A stretch of 64,000 bases of DNA from Methanomassiliicoccus sp. GTDB lineage: Archaea; Thermoplasmatota; Thermoplasmata; Methanomassiliicoccales; Methanomassiliicoccaceae. A model generated the notes under the pieces. The model did not search any database and was not told where the DNA came from. It saw only the letters and a program-made list of their open reading frames with translations. The stretch covers positions 434,001-498,000 of the forward strand of contig JAWQJJ010000002.1 of assembly GCA_033485155.1 (NCBI GenBank), written 5' to 3'. This document shows positions 1 through 64,000 of the stretch, piece after piece (within the stretch, counting starts at the first letter, position 1; every line of letters begins with the position of its first letter). The translations under genes and the position numbers were made by a program.

Positions 1-675
1 GAGATCAAGGACGGTTCGGAGGTCGAGACCTTCGGTGTGCTGCCGGAGAAGGTCTCGGTCTGGGAACTGGACGACGAGAAGGCATCCAGGAGCTCGCACT
101 ATTTCCGCAAGATGACCGGGCTGGACCACAAACCTATCGGTACCCTGAAAGTCTTCTTCACCTACTCCGAGATGCCCACGATCACCTTCGTAGGCAACGC
201 AAAGGAAGCCTCTGTCCTCCTGCCGGAGAACCCCTTCGAAGACGCGTCCCCGAGGGGTCAGGTCGGCATAACCAATATGTCGAGGCCAAATCGGGGAACG
301 ATCGGAATACGTCTCGATGGCAGTCCGGAGTTCGGGCCGACGGGGGAGGAGCGCTACGGGACGAATGTAGTGGGCACGGTGCTATCAGACCTCGGAGTCC
401 TCATGCGGGACATCAAGGACGGGGACATCGTTTACCTCCGCGAACGTCGGCCAGGTGAGGTCTTCGCGCCTCAGGCGGCCGAGGCCCCGATGAAGCAGGA
501 GATCACCCTGGACGAAATATCGGAGATCGCCCGTCAGGCCGAATTCATGGAGCACACGCCTCCCGCCGGCCCGTTCCAGGGAGCGTCCGGGGAGACAGGG
601 GAGCGGAAAGCCTCAGGTAAGGAGGAAGGAAAGAAGGGGGGAAGGCCACGAGCGAAGAGACCGAAACAAGAATGA
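1..675 (+). CDS. mmp3: Methanogenesis marker protein 3 (C-terminal part)
   Basis: The frame is open from the first base, so the gene begins outside the window and only about 224 C-terminal residues are seen; the GTG at 37 is internal. The visible part has the cyclophilin-like fold segment of Mmp3 (PENPFEDASPRGQVGITN, then RYGTNVVGTVLSDLG and KDGDIVYLRE), followed by a low-complexity Lys/Gly/Arg tail. Mmp3 is conserved in methanogens; I recall it as a component of the ATP-driven activation complex of methyl-coenzyme M reductase. Its stop overlaps the start of mmp6, so it heads the visible part of a translationally coupled operon. Family call is firm because of the neighbours. Confidence 0.88.
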   Translation, partial: EIKDGSEVETFGVLPEKVSVWELDDEKASRSSHYFRKMTGLDHKPIGTLKVFFTYSEMPTITFVGNAKEASVLLPENPFEDASPRGQVGITNMSRPNRGTIGIRLDGSPEFGPTGEERYGTNVVGTVLSDLGVLMRDIKDGDIVYLRERRPGEVFAPQAAEAPMKQEITLDEISEIARQAEFMEHTPPAGPFQGASGETGERKASGKEEGKKGGRPRAKRPKQE

Positions 676-1073
676 TCGTAATCGCGCCCAGCTCGGAGTT
701 GACACCGGACCAGATAGCTCGGTTCATCCACTCCCTGGGCCTCAACCTCAATATCAAAGAGACCTGTTACGGCGCCAACATCGAAGGCTCCAAGGACGTC
801 GTCCGCAAGGCGCTGGCCGAAGTGAGGAAGCTAGATCCAAACCGTATATTCTCCAAGGTAAGGGCCTTCCCCATCGGCGATGAGCGGCGATGCCGCGCGC
901 ACCATGGCTCCCGTCCCGGGTTCAACCAGGTCGAGAAGGAGTGGAGGGACCTTTCCATGATCGACACCGGGTTGTGCGCCGCGGACCGGGGGGAGATATG
1001 TGAACTTCCCCCCAAGCCCAAGGAATTGCCGGTCAAAAGACTCAAGGAGATAGTAGACGAGGTGACCAAATGA
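672..1073 (+). CDS. mmp6: Methanogenesis marker protein 6
   Basis: A 133-residue protein of the usual Mmp6 length. It starts MIVIAPSSELTPDQIARFIH and holds the His/Arg-rich stretch RCRAHHGSRPGFNQ, the segment DTGLCAADRGEI and a proline-rich PPKPKELP near the C terminus. The ATG overlaps the mmp3 stop, and its own stop overlaps the mmp5 start, so all are probably translated from one mRNA. The biochemical role of Mmp6 is not established to my knowledge; co-conservation with MCR activation genes suggests a role in MCR maturation or cofactor handling. Confidence 0.9.
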   Translation: MIVIAPSSELTPDQIARFIHSLGLNLNIKETCYGANIEGSKDVVRKALAEVRKLDPNRIFSKVRAFPIGDERRCRAHHGSRPGFNQVEKEWRDLSMIDTGLCAADRGEICELPPKPKELPVKRLKEIVDEVTK

Positions 1074-1504
1074 AGATTTTCATGATCCCGCCAAACAGTC
1101 TTATATTGTACGATCTGGTCGAACGGTTCGGCCACCAGCCCCTCTCCCTTATGGGCGAGCTACGCGAGCACGTGGTGAGACCGGAGGTCGAGTCGCCTCC
1201 GCTCAACCTCTCCCAGGATGACATCATGAAGGGGCTGAAGTACGCGGGCATCGAGGTCCCCTCGGGGGTGCGGGGACGATTGGCCATCTGGGGGCCGATG
1301 GTCGACCAGGCCGAGGCGGCCATCATCATGCACGACATGCCCTACACCTTCGGCTGCGTAGGATGCCACCGCACAAACCTCATGCTGACATATATGGTGC
1401 GGCGGAAGAAGATCCCCACGCTCGAGGTCCATTACCCCCATGACGACGAGGAGGCCAAGGTCATGGTCACAAAGATAAAGGCCTTCCTGGAGGGATTGAA
1501 ATGA
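1070..1504 (+). CDS. mmp5: Methanogenesis marker protein 5
   Basis: A 144-residue protein matching Mmp5 in length and order. The most notable motif is [10 protein letters not shown] near residue 100, a CxxC-like pair that could bind metal or a cluster, followed by [12 protein letters not shown]. The ATG overlaps the mmp6 stop and the stop overlaps the mmp15 start, which indicates tight translational coupling. Function is unproven; placement between mmp6 and mmp15 is the conserved methanogen arrangement. No predicted membrane segment or signal peptide is visible. Confidence 0.9.
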
Positions 1505-2733
1505 CCATCAAGATCGCCCAGCTGTCCTGTGGGACAGAGTATTCGGGCGTGCAGTCGGAGATCGAGCATGCCGCCACCACCGTGGGAGGCAAGATGGTCT
1601 ATCCGGACGTGGCGTTCGATGACATCAACCGCTCGGTCGAGGAGTTCGGTTTCGAGCCCGCTTCACCCCAGCTCCGTCTGATGATCGCACGCGCCAAGGC
1701 TTTGGCCGACGGCCACTACGACGCGGATGCTGTCTTCATCGCCAGCTGTTTCCGGTGCGCCGAGGGCGCGCTGGTGAGAAACGAGATCCGCCGTTACATT
1801 CAGGAGCACACCAAGCTCCCCGTGGTCACCTATTCGTTCACCGAGCGGCTCAAGGCCGCTCAGCTCCTTACCAGGATGGAGGCGTTGGTCACCATCGTGG
1901 AGAAGAAGGAACTGCTGGCCAGAGAGCGGCAGGTAGGCCTCACCGCGGGCATCGACTCAGGATCCTCGACCACCAAGGCGATGATCCTGCGCGACAATGA
2001 GATCATCGGCAAGTATTGGATGCCCACCGGACCGGTGCTGGAGACTGGAATCGAGGTGCTAGAGAAGGCCCTGACCGAGGCCGGGGTCAAGCAGAGCGAG
2101 CTGGAAGGCATAGGCGTCACCGGGTACGGCCGGTTCCTCATCGGCAAGAAGCTGGGGGCCAAGCTGGTCCAAGAGGAACTGACTGTTAACAGCAAGGGCG
2201 CCGTGTGGCTCGCCGATCGCCAGAAGGGCGAGGCGACGATCATCGACATCGGGGGGATGGACAACAAGGCCATCACTGTCAGGGACGGCATACCGGACAA
2301 TTTTACCATGGGGGGCATCTGCGCCGGCGCTTCCGGAAGATTCCTGGAGATGGTGTCCAAGCGCCTCAAGGTCGATATCGAGAATCTCGGCGGCCTGGCA
2401 GACAAGGGCAACTGGCACAAGGTGAACATGAACTCCTACTGTTCGGTGTTCGGCATACAGGACCTGGTTACCTCGCTGGCGGCGGGCAACACCATCGAGG
2501 ATGTCGCCGCTGCGGCCTGTCACTCTGTCGCCGAACAGGTGTACGAGCAGCAGCTGCAGGAGATCGACGTCCGGCAGCCGGTCATCCAGGTAGGGGGAAC
2601 GAGCCTGATCAGCGGCCTGGTGCACGCGGTAGGGGAAATGGTAGGTTCCACGCCTATCATCCCGGCCAACTCGCAGTTCATCGGAGCGGCCGGGGCGGCC
2701 CTGCTGGCTTCGGGCTTCCTCGAGGGGCTTTGA
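1501..2733 (+). CDS. mmp15: Methanogenesis marker protein 15, BcrAD/HgdC-type activator ATPase
   Basis: A 410-residue protein. After an N-terminal region of about 145 residues with the Cys pair CFRCAEG comes an ASKHA-fold ATPase like the activators of 2-hydroxyacyl-CoA dehydratases: phosphate motif [14 protein letters not shown], adenosine-side motif [12 protein letters not shown], and two cysteine motifs, [11 protein letters not shown] and [15 protein letters not shown]. In the activator family equivalent cysteines bind a [4Fe-4S] cluster at a dimer interface and ATP hydrolysis drives low-potential electron transfer. By analogy Mmp15 may serve reductive MCR activation; that is inference. Coupled to mmp5 and mmp17 by overlapping start/stop codons. 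Confidence 0.92.
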
Positions 2734-3290
2734 TGACCCTGACCGACGAGAGCTTCGCCTACGACAACTTCGAGTCGATATTCCGCCAGATCCTGCAGGA
2801 CCTCGGGATCACCCGAAGCGTTCTGGCGTTCAGGATCGTGGCTGATCCACAGGCGCCATACTTCCTCATATCGGTCCGGCTGGGCCGAGCGCGCTCGGCG
2901 ATCAAGGTAGCTGACATGTCGCAGCTCAACACCCACACCGGGGGCACGGCCATCACCATAACCGACGAGGCGTGGGCGCCGGCCCTGCTCAACAAGCTGT
3001 GGCAGAAATATGGACGGGACAGGGTAGAACAGCTGACCCGGTTCGAGATACTGGTTCGGGGGGCGGAACTGGAGGAGGTCTCCGCCATGGAGCTTGATCC
3101 AGGGGAGGAGCTGAAGGCCAAGGTCCTGGACGCCGTCTGGCGGCTGTTCCCAGAAGGTTTCACCGTCCGGTACAATATCGTGGACGACAGGGCGATGACC
3201 ATCATCGGCACGGAGCATGACATGAGCCCCCAGTGGGTCAACGTCGCCCAGATGGTCCATAAGGAGATGCAGGTCAAGGAGGCGGACTGA
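2733..3290 (+). CDS. mmp17: Methanogenesis marker protein 17
   Basis: A 185-residue protein starting at the ATG that overlaps the mmp15 stop (TGATG). The frame is open much further upstream, but that part lies inside mmp15 and is a shadow. The sequence [20 protein letters not shown] and later TRFEILVRGAELEEVSAMEL fit Mmp17. From memory Mmp17 is, with Mmp7, Mmp3, McrC and component A2, part of the complex that activates methyl-coenzyme M reductase. There are no obvious membrane segments. The stop overlaps the mmp7 start, and the pair is probably made in equal amounts. Confidence 0.9.
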   Translation: MTLTDESFAYDNFESIFRQILQDLGITRSVLAFRIVADPQAPYFLISVRLGRARSAIKVADMSQLNTHTGGTAITITDEAWAPALLNKLWQKYGRDRVEQLTRFEILVRGAELEEVSAMELDPGEELKAKVLDAVWRLFPEGFTVRYNIVDDRAMTIIGTEHDMSPQWVNVAQMVHKEMQVKEAD

Positions 3291-4219
3291 TGTACGAGGT
3301 CCTGATGTACGACGGCGGCGTGTACCGCGTGAACGAGCTGTACGAGCTGGTGGAGGACGTCGGGGGTTTCGTCATCCAGAAGACCCAGATTCAGGTACAG
3401 ATCCTGGTGACAATGGCCGTACCAGAGGAGGAGCGCCCGTCCATCGAGGCCAAGACCCGTGAGCTGGGGGGTAAGATCGTCAACGTCCCCCTGGCCGGCA
3501 CGGAGGTGGCCGTGGTCGCGCCTACCCTGGGCAGACACCACATGCCCCACCCCACCTGCGACATCGCCGAGCAGCTTCGGAGGCTCGGGGCGATAACCGT
3601 GGTCATGGGCCTCGCCCGAGGGAAAGGGCGACGTACTTCGCAGATCAGCGCTGACGAGAAGGCCATAATCGAGGAGTACGACGCTGCGGTCTTCGTGCTC
3701 GGCAACTTCAAGGACTGCATTCTCGAGCACAAGATCCACCTGTTCGAGGACATCCAGACCCCGGTGGTGGCGGTGTGCGGGCCACAGATCCCGTCCCTCC
3801 CCAACTGCGAGGCCATCGTCTGCGGTGTCGGTCGCAAGGTCGAGCGGATGCGCCGAGAGGAAGAGATCGGCCGTCTGGACGATGTGTCGGTGGCGATCGA
3901 GAAGGTGGTCAAAGACAAGCGCCGGGTGCTGGAGGAGGACCCCCTTTTCGTCCACCCCGCTGAGGTCAAGGACCGCATAACTGAGCTGGAGCCGGTGCAA
4001 CGGAGCCTGCGCCCTGCGCCGGTGGTGCTCCACCTGGACGGCCTGAGGGTGAAGATCCCATACAAGGAATGGAAGGATCAGATAGCCGACGTGCAGGTAT
4101 ACGGTCATCGGCTGGGGGACATCGCCACCATCTCCGACTCCCGCCTTGGGGGCAGCACCCTGATCCGCATCAAGACCCAGTCCGAGGTCGAGGACCACGA
4201 CCGCCGGAAGACCTCCTGA
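3290..4219 (+). CDS. mmp7: Methanogenesis marker protein 7
   Basis: A 309-residue protein beginning MYEVLMYDGGVYRVNELYEL, with the conserved segment GRHHMPHPTCDIAEQLRRLG and later AVCGPQIPSLPNCEAIVCG. Length and order fit Mmp7, the last gene of the mmp3-6-5-15-17-7 cluster. Mmp7 is, as I recall, part of the MCR activation complex. The cysteines at CDI, DCI, VCG, NCE and VCG could ligate a cluster. Directly after its stop the sequence continues as a DUF123 frame in the +1 phase (see the next entry). Confidence 0.9.
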   Translation: MYEVLMYDGGVYRVNELYELVEDVGGFVIQKTQIQVQILVTMAVPEEERPSIEAKTRELGGKIVNVPLAGTEVAVVAPTLGRHHMPHPTCDIAEQLRRLGAITVVMGLARGKGRRTSQISADEKAIIEEYDAAVFVLGNFKDCILEHKIHLFEDIQTPVVAVCGPQIPSLPNCEAIVCGVGRKVERMRREEEIGRLDDVSVAIEKVVKDKRRVLEEDPLFVHPAEVKDRITELEPVQRSLRPAPVVLHLDGLRVKIPYKEWKDQIADVQVYGHRLGDIATISDSRLGGSTLIRIKTQSEVEDHDRRKTS

Positions 4220-4220
4220 G

Positions 4221-4634
4221 GCCGCACCTCAGGGCAGGACCCCGGGGGCGTACATAATCCTTTTCCGCCTCCCCTCGTCCTGCTCGGTCCGCATCGGCCG
4301 CCTCGGAGTCTTCGCCCTGAAGGCCGGCAGGTATGCCTATGTGGGATCGGCCCGGAACGGCCTGGAAGCGAGGACCGGGCGCCATCTGGAGGGAACCGGG
4401 AAGAAGCGTTGGCACATCGATTATCTGATGGGGATGGCAGAGGATAAGGAAGCGCTACTTTTCCCATCAGGAGATGACATTGAGTGTTCCCTGGCCTTCC
4501 GCCTGCGGGCCCTGCCCGGAACCGCCGAGCCGATCGCGGGATTCGGAAGCTCGGATTGCCGATGCCGCTCCCACCTATTCCGCCTGGACCGCAGGGCTGT
4601 GACTGCAGTGAGGAAATGGGTTCCAGCCGCGTAA
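4221..4634 (+). CDS. DUF123 (GIY-YIG-like) protein without a standard start codon
   Basis: Frame 4221-4634 reads through a complete DUF123 domain: GAYIILFRL, VRIGRLGVFALKAGRYAYVG, SARNGLEARTGRHL, KRWHIDYLM, then a Cys-rich GSSDCRCRSHLF and a C-terminal RRAVTAVRKWVPA. The first ATG/GTG/TTG in frame is the GTG at 4341, which would delete the first third of the domain. The domain begins directly behind the mmp7 stop (TGA 4217-4219) in the +1 frame. Either a rare start codon is used, or a frameshift or sequence error hides a start or an in-frame fusion to mmp7. DUF123 is a small GIY-YIG-related domain, sometimes fused to endonuclease III in archaea; its activity here is unknown. Confidence 0.7.
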   Translation, partial: AAPQGRTPGAYIILFRLPSSCSVRIGRLGVFALKAGRYAYVGSARNGLEARTGRHLEGTGKKRWHIDYLMGMAEDKEALLFPSGDDIECSLAFRLRALPGTAEPIAGFGSSDCRCRSHLFRLDRRAVTAVRKWVPAA

Positions 4635-5139
4635 CTGGAGAAATGGAAAGCATGCGGAAGAAGTGCGTCAACGCCTATTGTTGCGCCTGTGTGATTGGTA
4701 GGTCCAGAACATATTAGTATGATGAATATCTAAACAGATAATGCTCAGGGGCGGAAGACGCACCAGAGCGGCCTGAAGTAACCTGTGTCCGTTAAACGAC
4801 GGTCAAAGGTCCATCAGGTTCCATTCACGGTCGAAAGATCGTACGTGGGCCGACTTCATATGAAGCTTCATATGAAGCTTAAAAACGACCTATGTCTACC
4901 CAGTAATTGGATCCGTTTCCTGATTAGGGACGATCCGTAGGGAATGGTGCTCTTTGGGACCGAGCGAGGTGATTGCCAGGTTCCCAAAAAGACCGCTCAA
5001 ATGCGCTCCGCAAACCCTGGGCGTGCTTTTTCCTGGCACAGCCTCCAGTATTAATTTCGTGGTCCCTAAACGGGCATAGACTTCTTATACATCAATGCGA
5101 CTATCAGGTCAAGATTTCCCAACACCCAGAGGGTATTAT
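4635..5139 (+). other. Intergenic region, 505 bp, no convincing gene
   Basis: No reading frame here looks coding. It contains the tandem palindromes listed separately, and a possible long-range stem between TGCCAGG near 4974 and CCTGGCA near 5032. A TATA-like CTTATAC lies near 5083, upstream of the FAD oxidase start. Confidence 0.5.
4854..4880 (+). promoter_or_regulatory. Two abutting copies of palindrome CTTCATATGAAG
   Basis: The 12-bp perfect palindrome CTTCATATGAAG occurs at 4854-4865 and again at 4866-4877, followed by CTTAAAAAC, which is A/T-rich and could act as a TATA box. Two adjacent dyads in front of a promoter-like box suggest a cooperative operator. The next gene start is 260 bp downstream, so the target could be a leader or a small RNA rather than the oxidase directly. 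Confidence 0.45.
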
Positions 5140-6738
5140 ATGGAAGCTGTTGCCGATACTTCTGAGAAGTCACAGAAACCCTATGTGAGGAAGCTCGTGG
5201 CCGCCATCGGAGCGGAGAACGTCAAGACCAGCGAGATGGAGAGATTGCTTTACAGCCATGATTCGACTGGCCTGCCCAAGGAAGTGGACCTGGGGTTCAA
5301 GGTCGTCCCCGATGTCGTGGTACGTCCCAGCTCTACCGAGGACGTCCAGAAGATCGTGAAGATCGCGGCCGAAGCGGGCGTGCCGATCACCCCCAGGGGG
5401 GCTGCGACCGGATACGTTGCAGCGGGCGTACCAGCGGCCGGTGGCATATCCATCGATATGGTCGCCAGGATGAAGAATGTCATCAAGGTCGATGAGGATA
5501 ACATGACCATCACCTGCCAGGCAGGAGCATCGTGGAAGGCGGTGTATGATGCCGCGTGGGAGAAGGGATTCCTTCTCGGCTCCTACCCCAGCAGCTTCCC
5601 CAACGCCTCCGTGGCGGGATGGATTGCCATGAGCGGTGTGGGCATGGGCAACTACAAGTATGGCTCGGCCGCGGACAACATCCGCAACATGGTGGTCGTC
5701 GTTCCCAGTGGGGCTATCATTAACACCGGCTTCGACTCCCTGGCCGACAACATGACGGGATACAATCTCAACAGGCTGTTCGTCGGTAACGAGGGCACCC
5801 TGGGCGTGATCTGCGAGGTCACCCTGAAGCTGTTCCCCAAGCCTGAGGTCCTCAAGCCCCTCGCCTATTCCTTCGAGAGCCTCGATAAGGTGGGCGCGCC
5901 CATGAAGGACCTCACCCGCACCAAGGTCCAGCCGCTTCATGTCGCCTGGTCCGACGGGAACCATTTCAAGTACCTGCGCAAGATCGGGCACCATGCCCCC
6001 GAGGTCGGCTGCCTTTGGTTGGTAACTTTGGAGGGTGACAAGGCCATGGTCGACTACGAGGAGAAGATAATCGACGACATCGTGGCCAAGCACGGTGGCA
6101 AGAAGGAGAGCTACGAGCTCGCCCAGCACGAGTGGGACGAGCGCTGCTATGAGTACCGCAGCTCCATGCTCGGCCTCGGGACCAGCGCCTCGGAGACCTT
6201 AGTGCCGGTCAGCGCCTACGCGGACATGGTGAAGGGCCTCTACAAGCTCATGGACGACATGAAGATGGAGGGAGCGATCATCGGGATCGCGGTCGACCGC
6301 AACTCGGTCATGTTCATGCCCTACTACCTCTTTGATAAGGAATCCCTAACCAAGTCGATGACCTCCCTGTCGTTCGCCTATAAGGCGGGAGATGTCGCCA
6401 AGGAGCACGGGGGCAGGCTGATGGGCGGCTTCGGGCTGTTCATGAGTTCCCAGCTCAAGCCTCTCCGCGGCGAGGGCTACGAGATCGAGATGGCGATAAA
6501 GAACGCCCTCGACCCCAAGGAGATCATGAACCCGGGCAAGCTGCTAGGGATGGAGACTCGCTTCAAGCTCAAGGTCGGAGCAGGTCTGTTCAGCGCAGGT
6601 ATGGGCGCAATGTCCCTCGCCAAGAAAACCCTGCCCAAGGACAAGATGATCGATGAAAAGTCCAAGAAGCTCGCCCTCGAAGAGCTGGAGAAGGAGCGCT
6701 TCGATCAGCACAAGAACGACCCCCTGAAGAAGGAGTAA
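5140..6738 (+). CDS. FAD-linked oxidase (GlcD / D-lactate dehydrogenase type)
   Basis: About 532 residues. It has the FAD_binding_4 (PCMH) domain in the N-terminal half (VVRPSSTEDVQKIVKIAAEA, PRGAATGYVAAG, GWIAMSGVGMGNYKYGSA, GYNLNRLFVGNEGTLGVI) and a FAD-oxidase C-terminal domain ending in the usual LDPKEIMNPGKLL, then a roughly 60-residue charged extension. The family oxidises 2-hydroxy acids such as glycolate or D-lactate, passing electrons to a partner; no Fe-S partner subunit is next to it. I chose ATG 5140 because a TATA-like CTTATAC at 5083 would put transcription start between the upstream ATG 5095 and 5140, and AGAGGG precedes 5140. Exact substrate unknown. Confidence 0.82.
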   Translation: MEAVADTSEKSQKPYVRKLVAAIGAENVKTSEMERLLYSHDSTGLPKEVDLGFKVVPDVVVRPSSTEDVQKIVKIAAEAGVPITPRGAATGYVAAGVPAAGGISIDMVARMKNVIKVDEDNMTITCQAGASWKAVYDAAWEKGFLLGSYPSSFPNASVAGWIAMSGVGMGNYKYGSAADNIRNMVVVVPSGAIINTGFDSLADNMTGYNLNRLFVGNEGTLGVICEVTLKLFPKPEVLKPLAYSFESLDKVGAPMKDLTRTKVQPLHVAWSDGNHFKYLRKIGHHAPEVGCLWLVTLEGDKAMVDYEEKIIDDIVAKHGGKKESYELAQHEWDERCYEYRSSMLGLGTSASETLVPVSAYADMVKGLYKLMDDMKMEGAIIGIAVDRNSVMFMPYYLFDKESLTKSMTSLSFAYKAGDVAKEHGGRLMGGFGLFMSSQLKPLRGEGYEIEMAIKNALDPKEIMNPGKLLGMETRFKLKVGAGLFSAGMGAMSLAKKTLPKDKMIDEKSKKLALEELEKERFDQHKNDPLKKE

Positions 6739-7030
6739 GGTCGAAACCTCTTCCTTTCAAACTCCTTCGATCTCGTTTTTCTTGACATCTGAAGCTTGAA
6801 CGACGCCGTACCTCCCGTTCACGAGTTCTTAGACGCCCATATGAGCGGCCTCGAACTTTTACCAATGTACAATTGATGCATATGTGCGTCCGTTCTTCGT
6901 GCCCGATCTAGGACCGCGCTCCGTCCATTTCGCAAGTTACGTCGGCGTCGGCATCTCGATACCTAGGGCTGTGGGTATGGGCAGGAAAGCTCGCCAAGGC
7001 TTTTCGAAGCGGAAGGACGTGACCAATAGG

Positions 7031-9547
7031 TCAGGGCTTTTTCTTGATCTCTGGTGTGTATCTCTTCAGCAGCGCGGCATTGGAGACAACGGACACCGAG
7101 CTCATGGCCATAGCCGCGGCGGCCACGATGGGGTTGAGCAGCACGTGGAAGAATGGGTATAGAACTCCCGCCGCAATCGGTATTCCCGCCGAGTTGTAGC
7201 CGAGGGCCCAGAATAGGTTCTGGCGGATCTTGGTCATCGTCCTTCGGGACAGCTGGATGGCGGCCACGGCGTCGATGAGATCGCTGCGTATGAGGACAAT
7301 GTCCCCGGTCTCCATGGCCACGTCGGTCCCGCTGCCGATTGCGATGCCCACGTCGGCCTGCGCCAGAGCGGGGGCGTCGTTCACCCCATCACCAACCATG
7401 GCGACCTTTTTACCCGAGGCCTGTAACCTTGCCACTTCTTGCGCCTTGTTCTCTGGTAGCACCTCGGCAATGTACTTGTCGATGCCCACTTGGGAGGCGA
7501 TGACCTTGGCCGTCCTCGGGTTGTCGCCGGTGAGCATGATGACCTCGATGCCCATCCTCCTCAGCTCAGCTATCGCTTCCCGGGATGTCTCCTTGATGAC
7601 ATCGGCCACGCCGATGATCCCGATGAGCTGGGAGTCCGAGGAAACGAGCATAGCGGTGCGACCGTCCTCCTCCATCCTCCGAAGGTCGGCCTGGGCCGCC
7701 GAGATGTCTACATTACTGGCATCCATCATCTTGCGGTTGCCGATGAGGACGTTCCGGCCGTTGACCTCGGCCCTCACTCCCAGCCCGGGCACGGCTTCGA
7801 AGTCAGACGCGTCAGGGGGGGAGAGACCATCTCCCTGCGCCCGCCGTACGATGGCTTCGGCCAGTGGGTGCTCGGACCCCTTCTCCGCCGCCGCGGCCGT
7901 CGTCAGGACCTCGGCCTCGGTGCCCTTGACCACGAAGATGTCGGTCACCTCCGGTTCGCCCTTGGTGATGGTCCCGGTCTTATCCATGACCACTATCTGG
8001 ACCTTCCCGGTGATCTCCAGCGCCTCCGCGCTCTTGAATAGGATCCCGTTCTCCGCCCCCTTCCCCGAACCCACCATGATGGCAGTGGGGGTCGCCAGCC
8101 CCAGGGCGCAGGGACATGAGATGACCAGAACGGAGATGAAGATTATGAGGGAGAAGACGAACTCCTCATCCCCTCCCACCACTGCTCCGTAAGCATACAG
8201 GTACCACGCCAGGAAGCTGACCGTGGCGATGGCGATGACCGCTGGGACGAACCATGCAGAGACATTGTCGGCATACCTCTGGATCGGCGCCTTCGACGAC
8301 TGAGCGTCCTCCACCAGCCTGATGATCTGGGCGAGGGCGGTGTCCTTGCCCACCCTGGAGGCCTGGACCTTGAGCACCCCGTTCTTGTTGATCGACCCTC
8401 CGACCACCGGGGAACCAGCGGTCTTGTCCACCGGTATCGACTCCCCGGTGATCATGCTCTCATCGACCGCCGAGCCTCCCTCCACGACCATGCCGTCGGT
8501 AGCGACCTTCTCTCCGGGGCGGACGACGAACAGATCGTCGACCTTCAGCAGCTCGACCGGAACCTCGATCTCCTGTCCGTCCCTTAGCACCCGGGCGGTG
8601 CGGGCCTGCAATCCGATCAGGCTGCGGATGGCCTGGGAGGTCCGGCCCTTAGCCTTTGCCTCCAGGTACTTACCGAACAGGATCAGGGATATGATCATCG
8701 CCGAGGTGTCGAAGTAAGTGTGCTGGTGGAAGGGGATTAACGACGGGAAGAAGACCACCGCCACGGAGTATAGGTACGCCGCCGAAGAACCTAGGGCGAT
8801 GAGGGTGTCCATGTTCGCCCGGCGGTTCCGGAACGCGTAGTAAGTGCCGACATAGAACTGGTATCCAGCGATGAACTGGACAGGAGTAGCCATGGCGAAG
8901 AGGATGTATCCTTCGCTGCCCATGATTCCCAGCGCGTCGGCCCATCCCAGGTAGTCGAACCCGAGCATAAGGATCATGATCGGCACGCTGAGGGAGAGGG
9001 AGAACACCAGCAGGGTGAGCTGTTTCCTCTGTTCTCTCGCCCGCTCAGCCATTTCCGTGTCCAGGGTCTCGGCCTCGATGACTTCATAGCCAGCTTCGAC
9101 GATTGCCGCCTTGAGGGCCGCGACCGTCACCTCTTCGGGGTTGAACCGCACGGAAACCTTCTCTATGGCGAGGTTGACGTTGGCAGAGAACACCCCGTCG
9201 ACGGCCATGAGTGCCGTCTCGATGACGCTGGCGCAGGATGCGCAGACCATTCCCTTGATGCCCAGAGTCACTTGGTCCACCGCCAGGCCGTAACCTGCGG
9301 CCCGGACCGCTTCCACGATCCTCTCCGCATCGATCAGTGCGGGGTCGTACGACACCCGGGCCTTCTCTGTGGCCAGGTTCACCGTGGCCTCCCTTACTCC
9401 CGGCAGCCCGGAGATCGTTTCCTCTACGATGCCCGCGCACGATGCGCAGGTCATCCCGGTTACTCCGAACGTCGCCGACCTGGTCGATCCCGGTAATGGC
9501 TTGGGCGGTGGCATCGGGCAAACGTCCTCGTCACAGGGTTCTTTCAC
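7031..9547 (-). CDS. copA: Copper-translocating P1B-type ATPase
   Basis: An 838-residue heavy-metal P-type ATPase with a GTG start. Two N-terminal HMA domains carry GMTCASCAG and GMVCASCAS. The transport core has SCPCALGLATPT (CPC in TM6), the phosphorylation motif DKTGTITKGEP, a TGE loop (MITGESIPVD), GDNPRTA and the hinge MVGDGVNDAPALAQADVG. These features define Cu+ export across the cytoplasmic membrane. It is divergent from a TRASH-domain regulator across a 150-bp intergenic region that contains an inverted repeat, so copper-responsive control is likely. The terminal KRYTPEIKKKP is a short basic tail. Confidence 0.94.
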   Translation of the reverse strand: MKEPCDEDVCPMPPPKPLPGSTRSATFGVTGMTCASCAGIVEETISGLPGVREATVNLATEKARVSYDPALIDAERIVEAVRAAGYGLAVDQVTLGIKGMVCASCASVIETALMAVDGVFSANVNLAIEKVSVRFNPEEVTVAALKAAIVEAGYEVIEAETLDTEMAERAREQRKQLTLLVFSLSLSVPIMILMLGFDYLGWADALGIMGSEGYILFAMATPVQFIAGYQFYVGTYYAFRNRRANMDTLIALGSSAAYLYSVAVVFFPSLIPFHQHTYFDTSAMIISLILFGKYLEAKAKGRTSQAIRSLIGLQARTARVLRDGQEIEVPVELLKVDDLFVVRPGEKVATDGMVVEGGSAVDESMITGESIPVDKTAGSPVVGGSINKNGVLKVQASRVGKDTALAQIIRLVEDAQSSKAPIQRYADNVSAWFVPAVIAIATVSFLAWYLYAYGAVVGGDEEFVFSLIIFISVLVISCPCALGLATPTAIMVGSGKGAENGILFKSAEALEITGKVQIVVMDKTGTITKGEPEVTDIFVVKGTEAEVLTTAAAAEKGSEHPLAEAIVRRAQGDGLSPPDASDFEAVPGLGVRAEVNGRNVLIGNRKMMDASNVDISAAQADLRRMEEDGRTAMLVSSDSQLIGIIGVADVIKETSREAIAELRRMGIEVIMLTGDNPRTAKVIASQVGIDKYIAEVLPENKAQEVARLQASGKKVAMVGDGVNDAPALAQADVGIAIGSGTDVAMETGDIVLIRSDLIDAVAAIQLSRRTMTKIRQNLFWALGYNSAGIPIAAGVLYPFFHVLLNPIVAAAAMAMSSVSVVSNAALLKRYTPEIKKKP

Positions 9548-9632
9548 ACAAAGTAATTCTCTTGGCAGCCCTAGTACCTTTGCCCTAAACGAGAGCTGGA
9601 AACACGGCGGCTCGATCGTACGAACGGAAGGT

Positions 9633-9658
9633 CAACGCTCGCTGTCGTTCGAGCGTTG
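9633..9658 (+). promoter_or_regulatory. Inverted repeat, candidate copper-response operator
   Basis: CAACGCTCG (9633-9641) and CGAGCGTTG (9650-9658) form a perfect 9-bp inverted repeat with an 8-bp spacer, immediately upstream of a TATA box (AACAATATAAATTG, 9663-9676) serving the regulator at 9698. A second palindrome, TCGTACGA, lies at about 9616-9623. The placement between copA and the Lrp-TRASH gene suggests autoregulation and control of copA. Confidence 0.6.
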
Positions 9659-9697
9659 GAAAAACAATATAAATTGTATGCTCTCAAACAATTCGTA

Positions 9698-10282
9698 ATG
9701 GGCCTAGACGAGAACGATGTGAACATCCTAAACGTACTTCAGGGCAATGGCCGGCTATCCTTCCGCCAAGTATCGGAGCGGGTGAGAATCTCGGTGCCCA
9801 CCGTCAGCAATAAAGTCAGCAACTTGGAGCGCATGGGCGTCATCCGGGGATACCACGCGGAACTGGACCCCGAGAGGATGGGTGAGATCAGTGTGATGGT
9901 CACGGTCAAGGCGAGGCCTTCCGAGCTGTCGGAGGTGGCGCGTAACTTCGATCGGGACGATCAGGTCCGCCAGGTGTTCCATCTCAGCAGCGGCAGACTA
10001 TTGCTCGTATGTACATTTATCGATGGGCACATGATCAACGACTTCGCCGCTCGGCTGGCGTCCATACCCCAGGTCTTAGAATATGATATCGCCAGCGTCA
10101 TCAGCGTGGACAAGGAACTGGACCGGGCGGTGGTGGCTCCCGGTGTCAATCCGATAATGCTCTGTGGGCACTGCGGCAGGGAGATCCGGGACGAGCCCCT
10201 GCGGCTTAGGGACAGCGTCCGAACACACTTCTTATGTTCTGAAGAATGCAGGGCTGCCATGCGCTCCCACGGCCGCTCATGA
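9698..10282 (+). CDS. Lrp/AsnC-type regulator with C-terminal TRASH domain
   Basis: About 194 residues. The N-terminal helix-turn-helix of Lrp type (LDENDVNILNVLQGNGRLSF, RISVPTVSNKVSNLERMG) is followed by a RAM-like middle part and a C-terminal TRASH metal-sensing domain (MLCGHCGREI and FLCSEECRAAM, four cysteines). TRASH regulators of this build sense copper in archaea and control copA. ATG 9698 is preferred over the TTG at 9656 because the TATA box (9663-9676) and operator lie upstream of 9698; a leader of about 10 nt or none would result. Divergent from copA, which supports the role. Confidence 0.88.
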   Translation: MGLDENDVNILNVLQGNGRLSFRQVSERVRISVPTVSNKVSNLERMGVIRGYHAELDPERMGEISVMVTVKARPSELSEVARNFDRDDQVRQVFHLSSGRLLLVCTFIDGHMINDFAARLASIPQVLEYDIASVISVDKELDRAVVAPGVNPIMLCGHCGREIRDEPLRLRDSVRTHFLCSEECRAAMRSHGRS

Positions 10283-10657
10283 GCGGCAGGCGATGGCTTC
10301 GATCTCCACTTTCGCCCCCTTGGGCAGGGCGGCTACGGCAACAGCACTGCGGGCCGGTGGGTCGACCGTGAACACCAATCCGTAGGCGGCGTTCACCTCG
10401 CCGAAATCATTCATGTCGGTCAGGAACACCGTCGTCTTAACCACGTCCTCCAGACCAAATCCCGCCGCCTCCAGCACCGCCTGGAGGTTCATCAGGCACT
10501 GCTCCGCCTGCTTCCCCGCATCCGGTCCCACCAGCTGCCCGCTGCCCGGATCCATACCGAGCTGACCGGAGCAGAACACAAGCTCTCCCGCCCTGACCGC
10601 CTGAGAGTATGGGCCGATCGCTCGAGGGGCTTGGTCCGTGGCTATGGTCCTCTTCAT
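10277..10657 (-). CDS. ridA: RidA family protein (enamine/imine deaminase)
   Basis: A 126-residue YjgF/YER057c/UK114 protein of normal length. Conserved elements include the start MKRTIATDQAPRAIGPYSQ, VFCSGQLGMDPGSG, the segment TTVFLTDMNDFGEVN, and ARSAVAVAALPKGAKVEIEA, which carries the Arg that binds the substrate carboxylate and the closing Glu. RidA hydrolyses reactive 2-aminoacrylate and related imines in the cytosol. It lies 24 bp downstream of the HAD phosphatase on the same strand, so the two are probably co-transcribed. Its 3' end overlaps the end of the convergent TRASH regulator by six bases. Confidence 0.93.
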   Translation of the reverse strand: MKRTIATDQAPRAIGPYSQAVRAGELVFCSGQLGMDPGSGQLVGPDAGKQAEQCLMNLQAVLEAAGFGLEDVVKTTVFLTDMNDFGEVNAAYGLVFTVDPPARSAVAVAALPKGAKVEIEAIACRS

Positions 10658-10681
10658 GCCCCAACATCGGACTTACCGTTC

Positions 10682-11386
10682 TTAGGCCTTGCCGTCAAAG
10701 AGCAGTCCCGGAAGCGATGCTACGCTGTCGATCACGACCTCGCACCCGCTGCGAGCCCAGTCCTCAGCCCTGAAGCTGCCGCTGAGCACGCCCACGAAGC
10801 TGGCGGACACCGACCGGGCACAGGCGAGATCCATGGCGTGGTCCCCAACGAGGATGCATTCCGCGGGGCGGAGGGACATCAGGCCCGCCGTCCGGACCAT
10901 CGCCTTGCCGTTGGGCTTGGCTTCTTCCTCGGGAAAATCGTCCCGGCATACGATGGCCTCGGAGTGCATGTCCAAGCCGGCATGGCGCAGGGCGGCGAGG
11001 GCATACCCACGGGAACCCCGGGTGAGGACCCCGAGCTTGAGCCCCCCTTCCCTGAGTCGGCCAAGGCACTCCCCGGCCCCAGGTACCGCGGTGGTCGCGG
11101 AGACATGCTCCATCTCGGTGTTGTTCATTATCTCCCGAAGCGAACGGTGCAGATTGCCGACCTCTTCTCCTCGCCCCTTGGCCTCAAGGTAATCGGCTGC
11201 CCGCTCGATGTGGTCTGCGGTCGTCCGCTTAGGATCGAGGAGGGATGTTGGGATCCCTCGGTCCACCAGCTCGGCGGTCACCCGCTTCTTCATTATTATA
11301 AAATCGACGGTGGTGTTGACCAGCGTTCCATCAAGGTCCAGGACGACCCCCCGGACCTCCCGTCCGTATAGCATGGGCGCTCTCAC
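10682..11386 (-). CDS. HAD-superfamily hydrolase (phosphoglycolate-phosphatase-like)
   Basis: A 234-residue HAD protein. Motif I is VVLDLDGTLVNTTVDF with both aspartates; a helical cap follows; motif II is LGVLTRGSRGYAL (Thr); motif III/IV is ECILVGDHAMDLACARSV, in which the usual second acidic residue is retained as GDxxxD. It probably dephosphorylates a small phosphorylated metabolite in the cytosol, but the substrate cannot be read from sequence. It is upstream of ridA in a likely two-gene unit. The start ATG at 11386 gives MRAPMLYGREVRG before motif I, a reasonable length. Confidence 0.85.
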   Translation of the reverse strand: MRAPMLYGREVRGVVLDLDGTLVNTTVDFIIMKKRVTAELVDRGIPTSLLDPKRTTADHIERAADYLEAKGRGEEVGNLHRSLREIMNNTEMEHVSATTAVPGAGECLGRLREGGLKLGVLTRGSRGYALAALRHAGLDMHSEAIVCRDDFPEEEAKPNGKAMVRTAGLMSLRPAECILVGDHAMDLACARSVSASFVGVLSGSFRAEDWARSGCEVVIDSVASLPGLLFDGKA

Positions 11387-11510
11387 GCCCGCCCCATGAT
11401 TCTCCTCCTATTTAGGAAAGTTCACGACCAACAATTATCACGAATAAAAGTGGTTGGCCAGATGACCATAAAATCACCGTTTTTCGCAGTTATGATATTT
11501 AAAGGTATTC

Positions 11511-11540
11511 GGAGCATGCTCAACGACCTCTTTTATATTC
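11511..11540 (+). promoter_or_regulatory. Palindrome GAGCATGCTC plus TATA box of the octapeptide-repeat gene
   Basis: The 10-bp palindrome GAGCATGCTC (11512-11521) within GGAGCATGCTCAA sits about 10 bp upstream of the TATA element CTTTTATATTC (11530-11540). The same 13-base word occurs in the same position upstream of the DUF835 gene at 14699 and was not noticed elsewhere in the window. It may be an operator for a shared regulator. Confidence 0.6.
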
Positions 11541-11581
11541 ACAAATCCACACGCTGTCTACAGCAAGAAACGGTGAGGAAA

Positions 11582-11827
11582 ATGAAAATCCGGACAATAA
11601 CCCTGATAGGATTCGCAGCTCTGATCATAGCAGCGTTCGCCATGATCGTGATGGCGCTCGACCTGTCGATCGCCAACCTGATCATCCCGGGCATCGATCC
11701 CCACATAATACCCGGTATCGACCCCCACATCATCCCGGGCATCGATCCCCACATAATACCCGGTATCGACCCCCACATCATCCCGGGCATCGATCCCCAC
11801 ATAATACCCGGTATCGACCCCCACTAA
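11582..11827 (+). CDS. Small membrane-anchored protein of six identical octapeptides
   Basis: An 81-residue protein. Residues 1-33 hold a basic start (MKIRTIT) and one hydrophobic segment (about residues 6-28, LIGFAALIIAAFAMIVMAL), a signal anchor or uncleaved signal. Residues 34-81 are exactly six copies of IIPGIDPH with no other sequence to the stop. The chosen ATG is preceded by GGTGAGGAAA, a good ribosome binding site, and by a TATA box 45 bp upstream; the longer frame from 11396 would start before the promoter. The repeats probably face outside the membrane. Histidine and aspartate in each unit could bind metal, but that is speculation. No family recognised. Confidence 0.7.
   Translation: MKIRTITLIGFAALIIAAFAMIVMALDLSIANLIIPGIDPHIIPGIDPHIIPGIDPHIIPGIDPHIIPGIDPHIIPGIDPH
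11681..11824 (+). repeat. Three 48-bp tandem repeats, each two synonymous 24-bp units
   Basis: The 144 bp consist of units A-B-A-B-A-B. A and B both encode IIPGIDPH but differ at five of the eight codons, only at silent third positions; all A copies are identical to each other and so are all B copies. The pattern implies an old 24-bp duplication that diverged silently, followed by recent duplication of the 48-bp pair. Confidence 0.95.
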
Positions 11828-11838
11828 ACCGATGGCCT

Positions 11839-11885
11839 CACTGTTCCCTTCGGGGACAGTGGACCTTTGTTTTATTCATTTTTTA
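11839..11885 (+). terminator. Hairpin with T-rich tract
   Basis: CACTGTTCCC (11839-11848) pairs with GGGGACAGTG (11852-11861), with one G-T wobble and a 3-base loop, followed by a T-rich run to about 11885. It lies between the stop of the octapeptide gene and the convergent end of the STAND regulator, so it may serve the plus-strand transcript. Confidence 0.6.
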
Positions 11886-11891
11886 AGATAA

Positions 11892-14579
11892 TCACGCTAT
11901 GCTCGCCAAAGCTTGTTCGACCTCTTTCTTCAGGTTTTCCGCGGACCCGTGGGTGGTCAGCTCCAGCGCCTCGTTCAAAAGCCGCATGGCCCCCTCCCTG
12001 TCCCCGTTCTTTATGAACTGTTGGGCGATCTCGTAGAGCCAGCGGCCCAGCAGGAGAGGGGCGTCCTGCTTGCGGATGGTCTCCAGGGCATCGGCGAACT
12101 CCACCTTGGCCCACTCCCACTCCATCCGCTTGTTGTAGATGTATCCCCGCATCAGGTGCATGTCTGCCATGAGCACGTGGTTGCCAAGTTTCTCAAAGAT
12201 CTTGCTGGCCTGGTTGATGTACTCCTGGGCCTGCTCCAGCTCATCCATCTCCACGTACACCACCACGGCGTTGCGGAGGGCGTAGCCCTGCAGCTCCAGG
12301 TTGCCTGAAGTCCGCCCCATCTCCACCGCCCGCTCATGGTACTTCACCGCCTCGGAGAAGTTACGCATCTCCGCCAGGCTGGTGCCCAGTCCGATGCATA
12401 TCCTCGCAATGTTATCCACGTCCCCGGTGCGCTCGATGACCTCCAGCGCCTCCTTCTTGTACTTTATAGCTTGAGTGTGATCGATGAGCGACGAGTATAC
12501 TCTGCCTATGCCGTATAGGGCCATGCCCAGCCCCATGTCGTCCAGGGTGCTCTGTGCTAGCTCCATGGACCGGCGGAAGGCGGCCATGGCGTCCTGGTGG
12601 CGGCCACGGTTCTGAAGCACTCCGCCCAGGTCGTAGTACGTCTCCACCAGGGCGTGGGGGTCCTTTATATCCTCAGCGAGGCCCAGGCTGCGGACCAAGT
12701 ATTCCTCGGCCTTGTCGAACGCCGACCGCCGCAGGTAGATGACGCCCAGCCGGCGATTGACCTCGGCCAGTAGCCTCCGGTCCTTCTCCGGCACGGTCAG
12801 GGAAATGATCTCCTCGAAACGGGCGATAGCCTGGTCCCACTCTCCCCTGACCTCCAGGATATCACCTTCCAGCAGGAGGAGCTCCATCTTCTCGCTGCGA
12901 TCGATGTTTTCGCATTGGGCGCGGAGCGAGGTGAGCAGGGGAGCGAACGGCAGGCTATACCCCTTCGATATGATCTCCCGACCGTTGCTGGCGGCAATGC
13001 GTATGGCGGTGCTGTACTCCTTCGCCATCAGGCAGTGGTACAGCGCCTCCACATGCGCGGGAGCAGAGGTGTCGAGGAGGTAGTACCGGGACGCTGCCTT
13101 GTGATAGGTGATGCGCTGCCTGGGAGACAGACGGGAATAGAAGAAGTCCCTGAGCAGGTCGTGCATGCCGATCATCCGGCCCACCGACTCATGGAGCAGG
13201 GACTTCGAAAGGAGGGAGTCGATGGTATCGTAGTCGACCAGATAGTCCTTGTACTCCATCTCCTTCTGCACCACTCCCAGGTCCTTGGCGATCTCCTCTT
13301 CCATGGTGAAGAAGGCATCCACCAGGACGGGATATCGGAACACCGAGGAGATGTCCATGATCCGCCTCTCGGTGATGTCCAGTTTGGAGTACACCTCTTG
13401 CTCGATGAACATTCTAACGTTCTTACCCAGCGCGCTCCGAGGGTCGTCCACCAGTTCGAGGAAGAGCGGGTGCCCACGGGTGGCGCGATAGATGTCCATC
13501 AGCTCGTTCTCCGGCAGCTCCCTGTTCCTCATCAACCGGAGGGAGCTTTCCACGTCCAGGCCCTCCAGCATCATCTCGTGGACCAGGCCCTTGAAGACGG
13601 CGGTGCGGGAGTAGAACGAAGGTATCTCTCGGCTGGTGCAGATCATTGCGACTTGCTCCAGCGATTCGAGGACGTTGACCATCGCCCCCAGGAACTCCTG
13701 CACGGTACGGTCGCCCTTCTGTACGTCGTCGATGATGAACACCGTGGGGAGGTCCTTGAGGTCCATCTCCAGGATGGCGCACACCTCCCCCACCGCTGGC
13801 CCTTCCGTCCTCGACAGGTATCGTTCCAGCCCCTTCTTGCCCAGCTGGGATAGGAACTCCGCCACCGGAGTAAGGAGGATTTTCAGATTGACCCATTCAT
13901 GGACCCGGTACCAGTACACATGCCGCTGCTCCCGGATGTCCTGCACGAACTTTGCCAGCAGGGTGGTCTTCCCGATCCCCGGGATACCGCAAACTACCGT
14001 GATCTTCGATGTCCCCGAGTCCAGGAACTGGTTGAGCTCCTGCAGCTCCTTCTGCCGCCCATAGAAGGTGCGCACCATGGGCTTGCGGTCGGTGTAATCA
14101 ACGAACCTGCGCTCCTCCTTTACCTTGCTTTCGTGGAAGGAGGAGCAGTCGAAGCTGCCTCGGCTGACACCCAGGGCGAGGTCGAGAAACGCATACCTCT
14201 TGGGCAGGTACAAGGACAGCTTGCCCATCTCGTCCTCGTGGACCTTGCCGTCAAAATCCACGATGTTGATTCTTGTACGTTCGATCTCCACCTTCAGATT
14301 GAGGGCGTCCTGGTAGCCTTTCTGGGTGAGAAAATACACCTTCTTGACGCTGGCGAACCCCTTAACATGCTTTGTATGGACCTCGATAATGCCCTCGTCG
14401 CTCATGGTGTTGACGATCTTGGAGACATTGTTGCGTCCAACCTCGACCGCTTCAGCTATCCCTTCTTGAGTGATAGCTGCCGGAGCGTCCGAATCTTGCA
14501 GGTATCTTTGATAAGCCAGGAGATGCAACATGACCCTTTCTCGGACTGTAAGAAGGGCCTTCCTGGATGAACGGTTCAA
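11892..14579 (-). CDS. Winged-helix / STAND NTPase / TPR regulator
   Basis: An 895-residue protein. Residues 1-95 form a winged helix (AAITQEGIAEAVEVGRNNVS, then TMSDEGIIEVH). A STAND/NB-ARC-like ATPase follows at about 170-480, with Walker A VCGIPGIGKTTLL, Walker B TVFIIDDVQ and sensor-like MICTSREIPS. The C-terminal half is TPR repeats (ARFEEII, EYLVRSLGLAEDI, GMALYGIGRVYSS, EAVKYHERAVEMG). Such proteins couple ligand or partner sensing by TPRs to NTP-driven assembly and DNA binding. It is divergent from the DUF835 gene at 14699, and both its flanking plus-strand genes share the GAGCATGCTC site, so it could be their regulator; that link is inference. Confidence 0.85.
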   Translation of the reverse strand: MNRSSRKALLTVRERVMLHLLAYQRYLQDSDAPAAITQEGIAEAVEVGRNNVSKIVNTMSDEGIIEVHTKHVKGFASVKKVYFLTQKGYQDALNLKVEIERTRINIVDFDGKVHEDEMGKLSLYLPKRYAFLDLALGVSRGSFDCSSFHESKVKEERRFVDYTDRKPMVRTFYGRQKELQELNQFLDSGTSKITVVCGIPGIGKTTLLAKFVQDIREQRHVYWYRVHEWVNLKILLTPVAEFLSQLGKKGLERYLSRTEGPAVGEVCAILEMDLKDLPTVFIIDDVQKGDRTVQEFLGAMVNVLESLEQVAMICTSREIPSFYSRTAVFKGLVHEMMLEGLDVESSLRLMRNRELPENELMDIYRATRGHPLFLELVDDPRSALGKNVRMFIEQEVYSKLDITERRIMDISSVFRYPVLVDAFFTMEEEIAKDLGVVQKEMEYKDYLVDYDTIDSLLSKSLLHESVGRMIGMHDLLRDFFYSRLSPRQRITYHKAASRYYLLDTSAPAHVEALYHCLMAKEYSTAIRIAASNGREIISKGYSLPFAPLLTSLRAQCENIDRSEKMELLLLEGDILEVRGEWDQAIARFEEIISLTVPEKDRRLLAEVNRRLGVIYLRRSAFDKAEEYLVRSLGLAEDIKDPHALVETYYDLGGVLQNRGRHQDAMAAFRRSMELAQSTLDDMGLGMALYGIGRVYSSLIDHTQAIKYKKEALEVIERTGDVDNIARICIGLGTSLAEMRNFSEAVKYHERAVEMGRTSGNLELQGYALRNAVVVYVEMDELEQAQEYINQASKIFEKLGNHVLMADMHLMRGYIYNKRMEWEWAKVEFADALETIRKQDAPLLLGRWLYEIAQQFIKNGDREGAMRLLNEALELTTHGSAENLKKEVEQALASIA

Positions 14580-14625
14580 CGAGGATGGATGTGGGTTGTA
14601 GGAATAATATTTTTCTAGATGAAAA

Positions 14626-14653
14626 GGAGCATGCTCAAAATTGTTTTATATAC
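14626..14653 (+). promoter_or_regulatory. Palindrome GAGCATGCTC plus TATA box of a DUF835 gene
   Basis: GGAGCATGCTCAA (14626-14638) contains the perfect palindrome at 14627-14636, eight bases before the TATA box TTTTATATAC (14644-14653). Arrangement and word match the site at 11511. It lies between the divergent STAND regulator and DUF835 genes. Confidence 0.6.
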
Positions 14654-14698
14654 GCACAAAACGAAACCGGGTATGAAAATAGATAGGTGGTCAAGTTG

Positions 14699-15238
14699 AT
14701 GAACGGTTCAAAGATATCGTTGCTCATCGAGGACTATCCCCGCAACGGTTACCAGCTATACTCTAAGATGGTGGGTCGGTCCACCAGCGGTCTTTGCATC
14801 ACTCGCTTGCACCCCGACTATGTGGCCCAGAAGTACGGTCTGGAGATGTCCAAGAGATATTGGCTCAGCGGACAGAGCGGGGATGATGTCATCGCCCCTA
14901 AAGCCCTCAACCAGCTCCTCAAGGTCATCCGCACGGAGCTCCGGGGCCGGTCAGGGGGTACGATTTTCCTTGATGGGCTGGAGTACCTCCTCCTCTTCAA
15001 CGACATGAACAAGGTCCTGGGCATCCTCGAGCAGATTGATTCCCTCCTCAAGGATGCTAAGGTGGAGCTCATAGTGGCTATGGACCCCTTGACCTTCGAG
15101 CAGAAGGACCTGGACACCCTCTGGGCCGCCTTCCCTCACTACACTGCGGAAGAGATTAAGGCCAAAGTGTCGGGCGAAGGCCCGGCTGTAGCGGCCAGGA
15201 CCGCCAACGCGCCCCAGAAGGCCAGCCTTAGGGTCTGA
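14699..15238 (+). CDS. DUF835 protein
   Basis: About 179 residues. It contains the DUF835 pattern: a leading strand (ISLLIEDYPRNGYQLYSKM), CITRLHPDYVAQKYG, the WLSGQSGDD turn, GGTIFLDGLEYLLLFNDMNK and VELIVAMDPLTFEQKDLDTL. The fold resembles a P-loop-less RecA-like domain and is abundant in Thermoplasmata; its function is unknown. ATG 14699 is chosen because AGGTGG lies 8 bases upstream and the TATA box is at 14644. The C-terminal VAARTANAPQKASLRV is a low-complexity tail. It is one of three DUF835 genes within 6.5 kb. Confidence 0.8.
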   Translation: MNGSKISLLIEDYPRNGYQLYSKMVGRSTSGLCITRLHPDYVAQKYGLEMSKRYWLSGQSGDDVIAPKALNQLLKVIRTELRGRSGGTIFLDGLEYLLLFNDMNKVLGILEQIDSLLKDAKVELIVAMDPLTFEQKDLDTLWAAFPHYTAEEIKAKVSGEGPAVAARTANAPQKASLRV

Positions 15239-15294
15239 GCCTGGGGCCCCCCCCTTGTTTCTACTATCGCTGCTTGACCAATTCCGACTTATCG

Positions 15295-15324
15295 TCGCCC
15301 CTTTTTCGAACGTTTTAGGGGCGA
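15295..15324. terminator. Inverted repeat between convergent DUF835 genes
   Basis: TCGCCCC (15295-15301) and GGGGCGA (15318-15324) are perfect arms around a 16-base A/T-rich loop, in the gap between the convergent genes ending at 15238 and 15354. A bidirectional terminator is plausible. A run of eight C lies just before it (15247-15254). Confidence 0.45.
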
Positions 15325-15353
15325 GACCATCACGGTAGAACGTCGGGGACAGG

Positions 15354-15896
15354 TCAGAGGGCGCCGTACTGGGGGGCGACGACCTCGGCGAAACGTCTCA
15401 GCTTGGCCATCGACCTCATGTCCATGGACTCTGGGTCCAGAGGTACGAGCAGAATGGCCTTGGAGGACATGATCTGGTCGTTGACGTTCTCGAGGAACAT
15501 CTGGACCTTGAGAAAATCATTGAATGTGGCGAGGTACTCAATGCCCTCGAGGAGGACCACGGCATTCTTCTTTCCCAGCAGGAACGAGCCTATGCGCTGG
15601 GAGATCCTCTGTAACTGATTTGGAGGTATGTTGTTTATGCCGTAACGCTCACTCAGCCAGGCAGATTCGACCGTCATTCCGGGCATCCTCTCCTGCAACA
15701 GGTCGGGATGGAGACGGGTAACGCAGAGGGTCTTGGATCCCGAGTAATGGAACTCCTGCAGGATGCGCAGCGTTCGGTCCAGTCTCTTTTCGCAGACTAG
15801 GTATATCCTGCCATAATCGAACAGGAACTCTGGGTCCCCTGAATTGACGCCCAGGGCGTTGATGCTATTCGTATGGCCTCTTTGGGGAATGGGCAA
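15354..15896 (-). CDS. DUF835 protein
   Basis: A 180-residue protein with the DUF835 elements in order: YGRIYLVCEKRLDRTLRILQ, LCVTRLHPDLLQERMPG, AWLSERYGINNIPPNQLQ, AVVLLEGIEYLATFNDFLKV and ILLVPLDPESMDMRSMAKLR. It is clearly paralogous to the gene at 14699 (shared TRLHPD, GIEYL/GLEYL and DPxSM/DPLTF positions) and convergent to it. No membrane segment or extra domain is visible. Function unknown. Confidence 0.8.
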   Translation of the reverse strand: MPIPQRGHTNSINALGVNSGDPEFLFDYGRIYLVCEKRLDRTLRILQEFHYSGSKTLCVTRLHPDLLQERMPGMTVESAWLSERYGINNIPPNQLQRISQRIGSFLLGKKNAVVLLEGIEYLATFNDFLKVQMFLENVNDQIMSSKAILLVPLDPESMDMRSMAKLRRFAEVVAPQYGAL

Positions 15897-16049
15897 AGGG
15901 AGGTCACTTCCATATTCCCAGAATCAATTCTGGTGCATATTGAACATTAGCTTTGACATATAAAAAACCAACCACATAAACATTTTGGACTTTAGATATA
16001 TCTCAGCCCTGCCGTCCGCCGGGAAGGGGGGGAAAGAGGGTTGGGGCCC

Positions 16050-17369
16050 TCATTGGGACCCGTTCATATCTCCATGGAGGTACTTGGCATAGCCACCCAT
16101 GTCCAGCAGGCCGTGTCCGGAGAGGTTGAACACGATGGTCTGTTCCTCGCCCTTCCGCTTGGCCTCGAGCGCCAGGTCCATGGCCGCCTTGATGGCGTGC
16201 GAGGACTCGGGCGCGGGGATGATGCCCTCGGTGCGGGCGAAGGTGACCGCCGCCTCGAAGGTCTGGTTCTGCTCGTAAGAGACCGCCCTGGCGAAGCCTT
16301 GAGCGGCGACCGCAGAGACCGCTGGAGCCATACCGTGGTACCTTAGCCCGCCGGCGTGGATGGGGGAGGGTACGAAGTCATGTCCCAGGGTGTACATCTT
16401 AAGCAGAGGGGTCATGCCCGCGGTGTCGCCGAAGTCGTAGCGGTTCTCGCCCTTGGTCATCGAGGGAACGGACGATGGCTCGACGGCGATGAACTCGGTG
16501 TCGATCTTTCCCTTTATCTTATCTCCAATCATGGGGAAGGAGAAACCGGCGAAGTTGCTGCCGCCGCCTACGCAGCCGATCATATAGTCGGGGACGAGAT
16601 CGATCATCTCCAGCTGCTTCTTGACCTCCTGCCCGATGACCGTCTGGTGCAGCATAACGTGGTTCAGTACGCTCCCCAGGGAGTACTTGGTGTTGGGCTG
16701 GCTCACGCACATCTCGATAGCCTCGGAGATAGCTATGCCCAGCGTTCCGGGGTGGTCCGGCCTTTCTTTCAGGACCTTCCTTCCGAACTCGGTGACACTG
16801 CTCGGTGACGCGTGCACCTTGGAACCATAGGTCTCCATGATCAGACGGCGGAACGGCTTCTGGTCGTACGATACTCGGACCATGAACACGGTACAGTTCA
16901 TGTCGAAGTGGGCACAGGACAGGGCCAGAGCGCTTCCCCACTGCCCAGCCCCGGTCTCCGTGGTTAGGTTCTCCACACCCTCCTTCATGTTGTAGTATGC
17001 CTGGGCGATGGCCGAGTTGGGCTTATGCGAGCCGGCGGGAGACAGGTCTTCCCGCTTGAAGTAGATCTTGGCCGGGGTCTTGAGATATGCCTCCAGCCTC
17101 CTAGCCCGCTGCAGCGGGGAAGGTCGTCCGAGCATAAGGTAGGCGTCCCTGACCTCCTCGGGGATATCGATGTACCGGTCGGTGGACATCTCCTGGGCAA
17201 TGGCCGCCTTGGGGAAGATGGCCGCCAGGTCCTCCGGCTTAGCTGGCTCCATGGTCTGGGGATTCAGCGGCGGCGGGATGGGCAACGGGAGATCGGCAGC
17301 GATGTTGTACCATTGGCGGGGAATGTCGTCGACGTTGAGCATGACCTTATCATTGGGATTTATTGCCAT
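16050..17369 (-). CDS. trpB2: Tryptophan synthase beta chain, TrpB2 type
   Basis: A 439-residue PLP enzyme of fold type II and the TrpB2 length class (longer than TrpB1). The N-terminal region holds [13 protein letters not shown] and the PLP lysine motif [28 protein letters not shown] and [15 protein letters not shown] (phosphate-binding loop) follow. It condenses indole with serine in the cytosol and probably salvages indole, since no trpA or other trp genes are next to it. A lone trpB2 is common in archaea. The ATG at 17369 is followed by [17 protein letters not shown], a normal start. Confidence 0.93.
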
Positions 17370-17435
17370 GTTCGGGGAGAAAAGTCAGGCGAGTATATAA
17401 CAACTATGCGTAACGTTGTATAATATTGTACATTA

Positions 17436-19202
17436 TCATCCGCAAGTATCACATTGCATCGCTCCTTCCTCTCCGTGAAGGGTGCGACCGCATACCTGGC
17501 AGGAGCGAGCGTCCCCGATAGCAGTCAATACCTGGCCTGGCTTGGAACCCTCCCGGTAGACAGTGATTCCCTTGCACCCCCGGCGGTGGGTGTGGACCAA
17601 GATCTGACGGATCTCTTGCCAGGGAGTGCCGGCAGGCAGGTTGATAGTTTTGGAGACGGCATTGTCCACTCGCCTCTGGAAGGCCGCCTGCATCTCGACC
17701 TGCGCACCTGGAGGAACATCGTGAGCGGTAACGAACAGCCGTCGCACCTCCTCCGGGATCGTTGCCAGGTGCTGGGCCGAGGGGCTGGACGAGAGCTTCC
17801 CCAGCAACTCGTCGGTTAGGAAGCCGCCCTCCCTGGCCGCCTCCAGAAAGAGAGGGAGGATTTCTACGAAGTGCTGCCCTTCCAGCACGTTCCGGACGAA
17901 CGACACGGCATAGTATGGTTCGATCCCCGACGAGCATCCGGCGATCATGCTTATCGTACCGGTGGGCGCGATGGACAGTAGAGTGGCGTTGCGCTGCGGT
18001 CCCGTGATCGTCGACCTCTCGATATTCGGAAAGCTGCCCCGGGACTCGGCGATAGCCTTTGATGCTCGCTCCGCCTCCCGTCGAATAAACTCGATGAGCC
18101 GGTCGGCCAGTTCCAGTGAGTGGGGGCTGCCATAGGTGATTTTCAATCGAACAAGGAGATCGGCGAAACCCATGATCCCCAGGCCGATCTTGCGGTTGCC
18201 TCGGACCACTTCGGCCGTCTGGGGCAGGGGATAGCGGTTGGCATCGATGACGTTGTCCAAGAACCTCACCCCCAGGTCCACCGTTCTCGCCAACCGGTCC
18301 CAATCCACCCTCCCGTCCTCAGTCATGCGGTCGAGGTTCACCGAGCCCAGGTTGCATGCCTCGAATGGGAGGAGAGGTACCTCTCCGCAGGGATTGGTGG
18401 CTTCGAAAGCCCCCAGCTGAGGAGTGGGGTTATTGCGGTTCACCGTATCGATGAATAGCGTTCCGGGGTCCCCTCCCCGCCAGGCCGAGGCAGCTATGCG
18501 GTCCAGGACATAGGAGGCGGAGATGGTCCTGACCTTCCGGCCATCGCGGGGGTTAATGAGGTCGTAGTCCTCGTCCCTCACCGCCTTGGCCATGAAGTCG
18601 TCGGTGACCGCCACCGAGAGGTTGAAGTTCGGCAGGGAGGAGAGGTCGTCCTTGGCGGCGATGAACCTCTCGATGTCGGGGTGATCCACTCTCAGCACCC
18701 CCATGTTCGCTCCCCTACGCCGCCCCCCCTGTTTGATAGCATTGGTGGCGGCGTCGAATACCCTCATGAACGACACTGGTCCGGAAGCGACCCCTCCCGT
18801 CGAGCGGACCACGTCGCCCTCCGGTCGGAGGCGGGAGAACGAGAACCCCACTCCTCCCCCAGTCTGTTGCACGACCGCCCCGAACTTGATAGCATCATAG
18901 ATGCTTTCGATCGAGTCCAGGACCGGGATCACGAAGCAGGCGGAGAGCTGCTGGAGGTTGGTCCCGGCGTTCATCAGGGTCGGGGAGTTGGGAAGGAACT
19001 CCAGCGACCGCATGGCGTTGTAGAATTCCCTCTCTTCGTTCCTTCGGTCCCCGTACCGCTCGCTCACCGCAGCGATATTGGATGATACCCTCCTGAACAT
19101 CTGGTCCGGGCTCTCTCGGACCTTTCCGTTCTCATCCTTACTCAGATACCGTCTCTCCAGGACCTGGAGGGCGTTAGGAGAGAACGATGGTAGATCGGGC
19201 AT
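17436..19202 (-). CDS. nrdJ: Adenosylcobalamin-dependent ribonucleotide reductase (class II)
   Basis: A 588-residue class II reductase. Visible signatures: LPNSPTLMNAGT, QQLSACFVIPV (redox Cys), GGGVGFSFSRLRP, IKQGGRRRGANMGVL, the active site NPCGEVPLLPFEACNLGS (Cys and Glu), GIMGFADLL and APTGTISMIAGCSSGIEP. The C terminus has RGCKGITVYREGSK and a zinc ribbon of four Cys (CQVCG and CDTCG). It reduces ribonucleotides to deoxyribonucleotides using a cobalamin-derived radical and needs no oxygen, which fits an anaerobe. It is a single-gene transcription unit; downstream trpB2 is unrelated and 66 bp away. Confidence 0.93.
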   Translation of the reverse strand: MPDLPSFSPNALQVLERRYLSKDENGKVRESPDQMFRRVSSNIAAVSERYGDRRNEEREFYNAMRSLEFLPNSPTLMNAGTNLQQLSACFVIPVLDSIESIYDAIKFGAVVQQTGGGVGFSFSRLRPEGDVVRSTGGVASGPVSFMRVFDAATNAIKQGGRRRGANMGVLRVDHPDIERFIAAKDDLSSLPNFNLSVAVTDDFMAKAVRDEDYDLINPRDGRKVRTISASYVLDRIAASAWRGGDPGTLFIDTVNRNNPTPQLGAFEATNPCGEVPLLPFEACNLGSVNLDRMTEDGRVDWDRLARTVDLGVRFLDNVIDANRYPLPQTAEVVRGNRKIGLGIMGFADLLVRLKITYGSPHSLELADRLIEFIRREAERASKAIAESRGSFPNIERSTITGPQRNATLLSIAPTGTISMIAGCSSGIEPYYAVSFVRNVLEGQHFVEILPLFLEAAREGGFLTDELLGKLSSSPSAQHLATIPEEVRRLFVTAHDVPPGAQVEMQAAFQRRVDNAVSKTINLPAGTPWQEIRQILVHTHRRGCKGITVYREGSKPGQVLTAIGDARSCQVCGRTLHGEEGAMQCDTCG

Positions 19203-19326
19203 CGATCTACGATAGATGATCGGGAGCTATATCCCTATCTCGAGATCGTCGGGCGGGGAAGACGGCGGCCTCAATATTCTATTATAGAGTACCCGCCCGT
19301 ATCTGTTCGCAAGGAGAACATCTCCC

Positions 19327-19545
19327 ATGACCGTCAAGAAATACGAGAACTCGGGCAACAGCTTCACCATCGAGGTAGACCAGGAGCTTTGCGATGCTCA
19401 AGAGGATTGCATCAATGTCTGTCCCACGAACGTCTATGATCTGGTCGAGGGGAAGGCCGTCCCGGTAAGGATCGATGAGTGCATAGAGTGCTGCCAGTGC
19501 GTGGACGCTTGCCCCCGCGGCGCCATCAAACACTCTTCGTGTTGA
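19327..19545 (+). CDS. Ferredoxin with one full and one incomplete cluster motif
   Basis: A 72-residue ferredoxin. The first Cys group is CDAQEDCINVCP (C-x5-C-x3-C-P, lacking one cysteine), and the second is the full [4Fe-4S] motif CIECCQCVDACP. The protein may bind one [3Fe-4S] or labile cluster plus one [4Fe-4S] cluster and act as a soluble electron carrier. A ribosome binding site AAGGAGAAC precedes the ATG and a TATA-like ATTCTATTATAG lies near 19274. It is convergent with the eIF-2B-like gene; their coordinates abut. Confidence 0.88.
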   Translation: MTVKKYENSGNSFTIEVDQELCDAQEDCINVCPTNVYDLVEGKAVPVRIDECIECCQCVDACPRGAIKHSSC

Positions 19546-20436
19546 TCAGTCCGTTCTCTGGAGGATACCTCGGGAGTACCAGGCCTGGGCCACTTCTCTC
19601 ACCTTCAGCTCCCTGCGCAGGTCGGCCGAGGTAAGCCCCCCCTGGTCGGTGATGATGCTCGAGAACAGCTCGAGGGGGGAGCTCTCGAAGACCTGCACAT
19701 GCTCAGTGAGCCGGTCGCCCAGAGTCTTGGTGGACGTCGACAGGTCGGATAGGACCACCGGACATATCTTGCTCCACCCGCAGACCGCATAGGCCTTGAG
19801 CTCATAAGCCCCCGCTGCCTCCGCCAGGGATCTGGTGCCCACCTTGTTCACCAGGCCTGAAGCGGTGACCGAGTCCGCCCCCACAATCGCTCCATCAAGG
19901 TGCCCCATTCTCGCGAAGACCGTGGAATCGTAGATGACCTCGGTCTCCATGCCCTGCGCCGCGAGGACCTTGGCGAACTGACGCCCCTCCCCTCCGGGCG
20001 TGGACTCAGCTACTGTGATCCTAATTTCCCGATCCTTAGCCAGGGCCGAGAGCACCTGGGCCACCGTTGCGGAGTAGGATGTCGTCATGAAACAGCGACC
20101 CTTTATGAGCCTGGCGCTGTGCTCGGCGATGCGCATGCCGCTTCCTTTCTCCCGCTCCAGCGCCTCCGATAGCGCCTTTCTCAGGGATGCTGGACCTCCT
20201 GCCCCCTGAGCCGTCATCAGCATGATGGTGTTGGCAACATTGAACACCGGGGCAATGCTTGGCTTGGCGCGGTGGATGGCCACGGCAAAATCCTCCCATT
20301 CCGGGGCCGGTATGGTGACTAGGTCCTGCTCAGGCATCGACAGCAGGCCGTTGAGGATCGATGCGTGCATTCCTGCGGCCCCGGACGCGGCATCACGGGC
20401 CAGGGTCTCCGCGATCTCAGATAGGCGGGGGTCCAT
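19546..20436 (-). CDS. eIF-2B alpha/beta/delta-like protein
   Basis: A 296-residue member of the eIF-2B/IF-2B family. The Rossmann-like half shows CFMTTSYSATVAQVLSAL, ITVAESTPGGEGRQFAKVL, the family signature HLDGAIVGADSVTASGLVNK and VGTRSLAEAAGAYELKAYAV. Archaeal members include translation-factor-like proteins, methylthioribose-phosphate isomerase and ribose-1,5-bisphosphate isomerase; the catalytic set needed to choose is not certain here. The final DLRRELKVREVAQAW is normal for the family. It runs on the minus strand, with the DUF835 gene 20564 upstream. Confidence 0.8.
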   Translation of the reverse strand: MDPRLSEIAETLARDAASGAAGMHASILNGLLSMPEQDLVTIPAPEWEDFAVAIHRAKPSIAPVFNVANTIMLMTAQGAGGPASLRKALSEALEREKGSGMRIAEHSARLIKGRCFMTTSYSATVAQVLSALAKDREIRITVAESTPGGEGRQFAKVLAAQGMETEVIYDSTVFARMGHLDGAIVGADSVTASGLVNKVGTRSLAEAAGAYELKAYAVCGWSKICPVVLSDLSTSTKTLGDRLTEHVQVFESSPLELFSSIITDQGGLTSADLRRELKVREVAQAWYSRGILQRTD

Positions 20437-20563
20437 GGCTACGTCATCTTTCGAGCCGCATTTAATCGTTGGCCATAGCGCAGCCCCAGTCCCTGGTCAG
20501 CGTAAGAATGGTGATGGCACGAATGAGAAGGTCAGTAAAACGGGGCGAAGGGAATGGGTTTGC

Positions 20564-21037
20564 CTACGCGTAGCTGGACACTACCTCGTCGGAGATATGC
20601 TCAAGCTTCTCCAGCTTCTGAGGATAGTGGTTGCGGGGATCGAGGCTGATGATCAGGTTGCTTCCGTCCTCGTTGACCTTGCCGGTGGCCCTCGCCAGCA
20701 CATCAAGGACCGGACGAAATCCGTTCCACATCTCCAGGACGTCCAGGCCGTTGAGGACGATGATCCCTTCCTTGTTGTCGGATAGGAAGCTGTTGATGTA
20801 CTTCTCGAACGCCTGGAGGTTCATCGGCGGGATGCACTCGGGGTTCGGCCTGGTGCTCAGCCACATGGTCTCCAGCATCTGCTCGTCGAAATCGAGCTGG
20901 CTCCTGAGAAGTCGGGGCGGGTTCTTGGATATGTAGAGTGCCTTGCGACCCTTATCGAGTTCCTTTCTGAGGACCTGGTGAGTCCTCAACGGTACGCGCT
21001 CCTCGAACAGATAGAACTTCCCCTTGGACAGCTTCAT
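20564..21037 (-). CDS. DUF835 protein
   Basis: A 157-residue DUF835 protein, the third in this region: GKFYLFEERVPLRTHQVLRK, ALYISKNPPRLLRSQ, MWLSTRPNPECIPPMNLQAF, GIIVLNGLDVLEMWNGFRP and NLIISLDPRNHYPQKLEKLE. The start is supported by a strong ribosome site, CGGAGGTAACC, directly before the ATG. It is more diverged from the other two than they are from each other. Function unknown. Confidence 0.8.
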   Translation of the reverse strand: MKLSKGKFYLFEERVPLRTHQVLRKELDKGRKALYISKNPPRLLRSQLDFDEQMLETMWLSTRPNPECIPPMNLQAFEKYINSFLSDNKEGIIVLNGLDVLEMWNGFRPVLDVLARATGKVNEDGSNLIISLDPRNHYPQKLEKLEHISDEVVSSYA

Positions 21038-21299
21038 TTGGTTACCTCCGTTATCAGGACTAATTCCATGAGCGCGTGTGAATATTAGTTGGTTGCCCGT
21101 TAGTAATTATCAAAAAGTGATAATGACGCCGCTGTAAGAGCGTGATTTTACACTTTATTAATACGTAAATAAAATCTGGCATAGTCAAAAAAGTGAACGT
21201 ATCAATAGAAACTTAATCTTATTGATAACGATAATAACATGCTCTACCACCGAATGCTGGGTAGTGGATGTAAAAATGGGTACAAAAAAATATGGACGG

Positions 21300-21609
21300 A
21301 AAAAGTGTCAGGTGAGGGTAGTAGGCCCCCTTCTGTTTCAGGCAGCATTCAACTAAGCACCCTACCCGTCGGTCCTGAGCCGTCATCCCGACTGTTTGGG
21401 CTTGCTCCGGTGGGGAGTCGCCGTTTCACCAAATCCATGACCAGCGTCACTGCCAGGCAGATCATCCTTGATCATGGCTGTGTCGTTTCTGGGCCCTTGC
21501 CCTGGCTCTCACCAGGCCGCTCGCGCGACCCACCTTTCTCGTGGAGGGGGGACCTTCCTCAGCTGGGTTGTGACCCTACCGTCGGCCGCCCTCCCTCTCC
21601 TGACACCCT
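21300..21609 (-). ncRNA. rnpB: RNase P RNA
   Basis: Read on the minus strand, this stretch has the landmarks of RNase P RNA, the ribozyme that matures tRNA 5' ends: 5' conserved region GAGGAAGGTCCCCCCTCC, CAGAAACGACAC, the core GGTGAAACGGCGACTCC followed by ACCGGAGCAAGCCCAAACAG, TGCTTAGTTGAATGCTGCC, and the 3' partner AACAGAAGGGGGCCTAC. The ends pair as helix P1: 5' GTGTCAGG (plus 21599-21606) with 3' CCTGACAC (plus 21305-21312). A TATA box lies about 25 bp upstream (near 21622-21636) and a T-run follows the 3' end (near 21286-21304). Exact ends are uncertain by a few bases. Confidence 0.93.
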
Positions 21610-21713
21610 TTCCTAAGCCAAGGACATATAATAACATTCTCACAGGTGCCAGGACTTATGTATATATTTACAAATTAGTATAATTTCCGCTGCGCGAGCG
21701 TATGACAGACAAT

Positions 21714-21755
21714 TGTCGGACATATTCTGTGATTATATAACATTGATGTCCGACA
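21714..21755. promoter_or_regulatory. Orphan operator-like inverted repeat around a TATA box
   Basis: TGTCGGACAT (21714-21723) and ATGTCCGACA (21746-21755) are a perfect 10-bp inverted repeat flanking GATTATATAACA. The palindrome GACAATTGTC overlaps its left side (21708-21717). No plausible gene starts directly downstream on the plus strand; on the minus strand rnpB begins about 105 bp away with its own TATA box. The surrounding 21610-21928 is AT-rich and shows no gene. Confidence 0.5.
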
Positions 21756-21928
21756 TTTCATGCATTCTATTATTCTAATTATCATAATATATTATCAGAT
21801 ATAATATATAGGGAACGGCAGGCCGGACGAGATGAAGGGATCTATAATCGGTTACGAATTGAGGGTGTGGTTTGAACCGAGCGAGGGTCTCTTCGTCCTT
21901 CCTACCGCTCGGCGTTCCTTCCGGGCCT

Positions 21929-22726
21929 TCAAATCGCCAGGGCTTCCTGGACGATCCGGGACATGTCCTCGATGTTGTAAGCCGTCCCGCAGTACGAGCA
22001 AAATTTTAGGCCGGATGCGCTGGAATTCTTGTCGATGGTAATGCCTGCCCCACAGTTTTGGCACTTGTAGGGAATGGCTAGACCTTTGGTGCCGATCTGC
22101 TCCAGCAGCTGGTTCATGTCCACGGTGACATGTTTGATCATCTGTACACGATCCTTCTCTCTGGCCTTGCCCGCGTAGGTCCACAGCTTATGTCTCTCGA
22201 AGATCTGGGCCGCCCCCTCGTAGTTACCAGCCTTCTCCAGGTTCATGGCGGTCTGGAACTCGCCCACGGTCCCGCGGTCGGGGGTCGCTCCGGCATTGGC
22301 AGTGCTCCATTCCACGATAATGTTACGAAGTGCGGGATCCTTGCTTTTCATCGCTTCCAGTTCGGCGATCCACCGCTGAAGCTCGTTCTGCTCGTCGACC
22401 TTCTTCTGCTCGACCTCAGCGTTGTATTTCACCTTGCACTCGTCACACAACAAGCTCCCGCTCACCGTGCGCTTCTTCTTCTCGTCCCTGATGGTCTGGT
22501 CCGCGGCGACGTTCACCAGCACGAACACGACGAAGGCGGCGATCATCGTGTTAAGGCTGGCGAAGGTGATCCCAGGATACAGCGGCTCCTCCCAAGCGAA
22601 TTCCATGATGCCGAGGAAAAGGATGCCCATGGTGATCACGCTCAAGATTGTCCTGACACCGTTGGCCGCCCTCATCTTGACGAAGGGCTTACTGCACTTG
22701 CTGCACCGCAACGATTCCGTTGCCAT
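21929..22726 (-). CDS. Zinc-ribbon membrane protein of unknown function
   Basis: A 265-residue protein with two metal-binding ends. The N terminus has CSKCSKPF; two hydrophobic segments follow at about residues 25-48 and 52-72 (TILSVITMGILFLGIMEFAW; TFASLNTMIAAFVVFVLVNV). A cytosolic part has a further CDECKV, a helical middle (EVEQKKVDEQNELQRWIAEL) and a C-terminal zinc ribbon, CQNCGAGI and FCSYCGTAYN. It is likely anchored in the membrane with the ribbon in the cytosol. No family recognised beyond the zinc ribbon; no operon partner. A TATA-like stretch lies upstream near 22785. Confidence 0.7.
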   Translation of the reverse strand: MATESLRCSKCSKPFVKMRAANGVRTILSVITMGILFLGIMEFAWEEPLYPGITFASLNTMIAAFVVFVLVNVAADQTIRDEKKKRTVSGSLLCDECKVKYNAEVEQKKVDEQNELQRWIAELEAMKSKDPALRNIIVEWSTANAGATPDRGTVGEFQTAMNLEKAGNYEGAAQIFERHKLWTYAGKAREKDRVQMIKHVTVDMNQLLEQIGTKGLAIPYKCQNCGAGITIDKNSSASGLKFCSYCGTAYNIEDMSRIVQEALAI

Positions 22727-22828
22727 GAGGCCCTAATCTTCCCTAGGAAGTATCTAAGCCTTATTTGCTGAGATACTGATTCTATCAATAATGAAATATA
22801 TTATACGGCAGTAGAAACCTTCTCCCGG

Positions 22829-24214
22829 CTACCTCGCCGGACGGGGCTTGATGTTCTGGTTGGAACGGAACATGTTATCAGGGTCATATCTTGTCTTGAT
22901 ATCGACCAGCCTCTGGTAATTGGACCCGTAGGCGCTGACCACTCTGGCAGACTCCCTGAGATCGTCGAAGTTCACATAACTGCGGTCTGAGAAATGGGGC
23001 CGCATGCGTTCGTATAACTCCCGGCTCCAGGCGATGCCCCCCATATCATCACGGGGGTCGGTCCAGGCCCCGATGATGTGGAGGTTGAAGGGGAAGCCGC
23101 GGTTGGGAAAGGCTGTAGCGTCCTCGGGTACCCTGTTAGCCTCGCCATGGTGAGCCCACAGGTGGATGGCGGAGAGGGGGGAGGGCATGGCATCGGTCCC
23201 TGCCACCAACTCATCCATAGCTTCATCTGTCAGTTGCGGGATGTAGCCGGATTTCCAGTAGTTGCGGGATCCCCACACGCCTGTGTAATCCAGCATTTTC
23301 TGTACTTTGTCGTAGGGCATCGGCCCAATGGTATCGACCTCCGGGGGACCGAGGGAGCGTAGCGGAGAGAGGCACCTTTCGCCCTCCTCTAGTCCGCCCG
23401 TCCAGCAGACCGTGACAGTGATGGCCGGCCGTCCTCCCCGATCGGTCACGCAGGCGAACACGAGGCCCAGCTCATCCGGTGCTTCCATGGCCAGGTCGCG
23501 GAATGTCCGCAGGACCTCACGGGCTTGCGAGCGGGGCCATTGGAGCAGGCCGGACAGGGTGACCTCGATGGGATGCAATGCGAGCTCGAAGGAGGTGACC
23601 ACTCCCAGGTTCCCGCCACCCCCCCTCAGCGCCCACATCAGGTCCGGCTCGTCGTCATCATTGGCCGCTACCATCCCCCCGTCGGCCGTGACCAGGGTCG
23701 CTGCCCTGAGGTTGTCGCACGCCAGGCCGAAGCGAGACATGAGCCAACCGGCCCCTCCTCCGAGGGTGAAGCCAGCGATTCCGGTGGAGGATACCCTCCC
23801 TCCGGTGGTGGCAAGACCCAGTCTTTGGGCGACGGGGTCGAGATCCATCCACCGGGCGCCACCTCCTACCCTGGCCGTCCGTTCAGTGGGATCGATGAGA
23901 ACCCCCCTCATGGCGGTAAGATCGATCACCAGTCCACCATCGTTAAGGGCGTTTCCAGCGACTCCGTGACCACCTGCTCGCACCGATACCTGAACATCGT
24001 TCTGGCGGGCGTAGCGAACACAGCGGACGACATCTTCGGACCCCGCACACCTCACGATCATGGCGGGGCGGCGATCGACGATGCCGTTGTATAATGCCCT
24101 CGCTCGATCGTAGGCCATCATTCCTGGACGGAGGACCTCACCTCTTATCCCGGCTAGTTCGTCCTGCGTCCGATGCAGTGTGCTCCCCCTAAGTTCGTTG
24201 ACCATCCGATCCAT
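22829..24214 (-). CDS. FAD-binding oxidoreductase, berberine-bridge family
   Basis: A 461-residue enzyme. The FAD-binding domain has RPAMIVRCAGSEDVVRCVRY, the flavinylation motif VSVRAGGHGVAGNAL (His attaches FAD) and GFTLGGGAGWLMSRFGLACD. The family's second attachment cysteine is absent (SSTGIAG at that place), so single covalent attachment is expected. The BBE C-terminal signature YGSNYQRLVDIKTRYDPDN, then FRSNQNIKP, is intact. The family oxidises sugars, alcohols or amines with oxygen or other acceptors; the substrate is unknown. An oxidase of this bacterial type in a presumed methanogen may reflect transfer. Divergent from the Zn-ADH at 24414. Confidence 0.85.
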   Translation of the reverse strand: MDRMVNELRGSTLHRTQDELAGIRGEVLRPGMMAYDRARALYNGIVDRRPAMIVRCAGSEDVVRCVRYARQNDVQVSVRAGGHGVAGNALNDGGLVIDLTAMRGVLIDPTERTARVGGGARWMDLDPVAQRLGLATTGGRVSSTGIAGFTLGGGAGWLMSRFGLACDNLRAATLVTADGGMVAANDDDEPDLMWALRGGGGNLGVVTSFELALHPIEVTLSGLLQWPRSQAREVLRTFRDLAMEAPDELGLVFACVTDRGGRPAITVTVCWTGGLEEGERCLSPLRSLGPPEVDTIGPMPYDKVQKMLDYTGVWGSRNYWKSGYIPQLTDEAMDELVAGTDAMPSPLSAIHLWAHHGEANRVPEDATAFPNRGFPFNLHIIGAWTDPRDDMGGIAWSRELYERMRPHFSDRSYVNFDDLRESARVVSAYGSNYQRLVDIKTRYDPDNMFRSNQNIKPRPAR

Positions 24215-24384
24215 TTTGGCATCATCTCATATTTGGACGTATATGGAAGGATATGAACGGTTCAATCGTACCGTTTGAGGGTGCGATCCGGTCCCGCCGT
24301 CGGCCGCCCGACCATCGTCCCGCCCTCGACCCCATCGCTCCGGTGATAGCGAAAGTGGAAATACCCAGCAATGGGAACGTGACT

Positions 24385-24399
24385 TCCCCCTCCGGGGGA
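24385..24399 (+). promoter_or_regulatory. Small GC hairpin at the ribosome site of the Zn-ADH gene
   Basis: TCCCCC (24385-24390) can pair with GGGGGA (24394-24399) around the loop TCC. The right arm overlaps the purine stretch GGGGGAGGA 12-20 bases before the ATG at 24414. Folding could hide part of the ribosome binding site. Confidence 0.35.
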
Positions 24400-24413
24400 G
24401 GACCAATAGGACT

Positions 24414-25595
24414 ATGAAAGCTGTTGTGTACGATGGACCGGGTTCGGTGGACGTCAAGGAGGTACCAGACCCCAGGATAGAGGGACCTAACGATGCGATT
24501 ATCAGGATGACAACAAGCGCAATCTGCGGGAGCGATCTGCACATGTATGATGGGCATACTCCGGCCAAACCGGGGATGATCCTTGGCCACGAGCCCATGG
24601 GTGTAGTGGAGGAGGTCGGGGAGGGTGTGAAGATGATTAAGGAGGGTGATCGAGTGGTCATGCCCTTCAACGTCGCCTGCGGCACCTGCCTGAACTGCCT
24701 GAAGGGTTACAGCAGCGCCTGTCTCACCATGAATCCGGCCAGTGCGGGGGCGGCGTACGGGTATGTGGAGATGGGTCCCTATCCGGGCGGTCAGGCCGAG
24801 CTGTTGAGGGTGCCCCAGGCGGACTGGGCATGCCTACCGCTACCAGGCAAGCCGGGTGACGAAAAGGAAGACGATTACGTGCTCCTTGCCGATATCTTTC
24901 CTACTTCCTACCACGCCACGGAGATGGCCATGGTTGCGCCGGGTCGTACCGTGGGTATCTTCGGTGCCGGTCCGGTCGGGCTGCTGGCGGCGTACTGCTC
25001 GATTCTGAAGGGCGCGAGCGAGGTGTACGTGGTGGATAGATCGGAGAAGAGGCTTGAGCTAGCGAAGTCAATTGGAGCCATACCGATCAACTTCACTGAG
25101 GGCGATCCGGTGAAGCAGATCATGGAGCTCAGACAGGGCACCGCGGTGGTGAGCAAATCCCTCCATCCCGAGGAGAAGCTGATGGGGGTGGAGTGCGGCA
25201 TCGATGCCGTCGGCTACCAGGCCAACGACCGCGCCGACCCTCAGCAGTTCAATCCCAACCAGGTGCTCAGCGATCTGGCGAGGCTGATCAACCCGGCCGG
25301 CCATCTGGGTGTGATCGGCGTGTACATGAAGGAGGACCCTCAGGCCAGGAACGAGCTGGAGAAGAAGGGCATTCTCGCCATCCCGTTCGGTATGATGTGG
25401 ACAAAGGGGATCACCATCGGTACTGGGCAGGCTCCAGTGAAGAACTATCAGCCCTACCTTCGAGATCTGATCGCCAACGGAAAGGCCAAGCCCTCGTTCA
25501 TCGTCAGCGACCGGATCTCCATCTCCGAGGCGGCCCAGGCCTATCAAGAGTTCGACAAGCGGGATAACATCACCAAGGCGGTGATCAAGTTCTGA
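24414..25595 (+). CDS. Zinc-dependent alcohol dehydrogenase, formaldehyde-dehydrogenase-like
   Basis: A 393-residue medium-chain dehydrogenase. The catalytic zinc ligands are in AICGSDLHMYDG and ILGHEPMGVVEEVG; structural zinc is bound by the four Cys of CGTCLNCLKGYSSAC. The Rossmann motif is GIFGAGPVGLLAAY. The insert around MNPASAGAAYGYVEMGPYPG and the length match glutathione-independent formaldehyde dehydrogenase/dismutase relatives. It would oxidise formaldehyde or other alcohols with NAD(P). The gene is divergent from the berberine-bridge oxidase. ATG 24414 gives MKAVVYDGPGSVDVKEV, the normal start. Confidence 0.9.
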   Translation: MKAVVYDGPGSVDVKEVPDPRIEGPNDAIIRMTTSAICGSDLHMYDGHTPAKPGMILGHEPMGVVEEVGEGVKMIKEGDRVVMPFNVACGTCLNCLKGYSSACLTMNPASAGAAYGYVEMGPYPGGQAELLRVPQADWACLPLPGKPGDEKEDDYVLLADIFPTSYHATEMAMVAPGRTVGIFGAGPVGLLAAYCSILKGASEVYVVDRSEKRLELAKSIGAIPINFTEGDPVKQIMELRQGTAVVSKSLHPEEKLMGVECGIDAVGYQANDRADPQQFNPNQVLSDLARLINPAGHLGVIGVYMKEDPQARNELEKKGILAIPFGMMWTKGITIGTGQAPVKNYQPYLRDLIANGKAKPSFIVSDRISISEAAQAYQEFDKRDNITKAVIKF

Positions 25596-25618
25596 AGGGA
25601 GCGTTCTGGCCATTGCGG

Positions 25619-26377
25619 TCAGACGCGCAGTGATTGTTCCATCAGCTGTGGATGGTCACTGCGCATGTGATCCCGCATCAGGCGATTGAGTCCCTCCATC
25701 TGCCGACTGAGGATGATGGTCCCGCACACTGGACATTCCGCTCCGATCTCTCCCGCCTTTACCTCTGACGAAACCGTCGGGGGCATACCTGGAGCGGTCT
25801 TGACTGCTCCTGCGCCTTGTCCGGTGAGCAGCAGGCGGTCCCGGTCCTCCTGTCGGCCCAGGTCCCCGCGTAGTGGCGAGACGTCCATGCCGTCGTCCAT
25901 CCCCAAGCGATAATTGGCCTTTTCCATTACGAGGTTGCTGGTCGGTGGCGATGGGGTGGAGGTCGGGGTCGAGGTCTTGAGGTTCATCACGCCCTTGAGC
26001 CAGTCCACGCCCTCGGACAGCTTTCCTCCCGGCGAGGAGGTGCTCTGATGGCTCCCCAACCCTCGGCGGGTATCGGCGGCGGCCGCTCGAGGGTTCCCGG
26101 TCGTCTGCAGGCTAGAGGGGTCAGGAGAAATGGGCATCCCCAGTCCGCTATCGGAGAAGGGCTGTTCGGAGATCGGTGCAGCGCCGCCATCTCGGGCCCT
26201 CGCCATCCTGTCGGCCCGCGCTGCGGGCGCCTCGCGGATCAGCCCGTGAGAGGCGGCGAAGTGTGTCCTCATGGTCGATGAGAGCAGTGACGCGTCATCG
26301 CTCTCCAGTCGCTCCCCGCACACGGGGCAGAGGAGTTCGGATTCGGTCATGACCTGACGTTCCAGTCCGTTGTTCAT
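25619..26377 (-). CDS. Protein with two C2H2-like zinc fingers
   Basis: A 252-residue protein. Each end carries a similar finger: LLCPVCGERLESD with THFAASH near residues 15-45, and AECPVCGTIILSR with DHMRSDH near residues 215-242. The 150 residues between are rich in Ser, Pro, Thr and Gly (STSSPGG, TSTPTSTPSPPTS) and probably disordered. This could be a nucleic-acid-binding or bridging protein. No family recognised. It is convergent with the Zn-ADH and stands alone. Confidence 0.65.
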   Translation of the reverse strand: MNNGLERQVMTESELLCPVCGERLESDDASLLSSTMRTHFAASHGLIREAPAARADRMARARDGGAAPISEQPFSDSGLGMPISPDPSSLQTTGNPRAAAADTRRGLGSHQSTSSPGGKLSEGVDWLKGVMNLKTSTPTSTPSPPTSNLVMEKANYRLGMDDGMDVSPLRGDLGRQEDRDRLLLTGQGAGAVKTAPGMPPTVSSEVKAGEIGAECPVCGTIILSRQMEGLNRLMRDHMRSDHPQLMEQSLRV

Positions 26378-26655
26378 AATTATTTTCCGTATCTCGGTGG
26401 CATAGGGGGCCCAGCCTGTTTTTACAGCGAGGGCTCAACAGCCCCGTTCATCCAGCGGTCCCCGGGCATATACTCCTAAGGACAATCATGTCCGTGAGAT
26501 TGACAGTCTAGACAGAATGCCGACCATGCACCTAGATAGTCAAGTGCATTGTCAATGGAACGAGCATGATGGGATCGAAGGGATTGATGGCCGGGAAGAG
26601 AGTTGACCCTACGGACCACCAACGGATTGCTCCCTCCTTTGGAAATAGTGCGGGT

Positions 26656-27153
26656 CTAGCGCTCGTCACCTGTCCCGGCCGACACAGAGAAGTACCTCCT
26701 GGTCGAGGGCATGACCAAGGCGATGAAGATGGCTAAGCCCATGGCGATGGTCATATACGTAGCCGGATAGTCCAGTCCGATGAGGAGGTTCTCCATGAAC
26801 AGCCATGCTATAAGTATGGCCACGAGGGCGATCCCGCCCTGCCAGGACCAATGGATGCCGCCTGCCTTACTGATCTCGCTGAAGAACAGCTCTCCTCTGG
26901 TCCAAGCGCCGTGGGCGAGAAACAGGGGATACAGCCCGTAGATAAAGAAGAGGAACAGGCCGACCAGGAAAAAACTTTGGGAGGGTATCTTCTCGGCCAT
27001 GGCGTGTTGGAATCCGATCAGGGCGCCGCTCGGGTCGGACATCAACAGGATGCCGCTGATGATGCCCATTGCACCGAAGAGAACTTCCAAAACGATCAGA
27101 GCCTTGACGGCTTTGGGACGCGGTATCTTCGTTCCAGTCAATTTGTTACCCAT
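26656..27153 (-). CDS. Membrane protein with four predicted transmembrane helices
   Basis: A 165-residue protein with hydrophobic segments at about 18-38 (ALIVLEVLFGAMGIISGILL), 60-80 (SFFLVGLFLFFIYGLYPLFL), 105-122 (GIALVAILIAWLFMENLL) and 130-150 (TYMTIAMGLAIFIALVM). The termini are charged and short. The N-terminal region with GILLMSDPSGALIGF resembles small uncharacterised membrane proteins. No family name or function can be given. It stands alone between zinc-finger and alkylsulfatase genes. Confidence 0.7.
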   Translation of the reverse strand: MGNKLTGTKIPRPKAVKALIVLEVLFGAMGIISGILLMSDPSGALIGFQHAMAEKIPSQSFFLVGLFLFFIYGLYPLFLAHGAWTRGELFFSEISKAGGIHWSWQGGIALVAILIAWLFMENLLIGLDYPATYMTIAMGLAIFIALVMPSTRRYFSVSAGTGDER

Positions 27154-27935
27154 GCCAGGATCGACCTGGCCCTATAAAAAGGGCGGATCACGGATCAGGT
27201 CGAGGCAGGGTACGAACGCTCCGTTCATCGATCGCAACTTTATGTTGATCCTATGCTGACCTCTTGTTGGTATTGGAACTAGGACTCATATCGCCCAGAT
27301 CACTGACGCGTCCCATGTTATCCCCTTCCTCGTGTCCATCGCCCCAAGCTTTGTCCCCGTACCGTTCTGGCCCTTATTCGAGCTGGCCATACAGCCTCTG
27401 TATCCTAGATTGGTGAGAGGGAGATGAGATCCACCGATCTCTGAAAACACTTCATTTTTTTTGCCTCCTCGTAATAAACGTTCACTATCAGCAGGCAGGA
27501 GTGCGTGTCGTGACACGGAAGCATGGGGGGCGACGTGTTGTGCGAATGCCCGTTATAGATATACATCTATCAGAAGCGACGTAATATGGACAAAAGATTG
27601 ATATTAGAAGTGATGTATGCTAATTTGTCTTCCGGCCGAATGACTGTAAGTAGGAAGCTCACCTCGGAACATACAGAATCCCTAACTGCATGACATCACT
27701 CTCGGTCGGAAGACACTTGAGTAATACGCCAGCTTTGCCTCCAAAACCCCTTACCAATCTCCCCCTCCCGGGGGTTCTTTCATTTCGCCCTTCTCCCACC
27801 CCATCCCGGTCACTAGATCCGTCCGGTCCCCTCGCGGTATCGTCCCGTTGTTGGCCGCTGCCCCATTGGGTTCGATTGAATATCTCGGTTAATTTTTTAT
27901 CCTCTCGATAGCCAAGTTCCAGATGGTGACCATAG
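27154..27935. other. Intergenic region, 782 bp, no convincing gene
   Basis: Short open frames occur on both strands, but none has a ribosome site, promoter and protein-like composition together. An imperfect palindrome, ATAGATATACATCTAT, lies near 27555. The AT-rich last 400 bp may hold the alkylsulfatase promoter (TTAATTTTTTATC near 27890). Confidence 0.5.
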
Positions 27936-29870
27936 ATGGCGATGAAGGAGGAAACTATTGGGCCGCTGGAGAGTAGGTCGAAAAATGCTACCGCCGATAC
28001 CAAGGCCATAAATGAACATTACCTTCGGTCTCTGCCTTTCGAGGATGAGCTGGACTTCGAGGATGCAAGACGTGGTTTCATTGCTCCCCTACCAGATGGC
28101 GGGATGGTCAAGGATGGGAAGGGACAGATTGTCTGGGATCTCGGTCGCTTCTCCTTCATCGAACAGGATGCGAAGGCCCCCGATACAATCAATCCTAGTC
28201 TGTGGCGCCAGTCCCAGCTGGTCGTACAGGGCGGTTTATTCAAGGTCGTCGATGGCCTATATCAGGTTCGTACCGCTGATCTGTCGAACATCACCTTCTT
28301 CGAGGGTGATGACGGTATCGTTGTCGCCGATCCTCTGATCTCGGTGGAGACGGCAAGAGCGGCCCTTGGACTGTATTATCGACACAGGCCCAAGAAACCC
28401 GTTGTAGCAGTGATCCATTCCCACAGCCACGTGGACCATTTCGGTGGCGTTCGCGGAGTGATCGATGAAGCCGATGTGAAATCAGGCAAGGTCAAGATAA
28501 TTGCGCCGGAAGGCTTCCTCGAAGCGGCTGTATCCGAGAATGTCATGGCCGGCAATGTCATGAGTCGCCGGGCCACCTATATGTATGGCAATCTCCTGGC
28601 TCCTGGACCAAAGGGGCAAGTGGGGGCCGGCCTGGGCGTGACCACTTCTTCCGGTACCTTGAGCCTGCTTCCCCCGACCGATCTGATCACCGAGACTGGG
28701 CAGAGGATGAACATTGCCGGCTTGGACTTCGAATTTATGTTGGCGCCAGACACTGAGGCCCCGGCAGAGATGCACTGGTACATCGAACAGTTCAAGGCGG
28801 TCACCGCCGCCGAAAACTGTTGCCACACGATGCATAACACCTACACTCTGCGCGGGGCCAAGATCCGGGATCCGCTGGCATGGTCCAAGTATCTGGACCA
28901 GACGATACAGATGTGGGGCGGTCGGTCGGAGGTGATGTATGGAATGCATCATTGGCCAGTGTGGGGAACCGAGCGTGTCCTGGAGATGTTGACCAAGGCC
29001 CGGGACGGCTATCGTTTCATCAACGATCAGACATTAAGGCTAGCTAACCACGGTTTGACTCCTGTGGAGATCGCTGAGCACATCGAGCTGCCAAAGGAAG
29101 TGGCCCGTCATTGGGCTTTCCGCGGCTACTACGGCTCTCTCAATCACAACGTCAAAGCGACCTACGTGCGCTATCTGGGATGGTTCGACGGCAATCCTGC
29201 CCATCTGCACGAACTGCCGCCCGAGGAAAGGGGTAGCAAGTACGTCGAATTCATGGGGGGCGCCGAGTCCGTGCTCGAGAAAGCAAAGGACGCCTTCGAG
29301 AGAGGAGAATATCGCTGGGTCGCCGAGATCGTAAACCATGTGGTCTTCGCCGATCCAACTAACCAAAGGGCGAAGGAGCTCCAGGCCGATGCACTGGAGC
29401 AGCTTGGCTACCAGGCGGAGTCGGGTCCGTGGCGCAACTTCTATCTTACCGGAGCGAAGGAACTGCGGGACGGAGTCATGCAGCTTCCCGTACCTGTCAT
29501 TCCCGACGACTTCATGAGATCTGTAAGCATCCCTCTCTTGCTTGACTCATTGGCCGTGCAGCTTAATGGCCCAAAATCCGAGGGCAGGAAGATAACGCTC
29601 AATCTTACCTTCATCGACAGCAATGAGCCATGTACGCTCATCCTCGATAATGCTGCCTTGAGTCATCGGTATGGTGTTCACTCTGAAGATGCAGATGCTA
29701 CGATCGAGCTCAGGAGAGCGTCACTGATCAGAATGCTGGCAGGGCAATCGTCGATGGATGATCAGATCCGCTCTGGAGAGATCAGGATTCAAGGCAGGGG
29801 GAAGGCACTAAATGAGCTGTTATCGATGCTGGATACATTTGAGTTCTGGTTCAACATTGTGACGCCTTGA
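27936..29870 (+). CDS. Alkylsulfatase of the SdsA type (metallo-beta-lactamase fold)
   Basis: A 644-residue protein with all three parts of SdsA-type sec/primary alkylsulfatases. The N-terminal metallo-beta-lactamase domain has the zinc motif HSHSHVDHFGG and later ENCCHTMHNTYTLRG plus MYGMHHWPVWG; a helical dimerisation domain follows (FERGEYRWVAEIVNHVVFAD); the C-terminal SCP2-like domain ends with LLSMLDTFEFWFNIV. The family cleaves the sulfate ester of alkyl sulfates such as dodecyl sulfate. No secretion signal is seen, unlike some bacterial forms, so it is probably cytosolic. Such enzymes are mostly bacterial, so acquisition by transfer is likely but untested. Confidence 0.9.
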   Translation: MAMKEETIGPLESRSKNATADTKAINEHYLRSLPFEDELDFEDARRGFIAPLPDGGMVKDGKGQIVWDLGRFSFIEQDAKAPDTINPSLWRQSQLVVQGGLFKVVDGLYQVRTADLSNITFFEGDDGIVVADPLISVETARAALGLYYRHRPKKPVVAVIHSHSHVDHFGGVRGVIDEADVKSGKVKIIAPEGFLEAAVSENVMAGNVMSRRATYMYGNLLAPGPKGQVGAGLGVTTSSGTLSLLPPTDLITETGQRMNIAGLDFEFMLAPDTEAPAEMHWYIEQFKAVTAAENCCHTMHNTYTLRGAKIRDPLAWSKYLDQTIQMWGGRSEVMYGMHHWPVWGTERVLEMLTKARDGYRFINDQTLRLANHGLTPVEIAEHIELPKEVARHWAFRGYYGSLNHNVKATYVRYLGWFDGNPAHLHELPPEERGSKYVEFMGGAESVLEKAKDAFERGEYRWVAEIVNHVVFADPTNQRAKELQADALEQLGYQAESGPWRNFYLTGAKELRDGVMQLPVPVIPDDFMRSVSIPLLLDSLAVQLNGPKSEGRKITLNLTFIDSNEPCTLILDNAALSHRYGVHSEDADATIELRRASLIRMLAGQSSMDDQIRSGEIRIQGRGKALNELLSMLDTFEFWFNIVTP

Positions 29871-30124
29871 TGTGGAAAATCATTCCATCATATGCGACAA
29901 CCGAATCGACCGATAACGAGCTGGCCACCGCAGTCCTCAAAGACATCGCCGACGGGGAGCGGGTTCATGCCGGAGAGTTCCTGCGGCTGCTTAAGGAGCT
30001 GTCCCCGGACGAGGAAGCATTCTACTCGGAAGGCGTTTAGGAGGTCGAAGAAGAGATCGAGAAGATGAAGAACGGCCCCAAGCCCGAGTCGATCTCAGGC
30101 GTTGACGATTCGTTGTTGAATTGA
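29870..30124 (+). pseudogene. Ferritin-like protein remnant with in-frame TAG
   Basis: The ATG overlaps the alkylsulfatase stop (TGATG). The frame encodes a C-terminal ferritin-like half (DNELATAVLKDIADGERVHA, GEFLRLLKELSPDEEAFYSEG), meets TAG at 30038-30040 and continues sensibly as EVEEEIEKMKNGPKPE to TGA at 30122-30124. The first ferritin helix with its metal-binding Glu is missing, so this looks like a 5'-deleted gene joined to the alkylsulfatase end. Because Methanomassiliicoccales can decode TAG as pyrrolysine, the TAG alone would not prove a stop. An intact small ferritin-like gene follows at 30305. Confidence 0.6.
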
Positions 30125-30304
30125 TCAATAGTCCGAACGACGAGGGGGGCGCGGAGCTTATGCTGGAGCGCAGGCACGACATCGATGCGCTCCCGAATAA
30201 GCATATGATTTCCTTGTCCACCACTTCTGCACCATTGCCAGGGCGGCTATCTTGTAATAAGACCAACGAAAGATAGATATGAAGAAAGCAGCCACCTCAT
30301 CTAC

Positions 30305-30601
30305 ATGTCAGACCTGTCTAGCGTTCATTCGGTCTTGAGCATAGACCGAAAGCTGTCCAAGGATGAGCTCGCTCGCGCGCTAAGATTGAGCATTGCTGAC
30401 GAATATGAAGCCATACAGATCTACCAGCAGATGGCCGAAGGCATCGAGGATGAGGGGATTAAGAAGGTTATATTGGACATAGTCCGGGAAGAGCAGAAAC
30501 ACGCCAGCCAGTTCTGGGACCTTCTGGCGAGAGTCGTCCCGGAAGAGGAAAAGATATACCATGAGGCGGTAAAAGAGAATAAAGAGCTCATGGGAAATTG
30601 A
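30305..30601 (+). CDS. Small ferritin-like (rubrerythrin-type) protein
   Basis: A 98-residue two-helix ferritin-like protein: ALRLSIADEYEAIQIYQQMA (Glu of the first helix) and ILDIVREEQKHASQFWDLLA (ExxH of the second), then EEEKIYHEAVKENKEL. It is about half of a four-helix ferritin, so it must dimerise to form a di-iron site, as in encapsulated-ferritin-like proteins. Probable role: iron binding or peroxide defence in the cytosol. No encapsulin gene is nearby in the window. The neighbouring upstream remnant is a broken relative. Confidence 0.8.
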   Translation: MSDLSSVHSVLSIDRKLSKDELARALRLSIADEYEAIQIYQQMAEGIEDEGIKKVILDIVREEQKHASQFWDLLARVVPEEEKIYHEAVKENKELMGN

Positions 30602-30693
30602 GCGGTCAAGTCCTGCCTGAAATGGCGTCGGCGGGCTTGGAGCGCCCCCTAACCTCATCATCATTCCGTGATCGCGTGCAGGACGGAACATCA

Positions 30694-32376
30694 TTAAAAG
30701 GCATGATGCCTTTCGTCCATATGCTCCATGGCATTGAACACATCTATCCTGGTCACGATTCCTACCACTCTGCCACCCAAGGGTTCGATCACCAAGATGG
30801 TCGACAGCCTCTTGGATGCCATCATCTCGAAGGCTTCAACGGCTGAGGCATCCGGGCCGATGGTGTGATATCCGGTTTGAACCTGTTCCTGACCCAGCTC
30901 ACCCTTATGACCCAGGATGCCGTCCCTGGTAGCTATCCCTTCTACCCTGCCGTCTCGAACGACCGGGTAAATGTGGTGCGGATGCGTGCGGACGATATCC
31001 ATCAGCTCTCGGCTCGAAGCGGTCGACGAGACTGTGACAGGATCTCTGGACATGATGTCCTTTACCTTTTTCCCACCAAGAGTGGAGAAGTCCACCCCGA
31101 TCCTGCAGCTAGTGATCTGACTTTCATAAAGGCTCCATTTTCCAGAAACCAAGTAACTGACGGTGGAGGCGATCATCAGCGGGATCAGGACTACATAACC
31201 ACCTACCATTTCAGTGACTAGGACAGCTGCGGCGATGGGAGTTTTTGATACCCCGGCCATCATCGCCCCCATTCCGACGAGGACAAAGAGAGGATAAGGT
31301 TGTAGGTTCAGAAGAAGAGCGATCGAACCGCCAATGGCCCCTCCGATGATCAATGACGGGAAGAATATTCCACCACTTCCGCCTGAGCCAACAGTGAATG
31401 AAGTGGCAACCATCTTGGCCAGTAAAATGCCAATCAACAGAGCTATGCTAATAGTCGTTCCACCAAGGATCAGCTGTATCGTTCCTTCACCAAGCCCCAA
31501 TATCTGCGGGTACTCGAGACCTATGATGCCCACCAAGAAGCCCCCGATAAATGTCGTCGCAGGCAGCGGTAGCTTTGAACCCCGAAAGACCCCTGTGACC
31601 CGCTTCATGAGGTAGACGAACAGGATCCCGATCAATCCGATGATCGCCCCCAAGATGAGCGTTATCGACAGCAGATCAGCCGTTATGGGAACATCGGTCA
31701 GATCAGAGGAGAAGATCGGACCACCACCCCCAAACGGAACGAAGACCAAATATGACGTCACGCTCGAGATGATCGAAGGTATTGCGGCGTTGCCTTCAAA
31801 ATCATTTTTATACGGGACCTCTATGGCGAAAATGGCCGAGCCTAACGGCGCTCGAAAGACTGCGGACCAGCCCGCGGCCATCCCGGCTACAACAAGAATC
31901 CTCATCTCGGAGCGACTTAACTTCATTCTCGTCCCAATTGTTGAGGCGATGCTCGCAGAAATCTGGGATATGGGACCTTCGTTTCCGGAGCTTCCGCCGG
32001 TCCCAATTGTCAAAGCCGACGCGATCATCTTCACGGGTGCGACGATTCCTCGGATCTTCCCGCCATCATGATGCATCGAGCTGATAACATGATCAGTGCC
32101 TGGCCCAGCAGTCTCCGGAGCAAAACGCATCATGACAATGCCCGCTAGCAAGCCGCCCACAGCAGGCAGCATCAGCAAGACATACCAAGGCATCACATAA
32201 GAGTCATAGGAGATGTTCCAAACCAGGTTAAGCAGGAGCTGGAACACAATGGCTCCTAACCCCGAAACGATTCCAACGGCTATGCTGATCGGAATCCACT
32301 TTCTAAGATATGGGCCAAGGTCCTCATCGAAAGAACGATGCAACCCTTCGATGAATGAAATTGAGGTCATAGACAT
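30694..32376 (-). CDS. CLC-type chloride channel/transporter with CBS pair
   Basis: About 560 residues. The CLC membrane domain (about 25-410) has the anion-site sequences IGTGGSSGNEGPISQ (GxxGP with the gating Glu), VGSGGSGGIFFPSLIIGG and ILGLGEGTIQ. Two CBS domains follow (VKDIMSRDPVTVSSTASSR; YHTIGPDASAVEAFEMMASK, VVGIVTRIDV). It exchanges or conducts chloride or another anion across the membrane, with the CBS pair probably sensing adenine nucleotides. The classical GKEGP reads GNEGP. The ATG at 32376 is preferred because a TATA-like GTTTTTAATATCC lies at about 32430-32442; the frame extends to 32427. Confidence 0.88.
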   Translation of the reverse strand: MSMTSISFIEGLHRSFDEDLGPYLRKWIPISIAVGIVSGLGAIVFQLLLNLVWNISYDSYVMPWYVLLMLPAVGGLLAGIVMMRFAPETAGPGTDHVISSMHHDGGKIRGIVAPVKMIASALTIGTGGSSGNEGPISQISASIASTIGTRMKLSRSEMRILVVAGMAAGWSAVFRAPLGSAIFAIEVPYKNDFEGNAAIPSIISSVTSYLVFVPFGGGGPIFSSDLTDVPITADLLSITLILGAIIGLIGILFVYLMKRVTGVFRGSKLPLPATTFIGGFLVGIIGLEYPQILGLGEGTIQLILGGTTISIALLIGILLAKMVATSFTVGSGGSGGIFFPSLIIGGAIGGSIALLLNLQPYPLFVLVGMGAMMAGVSKTPIAAAVLVTEMVGGYVVLIPLMIASTVSYLVSGKWSLYESQITSCRIGVDFSTLGGKKVKDIMSRDPVTVSSTASSRELMDIVRTHPHHIYPVVRDGRVEGIATRDGILGHKGELGQEQVQTGYHTIGPDASAVEAFEMMASKRLSTILVIEPLGGRVVGIVTRIDVFNAMEHMDERHHAF

Positions 32377-32427
32377 ATTGTTGCACTTGGCCCAAAGAAG
32401 CCCAAGTCCAGTCGAGGCAGCGAACAA

Positions 32428-32748
32428 TGGATATTAAAAACAACTTCATAATTTATCTGGATATATCTTTCCATTTTCGCCTTCAGGCCATCATAGCTCG
32501 ACCAGGCCTCCTGGTTTACTGGATCCATAGGGGATGAATTAGGATAATCATCTCTGCAGTTCATCCCACGGATCGTCAATGCCCGATCGCCAATGGGCTA
32601 TCGCCCGCATCTGATGAAAAGGATGTTTGGGCTTTCGACGTCACCATCACCCTTTATTGATTTTCCAGTACACGATCCCACCGATCGGAAGAACGCGATA
32701 ATGTCGATTGAAAATGTCATTCGGATAGGCGATGATGTGATCATGGAA
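32428..32748. other. Intergenic region, 321 bp
   Basis: It holds the probable promoter of the CLC gene on the minus strand near 32430-32442. No coding sequence is recognised. Confidence 0.5.
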
Positions 32749-34032
32749 TCAAAGGTCCAGCAGCAAAGGGGGCGAGGGGGACTCCTCATTCTTCTGCACA
32801 TCCTCCCTTGCTAACTGCCTCTCGACCAGATACGCACCCGCAGAGGTCAAAATGGTCGAGGCGATGACCACAAAGGCCACAATCCCCATCAAGGTATCTT
32901 TGGCAATCCCATCTGCCACGCCATGGGAGAACGGCAACAGTGCAACCACTATGGTGCAGAGTCCTCTGGGAAACATCGTCCTTATCGATAGCAGCTCTGA
33001 TCTGGCCCAGTTATTCCTCATCTTGAATAGGGCGACCACCAACTGCCTTAGGATCACGAGAATGAAGAATACGGTTGTGCCGTATATCAGCAGCTCTAAT
33101 CCAATTTGGAGAGTGGCAACATACATGCCAAGAAATGTGAAAAAGAAGACCTTGATAAAGAACGAAACCTCCTCATTCAGCACATTGAACTTTTCCCCCA
33201 GTAGATCCTTCTCTGGACTGTGGCACAGGAATTTAGGCATGTGATGGGCATTGCCGAGTATGAGTCCGAACATGAGGACGGCGATAACCGACCCACCGCT
33301 AGGAGCAACATACTCGCATGCGCCAAAAATGAGCATGATCATTGCCAGAGTTAGGATGTAGAAATATCGATACTTCTTCAGTTTGGGAACGCAGTTGATC
33401 CATAGGACCCCAATCACCGAGCCAATAATCAGCGACGTAGCTACGGATTTTAACATGCTCAAAAGGGAGTCCAGTGGTTCTGTACCAGGGGTGGCCATAT
33501 AGATCACAATGGCCGATCCGATGCCTACGACAAGGACGTCGGTAATCGCCGACTCGAGAATCAGCACCGCTCTGATCCGGGTGCTGCATCTGAGGCTAGA
33601 TATCAGGGGTATGACGGTGGGCGCAGATGTAGAGCCGAATACTACGCCGCACAGTGCAGCCATCTCTATCGGGATTCCCATAAGAAAGAAGAGCATAGTA
33701 AGAACGAGGACGACAAGTGCGAACATCGACAGCGCCAAGAACACCGCGTCCCTGCCTGCTACCCCTATGTCTATCAAGCTCAGTTCAAGGCCGCCATTGA
33801 ACATGATGATCGACAACGCGAACAAGGAAACGAAAGGGATCAAAGAATTGACCAGGTCGGTCACTTCCACCCCCGCTGAGCTTAAAGCCCATCTGCCGAT
33901 GATCCAGCCAAGGAACATGAGGATGAGGATATCCGGTGCTTTGTAGCGGCGGAACAGTAGATTGGCAAAGTACCCTGTAACGATCGCCAATCCTCCGATG
34001 ATGAAAATTCCAGCCGCTTCGATTCCGGCCAT
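32749..34032 (-). CDS. Cation/proton antiporter (CPA superfamily)
   Basis: A 427-residue membrane protein with about 12-13 hydrophobic segments. The transport core includes GDVVFGS-type CGVVFGSTSAPTVIPL and SALILES-type RAVLILESAITDVLVV. In CPA antiporters an ND or DD pair binds the ion; here it reads TD, so only the aspartate is kept. TMFPRGLCTIVVALLPF is another conserved segment. It exchanges Na+ or K+ for protons. It precedes neither trk gene in a tight operon (66 bp from trkH on the same strand) but belongs to the same ion-transport block. Confidence 0.85.
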   Translation of the reverse strand: MAGIEAAGIFIIGGLAIVTGYFANLLFRRYKAPDILILMFLGWIIGRWALSSAGVEVTDLVNSLIPFVSLFALSIIMFNGGLELSLIDIGVAGRDAVFLALSMFALVVLVLTMLFFLMGIPIEMAALCGVVFGSTSAPTVIPLISSLRCSTRIRAVLILESAITDVLVVGIGSAIVIYMATPGTEPLDSLLSMLKSVATSLIIGSVIGVLWINCVPKLKKYRYFYILTLAMIMLIFGACEYVAPSGGSVIAVLMFGLILGNAHHMPKFLCHSPEKDLLGEKFNVLNEEVSFFIKVFFFTFLGMYVATLQIGLELLIYGTTVFFILVILRQLVVALFKMRNNWARSELLSIRTMFPRGLCTIVVALLPFSHGVADGIAKDTLMGIVAFVVIASTILTSAGAYLVERQLAREDVQKNEESPSPPLLLDL

Positions 34033-34098
34033 GTCCCACGGTATGCCTTTTCCATTAAAAATGACTATCTGGCTTTTTAAGATGCATGCATCTCATCC

Positions 34099-35658
34099 TC
34101 ACTTAGCTTTCCGATACCTTATCATTTCGCGCCAAAAAATGGGCGTGAGGACGGCGAAGACGGTAATGAACTCCAGTCGACCGACCCACATGGTGAATAT
34201 TAACACTAATTTCGCCAGATCGGGCAGGAGACCAAACGTGCCCATCGGCCCGAGCTGACCGACGCCCGGTCCAGCGTTCGAGAGGGTCGTTACCGCTGCG
34301 CTGATGGCCGTCGTGGGATCGATCCCCAATAAGACCAGGACTACGGAACAAAGAAGAGCGGTGGCCAAATAGCACATAGCCACCGCCATCATCGAAGATA
34401 CAACATTCTCGCCTAACTGGCGGCCATCCAATTTTATGGAAAAAATGGCCCTTGGATGAACGGTCTTGTAGATCGATGAATAAATGAACTTTCTGGATAG
34501 GACAAATCTGACGACCTTGATGCCCCCGGCGGTCGAGCCAGAGCATCCACCGATCACAATGAGGGCTAGCAACAGAAAGATCGCAGACCTGCTCCAGAGC
34601 GAAAAATCGGTCGTCGCGAAACCGGTCGAACTCATGCAACTGATGACCTGGAACATGGAAGTGCGTATCCCTGGCTCCAACTCATCGAACTCATGGCCCC
34701 AGAGTATGGCGGTCACAGCCACGCTTGCAGCAAGAAATATGAAAGCATATGACCGAAACTCCGCGCTCCGCCAATACGTTTTTCGGTCCCGTGACACGAA
34801 CGCTTGGAAGTGGAGATAAAAGTTGGTTGCCGCCAAGAACATGAACACAATGACGATCCACTCCACCAGAGGATTATGGTAGTAAGCGATGCTCTGCGTA
34901 TGGGGCGAGAAGCCTCCTGTTGAAATTGTAGAAAACATCACAGTGAGCGAATCGAATAGCCCGATCCCCGTTACCAGCAAAAGAAGGAACATAATGCCGG
35001 AAAATGCCATGTAGATGTAGTGGAACTTACTGGATTCCTCCTGTATGCGCAGAGAGATGTTCTGGATGTCGAAACCGGAGAACTCGCTCTTGGCCAGGTT
35101 CCGACCGGCGACGCCGACCATTGGGAGAATGGTTATGAAGATCAATATGATGCCGGCACCTCCCAGCCACTGGGAAAAGCTCCTCCAGAACAGAATGCTG
35201 TTAGGCCACGCCTCGATGTCCAGCATGATCGTTGAGCCAGTGGTGGTGAAGCCGCTCATGGTCTCGAACATGGCGTCGATGATGCTCATCCCGTACATGA
35301 TGTAGGGTATCGCTCCAAGAACCATGGCAATCAGCCAGCCCATGGTTACTACGAAAAGTGCGGCGGTCGGCCTGGTGAACTGAGCTGCCTCAAATCTGAG
35401 CAATAGGGGGGCGCCTAAAGAAGCGCACAGGATGATCGGATAGATCCAGGGACGTGGATCTTCGTTATAAATGAGCGCAACGATGAGGGGCAAGATCAGG
35501 GCGATAGCAAGATATGAAAATAACATGCCGAGCAGGTAAGCGATGGTATTCTCTCTTCGAGCCAACCTTGCTCGGACAGTATATCTAGTGATCCCGTGCT
35601 TTCGAAGGATGAATCTGAAAGATTTCCACGTTCTTCTCCAAACGCCTGAGTTCGACAT
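34099..35658 (-). CDS. trkH: Trk potassium uptake transporter, membrane subunit
   Basis: A 519-residue TrkH protein with the four pseudo-repeated P-loops: MSGFTTTGSTIML, TISTGGFSPHTQ, SCMSSTGFATTD and TLSNAGPGVGQLGP. Each loop keeps a filter glycine. It imports K+ through the cytoplasmic membrane and needs the TrkA ring for gating. trkA lies directly upstream on the same strand with a 9-bp gap, so they form an operon. Length and topology are normal. Confidence 0.94.
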   Translation of the reverse strand: MSNSGVWRRTWKSFRFILRKHGITRYTVRARLARRENTIAYLLGMLFSYLAIALILPLIVALIYNEDPRPWIYPIILCASLGAPLLLRFEAAQFTRPTAALFVVTMGWLIAMVLGAIPYIMYGMSIIDAMFETMSGFTTTGSTIMLDIEAWPNSILFWRSFSQWLGGAGIILIFITILPMVGVAGRNLAKSEFSGFDIQNISLRIQEESSKFHYIYMAFSGIMFLLLLVTGIGLFDSLTVMFSTISTGGFSPHTQSIAYYHNPLVEWIVIVFMFLAATNFYLHFQAFVSRDRKTYWRSAEFRSYAFIFLAASVAVTAILWGHEFDELEPGIRTSMFQVISCMSSTGFATTDFSLWSRSAIFLLLALIVIGGCSGSTAGGIKVVRFVLSRKFIYSSIYKTVHPRAIFSIKLDGRQLGENVVSSMMAVAMCYLATALLCSVVLVLLGIDPTTAISAAVTTLSNAGPGVGQLGPMGTFGLLPDLAKLVLIFTMWVGRLEFITVFAVLTPIFWREMIRYRKAK

Positions 35659-35667
35659 TTGACAGCC

Positions 35668-37011
35668 TCACGGGTTCACAGGTATGTCCAGGTTGAAGAT
35701 CCGCTCCAGGGCAATTATATCCAGCTTGTCCGCGTATACAAGCAATGTGTCACCTTCCATGACATAGCCGTCTGGATTCGGCATTTTCGCTTTGCCGTCA
35801 AAGACCACCGCGGCCACGGTGGACCTTTCGGGCAGCTCGATCTGGCAGAACCGGTCTCCTCTAATGCGGCAGTGCGCGTTGACCTTCAAACTGACGAGCG
35901 CCTCTTCGAACCCATTCAGGAGCAAGAAACAGTCGTTAGGCACAGTGGCCTTCACGATCTCATTCGCCACCACCTCATGATAGCTTATCGCTGCATCTAT
36001 CCCGGCCATCTGGAATATGCCCTTGTACTCTTGCTTCGAGTATGTCGTTATTGTTTTAGGTACTCCCAGGTGCTTACCCACCAAGCAAGCCAGGAGGTTG
36101 CTCTCCTCACTCTTGGTGGCACAGACGAGGACGTCAGTCATGCCGACGTTCTCATTTCGCAGTACGAGCGGATCGGCCCCGTTATCGTTGATGATGATTA
36201 CTTTATTGAACCTTTGAGCCAGCTCCTTGCACCGAGCCTCGTCCTTTTCGATTAAGCGCAACGAGACATCTTCTTTCTCGAACAATCCGATGAGATACTG
36301 AGCAACGAGACCTCCACCGACAATGAGTATATCACGAGGTTTTTTTGTCGAGCCGAGCAATTTATCGAACTCGGCGATACCGCTCTGGCTGCCTATCAGA
36401 ACGATCTCATCGCCGATCTGGAAGGTGGCGTCGCCCTGCAAGACCACAGTTTCCCCGGCCCTGTGCACGCACAGTACCCTACAATCCTTGGACAAAGGGA
36501 GATGCTGCATCGGGATGTAAGTGACACCCTGCGTATCGCGAGTCAGTTTGAATCTGGCAATCTCGAGGTCATATTTCGGTATTCGGTCGATGTCGATCGC
36601 GTTCTCGAGCGCGGCGAGCTTCCAGATCTTCGTTGCGACGAGGAGCTCGGGTGAGAGGACCTGATCTATTTCCAGGAGGCTCACTACTGGACTGCCCTCG
36701 ATGAACGCCCGGTCGCGCATCCTCACCACCGTCCTCAACCCGGGTCTGATCTTCTTGGCGACCAGGCATGCGAACACATTGGCCTCATCGCTTTCCGTCA
36801 TCGCCAAGAAGAGATCCGTATCATCCTTCAGGATACGTTCAAGCACTTGGGGGCTGGCCCCGTTAGCGTTGACCACCCCGACATTTAGGGTGTTCATGAC
36901 ATATTCGTAACGCTTCTCATCCCTCTCCACGACAATTACGACATGTTTGCTCGATAGAATGCGAGCTATCGAGTAACCAACCGTACCGGCACCGACGATG
37001 ATGATGCGCAT
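35668..37011 (-). CDS. trkA: Trk potassium uptake regulator (two RCK modules)
   Basis: A 447-residue TrkA with two copies of TrkA_N plus TrkA_C. The first Rossmann motif is IIVGAGTVGYSIARIL, the second ILIVGGGLVAQYLIGLF, each followed by the acidic residue that binds the ribose (VERDEKR; IEKDEAR). The C domains show LPLSKDCRVLCVHRAGE and IELPERSTVAAVVFDG. It forms the cytosolic nucleotide-binding ring that gates TrkH. It is first in the trkA-trkH operon and divergent from the antiporter gene at 37226. Confidence 0.94.
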   Translation of the reverse strand: MRIIIVGAGTVGYSIARILSSKHVVIVVERDEKRYEYVMNTLNVGVVNANGASPQVLERILKDDTDLFLAMTESDEANVFACLVAKKIRPGLRTVVRMRDRAFIEGSPVVSLLEIDQVLSPELLVATKIWKLAALENAIDIDRIPKYDLEIARFKLTRDTQGVTYIPMQHLPLSKDCRVLCVHRAGETVVLQGDATFQIGDEIVLIGSQSGIAEFDKLLGSTKKPRDILIVGGGLVAQYLIGLFEKEDVSLRLIEKDEARCKELAQRFNKVIIINDNGADPLVLRNENVGMTDVLVCATKSEESNLLACLVGKHLGVPKTITTYSKQEYKGIFQMAGIDAAISYHEVVANEIVKATVPNDCFLLLNGFEEALVSLKVNAHCRIRGDRFCQIELPERSTVAAVVFDGKAKMPNPDGYVMEGDTLLVYADKLDIIALERIFNLDIPVNP

Positions 37012-37225
37012 CGAGTGTCCCCAATCCCGCCACCCCTATTGCCAGATAGGCCAAATGTTTTTGGTCTCCAATTCGGATTTTCAATCGATGTCCTACGATG
37101 CTAGGATCCAGGATCTTTCGAAGTGAACATTCAGATCATGCCATTCGGGGTCTGGCCCTCCGTTAACATGATATCAGGGCCCCATGGTTTATTATCCATA
37201 GGCGATTGAAGGCTGGGATGCATTC

Positions 37226-38449
37226 GTGGATGAGATCGCAATAGAAACCGTGCTCTTGCAATTGTTCGTTCTCTTTTCCCTGGCCAAGGTGGCGGGGCTG
37301 ATATGCGAGAGAGTTAAGGTCTCGCCGGTGATCGGTGAGATTTTCGCAGGTGTTATCGTGGGCAACACCTTCCTCTACCAGTCGCTCAGCATGGATCTGG
37401 ACATGTCGTTGTTCAGCATTCTTGCTGAACTGGGCGTTATCTTCCTGCTGTTCGCCGTTGGCCTGGAAACGCCGTTCTCGGAGCTTCGGAAGGTCGGCAA
37501 GACGGCGACCCTCGTCGCTGTCCTGGGCGTCATAGTCCCGCTTCTTTCGGGTTTCGCCCTCATCATAGCGCTTGGTCACGGCCAGACCGAAGCGTTGTTC
37601 ATAGCTGCGGCCATGGTCGCCACGAGCGTCGGCATCACCGCCCGGGTGATCAAAGATATGGACCTTACCCAGACCATCGAGTCCCGCGTGATCATCGGAG
37701 CGGCAGTCATAGACGACGTTCTGGGCATGATCGTCCTAGCCATCGTCGTAGGCATCGCCAGTGGTGGTTCCAACGGCATATTGGACATTGTCCTGGTCTC
37801 CGCGGAGGGTATTCTCTTCGTACTGCTGGTAATCTTCATCGGGTCGATACTGCTGCCAAGGGCCAGAAGAAGGTTCGAAACAAAGAAGGAAACGATCGCA
37901 TGCGGGGAACAAAAACGCCACGGTCTGTCGCCGCTACCCCTGGCGGTGATCGTCTGCCTGGGCTTGTCGTTTCTAGCATCCTATGTCGGCCTGGCCGCCA
38001 TCATCGGCGCGTTCCTGGCGGGCATGGCCTTCGCTGAGTTCAAGGACAAGTGGCCGTGCGAAGAGGATTTCCATCCCATAAACGAATTCCTTGTGCCGTT
38101 CTTCTTCCTGTTCGTCGGCATATCGGTGGACCTTGCCTCGTTCGGGGAGGTGTTGCTGCTCGCGATCACCGTCACCCTGCTCGCCATCGCTACCAAGTTC
38201 ATCGGTTGCGGCCTGGGAGCCCGAAGTCTGGGTGGTAAGTCGGCCACCATCATCGGCGTCGGAATGGTTCCACGGGGCGAGGTCGGCATCATCGTTGCCA
38301 GCATCGGGCTGAGCATGGCCGTCATATCGGCCAACATGTTCTCCGTCGTCGTCTTCATGTCGATGGCCACGACTATCGTGGCACCCCCACTGCTGACCTG
38401 GGCGTTCAGGAGGAAATTGAGAGCGAATGGCAGTTGCTCAAACGAATGA
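37226..38449 (+). CDS. Na+/H+ antiporter of the CPA2 (NapA/KefB) type
   Basis: A 407-residue membrane protein of 12-13 segments. The CPA2 signature DD is present in IIGAAVIDDVLGMIVLA, which predicts electrogenic Na+/H+ exchange. The unwound-helix region reads AAAMVATSVGITARVI. LAAIIGAFLAGMAFAE and GVGMVPRGEVGIIVASIGL are other typical elements. There is no C-terminal TrkA_N domain, unlike KefB/KefC. Divergent from trkA, it completes a block of five ion transporters. The start at 37226 (GTG) gives MDEIAIETVLLQLFVLFSLA, directly the first helix. Confidence 0.88.
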   Translation: MDEIAIETVLLQLFVLFSLAKVAGLICERVKVSPVIGEIFAGVIVGNTFLYQSLSMDLDMSLFSILAELGVIFLLFAVGLETPFSELRKVGKTATLVAVLGVIVPLLSGFALIIALGHGQTEALFIAAAMVATSVGITARVIKDMDLTQTIESRVIIGAAVIDDVLGMIVLAIVVGIASGGSNGILDIVLVSAEGILFVLLVIFIGSILLPRARRRFETKKETIACGEQKRHGLSPLPLAVIVCLGLSFLASYVGLAAIIGAFLAGMAFAEFKDKWPCEEDFHPINEFLVPFFFLFVGISVDLASFGEVLLLAITVTLLAIATKFIGCGLGARSLGGKSATIIGVGMVPRGEVGIIVASIGLSMAVISANMFSVVVFMSMATTIVAPPLLTWAFRRKLRANGSCSNE

Positions 38450-38788
38450 ATGTAACTGGTGCTGATGGCATGTGCCAAACATAACATGCCGAAGGTCCGG
38501 ATGAACATCGCCCAGCGCTGCCCCGGCTGGCGCATATGGCGATAGTTCATCTTCTCGGTTTTTTAATCTCGATTTCGGCTTCCTACACAAGCTTCGCTCT
38601 TACGCGTTGCTGCTATGATGAACGGCGACCTCACGGACTTGTTAAATGATGAGAGTATCTAATGGGCGGCATCAGGAGTTGGAGGACTCCCTGGATATCG
38701 TTCTTCAACTTTCTACGCCAAGTTCAACAATCGGCCCTGGTCCCGGGCACGGACCGTTTTTAATAGGCCGACTTTATCCCCCCGCTAC
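38450..38788. other. Intergenic region, 339 bp
   Basis: No gene recognised. A TATA-like TTTTTAATAGG at about 38757-38767 would start transcription about at the ATG of the downstream EamA gene, giving a leaderless message. Confidence 0.5.
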
Positions 38789-39667
38789 ATGTCGGCGAGC
38801 GTGGGGCGGAACGAAGGGCTGCTGCTGATGACGGGGGCCCTTTGGGGCACAGCCTATGTGGCGATCAAGGTGGGCTTGAGCGATGGCGATCCCTATTTGT
38901 TCGCCCTGCTCCGCTTCGTCCTCGGATCGGCGGTACTCTTCGCCTTTATCCTCTACGCCGATAAGTATGACCCCTCCCTGTTCCGGGATCGCACCATCTG
39001 GCTGGTGGGCCTGTTGAATGCGCTGTGCATCGCCCTGCAGAACGTGGGTATGACCATGACCTCGGCCACCAACGCCGTGTTACTGTTCAACATCAATGTC
39101 GGCTTCGTGGCCATTCTCGCGGCGGTGATACTGAAGGACAAGCTGGCCCGTTTGGTCCTGATAGGTCTGTTCACCGGCATGGTCGGCGTGCTCCTAATAT
39201 CCACCAACGGGGACCTATCGACCATCTACAGTGGCACCTTCCAGGGAAACCTGCTCGTCTTGCTCTCTGGAGTGGTATGGGCCTTCTGCACTGTGTACCT
39301 CAAGCGGGTCCTTGACCGGGGAAAGGACGTGACTATGGTCACAGGGGCCATGTTCCTGATGTCCGTGGTGTTCCTCCTGCCCATGACCGCGGCCTTTACC
39401 ACCAGCTACGCTATGGATGGGGTGGCGTGGTTGTCTGTGGTCTGGACCGGCGTGGTCTGCACCGGCATCGCTTACTTGACATACAACATCGGGCTCCGGC
39501 GCGTGAGCGTCACTGTCGCTACAATCCTCCTCCTGTCCGAGGTGGTCTTCGCCATGCTCTTCGCCCTCCTGTTCCTCGGAGAGGTTCCCACAGGCTCCAT
39601 CGCTCTGGGAGGTGGGCTGATAGTCCTCTCCGTGGTCCTCATCTCGATGGCAGGTCGCCCGGCCTGA
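38789..39667 (+). CDS. DMT-superfamily (EamA) exporter
   Basis: A 292-residue protein with two EamA repeats and about ten transmembrane helices. The first repeat has LLLMTGALWGTAYVAIKVGL and MTSATNAVLLFNINVGFVAI, the second LVLLSGVVWAFCTVYLKRVL and VVWTGVVCTGIAYLTYNIGL. The family exports amino acids, metabolites or drugs; substrate unknown. The upstream TATA box at 38757 implies a leaderless start at 38789. It is the last chromosomal gene before the integrated element. Confidence 0.87.
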   Translation: MSASVGRNEGLLLMTGALWGTAYVAIKVGLSDGDPYLFALLRFVLGSAVLFAFILYADKYDPSLFRDRTIWLVGLLNALCIALQNVGMTMTSATNAVLLFNINVGFVAILAAVILKDKLARLVLIGLFTGMVGVLLISTNGDLSTIYSGTFQGNLLVLLSGVVWAFCTVYLKRVLDRGKDVTMVTGAMFLMSVVFLLPMTAAFTTSYAMDGVAWLSVVWTGVVCTGIAYLTYNIGLRRVSVTVATILLLSEVVFAMLFALLFLGEVPTGSIALGGGLIVLSVVLISMAGRPA

Positions 39668-39894
39668 GGTACTGACATAGGGAACGCTCGGCCCTCAATA
39701 CCGCAGGCTATGGGGCGTACCGTATCTCGAGATTCTACTCGCTCTAAGCCACCGGGGATCCGACGATCGGTGAAGGAATATTGCTGTAAAAAGCCGCTTC
39801 TCAGTGACCAAGACAGATACGCGTCGATGGTTACTTTCAAAAGCTAACATGTGGCGAACGTTAAGCCCATACATCAATGCCAGAAAGTGAAAGA

Positions 39895-39961
39895 TGTAAG
39901 GGAAAAGTGGTGCAGGGGATGCGATTTGAACACACGAACCACTAAGGACAAGACCCTCAAT
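39895..39961 (-). repeat. Left attachment repeat (displaced 3' half of tRNA-Leu)
   Basis: These 67 bp are identical to 59250-59316 and match tRNA-Leu from the anticodon stem to beyond the CCA end. Identity stops abruptly at 39962. It is not a functional tRNA because the 5' half is absent. Confidence 0.93.
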
Positions 39962-40437
39962 TTCGGCTAGCATCCAGATTATTTTGACAGAAAACCGCAT
40001 ATTTAAGGGTTTTTAGGGCTTTTTTGCAGTATTTTTTTAGTGTACCGAAAATAATATATACTTTTCGGTTTGACATTTTCACTCGCTCGCTAACAAGATA
40101 GATGTATGCTCATGATCATCCGGCGCATTGATGGAAATGGCAAAAGTTCATGCGTTGATAAAGTCAGAAATGAACTGAAAGTGACGGTGCGCTCTAGCTT
40201 AATGAGTTTTGATTTAACTCTCGTCGCGTAATTTATCGGAAGGCGTTTTCGTCACAACGAACAAAACGACTCCTCATTTTTAATTGGGGGACTAAACTAC
40301 CACTTTCGACCCTGCCAATCCGGGTGGAGAGATCCTAACCGCTAGCTCTCAGAAAGCGAGAGATCAGTCAGATTAGCCTAGGGCTTTGCCACCGTGGAAG
40401 ATGTGAGTCGTAACTTTTTGTAGCAACCTATGACGCA
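39962..40437. other. Left end of the element, no firm gene
   Basis: Contains the inverted repeat at 40044 (separate entry). A 42-codon frame at 40108-40236 (MLMIIRRIDGNGKSSCVDKV) follows that promoter-like site but has no recognisable family. CTCTC and GAGAG flank a small loop near 40347, a possible hairpin. Confidence 0.4.
40044..40069. promoter_or_regulatory. Inverted repeat around a TATA-like box
   Basis: ACCGAAAA (40044-40051) and TTTTCGGT (40062-40069) are perfect 8-bp arms around TAATATATAC. A repressor bound here would block TBP. The downstream target may be the short frame at 40108 or the kinase at 40438. Confidence 0.45.
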
Positions 40438-42156
40438 ATGGAGTCGGTGAGGGGGGATCGAGCCTTAGTTCTAGACCCTTTGCTTGAGAGAGCCATCCGT
40501 GAACGGACAGACGAGAGCATGGTCACTGCCGAGCTGACCTTCAAGCGCAAGAATGGCACTACATTCCCTGGAGAGATAACCTCGAGTACATTTGTAGACG
40601 CCGATGGCACCCTGAGCACCACGGTTTCAGTAAGGGACATTACCGAGCGCAAGCAAATGGAGGAGAGACTGGCGGAGAATGAAAAGGCGGCACGCAGGCG
40701 CGCTGAGGAGCTCGAGACGCTCATGAACACCTTGCCGGTCGGAATATGGGTAGCAAACGATAACAGGTGTGAGTCAATCACCGGCAACAGGGAAGCATTG
40801 GAAATGACCGGTATCGATGTGGACGAAGAGGTTTCGAGAAGGAGCTTGTCGTGTAAACAATGGACAGCTCCAATAAGGTTTTTCCGCGATGGAGTGGAGC
40901 TCAAGCCGGAAGAGCTCCCTCTGCAGATGGCTGCAATGAGAGGTGTGGAGAGCCATGGTATCGAGCTGGAGACTCTCCTACTAGATGGCAGGAGGGCTTT
41001 TACGCTTGGCGACACAAGGCCTTTGTTCGACGAGGATGGAAACGTCAGAGGGGCCATCTCGGCTTTCGTCGACATCACCGAGCGTAAGAGATACGAGGCG
41101 GATTTGCTCAATGCCAAGACCGAGTGGGAACAGACGTTCGATCACATCCCCGACCTTATCGCCATTTTGGACAATAAACACAATATTGTGCGAGCCAACA
41201 AGGCGATGCTACAGCGCTTGGGCTCGCCGAGCCCCGATCGATATGTGGGCCTGAAATGCTACCGGTGTGTTCACGGAACCGATTCCCCTCCAGCCTTCTG
41301 CCCCCATGCTCTCACCTTGGCCGATGGTCAGGAGCACCGGGCTGAGATCCATGAGGAGGGGTTGGGCGGATACTTCCTGGTGAGCACGACCCCTATATTC
41401 GACAACCAAGGTGAGTTGAAGGGGACCGTGCACGTCGCCAGGGACATTACTGATCTGAGGAGAACAGAGGCGAACCTAAAACGTTCCAATGCCGAGCTGC
41501 AGCAGTTCGCATACATCGCCTCGCACGACCTGCAGGAACCGTTGCGCATGGTGACATCGTACCTCGCTCTAATGAACAAGAAGTTCGGTGACGAGCTTTC
41601 ACCGCAAGCGAAGGAGTACATGAGCTTCGCCGTCGACGGCTCGACGAGGATGAAGGAGCTCATCGACGATCTTCTAGCGTACTCGCGCATCGACTCGAAA
41701 TCGATCGTGCTGGAAGAGATTAACATGAATGATGAGGCGAAAACGGTGGAAGAGGACCTCCACGTGATGATAAAGGAAACCAGAGCAGAAGTCATCATCG
41801 ATCCTCTTCCGAACATCCGGGGAGACAAAACACAGATGAAGCAACTGCTGACGAATCTCATCTCCAACGCCATCAAGTTCCGCCGACCCGGCTTCAAGCC
41901 AAGGGTCGAGGTCTCGGCCGTCACCTACGAGAATGAGGTTGTCTTCTCGGTCGAGGACAACGGCATCGGCATCGATCCGGAGTACGCGGACAAGTTGTTC
42001 AAGATGTTCTCTCGATTGCACACTAGGGAAGAGTACCCGGGGACAGGAATTGGTCTAGCGGTGGCGAAAAAGATTGTCGAACGGCACGGCGGCCGCATAT
42101 GGTTCGAGAGCGAACCAGGAAAGGGAACGACGTTCTTCTTCACCATACCGGCGTGA
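40438..42156 (+). CDS. PAS-domain sensor histidine kinase, N terminus truncated
   Basis: A 572-residue protein. It starts inside a PAS domain: residues 1-75 are only the second half plus PAC (RERTDESMVTAELTFKRKNG, VSVRDITERKQMEE). Two more PAS/PAC units follow at about 85-220 and 222-345 (VDITERKRYEAD; VARDITDLRRTEAN). HisKA has IASHDLQEPLRM with phospho-acceptor His363; HATPase has LLTNLISNAIKFRR, VEDNGIGIDPEY and GTGIGLAVAKKIVERHGG. An in-frame TAA at 40411 closes the frame just upstream, so the gene seems to have lost its 5' end. No membrane segment, so a cytosolic sensor. No matching response regulator is adjacent except the receiver-pseudokinase at 42857. Confidence 0.85.
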   Translation: MESVRGDRALVLDPLLERAIRERTDESMVTAELTFKRKNGTTFPGEITSSTFVDADGTLSTTVSVRDITERKQMEERLAENEKAARRRAEELETLMNTLPVGIWVANDNRCESITGNREALEMTGIDVDEEVSRRSLSCKQWTAPIRFFRDGVELKPEELPLQMAAMRGVESHGIELETLLLDGRRAFTLGDTRPLFDEDGNVRGAISAFVDITERKRYEADLLNAKTEWEQTFDHIPDLIAILDNKHNIVRANKAMLQRLGSPSPDRYVGLKCYRCVHGTDSPPAFCPHALTLADGQEHRAEIHEEGLGGYFLVSTTPIFDNQGELKGTVHVARDITDLRRTEANLKRSNAELQQFAYIASHDLQEPLRMVTSYLALMNKKFGDELSPQAKEYMSFAVDGSTRMKELIDDLLAYSRIDSKSIVLEEINMNDEAKTVEEDLHVMIKETRAEVIIDPLPNIRGDKTQMKQLLTNLISNAIKFRRPGFKPRVEVSAVTYENEVVFSVEDNGIGIDPEYADKLFKMFSRLHTREEYPGTGIGLAVAKKIVERHGGRIWFESEPGKGTTFFFTIPA

Positions 42157-42476
42157 TATACGTATATTCCGAGCCCTGGACCTCAGTAACCTCAGTAAAT
42201 TGATAGTATGAGCATCAAACACCGACGGACGGCCCAGAGGCGATCGCTTTCCCCCATTCATAGCCTTCCGAGCGATTCTCGATAAATTGCCCAACCGATC
42301 ATGCCTTTGGTGAACCCGAACGGTTACGAGTCTACCTATATTCACACCACTACTTTTTGACAAACATACCAAATCTTGTTTTCAACATCTGCATTTGCTC
42401 AACATAGACTCCGAGATCATTAGGTTCGTCCCTCACGTCATGGGATGTCGACCACCATGGTCTCCTTTCACACCGC
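42157..42476. other. Intergenic region, 320 bp
   Basis: No coding sequence or RNA recognised between the kinase and the convergent small gene. Confidence 0.5.
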
Positions 42477-42680
42477 CTACGAGCGCTTCAAGCGCTCGAT
42501 AAGAGTGGCGTATCCATACTCGGTCATGCCGGCCAACCATTCGTGGAGATCAGCTTTGTCGTGTTTCACCGATGAGGAGTTCTGCATATCGTACATCAAG
42601 GTCGGGACATCCCACTCCTTCTCGGCAATCAAATCCATCGCATACTTGATCTGGTCCTCGGTTACCATCGTTTTCACCAT
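42477..42680 (-). CDS. Small hypothetical protein, 67 residues
   Basis: A small acidic-to-neutral protein, MVKTMVTEDQIKYAMDLIAE, then WDVPTLMYDMQ and LHEWLAGMTEYGYATLIERL. It is mostly helical with no Cys and no membrane segment. A TATA-like CTATTTATGG sits at about 42709-42718 on the minus strand, so the ATG at 42680 fits better than the one at 42710. No family recognised. Confidence 0.55.
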   Translation of the reverse strand: MVKTMVTEDQIKYAMDLIAEKEWDVPTLMYDMQNSSSVKHDKADLHEWLAGMTEYGYATLIERLKRS

Positions 42681-42856
42681 CTGCCCATGTAATGTGGGAA
42701 TCGGAGCCATAAATAGCCCGAGGTTGGGACCTGCACTCGAAATATTACCAATCCACGATCAGCTCATGTACTCACTAAGAGACTGCCTCGCTCCATCTGC
42801 CGATTTCTCCTCTGGTATTGTCTTATAGTAACACGAGTACGGGCGTAATTCTACCA

Positions 42857-44014
42857 TTAACCTGGATACTCCTTGGGTATGGTGAAGTAGGTTGCCGTTC
42901 CTTTTTCCGCCACCGAGACGATCTTCATTATGCCACCATGCCTTTCTACGACCCTCTTGCTTATAATCAGCTTGATGCCAGCACCAGGGTGTTCCTTGGC
43001 AGCGACTCCGGCGAACATACTATTAAAGTCGCCACTAACCAGGTCTTGCAGTGACTCTGGTGTCCCTGTGCCGTTGTCCTTTACGGAGAATGCCCATACC
43101 TTTGGGTCTTCGCGAGTAGAAACACGGATCTGCAGAGGCCCTTTCCCTCTGAACCTTATTGCCGTATCGATCAAGTTGCGAAGCAGAAGCGTTATCTGCG
43201 ACCTGTCACCGATTATCGTCGGCAGGGGATCATGGGTCACCGCGGCCCCTGTTCGATCGATAAGTGACCTAAGCTCATCAAGTGCAGTGAGGAGGGCCTC
43301 CTCCACGCTAAACCGCTCGAACGGCCGTCCTTCCACGACGACCCTGGAGAAGCCGAAGAGGTCATCAATGATCCCTCGCATCGTTGTAGCACTCTCCTGA
43401 GCGATGTTGTAACCCTCCGTGGATTTAGCTGGTGGCCGCTGGGCGAGGTCTGACTTAAAAAGCTGGAGTTGCTCCAACACCGAGTCCAGAAGATGGCTGA
43501 GGTCGTTGGCGGCCACGTATGTGAACTGCTCGACGTCGGTGCTTGATCTGCTCAAGCCGAACTTAATCGCTTTCTGCTCCTCCACCAGCATCTTCCGTTC
43601 AATGGCGTAGCGGATGGAGCGGACTAACACCTCACCATTTATGGTTTCCTTGAACAAGTAATCCTGAGCGCCATAACGAATTGCCTTCAGGGCTAAGTCC
43701 TTGTCCTGGTTTTCAGTCAGAACGATGATGGGGATTGTGGCCGAGTAGTCGCGGACGACCTCAAAAGTATCGTAACCATGACTATACGGCAGGTAAAGAT
43801 CCATGATAATGATATCGGCCCCTTGGTTGATGAGAGAAAGGCCCATGTCTAGATCAGTGGCGATTTTTACTGAAATATTCTCTCCGGAGAGCATCCGCTT
43901 GATCGAATCCATGTCCTCGTCGCTCTGGTCGATGAGCAATAGTGTCAATGATTCCGGCTCGCGCCAAGCCGCGATTGTATCCTCAATTGGGGCCGATTGC
44001 CCAGTACGCCTCAT
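42857..44014 (-). CDS. Receiver domain fused to a degenerate histidine kinase
   Basis: A 385-residue protein. Residues 22-140 form a receiver with the acidic pocket, phospho-acceptor Asp72 (ADIIIMDLYLP), Thr100 (IIVLTEN) and Lys122 (YLFKE). A kinase core follows, but the H-box reads YVAANDLSHLLD: Asn170 stands where the PAS kinase at 40438 has its His (YIASHDLQEPLR). The N-box reads LLRNLIDTAIRFR with Thr for the second Asn, and the G1 box is DNGTGTPES. G2 is GAGIKLIISKRVVERHGG. It is therefore probably a pseudokinase that reads out receiver phosphorylation, perhaps with the kinase at 40438 as partner. That pairing is inference from proximity. Confidence 0.8.
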   Translation of the reverse strand: MRRTGQSAPIEDTIAAWREPESLTLLLIDQSDEDMDSIKRMLSGENISVKIATDLDMGLSLINQGADIIIMDLYLPYSHGYDTFEVVRDYSATIPIIVLTENQDKDLALKAIRYGAQDYLFKETINGEVLVRSIRYAIERKMLVEEQKAIKFGLSRSSTDVEQFTYVAANDLSHLLDSVLEQLQLFKSDLAQRPPAKSTEGYNIAQESATTMRGIIDDLFGFSRVVVEGRPFERFSVEEALLTALDELRSLIDRTGAAVTHDPLPTIIGDRSQITLLLRNLIDTAIRFRGKGPLQIRVSTREDPKVWAFSVKDNGTGTPESLQDLVSGDFNSMFAGVAAKEHPGAGIKLIISKRVVERHGGIMKIVSVAEKGTATYFTIPKEYPG

Positions 44015-44522
44015 GACAGCTCAGCCCGTCGTTTCAATAAGCTCGTGGGACGTCCCTTGGGATCATCGATTCGTTCCTGAGTTGCCCACAGGTTGGGTAC
44101 AATCCTCGCCAGTTTTCTTTCGGACACTCACTTACCACCCCTTTTACGACGGAAGACTTCCCAGTGCCACCTGGCACATGACATATACTAGTTCACTCGA
44201 CCCAGTATTTAGCCATGCCCCGCTCAGATACTGAAAATATGTGCCGAAAGGGGTCTCAGAGTTGTCATGTGATGACCATATCCCGAGCGGCTCTTCAAGA
44301 CCATTGTAGGGAGCCCTTGCTCTTTAGTTAAAAGGAACCTCAGTATGAGACATGAGGAATCCAGAACGATCGCCTAACGCGGAACCCTTGGGAGAACATT
44401 GTTGGATAGAACTGATGAATATATTACCGTGCTAACTTGAATATTGAATCTGATTACTCGGAGGACGGCGGCCCCCTATAACCTTAGAGTTCCTCTGCTT
44501 CCGCAGAGAAAAGTCGTCTCTT
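44015..44522. other. Intergenic region, 508 bp
   Basis: No gene or RNA recognised. Scattered short frames on both strands lack ribosome sites and protein-like composition. Confidence 0.5.
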
Positions 44523-44784
44523 CTAGAGAGAATATCCATACTTCCGTCTTGATGAGTATGCCCCCGGCAACCTAAGAAACTGCTCAGCATCCTGTTTGGT
44601 CACGTTGGCCACGCTCCTCACCTTCTTCCCATTCCGCAGAAGAACATAGGGAATGCCTGGCAAGGGACATATATAGATACCATTGATAGCCAGGGTGCCA
44701 GCCTTGTCCAGTACGCGTAACGCCTCCTGAACCAACCGGCCAGTAGGAGCGAAGATTTTTGCCGCCTCAATCTTCTCAGGAGAC
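44523..44784 (-). pseudogene. Fragment of a zinc-dependent alcohol dehydrogenase
   Basis: About 85 codons in one frame encode an inner C-terminal piece of an MDR dehydrogenase: AAKIFAPTGRLVQEALRVLD, KAGTLAINGIYICPLPGIPY, KVRSVANVTKQDAEQFLRL. The catalytic domain is missing, the frame is closed by TAG upstream, and the true C terminus is replaced by SSRRKYGYSL. It is a broken remnant, with the only in-frame start inside the domain (GTG 44735). Confidence 0.7.
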
Positions 44785-44964
44785 TATTGATTAACCGGAT
44801 CGAGAAAGCCAGCGGCTCCCTGACTCTCCCTCAGACCTCGGTCCCCAGCATTGCGTCGACGACCAGATCATGCTCTTTAAGGCACCTTTCCAGGATGTCT
44901 AGCTCTGTTGTGTCGGCCGAGCCATCATCGCCGGACATGAGGATAACGTCCTTGGATGCAATTT
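44785..44964 (-). pseudogene. Fragment resembling NAD(P)H-hydrate epimerase (Nnr)
   Basis: The minus-strand frame reads KDVILMSGDDGSADTTELDI, LERCLKEHDLVVDAMLGTEV, then TGA, and continues as GRVREPLAFSIRLINSL. The pattern DLVVDAMLGTxxxGxVREPL with AIxLIN is that of the Nnr N-terminal (YjeF_N) domain, here with a stop in the glycine loop and both ends missing. It directly abuts the ADH fragment. The call rests on a short match. Confidence 0.5.
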
Positions 44965-45222
44965 ATAAGGATCTGAGACCTCTTGGGCAGCCTGTCAGGG
45001 TCGTCCTCATAAGACCATATAATGGTTCGGTCTACACGAAGAAAGACTGGTCATTATACGTAACATAGAATTAATCACTGGAGAGAGCGATGAAATCACA
45101 TAAGGCACCAGCATCTAATTCGATTCGGCGATCCCGCTCGTAGCTCACCGGTAAGATTTTTAACACTGTTAAAGTTGGACAAGCCTTATCGTTGCGGGTC
45201 CTGTGAGTAGGCCGTGAACAAA

Positions 45223-45495
45223 ATGGAGACAACCGCATCTATTCACAAGGACGCATGGATCAAGGATGTAGACAGCAAGCTGAGCGGAGCATCATACCCG
45301 ATGGACCGCAGCGTTGCCGAGCAGAAGCTCAAGGGCTTGAACATCGACGGCGACGACGCCACCAAGTTCTTCGGCAACATGGCGTGGCCGGCGAGCAGCC
45401 ACGATGATCTCGTGGACAAGTTGCAGCGGGCAAAGACGGGCGGAGCGGCGCCGGAGCACAACCCGGCTAAGAACACGCCTACGCGGACTGTTTAA
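45223..45495 (+). CDS. Small hypothetical protein, 90 residues (faintly DUF2795-like)
   Basis: A hydrophilic protein beginning METTASIHKDAWIKDVDSKL. The middle, GASYPMDRSVAEQKLKGL and MAWPASSHDDLVDKLQRA, faintly resembles the repeated YPxxxxEl/xxPxSxxdlv pattern of DUF2795. The C terminus is a low-complexity tail. A TATA-like GATTTTTAACAC lies near 45155. The GTG at 45214 is an alternative start, three codons longer. Confidence 0.6.
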   Translation: METTASIHKDAWIKDVDSKLSGASYPMDRSVAEQKLKGLNIDGDDATKFFGNMAWPASSHDDLVDKLQRAKTGGAAPEHNPAKNTPTRTV

Positions 45496-45924
45496 TACGT
45501 TCAAAGCTTTAGAAAACCAAACCCTTTCTTATTTTTTTTACTCGACGACCAGCCTAGATAATGTATCGATAAGGTTCTCGACGAAGCGATCTGATGTGTA
45601 CTCTTCGGATCCGATATTGTTTACATCTAATCCCCATAGCCAGATAATCGAAATGCTGCCCGTTCCAATAGCTTAGTTGACCAACTTAATACCGGTGTAT
45701 TAGCTGAGGCTTTGTCAAAATGATCATGGGGGGAAGAAGGACATGAGAATGATGTTTTGTTAGGTCACTGCATCAACTTGCATCAGAGAGGGCGCCCGAT
45801 TAATCAGTTGATGCATATAGAATTCGAGCGGTCGGAAAATCTAATGGTGAGGGGCCATACTACCGATCCAGGGAACTCGCTTATTAATATCTCCTTCTTC
45901 TCTTCATATATGGGAGGTGGACGT
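45496..45924. other. Intergenic region, 429 bp
   Basis: No gene recognised. The last part holds the ribosome site GGGAGGTGG (45912-45920) of the next gene and AT-rich sequence that could be its promoter. Confidence 0.5.
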
Positions 45925-46182
45925 TTGACTAAGAAGAGGCGTATGAAACCAGAGAATGATCCCGAAAAATTTTCCGATGCCGAGGACAAGGAGCCAGATG
46001 ATATCTATAATGAAGAGGCCAGGCAGGAACTGCTCGAGGACGATGAGATCACCGCCACGGAGGAGGGGTTCATGCGTGGCTGGGACGGTACGGTGGAGGG
46101 CGGAAAGAAGGAGAAGAAGGCCGACGACCATCGGGACAGCGTATCGGTCGATTTGGTCAAGGAACAGTACAAAGAGGATTAG
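45925..46182 (+). CDS. Small acidic hypothetical protein, 85 residues
   Basis: The TTG at 45925 is chosen because a strong ribosome site, GGGAGGTGG, precedes it by a few bases. The protein has a basic start (TKKRRMKPEN), then a strongly acidic body (DAEDKEPDDIYNEEARQELL) and the segment DDEITATEEGFMRGWDG. The last resembles a short motif seen in small archaeal proteins of unknown function. No membrane segment. Probably soluble. Confidence 0.65.
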   Translation: MTKKRRMKPENDPEKFSDAEDKEPDDIYNEEARQELLEDDEITATEEGFMRGWDGTVEGGKKEKKADDHRDSVSVDLVKEQYKED

Positions 46183-46425
46183 CCGCTGAAATGATAGATA
46201 ACCTCTCAGTAAAAGAGGAAGCAAGGAGGGGAGGCTCCGTATTCAGACTATCCAAGATGCTCAGAAAAGCTGGAAAATTACGCTGTTCCTCACCGCCCCT
46301 GGACGCACCTATCTGGCCTGGCCAGATGTTTGATTTTTCATAATCCTCGAGATTGGCATGGCTTCGACGATATCCAAATACGGGGAGCCGCCGATATCTT
46401 CTCACGATGCTTATAATGAATGGGG

Positions 46426-46716
46426 TTACTCTTCAATCTTCATTAATCCGGGCAGCTCGGAACAATACATAGTGACAAATTCGTTCCATAGTTCGACCGA
46501 ACGGTCATTATATTTCTTTGCGAGCTCAAAATCACAGTCGAAATCTCCCGAATCGTCCAAGATAACTACATGATCGTGTCTCCAACTATTGACCAGGAGA
46601 TTTGTAATAAATGCAGAGAAGGGATAGCGAACCGGATCCTCACCATCAACCGGTATAAGTCCTGGCCGAACGTACTCTTTTCGTGTATGGTTATAAATCC
46701 CATATATTACTCCCAT
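46426..46716 (-). CDS. Hypothetical protein, 96 residues
   Basis: The protein begins MGVIYGIYNHTRKEYVRPGL and continues with YPFSAFITNLLVNSWRHDHV, ILDDSGDFDCDFELAKKY and a helical, aromatic C terminus (VELWNEFVTMYCSELPGL). Composition and uniform frame usage look coding. No family recognised, no membrane segment. It lies alone in an AT-rich part of the element. Confidence 0.6.
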   Translation of the reverse strand: MGVIYGIYNHTRKEYVRPGLIPVDGEDPVRYPFSAFITNLLVNSWRHDHVVILDDSGDFDCDFELAKKYNDRSVELWNEFVTMYCSELPGLMKIEE

Positions 46717-47434
46717 GTTCCGATCACTCCAATATTGCTCGTTGAAACGATATCAATGGAAATAGAAGATGTCTGAGATGGGTGATGCCCGCATTGTATT
46801 AGTGATAGCCTCATGTATTTAACCGTCCCTGAAACCCCTATCTCTCCTGGTTAGAATCAACTTTCCTAAATCACTTAACCGAACATTGAAACATTCGATA
46901 TAATAAAAAATAAACATAAATGAACAGTCGTCGTCTAAGGTATCATGGGTAATTTGTAAAAGGAAGTTTTTCATTCGCTTTTATTGTATACTTACCCCGC
47001 ATCCAGGGCGATAGGTCTCGAACACCACTCCATAATGGTTGTGGCGAACCATATTCTCTGGGCCGCGAGCCGGACAGAAGTCCTTCTTGATCACGTCGCA
47101 TTGCCTTTTCATAGATTACTGGAGAAAACCTATTATCATCGTTTGCGGGGGGAGGGCGCTGATAATACCTAGCTAATGATTGCCTCTTGAAATATGGGAT
47201 GGACTGAAGGGGATCTTAATCCACAGAACCTACTGTCCAACCTCTAGAAAATACCGCCCCAGACATAAATCAATTGTTCGAGACTATGGGGGATGAGTAA
47301 CTTATTCTAAATCCCATTCTCATTGTAAAACGATTATTGAGGGAAACGCTAAATCTACAAAGAGGTACGAGCCTTGAGGCTAGATGAAGTAACTTTGGGT
47401 TTATATGAGGATGATGACCGGACGGTCCAGTCGA
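46717..47434. other. Mostly non-coding AT-rich stretch, 718 bp
   Basis: The only coding-like item is a 43-codon minus-strand frame at 46981-47112 (MKRQCDVIKKDFCPARGPEN; MVRHNHYGVVFETYRPGCGV), which has three Cys but no ribosome site or recognised family and may be a remnant. Otherwise nothing is seen. Confidence 0.4.
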
Positions 47435-47767
47435 TCAGGTCTTTTTTATTTCGTATATCTTGATGACACCCTTTATGGCGGCCAGATTGGTGTTGAGCTG
47501 CATCACGTCCGAAGCGCCCATTGCATATGAGGAGGGCATGCTCACCAATACGGTGCTGAACATGTGTTTCTTGAGGTTCAACTCTTCCAGGACGTCCTTG
47601 TTCACTTCGATTACCAATTGAGGTATAGTCCATGCCACTGGGTCGACCAAGATCCCCTTTAGCGTCCCCATCAACCTTCCATCATTAGTATAGACCTCCT
47701 TCGTAACCGAGTGTTCCCAGAATATCAGATCCATGGGTTTAGTAGTGGCCGTTGTGGTTTCTTGCAT
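47435..47767 (-). CDS. PRC-barrel domain protein
   Basis: A 110-residue protein. After a short leader (MQETTTATTKPMDLIFWEHS) come the PRC-barrel strands KEVYTNDGRLMGTLKGILVD, WTIPQLVIEVNKDVLEELNL and FSTVLVSMPSSYAMGASDVM, ending in IKGVIKIYEIKKT. PRC barrels act in RNA processing, cell division (CdpB-like in archaea) or as adaptors. The exact role here is unknown; it is soluble and unpaired. Confidence 0.72.
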   Translation of the reverse strand: MQETTTATTKPMDLIFWEHSVTKEVYTNDGRLMGTLKGILVDPVAWTIPQLVIEVNKDVLEELNLKKHMFSTVLVSMPSSYAMGASDVMQLNTNLAAIKGVIKIYEIKKT

Positions 47768-48325
47768 CTTTCTACCCTGAGGTAATATTTGATGCCGGTC
47801 GACCTATAATGCTTTCGTTACCTGACCCCAGGACGATATCAAGGCTAGTATCCTCTGATCAACCATCTAAGGGCCGGAGAAAAATTCAGTAACATGAAAA
47901 GAACCTGCAGATTAACGATTAATGACGGCTAAACAACCAGCTTTGAACCAACCTAAATCGCCTCGAATACCTAAACAACGATAAGTTCGGTATCCAAAGT
48001 GCGACCCCTATGCTGACCCATGAGATGTCGCACCGAGCGTACCGAAGAGGATACAATACGGGCTATGCGCCTCGTCGCGCCCTCTGGTATTTTATAGAAA
48101 TGTTGATACAAATCTCCCTTGAGATAGATTTCATTTTTTGACCTCATTCCCCCCATCACTGAGGGAATAGTGTCCTCATGTCGCTGCAGTTCCAGGCCTC
48201 GTCATTCCCGCACTGGATCCTTACTTCCATAAACAGTTACTTAAGGGGCGTGCCATAGTATATTATTAAACGGAATCGAAAAGGAGATGTAGGCATAACA
48301 TCCTTTTCGGGGAGCCTCGAATTCG
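47768..48325. other. Intergenic region with one doubtful small frame
   Basis: A minus-strand frame at 47971-48147 (MRSKNEIYLKGDLYQHFYKI, then GATRRIARIVSSSVRSVRHL) has purine-rich GGGGGGAATGAGG before its ATG and may be a real 58-residue gene. A plus-strand TATA-like TATTATTAAACGG at 48260-48272 and AAAGGAGATG precede the fusion ATPase at 48326. Confidence 0.4.
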
Positions 48326-50860
48326 ATGGAGAATTTTAAAATCGTAGTCGCCGGGGATGTGATAATCGATTGGTTACAGTGGGTGACGTACCCCAACGAT
48401 AGAATTAAGGATGGAGATAATCAAAACTGGGCTTTATTTCCGTGTACTCGAATGAAAGCTGAACAAGGAGGGGCCCTCCTTCTTGCCCGGATGGTAGGGG
48501 CAGCGACTTCGGTTGAGGTCATAACCCATGAAATAACGGAAATAGAGAACATTTCCCCGGAAACGATCATCCATTCGATCTCCATTCTCGATTCCTTCCC
48601 GTGGAAGAAGGGTAAGAAGGCATTGGTCTTTAGAATTAGGCATCTGGGCGGCTATTACGGGCCACGAAAAGGCACACCGAAATCTTTGTTGATCGCTCAT
48701 GATGATGCTGAGGCCGAATTAATCGTACTGGACGATGCTGGGTACGGATTCCGCGAAGAAAGAAACGCATGGCCGCAGGCTATCCTAAATAATGATAAAA
48801 AGTCCATAATAGTCCTAAAAATGAGCCGACCATTGGCATCTGGCGCATTGTGGGATCATCTGGTCAAGGAACGATCCAATGAATTGATAGTCGTCATCGA
48901 TGCGAACGATCTCAGGGAGATGGGTGTCAACATCAGTAGGCGCCTGTCCTGGGAGCAGACGGCCGAAGACTTTTGCTGGCAGATCCTAAACAATCCAAGA
49001 ATCCGGCCCCTTGCAGGAAGCAGGAACCTCATAGTGAGATTTGGGCTGGATGGGGCTATCCACTACTCAAAAAACGGCGACAATATCAAAGCAGTGCTAT
49101 ATTACGATTCCCAGACAAGCGAAGATGGGTATAGAGAACAGCATCCTGGAGAGATGAAGGGAAAGATGGCAGCCTTTGTGGCGGCACTCACATCGGAAAT
49201 ATTTGCTCAAGGAATCCGGGGAATCGATATCGGGATAAAGGAAGGTATTCTAAGGTCTAGGCAGCTCCACAGGCTGGGGTTCGGTGATGCGGATGAGGAG
49301 CCCGCCCGTCCATTATCAATGCTCTCAGATTCAATGAACGACGCGGAGACGATCTTTAGTATTCCCATCCCGATAATTGTAGAAAATGCGTTTAGTGGGG
49401 GAGGCAACTGGCGGATCCTCGAAGAGTGCACCCGTGGTAAGCTTGAGACCATTGCATATAACGCTGTGATAAGGCCCCCTGAAGACTCCATGAGGGAAGT
49501 ACCACAGGCCAGGTTTGGGGCCTTGTACACTCTCGATAGAAGCGAGATCGAAAGTTATCAGAGTATCAATAACTTGATGACTGAGTATCTTAAGATAAAG
49601 GATGTCAAAGCACCTTTGTCTATAGCGGTATTCGGACCGCCGGGCTCAGGGAAGTCCTTTGGAGTGGCTCAACTAGCAAAAAGTATCGACCCTGACTTGG
49701 TTGTTATCCGGGAGTTCAATGTCGCCCAATTCACCTCTATCGATGACCTAACGGATGCATTCCATAAGGTCAGGGATTTGGTCCTTGAGGGAAAGGTACC
49801 TCTAGTGTTCTTTGACGAGTTTGATGTCTTCTATAATGGTGAACTGGGATGGCTAAAGTATTTCCTTGCCCCCATGCAGGACGGTGCTTTCAAAGAAGGC
49901 GAGACAACACACCCTATTGGAAAATCGATATTTGTCTTCGCTGGTGGCACGAGCGACAGCTTTCAGCAGTTCTTTAAGGAGCATACTGGAGGTGAACAAA
50001 GTGTAAATATGCCCATGATGAAAAGATTCAGGGATGCCAAGGGAACAGATTTCGTCAGCCGACTTCGCGGTTACGTCAATGTCATGGGCCCCAACCGCAC
50101 TGGTGATGATGATGAGTTCTTCATCATCAGGCGAGCCCTACTTCTACGTTCTCTGCTCATAAGAAAAGCACCGCAGATATTCGATGGTCAGGGGAATGCG
50201 CGGGTCGATCCCGCGATACTTCGTGGATTTCTCAAAGTGCCATCATATAAGCATGGGTCGAGATCGATGGAGGCGATCATTGAGATGAGCACGCTTTCCG
50301 GGAAGATGAGGTTCGAGCAAGCTTCCCTGCCTCCGGCCAAGCAACTTGAACTCCATGTCGACTCAGAGATGTTCTCTAAGCTAGTTCTTCGCGACGTTCT
50401 CCTCGGCGACGCCATGGAACGTCTGGCGAGGGGAATCTATGAGCAAAATCATCTTGATAGGGAGGATAAAAAGTATCCCGACGACGCACCTCTTCAGTCT
50501 TGGGAAAACTTGGATGAGTACAGTAAAGAATTGATACGGAAGCAAGCGCAACAGATCCCTGAGCAATTACGAAGAATCGGTCTGGATTTCATGCCTTTCT
50601 TCGAGAAACCGAGCACGTCGTTCGTCCTATCCGCTGAGGAGGTGGAAATCCTAGCCGAAATGAAGCATAAGCAACAGGTCAAAGAACGTTCGCAAGAAGG
50701 ATGGGCCCCTCGCGTATTGGGGGATCCAGAAAGGAAGGTCACTTTTCTCATCCCGTGGTCTCAGCTCCCTGAAGAGGTGAAGGAACGGGATAGGGAAGCA
50801 GTTAGAAGAATACCAGAGCTGTTAAAAATGTCAGGATTTGAAGTCTATAAGTTGCAGTAA
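48326..50860 (+). CDS. Ribokinase-like / AAA+ ATPase / RyR-domain fusion protein
   Basis: An 844-residue protein. Residues 1-330 look like a PfkB/ribokinase fold (VVAGDVIIDWLQWV; VVIDANDLREMG; LIVRFGLDGAIHY; HPGEMKGKMAAFVAALTSE where kinases have the GAGD site, here altered). An AAA+ ATPase spans about 400-650: Walker A GPPGSGKS (437-444), Walker B PLVFFDEFD (492-500), sensor-like VFAGGTS and an arginine-rich FRDAKGTDFVSRLRGYV. Residues 724-844 form a RyR domain (SWENLDEYSKELIRKQAQQI; LIPWSQLPEEVKERDREAVR). RyR domains in prokaryotes have been proposed to bind nucleotide-derived ligands in conflict systems. A defence or stress-sensor ATPase is my inference. No obvious effector gene adjoins it. 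Confidence 0.8.
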   Translation: MENFKIVVAGDVIIDWLQWVTYPNDRIKDGDNQNWALFPCTRMKAEQGGALLLARMVGAATSVEVITHEITEIENISPETIIHSISILDSFPWKKGKKALVFRIRHLGGYYGPRKGTPKSLLIAHDDAEAELIVLDDAGYGFREERNAWPQAILNNDKKSIIVLKMSRPLASGALWDHLVKERSNELIVVIDANDLREMGVNISRRLSWEQTAEDFCWQILNNPRIRPLAGSRNLIVRFGLDGAIHYSKNGDNIKAVLYYDSQTSEDGYREQHPGEMKGKMAAFVAALTSEIFAQGIRGIDIGIKEGILRSRQLHRLGFGDADEEPARPLSMLSDSMNDAETIFSIPIPIIVENAFSGGGNWRILEECTRGKLETIAYNAVIRPPEDSMREVPQARFGALYTLDRSEIESYQSINNLMTEYLKIKDVKAPLSIAVFGPPGSGKSFGVAQLAKSIDPDLVVIREFNVAQFTSIDDLTDAFHKVRDLVLEGKVPLVFFDEFDVFYNGELGWLKYFLAPMQDGAFKEGETTHPIGKSIFVFAGGTSDSFQQFFKEHTGGEQSVNMPMMKRFRDAKGTDFVSRLRGYVNVMGPNRTGDDDEFFIIRRALLLRSLLIRKAPQIFDGQGNARVDPAILRGFLKVPSYKHGSRSMEAIIEMSTLSGKMRFEQASLPPAKQLELHVDSEMFSKLVLRDVLLGDAMERLARGIYEQNHLDREDKKYPDDAPLQSWENLDEYSKELIRKQAQQIPEQLRRIGLDFMPFFEKPSTSFVLSAEEVEILAEMKHKQQVKERSQEGWAPRVLGDPERKVTFLIPWSQLPEEVKERDREAVRRIPELLKMSGFEVYKLQ

Positions 50861-51242
50861 CTGTTGAATGGATAAAATAATATCATTACTGCCACTCTCA
50901 TCGAGCATCTTAATACTCTTGTCGGTAAGCTAAAGGGAATGCTTGAGTCCATGAAGCGGGCAATATGGGTGTATTCGAGCGATATTATGCCATAATAAAA
51001 ACAATATTTAGATAATAATTGAAGAAGGTCTTCCGCATCAGTCTCCATACTGGATCGAATACCTTTATGATCGCAATATGGCCAAGAGACGGCCCACTAT
51101 CCATTTGATAGGAAATATCTGCATCCGATAGATATTTTAATAAGTTTGAAGCGTGAGGACAAAACATCATCGTTTTAGATGCCAATTAGATAGAGGTATC
51201 GTTCACGTCCACCATTCTCCTTTAAATAGGGACATTGCCGCA
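50861..51242. other. Intergenic region, 382 bp
   Basis: No firm gene. A TATA box, CCTTTAAATAGG, at 51217-51228 puts the transcription start about at ATG 51243. Short coding-like frames near 50880-50995 have no recognised family. Confidence 0.5.
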
Positions 51243-51503
51243 ATGAACATCGACCGGGAAAGTAATGTGGCTCAGATTCTGGTGAGCATACTGTCCTTCG
51301 GTCCGAGGGACTATGACACACCGGAGGAAGCGAACGAAGGCATTGATCTCTTGTCTAGGTACGCGGAGCTGTCGGATGATGGGGGCAAGTCCTTTGCTAA
51401 TACACCAGCCAAACTGAATTTGTTTACCGATGATGGATGGATAGCTACGATCCGCAAACAGAAGCCCAGAGAGCTGATAGGAATCGTCAAACGGAAATAT
51501 TGA
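51243..51503 (+). CDS. Small paralogue-family protein A, 86 residues
   Basis: The protein has the segments LSFGPRDYDTPEEANEGIDL, YAELSDDGGKSFANTPAKLN and RKQKPRELIGIVKRKY. It is clearly related to the next gene (51623) through R-D/E-YDTPE, xANTP and ELxGxV. The TATA box at 51217 suggests leaderless translation from ATG 51243. The pattern looks like a small alpha/beta domain. No named family is recognised. Confidence 0.65.
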   Translation: MNIDRESNVAQILVSILSFGPRDYDTPEEANEGIDLLSRYAELSDDGGKSFANTPAKLNLFTDDGWIATIRKQKPRELIGIVKRKY

Positions 51504-51622
51504 TCAGTTCGATGCCTGGCGGTGGAAGTGCCTCATAATCCGTCCCTCATGGCAATGGCTTGATACTCATGAATACTGAGAAATACAGTTGCACTCAACT
51601 TACTAACGTTAAGGTGGTTTAT

Positions 51623-51859
51623 ATGACCAAGATTCGGGTGAGCATGATGAACATCGGTTCAAGGGAGTATGATACTCCAGAGGATGCGAGTGATGGTATA
51701 AATTCCCTACTCAAAGGCACGGAACTGGTGGACGCTGCTGGTAAGGGCTATGCCAATACGCCAATGAATTTGAAGGTTCTTACTGATGGTGGGAAGGCAG
51801 TTACTCTTCGCTCCCCGAAGTCTAAAGAATTGTTGGGAACCGTTACACAGAAAGAGTGA
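51623..51859 (+). CDS. Small paralogue-family protein B, 78 residues
   Basis: MTKIRVSMMNIGSREYDTPE, GINSLLKGTELVDAAGKGYA, NTPMNLKVLTDGGKAVTLRS, ending KELLGTVTQKE. It is paralogous to the protein at 51243 and to the decayed copy at 51962. AAGGTGG precedes the ATG by a few bases, so this copy uses a ribosome site, unlike the first. Confidence 0.65.
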   Translation: MTKIRVSMMNIGSREYDTPEDASDGINSLLKGTELVDAAGKGYANTPMNLKVLTDGGKAVTLRSPKSKELLGTVTQKE

Positions 51860-51961
51860 TCGATTGAACGCTAGGTCGATGAATGGCCCCATAAATGATC
51901 CATACCCGACGATGGTCACCTCAGCAACATTTACAAACGTGGTCGTATTCGGCCATGCTTC

Positions 51962-52174
51962 ATGGAAAAGACAAGTTTTGCTCCATTCCGCCTCACCACA
52001 TTATCCCTCGGTTTGAGGGATTACGACTCGCCCGAGTAAGCTGATGATAGCATTGATTATATGCTCCCCGACGTTGAACTGGCTGATGGAAAGGATAACG
52101 CCTGAGATAACTTGGCTTCTGGCCTGAGCATCCCTGCCAGATAGGGGAATGAAGCCTCCATCCGCGAAAAATAA
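51962..52174 (+). pseudogene. Decayed third copy of the small paralogue family
   Basis: One continuous frame shows LSLGLRDYDSPE, stop, ADDSIDYMLPDVELADGKDN, stop, DNLASGLSIPAR, stop, GNEASIREK. The stops are TAA, TGA and TAG. Spacing of RDYDSPE, the ELADG block and the terminal basic block equals that in the copies at 51243 and 51623. Because three different stops are present, readthrough cannot rescue it. Confidence 0.7.
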
Positions 52175-53003
52175 TCCGTAGTAATTGTAGGAGTTATCTG
52201 TGAGAAGGACTGCCCGTTCAATCATTGCAGGGACCTGAGAAAAACTCCGGTTCGCTAAGCCTTCTATTATCATTATGTCAATAACAATTCCGCAGCATTC
52301 TTCAGAATGCTTATCATTCATGGCCGCAAGCTGTATCACATTGTCAGTTCAGCAATAATATGGCGTACTTTACCCTATACCAATCATTAGCTTCGCCTAA
52401 TAGATTTCCTTCCATTCAATCATCGGGTTGGCTGCCCCATCCTTTTTTAGAGATAGCGATAAATCTCTACCTCGCGGGCTTCTTGCCGTCATTTCCTTAT
52501 TGAGATGCCTATTAAGACTCCTAGATACTCCAGGGGAAGTTTGTGTCTCCTAGAGATCTGACCCGGGCTATTCCGATGTACAGCAGGAGCCCGATCAGCG
52601 TCACTAGCGCCCCCTCCCGCACCATGCGCTTTCCCAACCAATTTCGCCCCGGCGGACAATTTTTTTGATCGATCGACAATCGCCCTCCAATTTCAAGAAC
52701 TCTCTCGTTGCAGGTTTTATCAGGGGACATAGACGCGCCCCCTCAACTCAGTGGTTCAGCGAGGACCATTCACAGATGTGTTCTGGAACGTCGCCATTCC
52801 AAAAAATAGGACTATGGGCCTGGCCATGCAATACTACTAATGCGAATAGTAGCCAAATTGTGGTGACCGATCTATGACATGAAGAATTCCTTGGCAATTG
52901 GGGATCAAGGAATCACCCTCATCCACCTTGCATCAGAATATTAAGGAGTGGGTCCCCTACATATGCCCTGGATCGGTACCCATTTCCTATCACGAGAAGA
53001 CTG
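52175..53003. other. Mostly empty stretch, 829 bp
   Basis: No firm gene. A minus-strand frame at 52521-52625 (MVREGALVTLIGLLLYIGIA) encodes one hydrophobic segment of 34 residues and may be a remnant. The rest shows no coding signature or RNA. Confidence 0.45.
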
Positions 53004-53267
53004 TTAACCCACTATATTTCGGATGAAAAAGCAGCTAAGAGGTTTTACTTCCCTGCTCATTAGTGATATCTCTCCAGCGGCCGCTTGGCTGCTTTCTTCA
53101 TATTCTCCTCCTGCCCAACCTTGACCAACTCTCCCCCGAAGCCGCATAATAAAGTCCGATTTCGTAAGCTCTAAGATGAAATAGAACTGATTCAGCCGTT
53201 CAGCTTGCTTTGGACTTGCTTTGATGTTAAAGACGATAGCCCTTTCTTCCCTTATTTCAGCTATCAT
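53004..53267 (-). CDS. Small hypothetical protein, 87 residues, coupled to a membrane peptide
   Basis: The ATG at 53267 overlaps the stop of the upstream 38-codon frame (ATGA). The protein reads MIAEIREERAIVFNIKASPK, QAERLNQFYFILELTKSDFI, then a Gly/Ser-rich middle and EVKPLSCFFIRNIVG. The larger frame to 53456 is open, but the TATA box at about 53424 argues for starts downstream of it. No family recognised. Confidence 0.4.
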   Translation of the reverse strand: MIAEIREERAIVFNIKASPKQAERLNQFYFILELTKSDFIMRLRGRVGQGWAGGEYEESSQAAAGEISLMSREVKPLSCFFIRNIVG

Positions 53268-53380
53268 GTCAACCGCCTCCTTAGTCTCAGCCTCTCGGCG
53301 ATGATAACCGTGAGCGATATGGCGATCATCAAAGTAACGGTAAACAATAAGGAGAACCAAACGTACTCCCAAATGTTCAC
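53264..53380 (-). CDS. 38-residue single-pass membrane peptide
   Basis: Starting at GTG 53380 the frame encodes VNIWEYVWFSLLFTVTLMIA then ISLTVIIAERLRLRRRLT: one transmembrane helix followed by a strongly basic cytosolic tail, a positive-inside small membrane protein. A TATA box, GTTTATAAAG, at about 53424-53433 on the minus strand would start transcription 20-25 bp before the GTG. Its stop overlaps the ATG of the next frame. Confidence 0.45.
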   Translation of the reverse strand: MNIWEYVWFSLLFTVTLMIAISLTVIIAERLRLRRRLT

Positions 53381-53465
53381 GGCTTTTGAATCCTCTTGCC
53401 CACTCTCGTTCCTGATGTTTTTCTTTATAAACTAACCAAACCCTACCTTTGCCCACCTAAGATAT

Positions 53466-53753
53466 CTACGTCGGCTTTGTTGATGCTTGTTGATTCTTAA
53501 GCGCTTCCCTCTCTTGGCAATACTCACGAAACGAGCTATCGAGCCGAGTCTCAGGTACATGGTCCAAGATTGCGTACACCAAATCCCTGAACCTGCGGTC
53601 AGGTTTGTTCATATGTACTTTCATCACGTAACCATTGAAGCTCCTAATCGATACTTGTGCATAGCCATTGTTAATTGCGAAGCTCACTTTACTGACGTAG
53701 TCCCAATTGATGCGGACCAATCGATGGGGGCCCCTGGATGCACAGATAGTCAT
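53466..53753 (-). CDS. Small hypothetical protein, 95 residues
   Basis: MTICASRGPHRLVRINWDYV, SKVSFAINNGYAQVSIRSFN, GYVMKVHMNKPDRRFRDLVY, AILDHVPETRLDSSFREYCQ and a polar tail. The alternation of strands and a final helix suggests a PH-like small domain, but that is only a pattern judgement. The GTG at 53774 would add seven residues. No family recognised. Confidence 0.5.
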   Translation of the reverse strand: MTICASRGPHRLVRINWDYVSKVSFAINNGYAQVSIRSFNGYVMKVHMNKPDRRFRDLVYAILDHVPETRLDSSFREYCQEREALKNQQASTKPT

Positions 53754-53889
53754 TGCGCCACGGTCGGTCCACACTCCAAGGCAGGCCCCAGTGGTTCAAA
53801 ACAACTTTACTCTCCTAGCAGAGCAATAAAGACATCCACTATTATGATAAATATAAGTGTACCGAGGAGAAATGTTATCTGGAGATAGA

Positions 53890-54177
53890 ATGACGGACAA
53901 CAGCGAACAAAGGGACTACTGCATGAGCGTGATGACATACACCCAAGACTGGGACACTTGGAAGGCGACGCTCAAGGAGGCGATATTGGCCGGTAAGAGC
54001 CTCGGTCTGTCGGACGGAGAGATAAAGGACATCGCCACCCGCTTCGCCGATTTCCTCGCCGATAGAGTGTGCGCGGAAACGACGGAGGAGGCGTTGGTCA
54101 AGGATATGTGGGACGTCGCCGATGTGGACGAGCGCAAGGCTATAGTCAGCATATTCTTCAAGATGCTGTCAGAGTAG
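53890..54177 (+). CDS. DUF3243-like protein, 95 residues
   Basis: The sequence TQDWDTWKATLKEAILAGKS, LGLSDGEIKDIATRFADFLA, DRVCAETTEEALVKDMWDVA and DVDERKAIVSIFFKMLSE follows the DUF3243 pattern (DWDxWxxxL, LGxSxexI, GDxLAxxVdpxxxEErLLkeLWdvaDeeErk). The family is mainly from Firmicutes and its role is unknown. TATA-like GATAAATATAAG at 53845 and GGAG at 53881 precede the ATG. A gene from the bacterial world on this element fits transfer. Confidence 0.65.
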   Translation: MTDNSEQRDYCMSVMTYTQDWDTWKATLKEAILAGKSLGLSDGEIKDIATRFADFLADRVCAETTEEALVKDMWDVADVDERKAIVSIFFKMLSE

Positions 54178-54343
54178 GTGGGAGCGGGGATCTGCTCCTT
54201 CACCAAGTTGGATGGAGGCGCAATGCGAGGCTCGCACACCCATGGGAAATCGATCCCATGCAAAATCTAGTATGGGATTAGGGAGCGGGCTATCGGTCCT
54301 GGATGGTGGGGGTTCGGGAAGTGCGACCAGTGGAGGTTGATAG

Positions 54344-54640
54344 ATGGGCATGATGGAGTGGTTCGGTAAACAGATGATCAAGAGAATGAGTCCCCAGGAG
54401 CGATTTGATCTCACCGAGATGGCCGTCATGGAGATTATCGCTTCCATGACCTCGGATGAGAAAAAGGACCTCATGGTCCGTCTTATACCTAGGGTGTCAA
54501 AGACCATGCTGGACGGCATGACGCCAGAGGACCGCAGGAAGGTGGTCGAAGGGGTGGCGCCCGCTCTCCTCGCCCAGATGTCATCCTCGGGAGCGCTCAC
54601 GGGCATCGTGGAATTGATGCGCAACAAGAAGAAAGATTGA
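54344..54640 (+). CDS. Small helical hypothetical protein, 98 residues
   Basis: A Met-rich helical protein: MGMMEWFGKQMIKRMSPQER, MAVMEIIASMTSDEKKDLMV, MLDGMTPEDRRKVVEGVAPA, LLAQMSSSGALTGIVELMRN. The ribosome site GGAGGTTG is eight bases before the ATG. Three similar helix-turn units (MSPQER, MTSDEKKDL, MTPEDRRKV) suggest an internal repeat. No family recognised. It follows DUF3243 on the same strand with a 166-bp gap. Confidence 0.65.
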   Translation: MGMMEWFGKQMIKRMSPQERFDLTEMAVMEIIASMTSDEKKDLMVRLIPRVSKTMLDGMTPEDRRKVVEGVAPALLAQMSSSGALTGIVELMRNKKKD

Positions 54641-54709
54641 GCAATCTGACCTTCAACCAACAAATCTAATTATCTTTAAGCGCCGTCTTATTGCCTTGGA
54701 GGAATGGTC

Positions 54710-55063
54710 ATGCCTCATGTCGTTCTTACTGGTGTTGTTGCACTTGAGGACATCTTCCAAGAACTGAAACCGTTGCTCATCAAGAATGACAAAGACATCC
54801 TGAGGACCATGGACGTTTACCTTGGTCGAGGCAACAACTCCATTCTCATCGAATCGCTGGCCATCGAGGGCGGTCGGAAGGCCACCTTTCTAACCTTAAT
54901 AACGTCCAGGGATGATGGCATAGTAGTCAGGCTATACCCAAAATTCGAGGTAGAGAAGACTGAGGGAGTCAAGAGGATCCTTGCGGAACAGGCTAAGCAG
55001 CTGCTCTGGACCTTTCCTGGACTCAAGGTGGGAGAGACCAACCTGGCCCAATACCTTGGATAG
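54710..55063 (+). CDS. Conserved-looking hypothetical protein, 117 residues
   Basis: MPHVVLTGVVALEDIFQELK, ILRTMDVYLGRGNNSILIES, GRKATFLTLITSRDDGIVVR, then KFEVEKTEGVKRILAEQAKQ and a terminal LGWTFP-like LLWTFPGLKVGETNLAQYLG. ATG 54710 gives a good spacing (7 bases) from GGAGG, whereas ATG 54704 is too close. A TATA-like AATTATCTTTAAG lies at 54667-54679. No family recognised; likely soluble. Confidence 0.6.
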   Translation: MPHVVLTGVVALEDIFQELKPLLIKNDKDILRTMDVYLGRGNNSILIESLAIEGGRKATFLTLITSRDDGIVVRLYPKFEVEKTEGVKRILAEQAKQLLWTFPGLKVGETNLAQYLG

Positions 55064-55222
55064 GTCGTGGGTTTACTGCGTTCGCAGGCGTGCTCTGTGG
55101 ACACTGAATCAGGCATGTTATATGTCCGGTTCGTCCCATTGGGCCGAATTAACTCAGGTGATAGATGAAGAAAGAAAGATTATGCGGATGGTTCCATCCG
55201 CATGGTTCGGTTTCTGCCTCAC

Positions 55223-55735
55223 TTAGCAGGCCGGCGGCATCAACACGGTGTCGATGACGTGGATTACCCCGTTGCTCGCCTGGATGTCGGTGATGATCAC
55301 CTTGGCGTCGTTGATGTACACGTCGCTGCCGATGATGTGCACCGTGACCGTTCCACCCTGCAGGGTAACGATCTGTTGGCAGTCCTCAAGGTCACCCGCC
55401 ATCACCTCTCCTGATGCAACGTGGTACAGCAGGATCTGCTTGAGCGTGGCCACGTCGGTGGTCGTCAGCTTTTGCAGAAGAGCAGGGTCCAGCTTAGCGA
55501 AGGCCTCGTTGGTCGGGGCGAACACGGTGAACGGTCCGGTGCCGTTCAAAGCATCGACCAGCCCAGCGGCATTCAGAGCGGTAACCAGAGTGCTGAGGTC
55601 ACTATTCTCCTCTGCTGTCTGAGCGATGGTGTTACTGGGTGCAGTGGTGGTTTGTGCCGCTGTTCCCGCGTAACCGGCCAAAACGCAGAGGACCACTGCC
55701 ATACTGGCTATGGCGATTAGCATTCCTTTCTTCAT
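55223..55735 (-). CDS. Secreted fasciclin-domain protein
   Basis: A 170-residue protein with a signal peptide (MKKGMLIAIASMAVVLCVLA, cleavage likely after GYAGTAAQ), a Thr-rich linker and one complete fasciclin (FAS1) domain: LSTLVTALNAAGLVDALNGT, the H1 motif GPFTVFAPTNEAFAKLD, LKQILLYHVASGEVMAGDL and the H2 motif ASNGVIHVIDTVLMPP. FAS1 domains mediate adhesion at the cell surface. A strong ribosome site, GCAGGAGGACTT, precedes the ATG. Divergent from the second fasciclin gene at 56031. Confidence 0.9.
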   Translation of the reverse strand: MKKGMLIAIASMAVVLCVLAGYAGTAAQTTTAPSNTIAQTAEENSDLSTLVTALNAAGLVDALNGTGPFTVFAPTNEAFAKLDPALLQKLTTTDVATLKQILLYHVASGEVMAGDLEDCQQIVTLQGGTVTVHIIGSDVYINDAKVIITDIQASNGVIHVIDTVLMPPAC

Positions 55736-56030
55736 AAGTCCTCCTGCATTATCTTTGTTGAGAATTATGATTTCAATTTTAGATATTAGTTTATTGCGCG
55801 ATAATGGAACGGGAAATTTGGCAAAAGGTCGAACTGAGGATATCGACCATTAATATGGCAATAATCAAACCCATGTTGTGATGCGGCCCATTATCTAAAT
55901 TGATCTCTCGATTGTAATTGGGTGTGAAGAATCCTGCCGCAATGGCCAATGGTGTCTAGCATGAGTTGATGAAAAATCTATTAATATCGGTTGTAAAAAC
56001 TATTCTTATAACAGATAATGGGATGATAAT

Positions 56031-56447
56031 ATGCCGGACATCGTTGAGTTGGCCATGCAGGCAGGGAATTTTAAGACACTCGTCGCTGCAGTACAGGCCG
56101 CTGGGCTCGTTGATACTTTGAAGGGGGCTGGACCGTACACAGTATTCGCTCCGACTGACGAGGCGTTCGCCAAGCTGCCCGCGGGCACGGTGGAGAGTTT
56201 GTTGAAGGATGTTCCCAAGTTGAAAAATATCTTACTGTACCACGTGGTCCCGGGCAAGGTCATGGCAGCGGACGTGGTCAAGCTAAAGACCGCCAAGACG
56301 GTCCAGGGGGAGGAAGTCAAGATCGATGCGGCACGATGGCATCTGCACCGCCATGTGAAGGTGAACGATGCCAACATCATCCAGGCCGATATTGTCGCTA
56401 GCAATGGGGTCTGCCACGCCATCGACAAAGTATTAATGCCGAAGTAG
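56031..56447 (+). CDS. Fasciclin-domain protein without signal peptide
   Basis: A 138-residue protein that is one FAS1 domain: [77 protein letters not shown]. It lacks any signal sequence, so it should stay in the cytosol. The segment before H2 is odd ([15 protein letters not shown] has extra basic residues where others read GxVxVNxA). It is a paralogue of 55223 and stands 109 bp before the heliorhodopsin gene on the same strand. Confidence 0.88.
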
Positions 56448-56556
56448 GCAGATTCCTTTTTTTACATTTTCCAATTGTATATTAGCAATAGCTCATGATA
56501 GATTATTACTGAGGATATAAATTAAATAATCAAGGGTTCAATCGATTACCGATACT

Positions 56557-57327
56557 ATGGTTCCGGAGACCGACCCCAAGTTCGTCGCCTTGAGAAAGTG
56601 GAACGCCGCACTACTGGTCCTTCATCTGGTCCAAGGGCTGGCGATACTAGCTTTAGCGACCAGCTTCGCCCTGCCGGTGACAGCTTCCTTCCTTCATTTT
56701 AACTCGGCCACCGGTCAGCTAGAGGCTCAAATCAGCACTCTGTTCACCCTGCCTATCGCTCCTCTCATCGCTCTGTTCCTGTTCACCTCGGCCTTCGACC
56801 ACTTCCTGCTGGCTGGGCCGTTCTACCAGTGGTACGTTGACGGACTGAAGGCCCATATCAACAAGGCCCGGTGGTTCGAGTACGCGTTCTCCTCGTCCAT
56901 CATGATAGTGGTCATCGCCATGCTCGTGGGCATCTATGATGTCGTCTCCCTCATCGCGCTGTTCAGCATCAATGCCTGCATGAACCTCTTCGGCCTGGTC
57001 ATGGAGCAGATCAACCAGAACCGCCCGAAGGTCACCTGGACCCCGTACATCTTCGGTACCTTCGCCGGCCTTATTCCATGGGTCGGCATCGCTATATATC
57101 TGGCTGGAGCAGGACAGTACGGCAACGTCCCCAGCTTCGTGTACTGGATCTTCCTGACCATCGCCATCACCTTCTTCTCCTTCGCCTTTAACATGATACT
57201 GCAGTACCGTGCGAAAGGCCGGTGGGCCGACTACCTCTTCGGGGAGAAGGTGTACATGATCCTCAGCCTGGTCGCGAAGACCTTACTCGCATGGCAGGTG
57301 TTCGCCGGGACGCTTAGGCCGATGTAA
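56557..57327 (+). CDS. Heliorhodopsin
   Basis: A 256-residue seven-helix protein. Lys241 in SLVAKTLLAWQVFAG takes the retinal Schiff-base place, with Ser237 one turn before it; these numbers equal those of the heliorhodopsin 48C12 type as I recall. Glu108 in ARWFEYAFSSSIMIVVI is the expected counterion, and His23 (VLHLVQ) and His82 (FDHFL) are also at family positions. The large A-B loop (LHFNSATGQLEAQISTL) is typical. Heliorhodopsins are inverted in the membrane and are thought to be light sensors or enzyme-regulating partners. TATA box GATATAAATTA is at 56514-56524. No carotenoid or retinal genes are visible in the window. Confidence 0.95.
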   Translation: MVPETDPKFVALRKWNAALLVLHLVQGLAILALATSFALPVTASFLHFNSATGQLEAQISTLFTLPIAPLIALFLFTSAFDHFLLAGPFYQWYVDGLKAHINKARWFEYAFSSSIMIVVIAMLVGIYDVVSLIALFSINACMNLFGLVMEQINQNRPKVTWTPYIFGTFAGLIPWVGIAIYLAGAGQYGNVPSFVYWIFLTIAITFFSFAFNMILQYRAKGRWADYLFGEKVYMILSLVAKTLLAWQVFAGTLRPM

Positions 57328-57346
57328 GAAAACGGTACGGGATACG

Positions 57347-57568
57347 ATGGACCTCCAAGGAAGGGTCTGCATCATCACCGGAGCCAATTCCGGCATAGGC
57401 AGGGAGACCGCTCTCGCCCTTGCCGCCCTGAAAGCCAGGGTGGTAATGACGGTCCGCGATTCGAAGAAAGGAGCGAGGGCCAGGAAGGAGATCGTCGACC
57501 GGACCGGGAACGATTCGGTCGAGGTCATGATCTGTGACCTTTCCTCATTAGATTCCATAATAGGGTGA
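57347..57568 (+). pseudogene. 5' fragment of a short-chain dehydrogenase
   Basis: The frame has the NAD(P) motif ITGANSGIGRETALALAALK, then VRDSKKGARARKEIVDRTGN and VMICDLSSLDSI, and ends at a TGA after 73 codons. Normal family members have about 250-300 residues including the YxxxK catalytic pair, missing here. It begins 20 bp after the heliorhodopsin stop, so it was probably co-transcribed with it. The following sequence has no SDR similarity by eye. Confidence 0.8.
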
Positions 57569-58221
57569 GTATAGCCATACATAATGTACAAATGCGCATC
57601 TTCCTCGAAGGAATTGTACCATTCTGCACCTACCTACTCGCATCACTTCACCAGACTAGATCATACGACATTCTCATCGAAAACTTAGCCCACAATCGAC
57701 ATGATGGTAAATTGCCACCTTTTTTCCGAATCATCCGTTCCAGATGAAAAACAAGATCATGTGCCACAATCATGCCATGATAGTCAGCACAGAAGATGAT
57801 GAACAAGAACTAAGTGCATAAGATTCCAGATTTTATTTCGATAAACATGTCGAAGTTCAGCATTGTGAAAAGTTGGGTATATAATACTTTGCTTAAAATC
57901 GAGATTTTTCAGATCACATTTGAAATCACCCACCATTTGAAAAATGTCCAAATCAATGGGCAACCTATCTTCCATACATTTTTTCGAAACATGTTGCGAC
58001 GCCTTATAGGAGTCACTCAAAGGTAAAATTCTTGTTTTTTCGGCTGCCGTCGATTGATCATCCTAGCTCGATCTCATCATCTCGGGAGATGAGATTCTTC
58101 ACCCGCTCATTGCAAGAACATTTCACCGCCCACGACCCTTCGGACGGCTCCCACTATGCCCCGCCTAGAGAAAACACACGGACGGGTCGAGTCCTCACTC
58201 GAGCAAAAGATGGAAAGAGAT
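57569..58221. other. AT-rich non-coding stretch, 653 bp
   Basis: No gene can be supported. Overlapping frames at 57784-58026 on both strands have low-complexity AT-rich composition. A perfect 8-bp inverted repeat, ATCTCATC and GATGAGAT, lies at about 58069-58093. Confidence 0.45.
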
Positions 58222-59100
58222 TTAGAACCGGGGAACACCCCTGTTGTATGCTTGCTTCCGTGCCGGATTATTGCAATGAAGATAGATTTCCGTCGTCGAT
58301 ATATCCGCGTGTCCCAGCAAGTCCCGAAGCGAGATGATATCCGTCCCGTTCTGCGTGCAATGGGTAGCGAAGGAGTGCCGTAGCACGTGCGGTTTTATCT
58401 TGACCGCGAATCCGGCTTGCTGCCCCACTTTCTTTATTTCTTCCTCCACGGCATGCCGAGATATCCTTTGCTTCCTCTCGGATAAGAACAAAGGGTGGTC
58501 GGGCTTGACGTTGATTATATTGTACTTCACGCGGTAGGTGTTGAGGATTTGTACGAGCTGGTCATCCATATCGACCTCCCTATCCCTATCACCCTTCCCC
58601 GAGCGAACCCTAATCACCCGGTTATCGGTATCAATATCCCCAATATTGAGGTTGCAAAGTTCGGCAAGCCGAAGTCCCGTCTTCATGAACAGGGTGACTA
58701 TAGCTAGTTGGCGGTAGGTCCGGCACCCATCGATGAGCTTTTTCATTTCCTCTATCGGTAGATAACTGGGCATCTTCCGCGTTTGCCTGGGCTTCTTGAT
58801 GGGCTGGATGCCCTGGATGCCCTTGAACTCGATGAACAGCTCCAAGGCTTGGAGCAAGTGCCGTTGGTGCGAAGAAGAATATCCCGAGGTGCGGACCTTG
58901 GCGAGAAGACGGTTTACTTCCGTTTGATTGATGGTATAGACCGCGTTCTTACGGAACAGGGCCTTGAGATTCATGGCGTTATTGTACGCTTGTTTTACTC
59001 CTTGAACCTTGACGCCAAGGAGCCATAGTCGAAAGTCCTCAAATTCCTGAAACCTTGTATCTTGTGCCATAATTCGCGCAATTTCTTCTTTTTCTATCAT
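58222..59100 (-). CDS. Tyrosine recombinase (integrase of the element)
   Basis: About 292 residues from ATG 59100 (MIEKEEIARIMAQDTRFQEF). The N-terminal core-binding domain is followed by the catalytic domain: Arg in MKTGLRLAELCNLNIGDI, Lys region RVRSGKGDRDREVDMD, HxxR in KPHVLRHSFATHCTQNG, LGHADIST, and nucleophile Tyr in TEIYLHCNN. It resembles archaeal XerA/XerC-type proteins. The open frame reaches 59241, but its first 47 residues come from the (AT)n tract and are unlikely to be translated. It lies just inside the right attachment repeat, so it should catalyse integration into and excision from tRNA-Leu. Confidence 0.9.
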   Translation of the reverse strand: MIEKEEIARIMAQDTRFQEFEDFRLWLLGVKVQGVKQAYNNAMNLKALFRKNAVYTINQTEVNRLLAKVRTSGYSSSHQRHLLQALELFIEFKGIQGIQPIKKPRQTRKMPSYLPIEEMKKLIDGCRTYRQLAIVTLFMKTGLRLAELCNLNIGDIDTDNRVIRVRSGKGDRDREVDMDDQLVQILNTYRVKYNIINVKPDHPLFLSERKQRISRHAVEEEIKKVGQQAGFAVKIKPHVLRHSFATHCTQNGTDIISLRDLLGHADISTTEIYLHCNNPARKQAYNRGVPRF

Positions 59101-59179
59101 ACCAGATACACTCCCGGATGCGAGTCTGGAAGCGAGGGTATCTTGTCCATCGTTCCCCGAAATTCGAATTATATTCGCT

Positions 59180-59216
<37 letters not shown>

Positions 59217-59249
59217 GAGCTAATATTATCAATGCCAGCAAGTTAAAAG

Positions 59250-59316
59250 TGTAAGGGAAAAGTGGTGCAGGGGATGCGATTTGAACACACGAACCACTAA
59301 GGACAAGACCCTCAAT
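59250..59316 (-). repeat. Right attachment repeat, within tRNA-Leu
   Basis: Identical over 67 bp to 39895-39961. In tRNA orientation it starts in the anticodon stem-loop and runs through the variable arm, T arm and acceptor stem past the CCA, into 13 bp of flank. Confidence 0.93.
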
Positions 59317-59349
59317 CTTGCGCCGTTGGCCAAGCTTGGCTACCCCTGC
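59263..59349 (-). tRNA. tRNA-Leu(GAG), CCA encoded
   Basis: On the minus strand the gene begins GCAGGGG and ends CCCCTGC plus ACCA; the seven acceptor pairs are perfect. The anticodon stem CAAGA/TCTTG closes the loop TTGAGGG with anticodon GAG (plus 59311-59313). The long variable arm and the T loop GTTCAAATC are typical of a class II leucine tRNA. The 3' half coincides with the attachment site of the element, so integration restored an intact gene. Confidence 0.94.
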
Positions 59350-59456
59350 TTGTAGGCCACCTTATACTGGCACCAAATATAAAGATTATCCTGGCGAACG
59401 GCCCTCCTTGCGGACCTTGCATGTACCGAATCTAGGACCGCCGCCGAGTCCGGAGC

Positions 59457-59861
59457 TTACACCAGCCGCTTACCAGCACTCGGCCCGGAGGCACACTCGA
59501 ACACGTCAGTGATCTTTAGCACAAGGAGGGAGCGGCACTTGAGGTCGGCCCGCTTCGCACTGACCATCCCCTTCATCTTATCGTAATCGGGGCCGTCATC
59601 GACGATGTCGACGTCCGCCTTGATCTTCAGGCACCCTTTTACCCCTTGGGTCCACACGTACAGCGAGGCTCGGGGGTTCTCCTGGAGGTTCTTCACCGTG
59701 GCGTCCATGAACTGGTTTCCGATCCAGATGGTCTCGGAATCCATGAGGAAGACCGAACCGACGGGAACCACGTTCGGTTCTCCATCCTTCGAGGCCGTGG
59801 CCAGAGGGAAATACTTGGTCGACTTGAGCAATTCCTCCATTTCCGGGGTGAGCTTTGCCAT
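59457..59861 (-). CDS. Pyridoxamine-5'-phosphate-oxidase-like flavoprotein
   Basis: A 134-residue split-barrel protein: MAKLTPEMEELLKSTKYFPL, ATASKDGEPNVVPVGSVFLM, TIWIGNQFMDATVKNLQENP, RASLYVWTQGVKGCLKIKAD. These are the strands and FMN-binding elements of PNPOx-like proteins. The family reduces or binds FMN/F420-type ligands; substrate unknown. It is soluble and alone on the minus strand, downstream of the Hef-type helicase. Confidence 0.85.
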   Translation of the reverse strand: MAKLTPEMEELLKSTKYFPLATASKDGEPNVVPVGSVFLMDSETIWIGNQFMDATVKNLQENPRASLYVWTQGVKGCLKIKADVDIVDDGPDYDKMKGMVSAKRADLKCRSLLVLKITDVFECASGPSAGKRLV

Positions 59862-59948
59862 GCACTTGAATCGGCCTTTGGGCTATTTGACACTTGACCA
59901 AGTCGGCCGCGACAAGGGGAACACACGCGGGCTGGTCCACGGCCGAGG

Positions 59949-61616
59949 TCAGGCGGTCTCCTCGGCCTCCGTCGGCCTCCCCTCGCTCCACTCGCGATTG
60001 ATCCTTTGGATGTTCCGCCTCATGGCTTTCTCCTTCCGATCGCTGGCGACCAACGAGGGCTCGTCGCTGGTCCCCTTGGTCACCAGCACCACCACACGCC
60101 CCGGGCGGCTGCGTCCCGTGCGGCCCCGACGCTGGATCGACCTTATCTCCGACGGCACCGGTTCGTAGAAGATCACGAGGTCGGTGTTGGCGACGTCGAG
60201 CCCCTCCTCGCCCACACATGTAGCCACGACCGTGTTGATCCTTCCGGACCGCAGATGCGAGAGGACCTCGACCTGCTCCTTCTGATTCTGTCCCTTATCG
60301 TGAGCCCTCGAGCTCTGCCCAACGAGCTTGCTCACCCTGGCCCCGCCGATGTCCGAGAGGCATCGGGCCACCATTTCGCAGGAGTCACGGTAATTGGTGA
60401 AGACCATGACCCGGGAGTCGGCCTTTTGCTCCAGCTGAGAGGTCACCAGCTCTCTGACCAGGGGAATCTTGGGGTGTCCCTCAGGGGTCCGGGACACGAT
60501 CTCCTCCAGCCGTGCGAACTCGGGAGAAGCGACGATCCTCTGGGAGGCCTTGGACCCTTTCCTGCCCTGGGCTTCTGTCTTCAATTTCTCCATATACGAG
60601 GTCAGTGCCGTCACTCCCTGGGTCTCAGCAAGCTCGAGGGCGTGTCCGACCTTGATGGCCATGGCCTGTAGGCTGAGGGCGTTGAACAGGTAGCCGTTCT
60701 TCTTGCCGAAGGATCTGGCCCGCAGGGATTTGTTCATCTCGATCACATATCCGACCCTGGGCAGACCCTCGGTCTTCAGGAAACCCATGTGGTTGAGCTT
60801 GGAGATGTACGCACCGTACATGCTTCGCAGGGCCTCGCAAACATCGGCGATCCCCTCCGGCAGGTCCACATCCATCGTCTCGATTCGTACCTCGTGGAGG
60901 TACTCCATTATACTGGCGTCCTCCTCCGTCCGGGCCTCGATCCGCCGAACATGGAGGTTATCGCACACCGCCTTGATCCGCGCCTTGGATCCGCCCGGGG
61001 AGGCGGTGATACCCAGCACCCGGCCCCCGATCGCATCGAACGCCTGGGCGATAGGCACGTAGGCGTAGCGGCCGGTGGCTCTGTGGGCCTCGTCGAAGAT
61101 GATGAGCTTGACGCCTTGCAGATCGATCCTCCCCTTTCGGAGGTCATTGATGACCACCTGCGGCGTGGATACGATCACTCCGTGCCCGTTCCACTCCGCC
61201 GCCCTCTGCTCAGGAGGCACCTCTCCGCTCAACTGGACCACGGACCTGCCGACGAGATGATCATCGAGGAACGCGGCATGCTGTTCCACCAGCGGCTTGG
61301 TCGGAGCGAGGAGGAGAACCTTACCGCCATCGCGATGGAGCACCTCGGCCATCACCCTGAGCGCGATCACAGTCTTCCCGAGCCCGGTGGGCAGTACGAC
61401 CAAGGTCGAGTAGAAGTAACACGAATCAGCGAGGGTAGCCTGGTACTCCCGTTCCTGGATCGAACCCGGCCGTATCAAGGGATGCACGACATACACGCCA
61501 TGACCTACGTCCGAGGGCTCAAAAACGTTTGGGCCAGGGGGTCGAATACCAGTGTGAGGTCGTTGATCTGGACGTCTTCGGTAGACCGTTTGCCACGGAT
61601 ACCGTCGTCCAAACAT
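59949..61616 (-). CDS. Hef-type DEAH helicase without nuclease domain
   Basis: A superfamily-2 helicase: Q-like HPLIRPGSIQEREYQ, motif I VVLPTGLGKTVIALRVM, LLLAPTKPLVEQHAAFL, motif II IFDEAHRA, motif III ITASPGGSKARI, a helical insert, motif IV VMVFTNYRDSCEMVARCL, motif V TCVGEEGLDVANTDLVIF and motif VI SIQRRGRTGRSRPGR. This is the helicase half of archaeal Hef/FANCM, which processes stalled forks. The XPF-like nuclease and HhH parts present in many euryarchaeal Hef proteins are absent. The conserved region begins at about residue 41; a GTG at 61496 could be the true start, as the first 40 residues look unlike the family. Confidence 0.88.
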   Translation of the reverse strand: MFGRRYPWQTVYRRRPDQRPHTGIRPPGPNVFEPSDVGHGVYVVHPLIRPGSIQEREYQATLADSCYFYSTLVVLPTGLGKTVIALRVMAEVLHRDGGKVLLLAPTKPLVEQHAAFLDDHLVGRSVVQLSGEVPPEQRAAEWNGHGVIVSTPQVVINDLRKGRIDLQGVKLIIFDEAHRATGRYAYVPIAQAFDAIGGRVLGITASPGGSKARIKAVCDNLHVRRIEARTEEDASIMEYLHEVRIETMDVDLPEGIADVCEALRSMYGAYISKLNHMGFLKTEGLPRVGYVIEMNKSLRARSFGKKNGYLFNALSLQAMAIKVGHALELAETQGVTALTSYMEKLKTEAQGRKGSKASQRIVASPEFARLEEIVSRTPEGHPKIPLVRELVTSQLEQKADSRVMVFTNYRDSCEMVARCLSDIGGARVSKLVGQSSRAHDKGQNQKEQVEVLSHLRSGRINTVVATCVGEEGLDVANTDLVIFYEPVPSEIRSIQRRGRTGRSRPGRVVVLVTKGTSDEPSLVASDRKEKAMRRNIQRINREWSEGRPTEAEETA

Positions 61617-61686
61617 CGAACATTAAGCGGCGGAGCGGAGGAAGCGGCGGATAGGCTCCAACTACGTGTAGGGATGAGGATCGTTT

Positions 61687-62484
61687 ATGAGAGCCACCTC
61701 CGAAGAGCAGCAGCGGCGCCGGCCCAGAATGCTGACCCTATACTCCAAGTTCATACGGGCCGGTGACCTGGTCTTCGACGTGGGGGCCAACCATGGGGAT
61801 CGGTCGCAGCTCTTCCTTGACCTGGGGGCTAGGGTGGTGGCGGTGGAACCGCAGCCCCACTGCGCCGAGATCATGCGGAGAAGATTCCGTGCTGACCCTC
61901 GCATCGATGTCCTGGAGGCAGCGCTGGACGAGCGCCAGGGGAACGCATCGATACGTCTCTCCGACAACGACCTGGTCTCCTCCATGAGCCAACAGTGGAT
62001 CGATCGGGTGAGGTCATGCGGTCGGTTCGACGACTCTCGGTGGCAGGAGGAGATGGAGGTACCGACCATCACCATGGACGCGCTCATCGCCAGGTATGGC
62101 CTTCCCCGCTTCACCAAGATCGATACCGAGGGTTACGAGCTTCAGGTATTCAAGGGCCTGAGTGATCCCCTACCCGCGCTCTCCTTCGAGTATACTCCCG
62201 AGTACATCGAGCCGGCGGTCGGGTCCCTGCGTCTCCTCTCGGCCCTCGGCTCCTATCTCTTCAACCTCTCGGTGGGAGAATCGATGGAGCTCGGCCTGCC
62301 GCAATATGTTCAGATGGAGAGCCTGGCTTCCTGCCTGGAGGCGCTCGCGGAGCAGAGGGGGCAGGAGGAATCAGGGGACGTGTACGCCGTCCTTGAACAG
62401 CGCCAGGACCGGAACGGTCGGGGGACGCGACATGAAAAAAGGGGGCGTGAGAGGATCGAAGACCCTGTTGTAAAGCATCCATGA
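61687..62484 (+). CDS. FkbM-family methyltransferase
   Basis: A 265-residue SAM-dependent methyltransferase. Motif I is VFDVGANHGDRSQLFLDLGA, motif II is RVVAVEPQPHCAEIMRRRF; the middle has SDNDLVSSMSQQWIDRV and the FkbM-typical VPTITMDALIARYGLPRFTK, then IDTEGYELQVFKGL. The C terminus is a charged tail (RNGRGTRHEKRGRERIED). FkbM enzymes methylate hydroxyl groups on sugars or secondary metabolites. Divergent from the Hef helicase; the start lies about 70 bp from it. Confidence 0.88.
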   Translation: MRATSEEQQRRRPRMLTLYSKFIRAGDLVFDVGANHGDRSQLFLDLGARVVAVEPQPHCAEIMRRRFRADPRIDVLEAALDERQGNASIRLSDNDLVSSMSQQWIDRVRSCGRFDDSRWQEEMEVPTITMDALIARYGLPRFTKIDTEGYELQVFKGLSDPLPALSFEYTPEYIEPAVGSLRLLSALGSYLFNLSVGESMELGLPQYVQMESLASCLEALAEQRGQEESGDVYAVLEQRQDRNGRGTRHEKRGRERIEDPVVKHP

Positions 62485-62718
62485 CCGTGAGACGAACCGG
62501 CCCTCGAGGAGCCCACGAACAATGCTGCTCGCCCCCGACCGTCGTCGGAGGTCGTAGCCGATTGTCGTGGTCATGAGGCGATACGATGTTCGGCAGAGGA
62601 TGCATTACAATCGTATCGATAAATAGCATGACGACAATAGAGATGACGCGGCCAAGACATCCGTCTTCCTGCGCGGAAGAGCGGAGCAGCGGCCTCGATA
62701 TACGGACGAGATGTATCC

Positions 62719-62865
62719 ATGAGTACCAACCGGATTAACACGGAGTGCGAGAAGTGCGGAGCCAAGTTTGAGACCCTCTACGAACTCGATGAGCATATGG
62801 AAGATGTTCATGGCGAGATGATGAGAAAGCGTGCCATGCCGCGTAAGAAGCCCAAGAAGAAGTGA
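62719..62865 (+). CDS. 48-residue C2H2 zinc-finger protein
   Basis: A short gene encoding MSTNRINTECEKCGAKFETL, then YELDEHMEDVHGEMMRKRAM and a basic end PRKKPKKK. The C-x2-C and H-x4-H spacing with the central Phe and Leu gives a classical single C2H2 finger with a Lys-rich tail, so nucleic-acid binding is likely. It sits alone between the methyltransferase and DUF3795 genes. Confidence 0.7.
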   Translation: MSTNRINTECEKCGAKFETLYELDEHMEDVHGEMMRKRAMPRKKPKKK

Positions 62866-63190
62866 AGGGGTCGCTGGTCGGCGATATCCCGATCTCCTTT
62901 TAATCCATCCCAAGTCTGGGGCCAGAGGGACGTAGCGATTACCCCGGGAGCAGGTCCGATCTTCATTATCGACTGAGCAGTAGCTCGAAAGCTGGAGGAC
63001 ATTGGCATGCTGGAGATCGACGAAATGGTGACTGGCCGACCTTCAACCAGTGGATTAGGGAGTTCAAGAACGTCGACCCGATGGTCCTACCACGGGGCCT
63101 GTCCAGCTTCCAGGCGCTCACAAAAAGCAAGAACGGTCGCTTATCCGAGCGAAGAAATGATGATTAGGTTCGAAGGGTAGCCCGGGCGGT
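62866..63190 (+). other. Gap with a possible frameshifted small gene
   Basis: From ATG 63007 the frame MLEIDEMVTGR is open, but the plausible protein continues in another frame, DWPTFNQWIREFKNVDPMVL then PRGLSSFQALTKSKNGRLSE, ending at TAG 63167. The two pieces together could be a small gene broken by a frameshift. No family recognised, so this is a weak call. Confidence 0.3.
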
Positions 63191-63640
63191 TCACCGCCAC
63201 GGGTAGTGCCTTCCTCTCTTTTCAGCCCAGTTCTCGATGCCGTGCTCCCGGATCATCTGATGATTATGCTCAATGGTCTTTCCGTGGAACCGCTTCAGGG
63301 CCGCCAGCTTCATGCATTTCGCGCTGTCCCCGCACTCCCAGCATCCCCGGTAACCCTTCTGCTTGACGCAGTCCCGGATGATGCATACCTTCTTTCCTCC
63401 GCCGGTGGCGCAGGGACCCTTGCACTCGATCGCCTCGATCTCATCCAGCACCCGTATGAAAATGGGATAGTCTAGGAGCTTACCGTAAGCTTGGGAACGG
63501 AGGTACGCATACTGGTCGAACTGTACCTCGTCCAGCGCCTTCTTCAGCTCCTCTACCGCGAGGAAAACCCGTTTGTCGTGAGGGATGCAATCGCCGCAAT
63601 AAAGGCCACAGTAAGAGGTCCGATCGTTAGATTCTGACAT
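63191..63640 (-). CDS. DUF3795 cysteine-rich protein
   Basis: A 149-residue protein with the DUF3795 cysteine layout: TSYCGLYCGDCIPHDKRVF at the start, then ECKGPCATGG, VCIIRDCVKQKGYRGCWEC and KCMKLAALKRFHGKTIEHNH. The ten or more Cys probably bind metals or Fe-S clusters. The family is common in anaerobic bacteria and archaea and has no established function. It stands upstream of nothing on its strand except the otsA region across a 59-bp gap (convergence is absent; both are minus strand). Confidence 0.85.
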   Translation of the reverse strand: MSESNDRTSYCGLYCGDCIPHDKRVFLAVEELKKALDEVQFDQYAYLRSQAYGKLLDYPIFIRVLDEIEAIECKGPCATGGGKKVCIIRDCVKQKGYRGCWECGDSAKCMKLAALKRFHGKTIEHNHQMIREHGIENWAEKRGRHYPWR

Positions 63641-63699
63641 GTTGCTCGGACCCCAAGCTTCGCCTCGGTGTTTGAACCTTTCGCAACCAGGTGACGGTT

Positions 63700-64000
63700 C
63701 TAGGAGGATGGCTTACCGACTTCGTCTCCCGACTGTTCTGTTTCCATTTCCTTGGCGATCGTTCTCTGGTGGAAGTCCCGGGAGCTTACGTCGAGGCCCC
63801 ACTCCTTCATGAAGGTATCCAGCCACCAGTAGAGATCGTGCTTCTTGATCACTGACCTCAGGGCCTGAACATGCCTGCTGCGTTCCTCCGGAGTCATGGT
63901 GAGCGCCCTGAGGATGGCCTTGGCGCTCATCTCCACGTCGTATGGATTGACGATCAGGGCGGCGCCCATCTCCTCGCTGGCCCCGGCGAACTCGCTGAGG
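63700..64000 (-). CDS. otsA: Trehalose-6-phosphate synthase (C-terminal end)
   Basis: The frame is open to the window edge, so the gene starts outside. Visible residues LSEFAGASEEMGAALIVNPY, DVEMSAKAILRALTMTPEER, and HDLYWWLDTFMKEWGLD match the C-terminal end of GT20 trehalose-6-phosphate synthase, including the nucleotide-sugar-binding Glu region EFAGASEE. A roughly 30-residue polar tail follows. The enzyme joins UDP-glucose (or another NDP-glucose) to glucose-6-phosphate for the compatible solute trehalose. Only about 100 residues are present. Confidence 0.82.
   Translation of the reverse strand, partial: LSEFAGASEEMGAALIVNPYDVEMSAKAILRALTMTPEERSRHVQALRSVIKKHDLYWWLDTFMKEWGLDVSSRDFHQRTIAKEMETEQSGDEVGKPSS

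Follow-up and report, generated by a model that had tools for sequence, protein, structure and literature searches.

An intact heliorhodopsin (HeR) gene is carried as cargo by a tRNA-targeted, site-specific integrative element in a methanogen of the order Methanomassiliicoccales. The element gene belongs to a known family but sits in a surprising host and setting. The stretch of DNA analyzed, hereafter the window, comprises 64,000 nucleotides (G000:C2:434001-498000) of a 2.8-Mb genome that is 99.96% complete, with an estimated contamination of 3% (G000, the host). The host is a methanogen, as had been presumed from the window: mcrA lies on the window's own 516-kb contig (C2:390571-390951), and the order name comes from the named relatives in the genome scan, which are Methanomassiliicoccus and Methanomassiliicoccales metagenome-assembled genomes (MAGs).

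The Element Gene Encodes an Intact Heliorhodopsin

Is the gene a genuine member of the family? Its reading frame is intact, and the Pfam profile PF18761 is matched end to end (319 bits, E 1.7e-95), while the NCBIfam HeR equivalog NF038020 scores 312 bits, about three times its cut-off of 100. Helix 7 holds the SxxxK motif as S237 and the Schiff-base lysine K241; H23, H82, and E108 complete the key residues. A comparison of 41 HeRs from the order shows no variation at S237, K241, E108, or H82, and H23 is likewise constant in the 40 of them with sequence at that position. The original prediction of an intact HeR with Lys241, Ser237, Glu108, and the family histidines is thereby upheld.

The nearest solved structure is that of TaHeR (Thermoplasmatales archaeon SG8-52-1; PDB 6is6, 7clj, and 7u55; phmmer E 1.6e-72 for 6is6), in which the glutamate E108 is the counterion and H23 and H82 are the histidines of the Schiff-base cavity (PMC9385722). 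TaHeR and the element protein share family and fold, are ~50% identical (51% in the Foldseek alignment), and correspond at H23, H82, E108, Q26, and the Schiff-base lysine. The AlphaFold2 model of the element protein, of moderate confidence (mean pLDDT 74), aligns with 6is6 at a TM score of 0.86-0.88; Foldseek matched it to HeR structures at E 1e-19 to 1e-15 and to type-1 rhodopsins at ~1e-4; 48C12 and TaHeR thus fit the predicted model far better than any type-1 rhodopsin does. From family membership, the N terminus is assumed to be cytoplasmic (the inverted topology). TaHeR belongs to another Thermoplasmatota lineage and, unlike the element gene, was not found reported as mobile cargo or as encoded by a methanogen. 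A TATA-like stretch upstream of the start codon is a candidate promoter (Table 1).

Table 1. Coordinates of the element, its ends, and its genes (positions within the window)
Feature	Position	Strand	Details
Integrated element, ~19.4 kb	39962..59316		att repeats; this tRNA locus is empty in G018, G019, G020, G021
Left att repeat	39873..39961		exact core 39895-39961; duplicates part of the 3' half of tRNA-Leu
Right att repeat	59228..59316		89 bp at 95.5%; exact core 59250-59316
tRNA-Leu(GAG), intact, integration target	59263..59349	-	3' half covered by the exact repeat
Tyrosine recombinase (XerA-like integrase)	58222..59241	-	PF00589 137 bits; NF040815 215.8 bits, cut-off 220
PAS-containing sensor histidine kinase	40438..42156	+	domain scan
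Response-regulator/HATPase hybrid	42857..44014	-	domain scan
AAA + RyR domain protein, 844 aa, element-specific	48326..50860	+	domain scan
Second fasciclin-domain protein	55223..55735	-	PF02469 136 bits; N-terminal hydrophobic stretch in translation
Fasciclin-domain protein	56031..56447	+	upstream of HeR; PF02469 141 bits; only the tail left in UBA345
Block: fasciclin tail, HeR, SDR start	56378..57559	+	collinear with UBA345, 79% DNA identity
TATA-like element, archaeal, atataaatta	56514..56523	+	upstream of HeR ATG; conserved in UBA345 upstream region
Heliorhodopsin (HeR)	56557..57327	+	256 aa, complete; PF18761, NF038020, PDB 6is6, fold match
Truncated SDR oxidoreductase, 73 codons	57347..57568	+	UBA345 counterpart 286 aa; 66.7% aa identity over 69 residues

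The Gene Is Cargo of an Element Integrated at tRNA-Leu

The XerA-like integrase, whose catalytic residues appear intact, adjoins tRNA-Leu(GAG) on the same strand, and an exact direct repeat of 67 bp covers the 3' half of this tRNA. Because the repeat marks both ends, the extent of the element can be set at ~19.4 kb. Four congeners (G018, G019, G020, and G021) lack it at the same tRNA locus; they have the PNPOx gene on one side of tRNA-Leu, as in the host, and on the other, where the contig reaches, they have the genes of window ~22.5-25.6 kb within ~3-4 kb. The att repeat, the integrase beside the tRNA, and the four empty sites bear out the integrated element that had been proposed, and the kinase, hybrid kinase, two fasciclins, and SDR fragment listed as its companions were all found. 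The difference from the congeners is larger than the element, and tRNA-Leu looks like an insertion hotspot because the block at 25.6-39.9 kb is likewise absent or different where their contigs reach. This block (window 25600-39900) encodes an alkyl sulfatase, a CLC channel, Na/H exchangers, TrkH, and an EamA exporter, in a gene order not found at this tRNA in the congeners; it is likely an older insertion.

Besides the kinases, the AAA/RyR protein, the fasciclins, HeR, and the SDR fragment, the cargo consists of small ORFs, and no transfer or replication genes were recognized among the main element ORFs scanned. Two of the small ORFs are tandem paralogs (window 51153-51859), and a small acidic protein (45757-46182) is 43% identical to one (L058:6737-7015) that sits beside HeR in the fen genomes G126 and G127. 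The fasciclin protein on the reverse strand is apparently of the secreted type. The AAA/RyR protein has weak similarity to IetA in PADLOC and may have a defense or phage-related role. A search for the same element in related genomes, suggested at the outset as a check, gave no sign that it recurs as a whole: across the order, its AAA/RyR protein has a single good homolog, in G001, which is 50% identical and contains an internal stop.

A Horizontally Related Copy in Addition to a Native One

The host has a second, chromosomal HeR (C3:266485), lying between a major facilitator (MFS) transporter gene and a gene for an EF-Tu-domain protein. This neighborhood is common, wholly or largely, to G020, G014, and G011, and looks ancestral for the family. 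How do the two copies relate to those of other genomes? The element HeR is 61% identical to the native HeR of the same genome, 77-79% to those of three fen/family-f6 genomes, and 89% to that of Methanomassiliicoccus sp. UBA345 (DATD01000035), which belongs to a different genus from the host (McrA 90% identity). Native HeRs of the host and its congener G020 are 82% identical despite 97% identity in McrA; those of the host and G014, which belongs to the same genus as UBA345, are 64% identical, and ordinary orthologs around the native locus in the latter pair stand at ~58-80%. Because the element copy is closer to that of another genus (89%) than native copies of congeners are to each other (82%), these comparisons support its horizontal spread. 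A quick maximum-likelihood tree, the phylogeny suggested as a check, groups the element HeR with UBA345 and then with the three fen sequences (SH-aLRT 99 at both nodes).

The likeness to UBA345 takes in the neighboring genes, as the block of fasciclin tail, HeR, and SDR start is collinear between the two. In UBA345 a complete SDR (286 aa) begins 16 nt past HeR, and the fasciclin is truncated near an integrase-like fragment upstream (a weak match, below cut-off); the host element is the reverse, with a complete fasciclin and a cut SDR. The two loci appear to be what is left of a single transferable cassette. No nearby tRNA was found in UBA345—one suspected from ORF translations was not recovered by ARAGORN—and no other element gene was recognized around its HeR. 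Synonymous divergence between the two HeRs is high (pS 0.52); the transfer is therefore not recent. Their dN/dS of 0.076 spans the history of both lineages, the ratio between the related genomes G109 and G110 is 0.09, and pN against UBA345 is 0.064 for HeR vs. 0.232 for the SDR fragment. The ratios show purifying selection on HeR along the compared lineages, which would be no proof of selection on the window copy itself.

A viral source of the element HeR was rejected, the two viral-contig HeRs being too distant (only 47-49% identical). Plasmid HeRs from Chloroflexota (CP069395.1) and Lactococcus petauri (NZ_CP141705.1) are on mobile DNA, as here, but these are bacterial plasmids with HeRs of ~48% identity rather than a tRNA-integrated archaeal element.

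Heliorhodopsins, Partners, and Retinal Supply in the Order

Of the 147 genomes of the order, 38 have an HeR that scores above cut-off; in one of these (G003) it has internal stops. At least two further mcrA-bearing archaea outside the main set carry it, a Methanomicrobia MAG (SPRUCE) and a fen archaeon. Together with the second chromosomal copy, these counts speak against reading the element gene as an isolated oddity. The two peat/fen archaea with both HeR and mcrA (L152 and L109) form a second methanogen lineage with HeR. The gene is also carried by RumEn M2 (LJKL01000015.1, L159), a methanogen from an enrichment of cow rumen, where it is dark, and one to which the pair G109/G110 is related; tandem HeR pairs occur in G137 and G145 (L068, L072). 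Thermoplasmatota HeRs, HeR-SDR and HeR-photolyase operons, and HeRs on plasmids are already known, and HeRs near kinases have been described (PMC8612252). A literature search that mostly lay outside subscription journals found no account of HeR in Methanomassiliicoccales or in an integrated archaeal element; little attention has been paid to how widely methanogens have HeR or to its presence on a mobile element.

Ten HeR operon groups have been described, among them one with an SDR and one with a photolyase (PMC11109279), and TfHeR interacts with a photolyase (PMC9769723). The UBA345 locus is like the former group, with its SDR directly downstream of HeR. Several family-f6 loci (L060, L065, L066, L068, L069, and L072) are like the latter, in that HeR and a photolyase-like gene of cluster c16 lie no more than 8 kb apart, an association conserved across family f6. 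Unlike both groups, the host has a broken SDR, and a search of its genome gave no photolyase match. At the species level, with relatedness uncontrolled, HeR is present in 22 of the 28 genomes that have a photolyase (p 5e-11); by genus, photolyase occurs in 10 of 15 genera with HeR vs. none of 15 others (p 2e-4). SDRs near HeR in family f5 were considered as counterparts and set aside as a different SDR group (~33-37% identity), as was a retinol-dehydrogenase role for the SDR, which the profiles place in a general oxidoreductase group near PRK06197, below cut-off.

Where might retinal come from? With a retinal producer defined by phytoene synthase (PSY) plus a beta-carotene 15,15'-dioxygenase of the Blh/BCD or RPE65 type, a genome-wide profile search detected neither in the host, extending to the whole genome the earlier remark that the window has no retinal-synthesis gene. 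Across all 147 genomes of the order, the host included, no BCD (Blh) match rose above cut-off and no RPE65-type enzyme was found. Ten relatives gave weak BCD (Blh) matches, the highest at 26.6 bits against a cut-off of 28, and these were dismissed as retinal enzymes; the four loci inspected encode membrane proteins whose operon also includes a secretion/archaellum-type ATPase. PSY occurs in 11 genomes of the order, 10 of them HeR-positive, an association that was not retained since it is nonsignificant by genus (p 0.10). Because PSY, Blh/BCD, and RPE65-type genes are undetected in the host, the protein probably depends on scavenged retinal, as stated for other rhodopsin carriers (PMC9296517), or else functions with no pigment. 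A retinal-making enzyme of an unfamiliar kind is also possible. HeR is used by microorganisms without retinal synthesis, and its retinal uptake is rapid (PMC9296517).

What Might the Element Heliorhodopsin Do?

We consider it reasonably probable that the protein is a retinal-scavenging photosensor, carried as accessory cargo of the element in a host that also has a native HeR. The apoprotein would obtain its retinal externally, a route proposed for other carriers that lack the pathway, and would act as a slow, non-pumping photosensor that modulates a soluble partner or a signaling pathway. That partner may have been the adjacent SDR oxidoreductase in the parent cassette and may be the photolyase in relatives; because the SDR is truncated in the host, the element HeR would need another partner there or would add to the dosage of the native sensor. 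Invariant Schiff-base residues, low dN/dS, and co-occurrence with photolyase favor a retinal-binding, light-related role. Against a photosensor stand the lack of a detectable photolyase, a characterized HeR partner, in the host genome, the presence of HeR in RumEn M2 from the dark rumen, and the ~14 kb that separate the element kinase from HeR, with nothing to suggest that they form an operon. The original prediction had offered mobile light sensing or a light-independent role: carriage on an integrated element stands, horizontal spread is supported, and sequence cannot separate the two roles.

A light- and retinal-independent protein that regulates a soluble enzyme at the membrane or serves as its scaffold, and that keeps the retinal-site residues for folding or for another ligand, would accord with an anaerobic host, with a genome in which no retinal-synthesis gene was detected, and with the constraint on HeR between G109 and G110. 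We judge it unlikely, as the invariance of K241, S237, and E108 in 41 of 41 HeRs of the order is hard to explain without a Schiff base, and photolyase is confined to genera that hold HeR. It also seems improbable that the gene is a passive passenger with no function in this strain, acquired as a second copy and now decaying: its place at the element edge beside the integrase, the reduction of the downstream SDR to 73 codons with its higher pN, and the presence of the native copy would all suit such a fate, but the HeR frame is intact, every key residue is kept, and UBA345 shares the TATA-like stretch upstream. Finally, contamination or a chimera that placed a foreign contig in a methanogen bin, raised from the outset as what could undo the finding, is very unlikely despite the 3% contamination estimate, because mcrA shares the 516-kb contig with the element HeR; both flanks moreover match congeners, the att repeats account for the junctions, and the nearest HeRs all belong to the host's own order.

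Implications

HeR is widespread, duplicated, and exchanged among these oxygen-sensitive methane producers, and its pigment is apparently not made by known routes. One tentative and rather doubtful generalization is that strictly anaerobic methanogens, including a rumen lineage, keep HeR under strong selection and spread it on mobile elements, although none of the 147 genomes searched yielded a known retinal-cleaving enzyme, because scavenged retinal serves as a warning of light or exposure or because the protein has a lightless role. HeR in this order offers a clean test system for HeR function. If wetland methanogens do sense light via scavenged retinal, light would be a possible input to methane-producing communities; otherwise, a function that needs no light would be a novel proposal for the HeR family.
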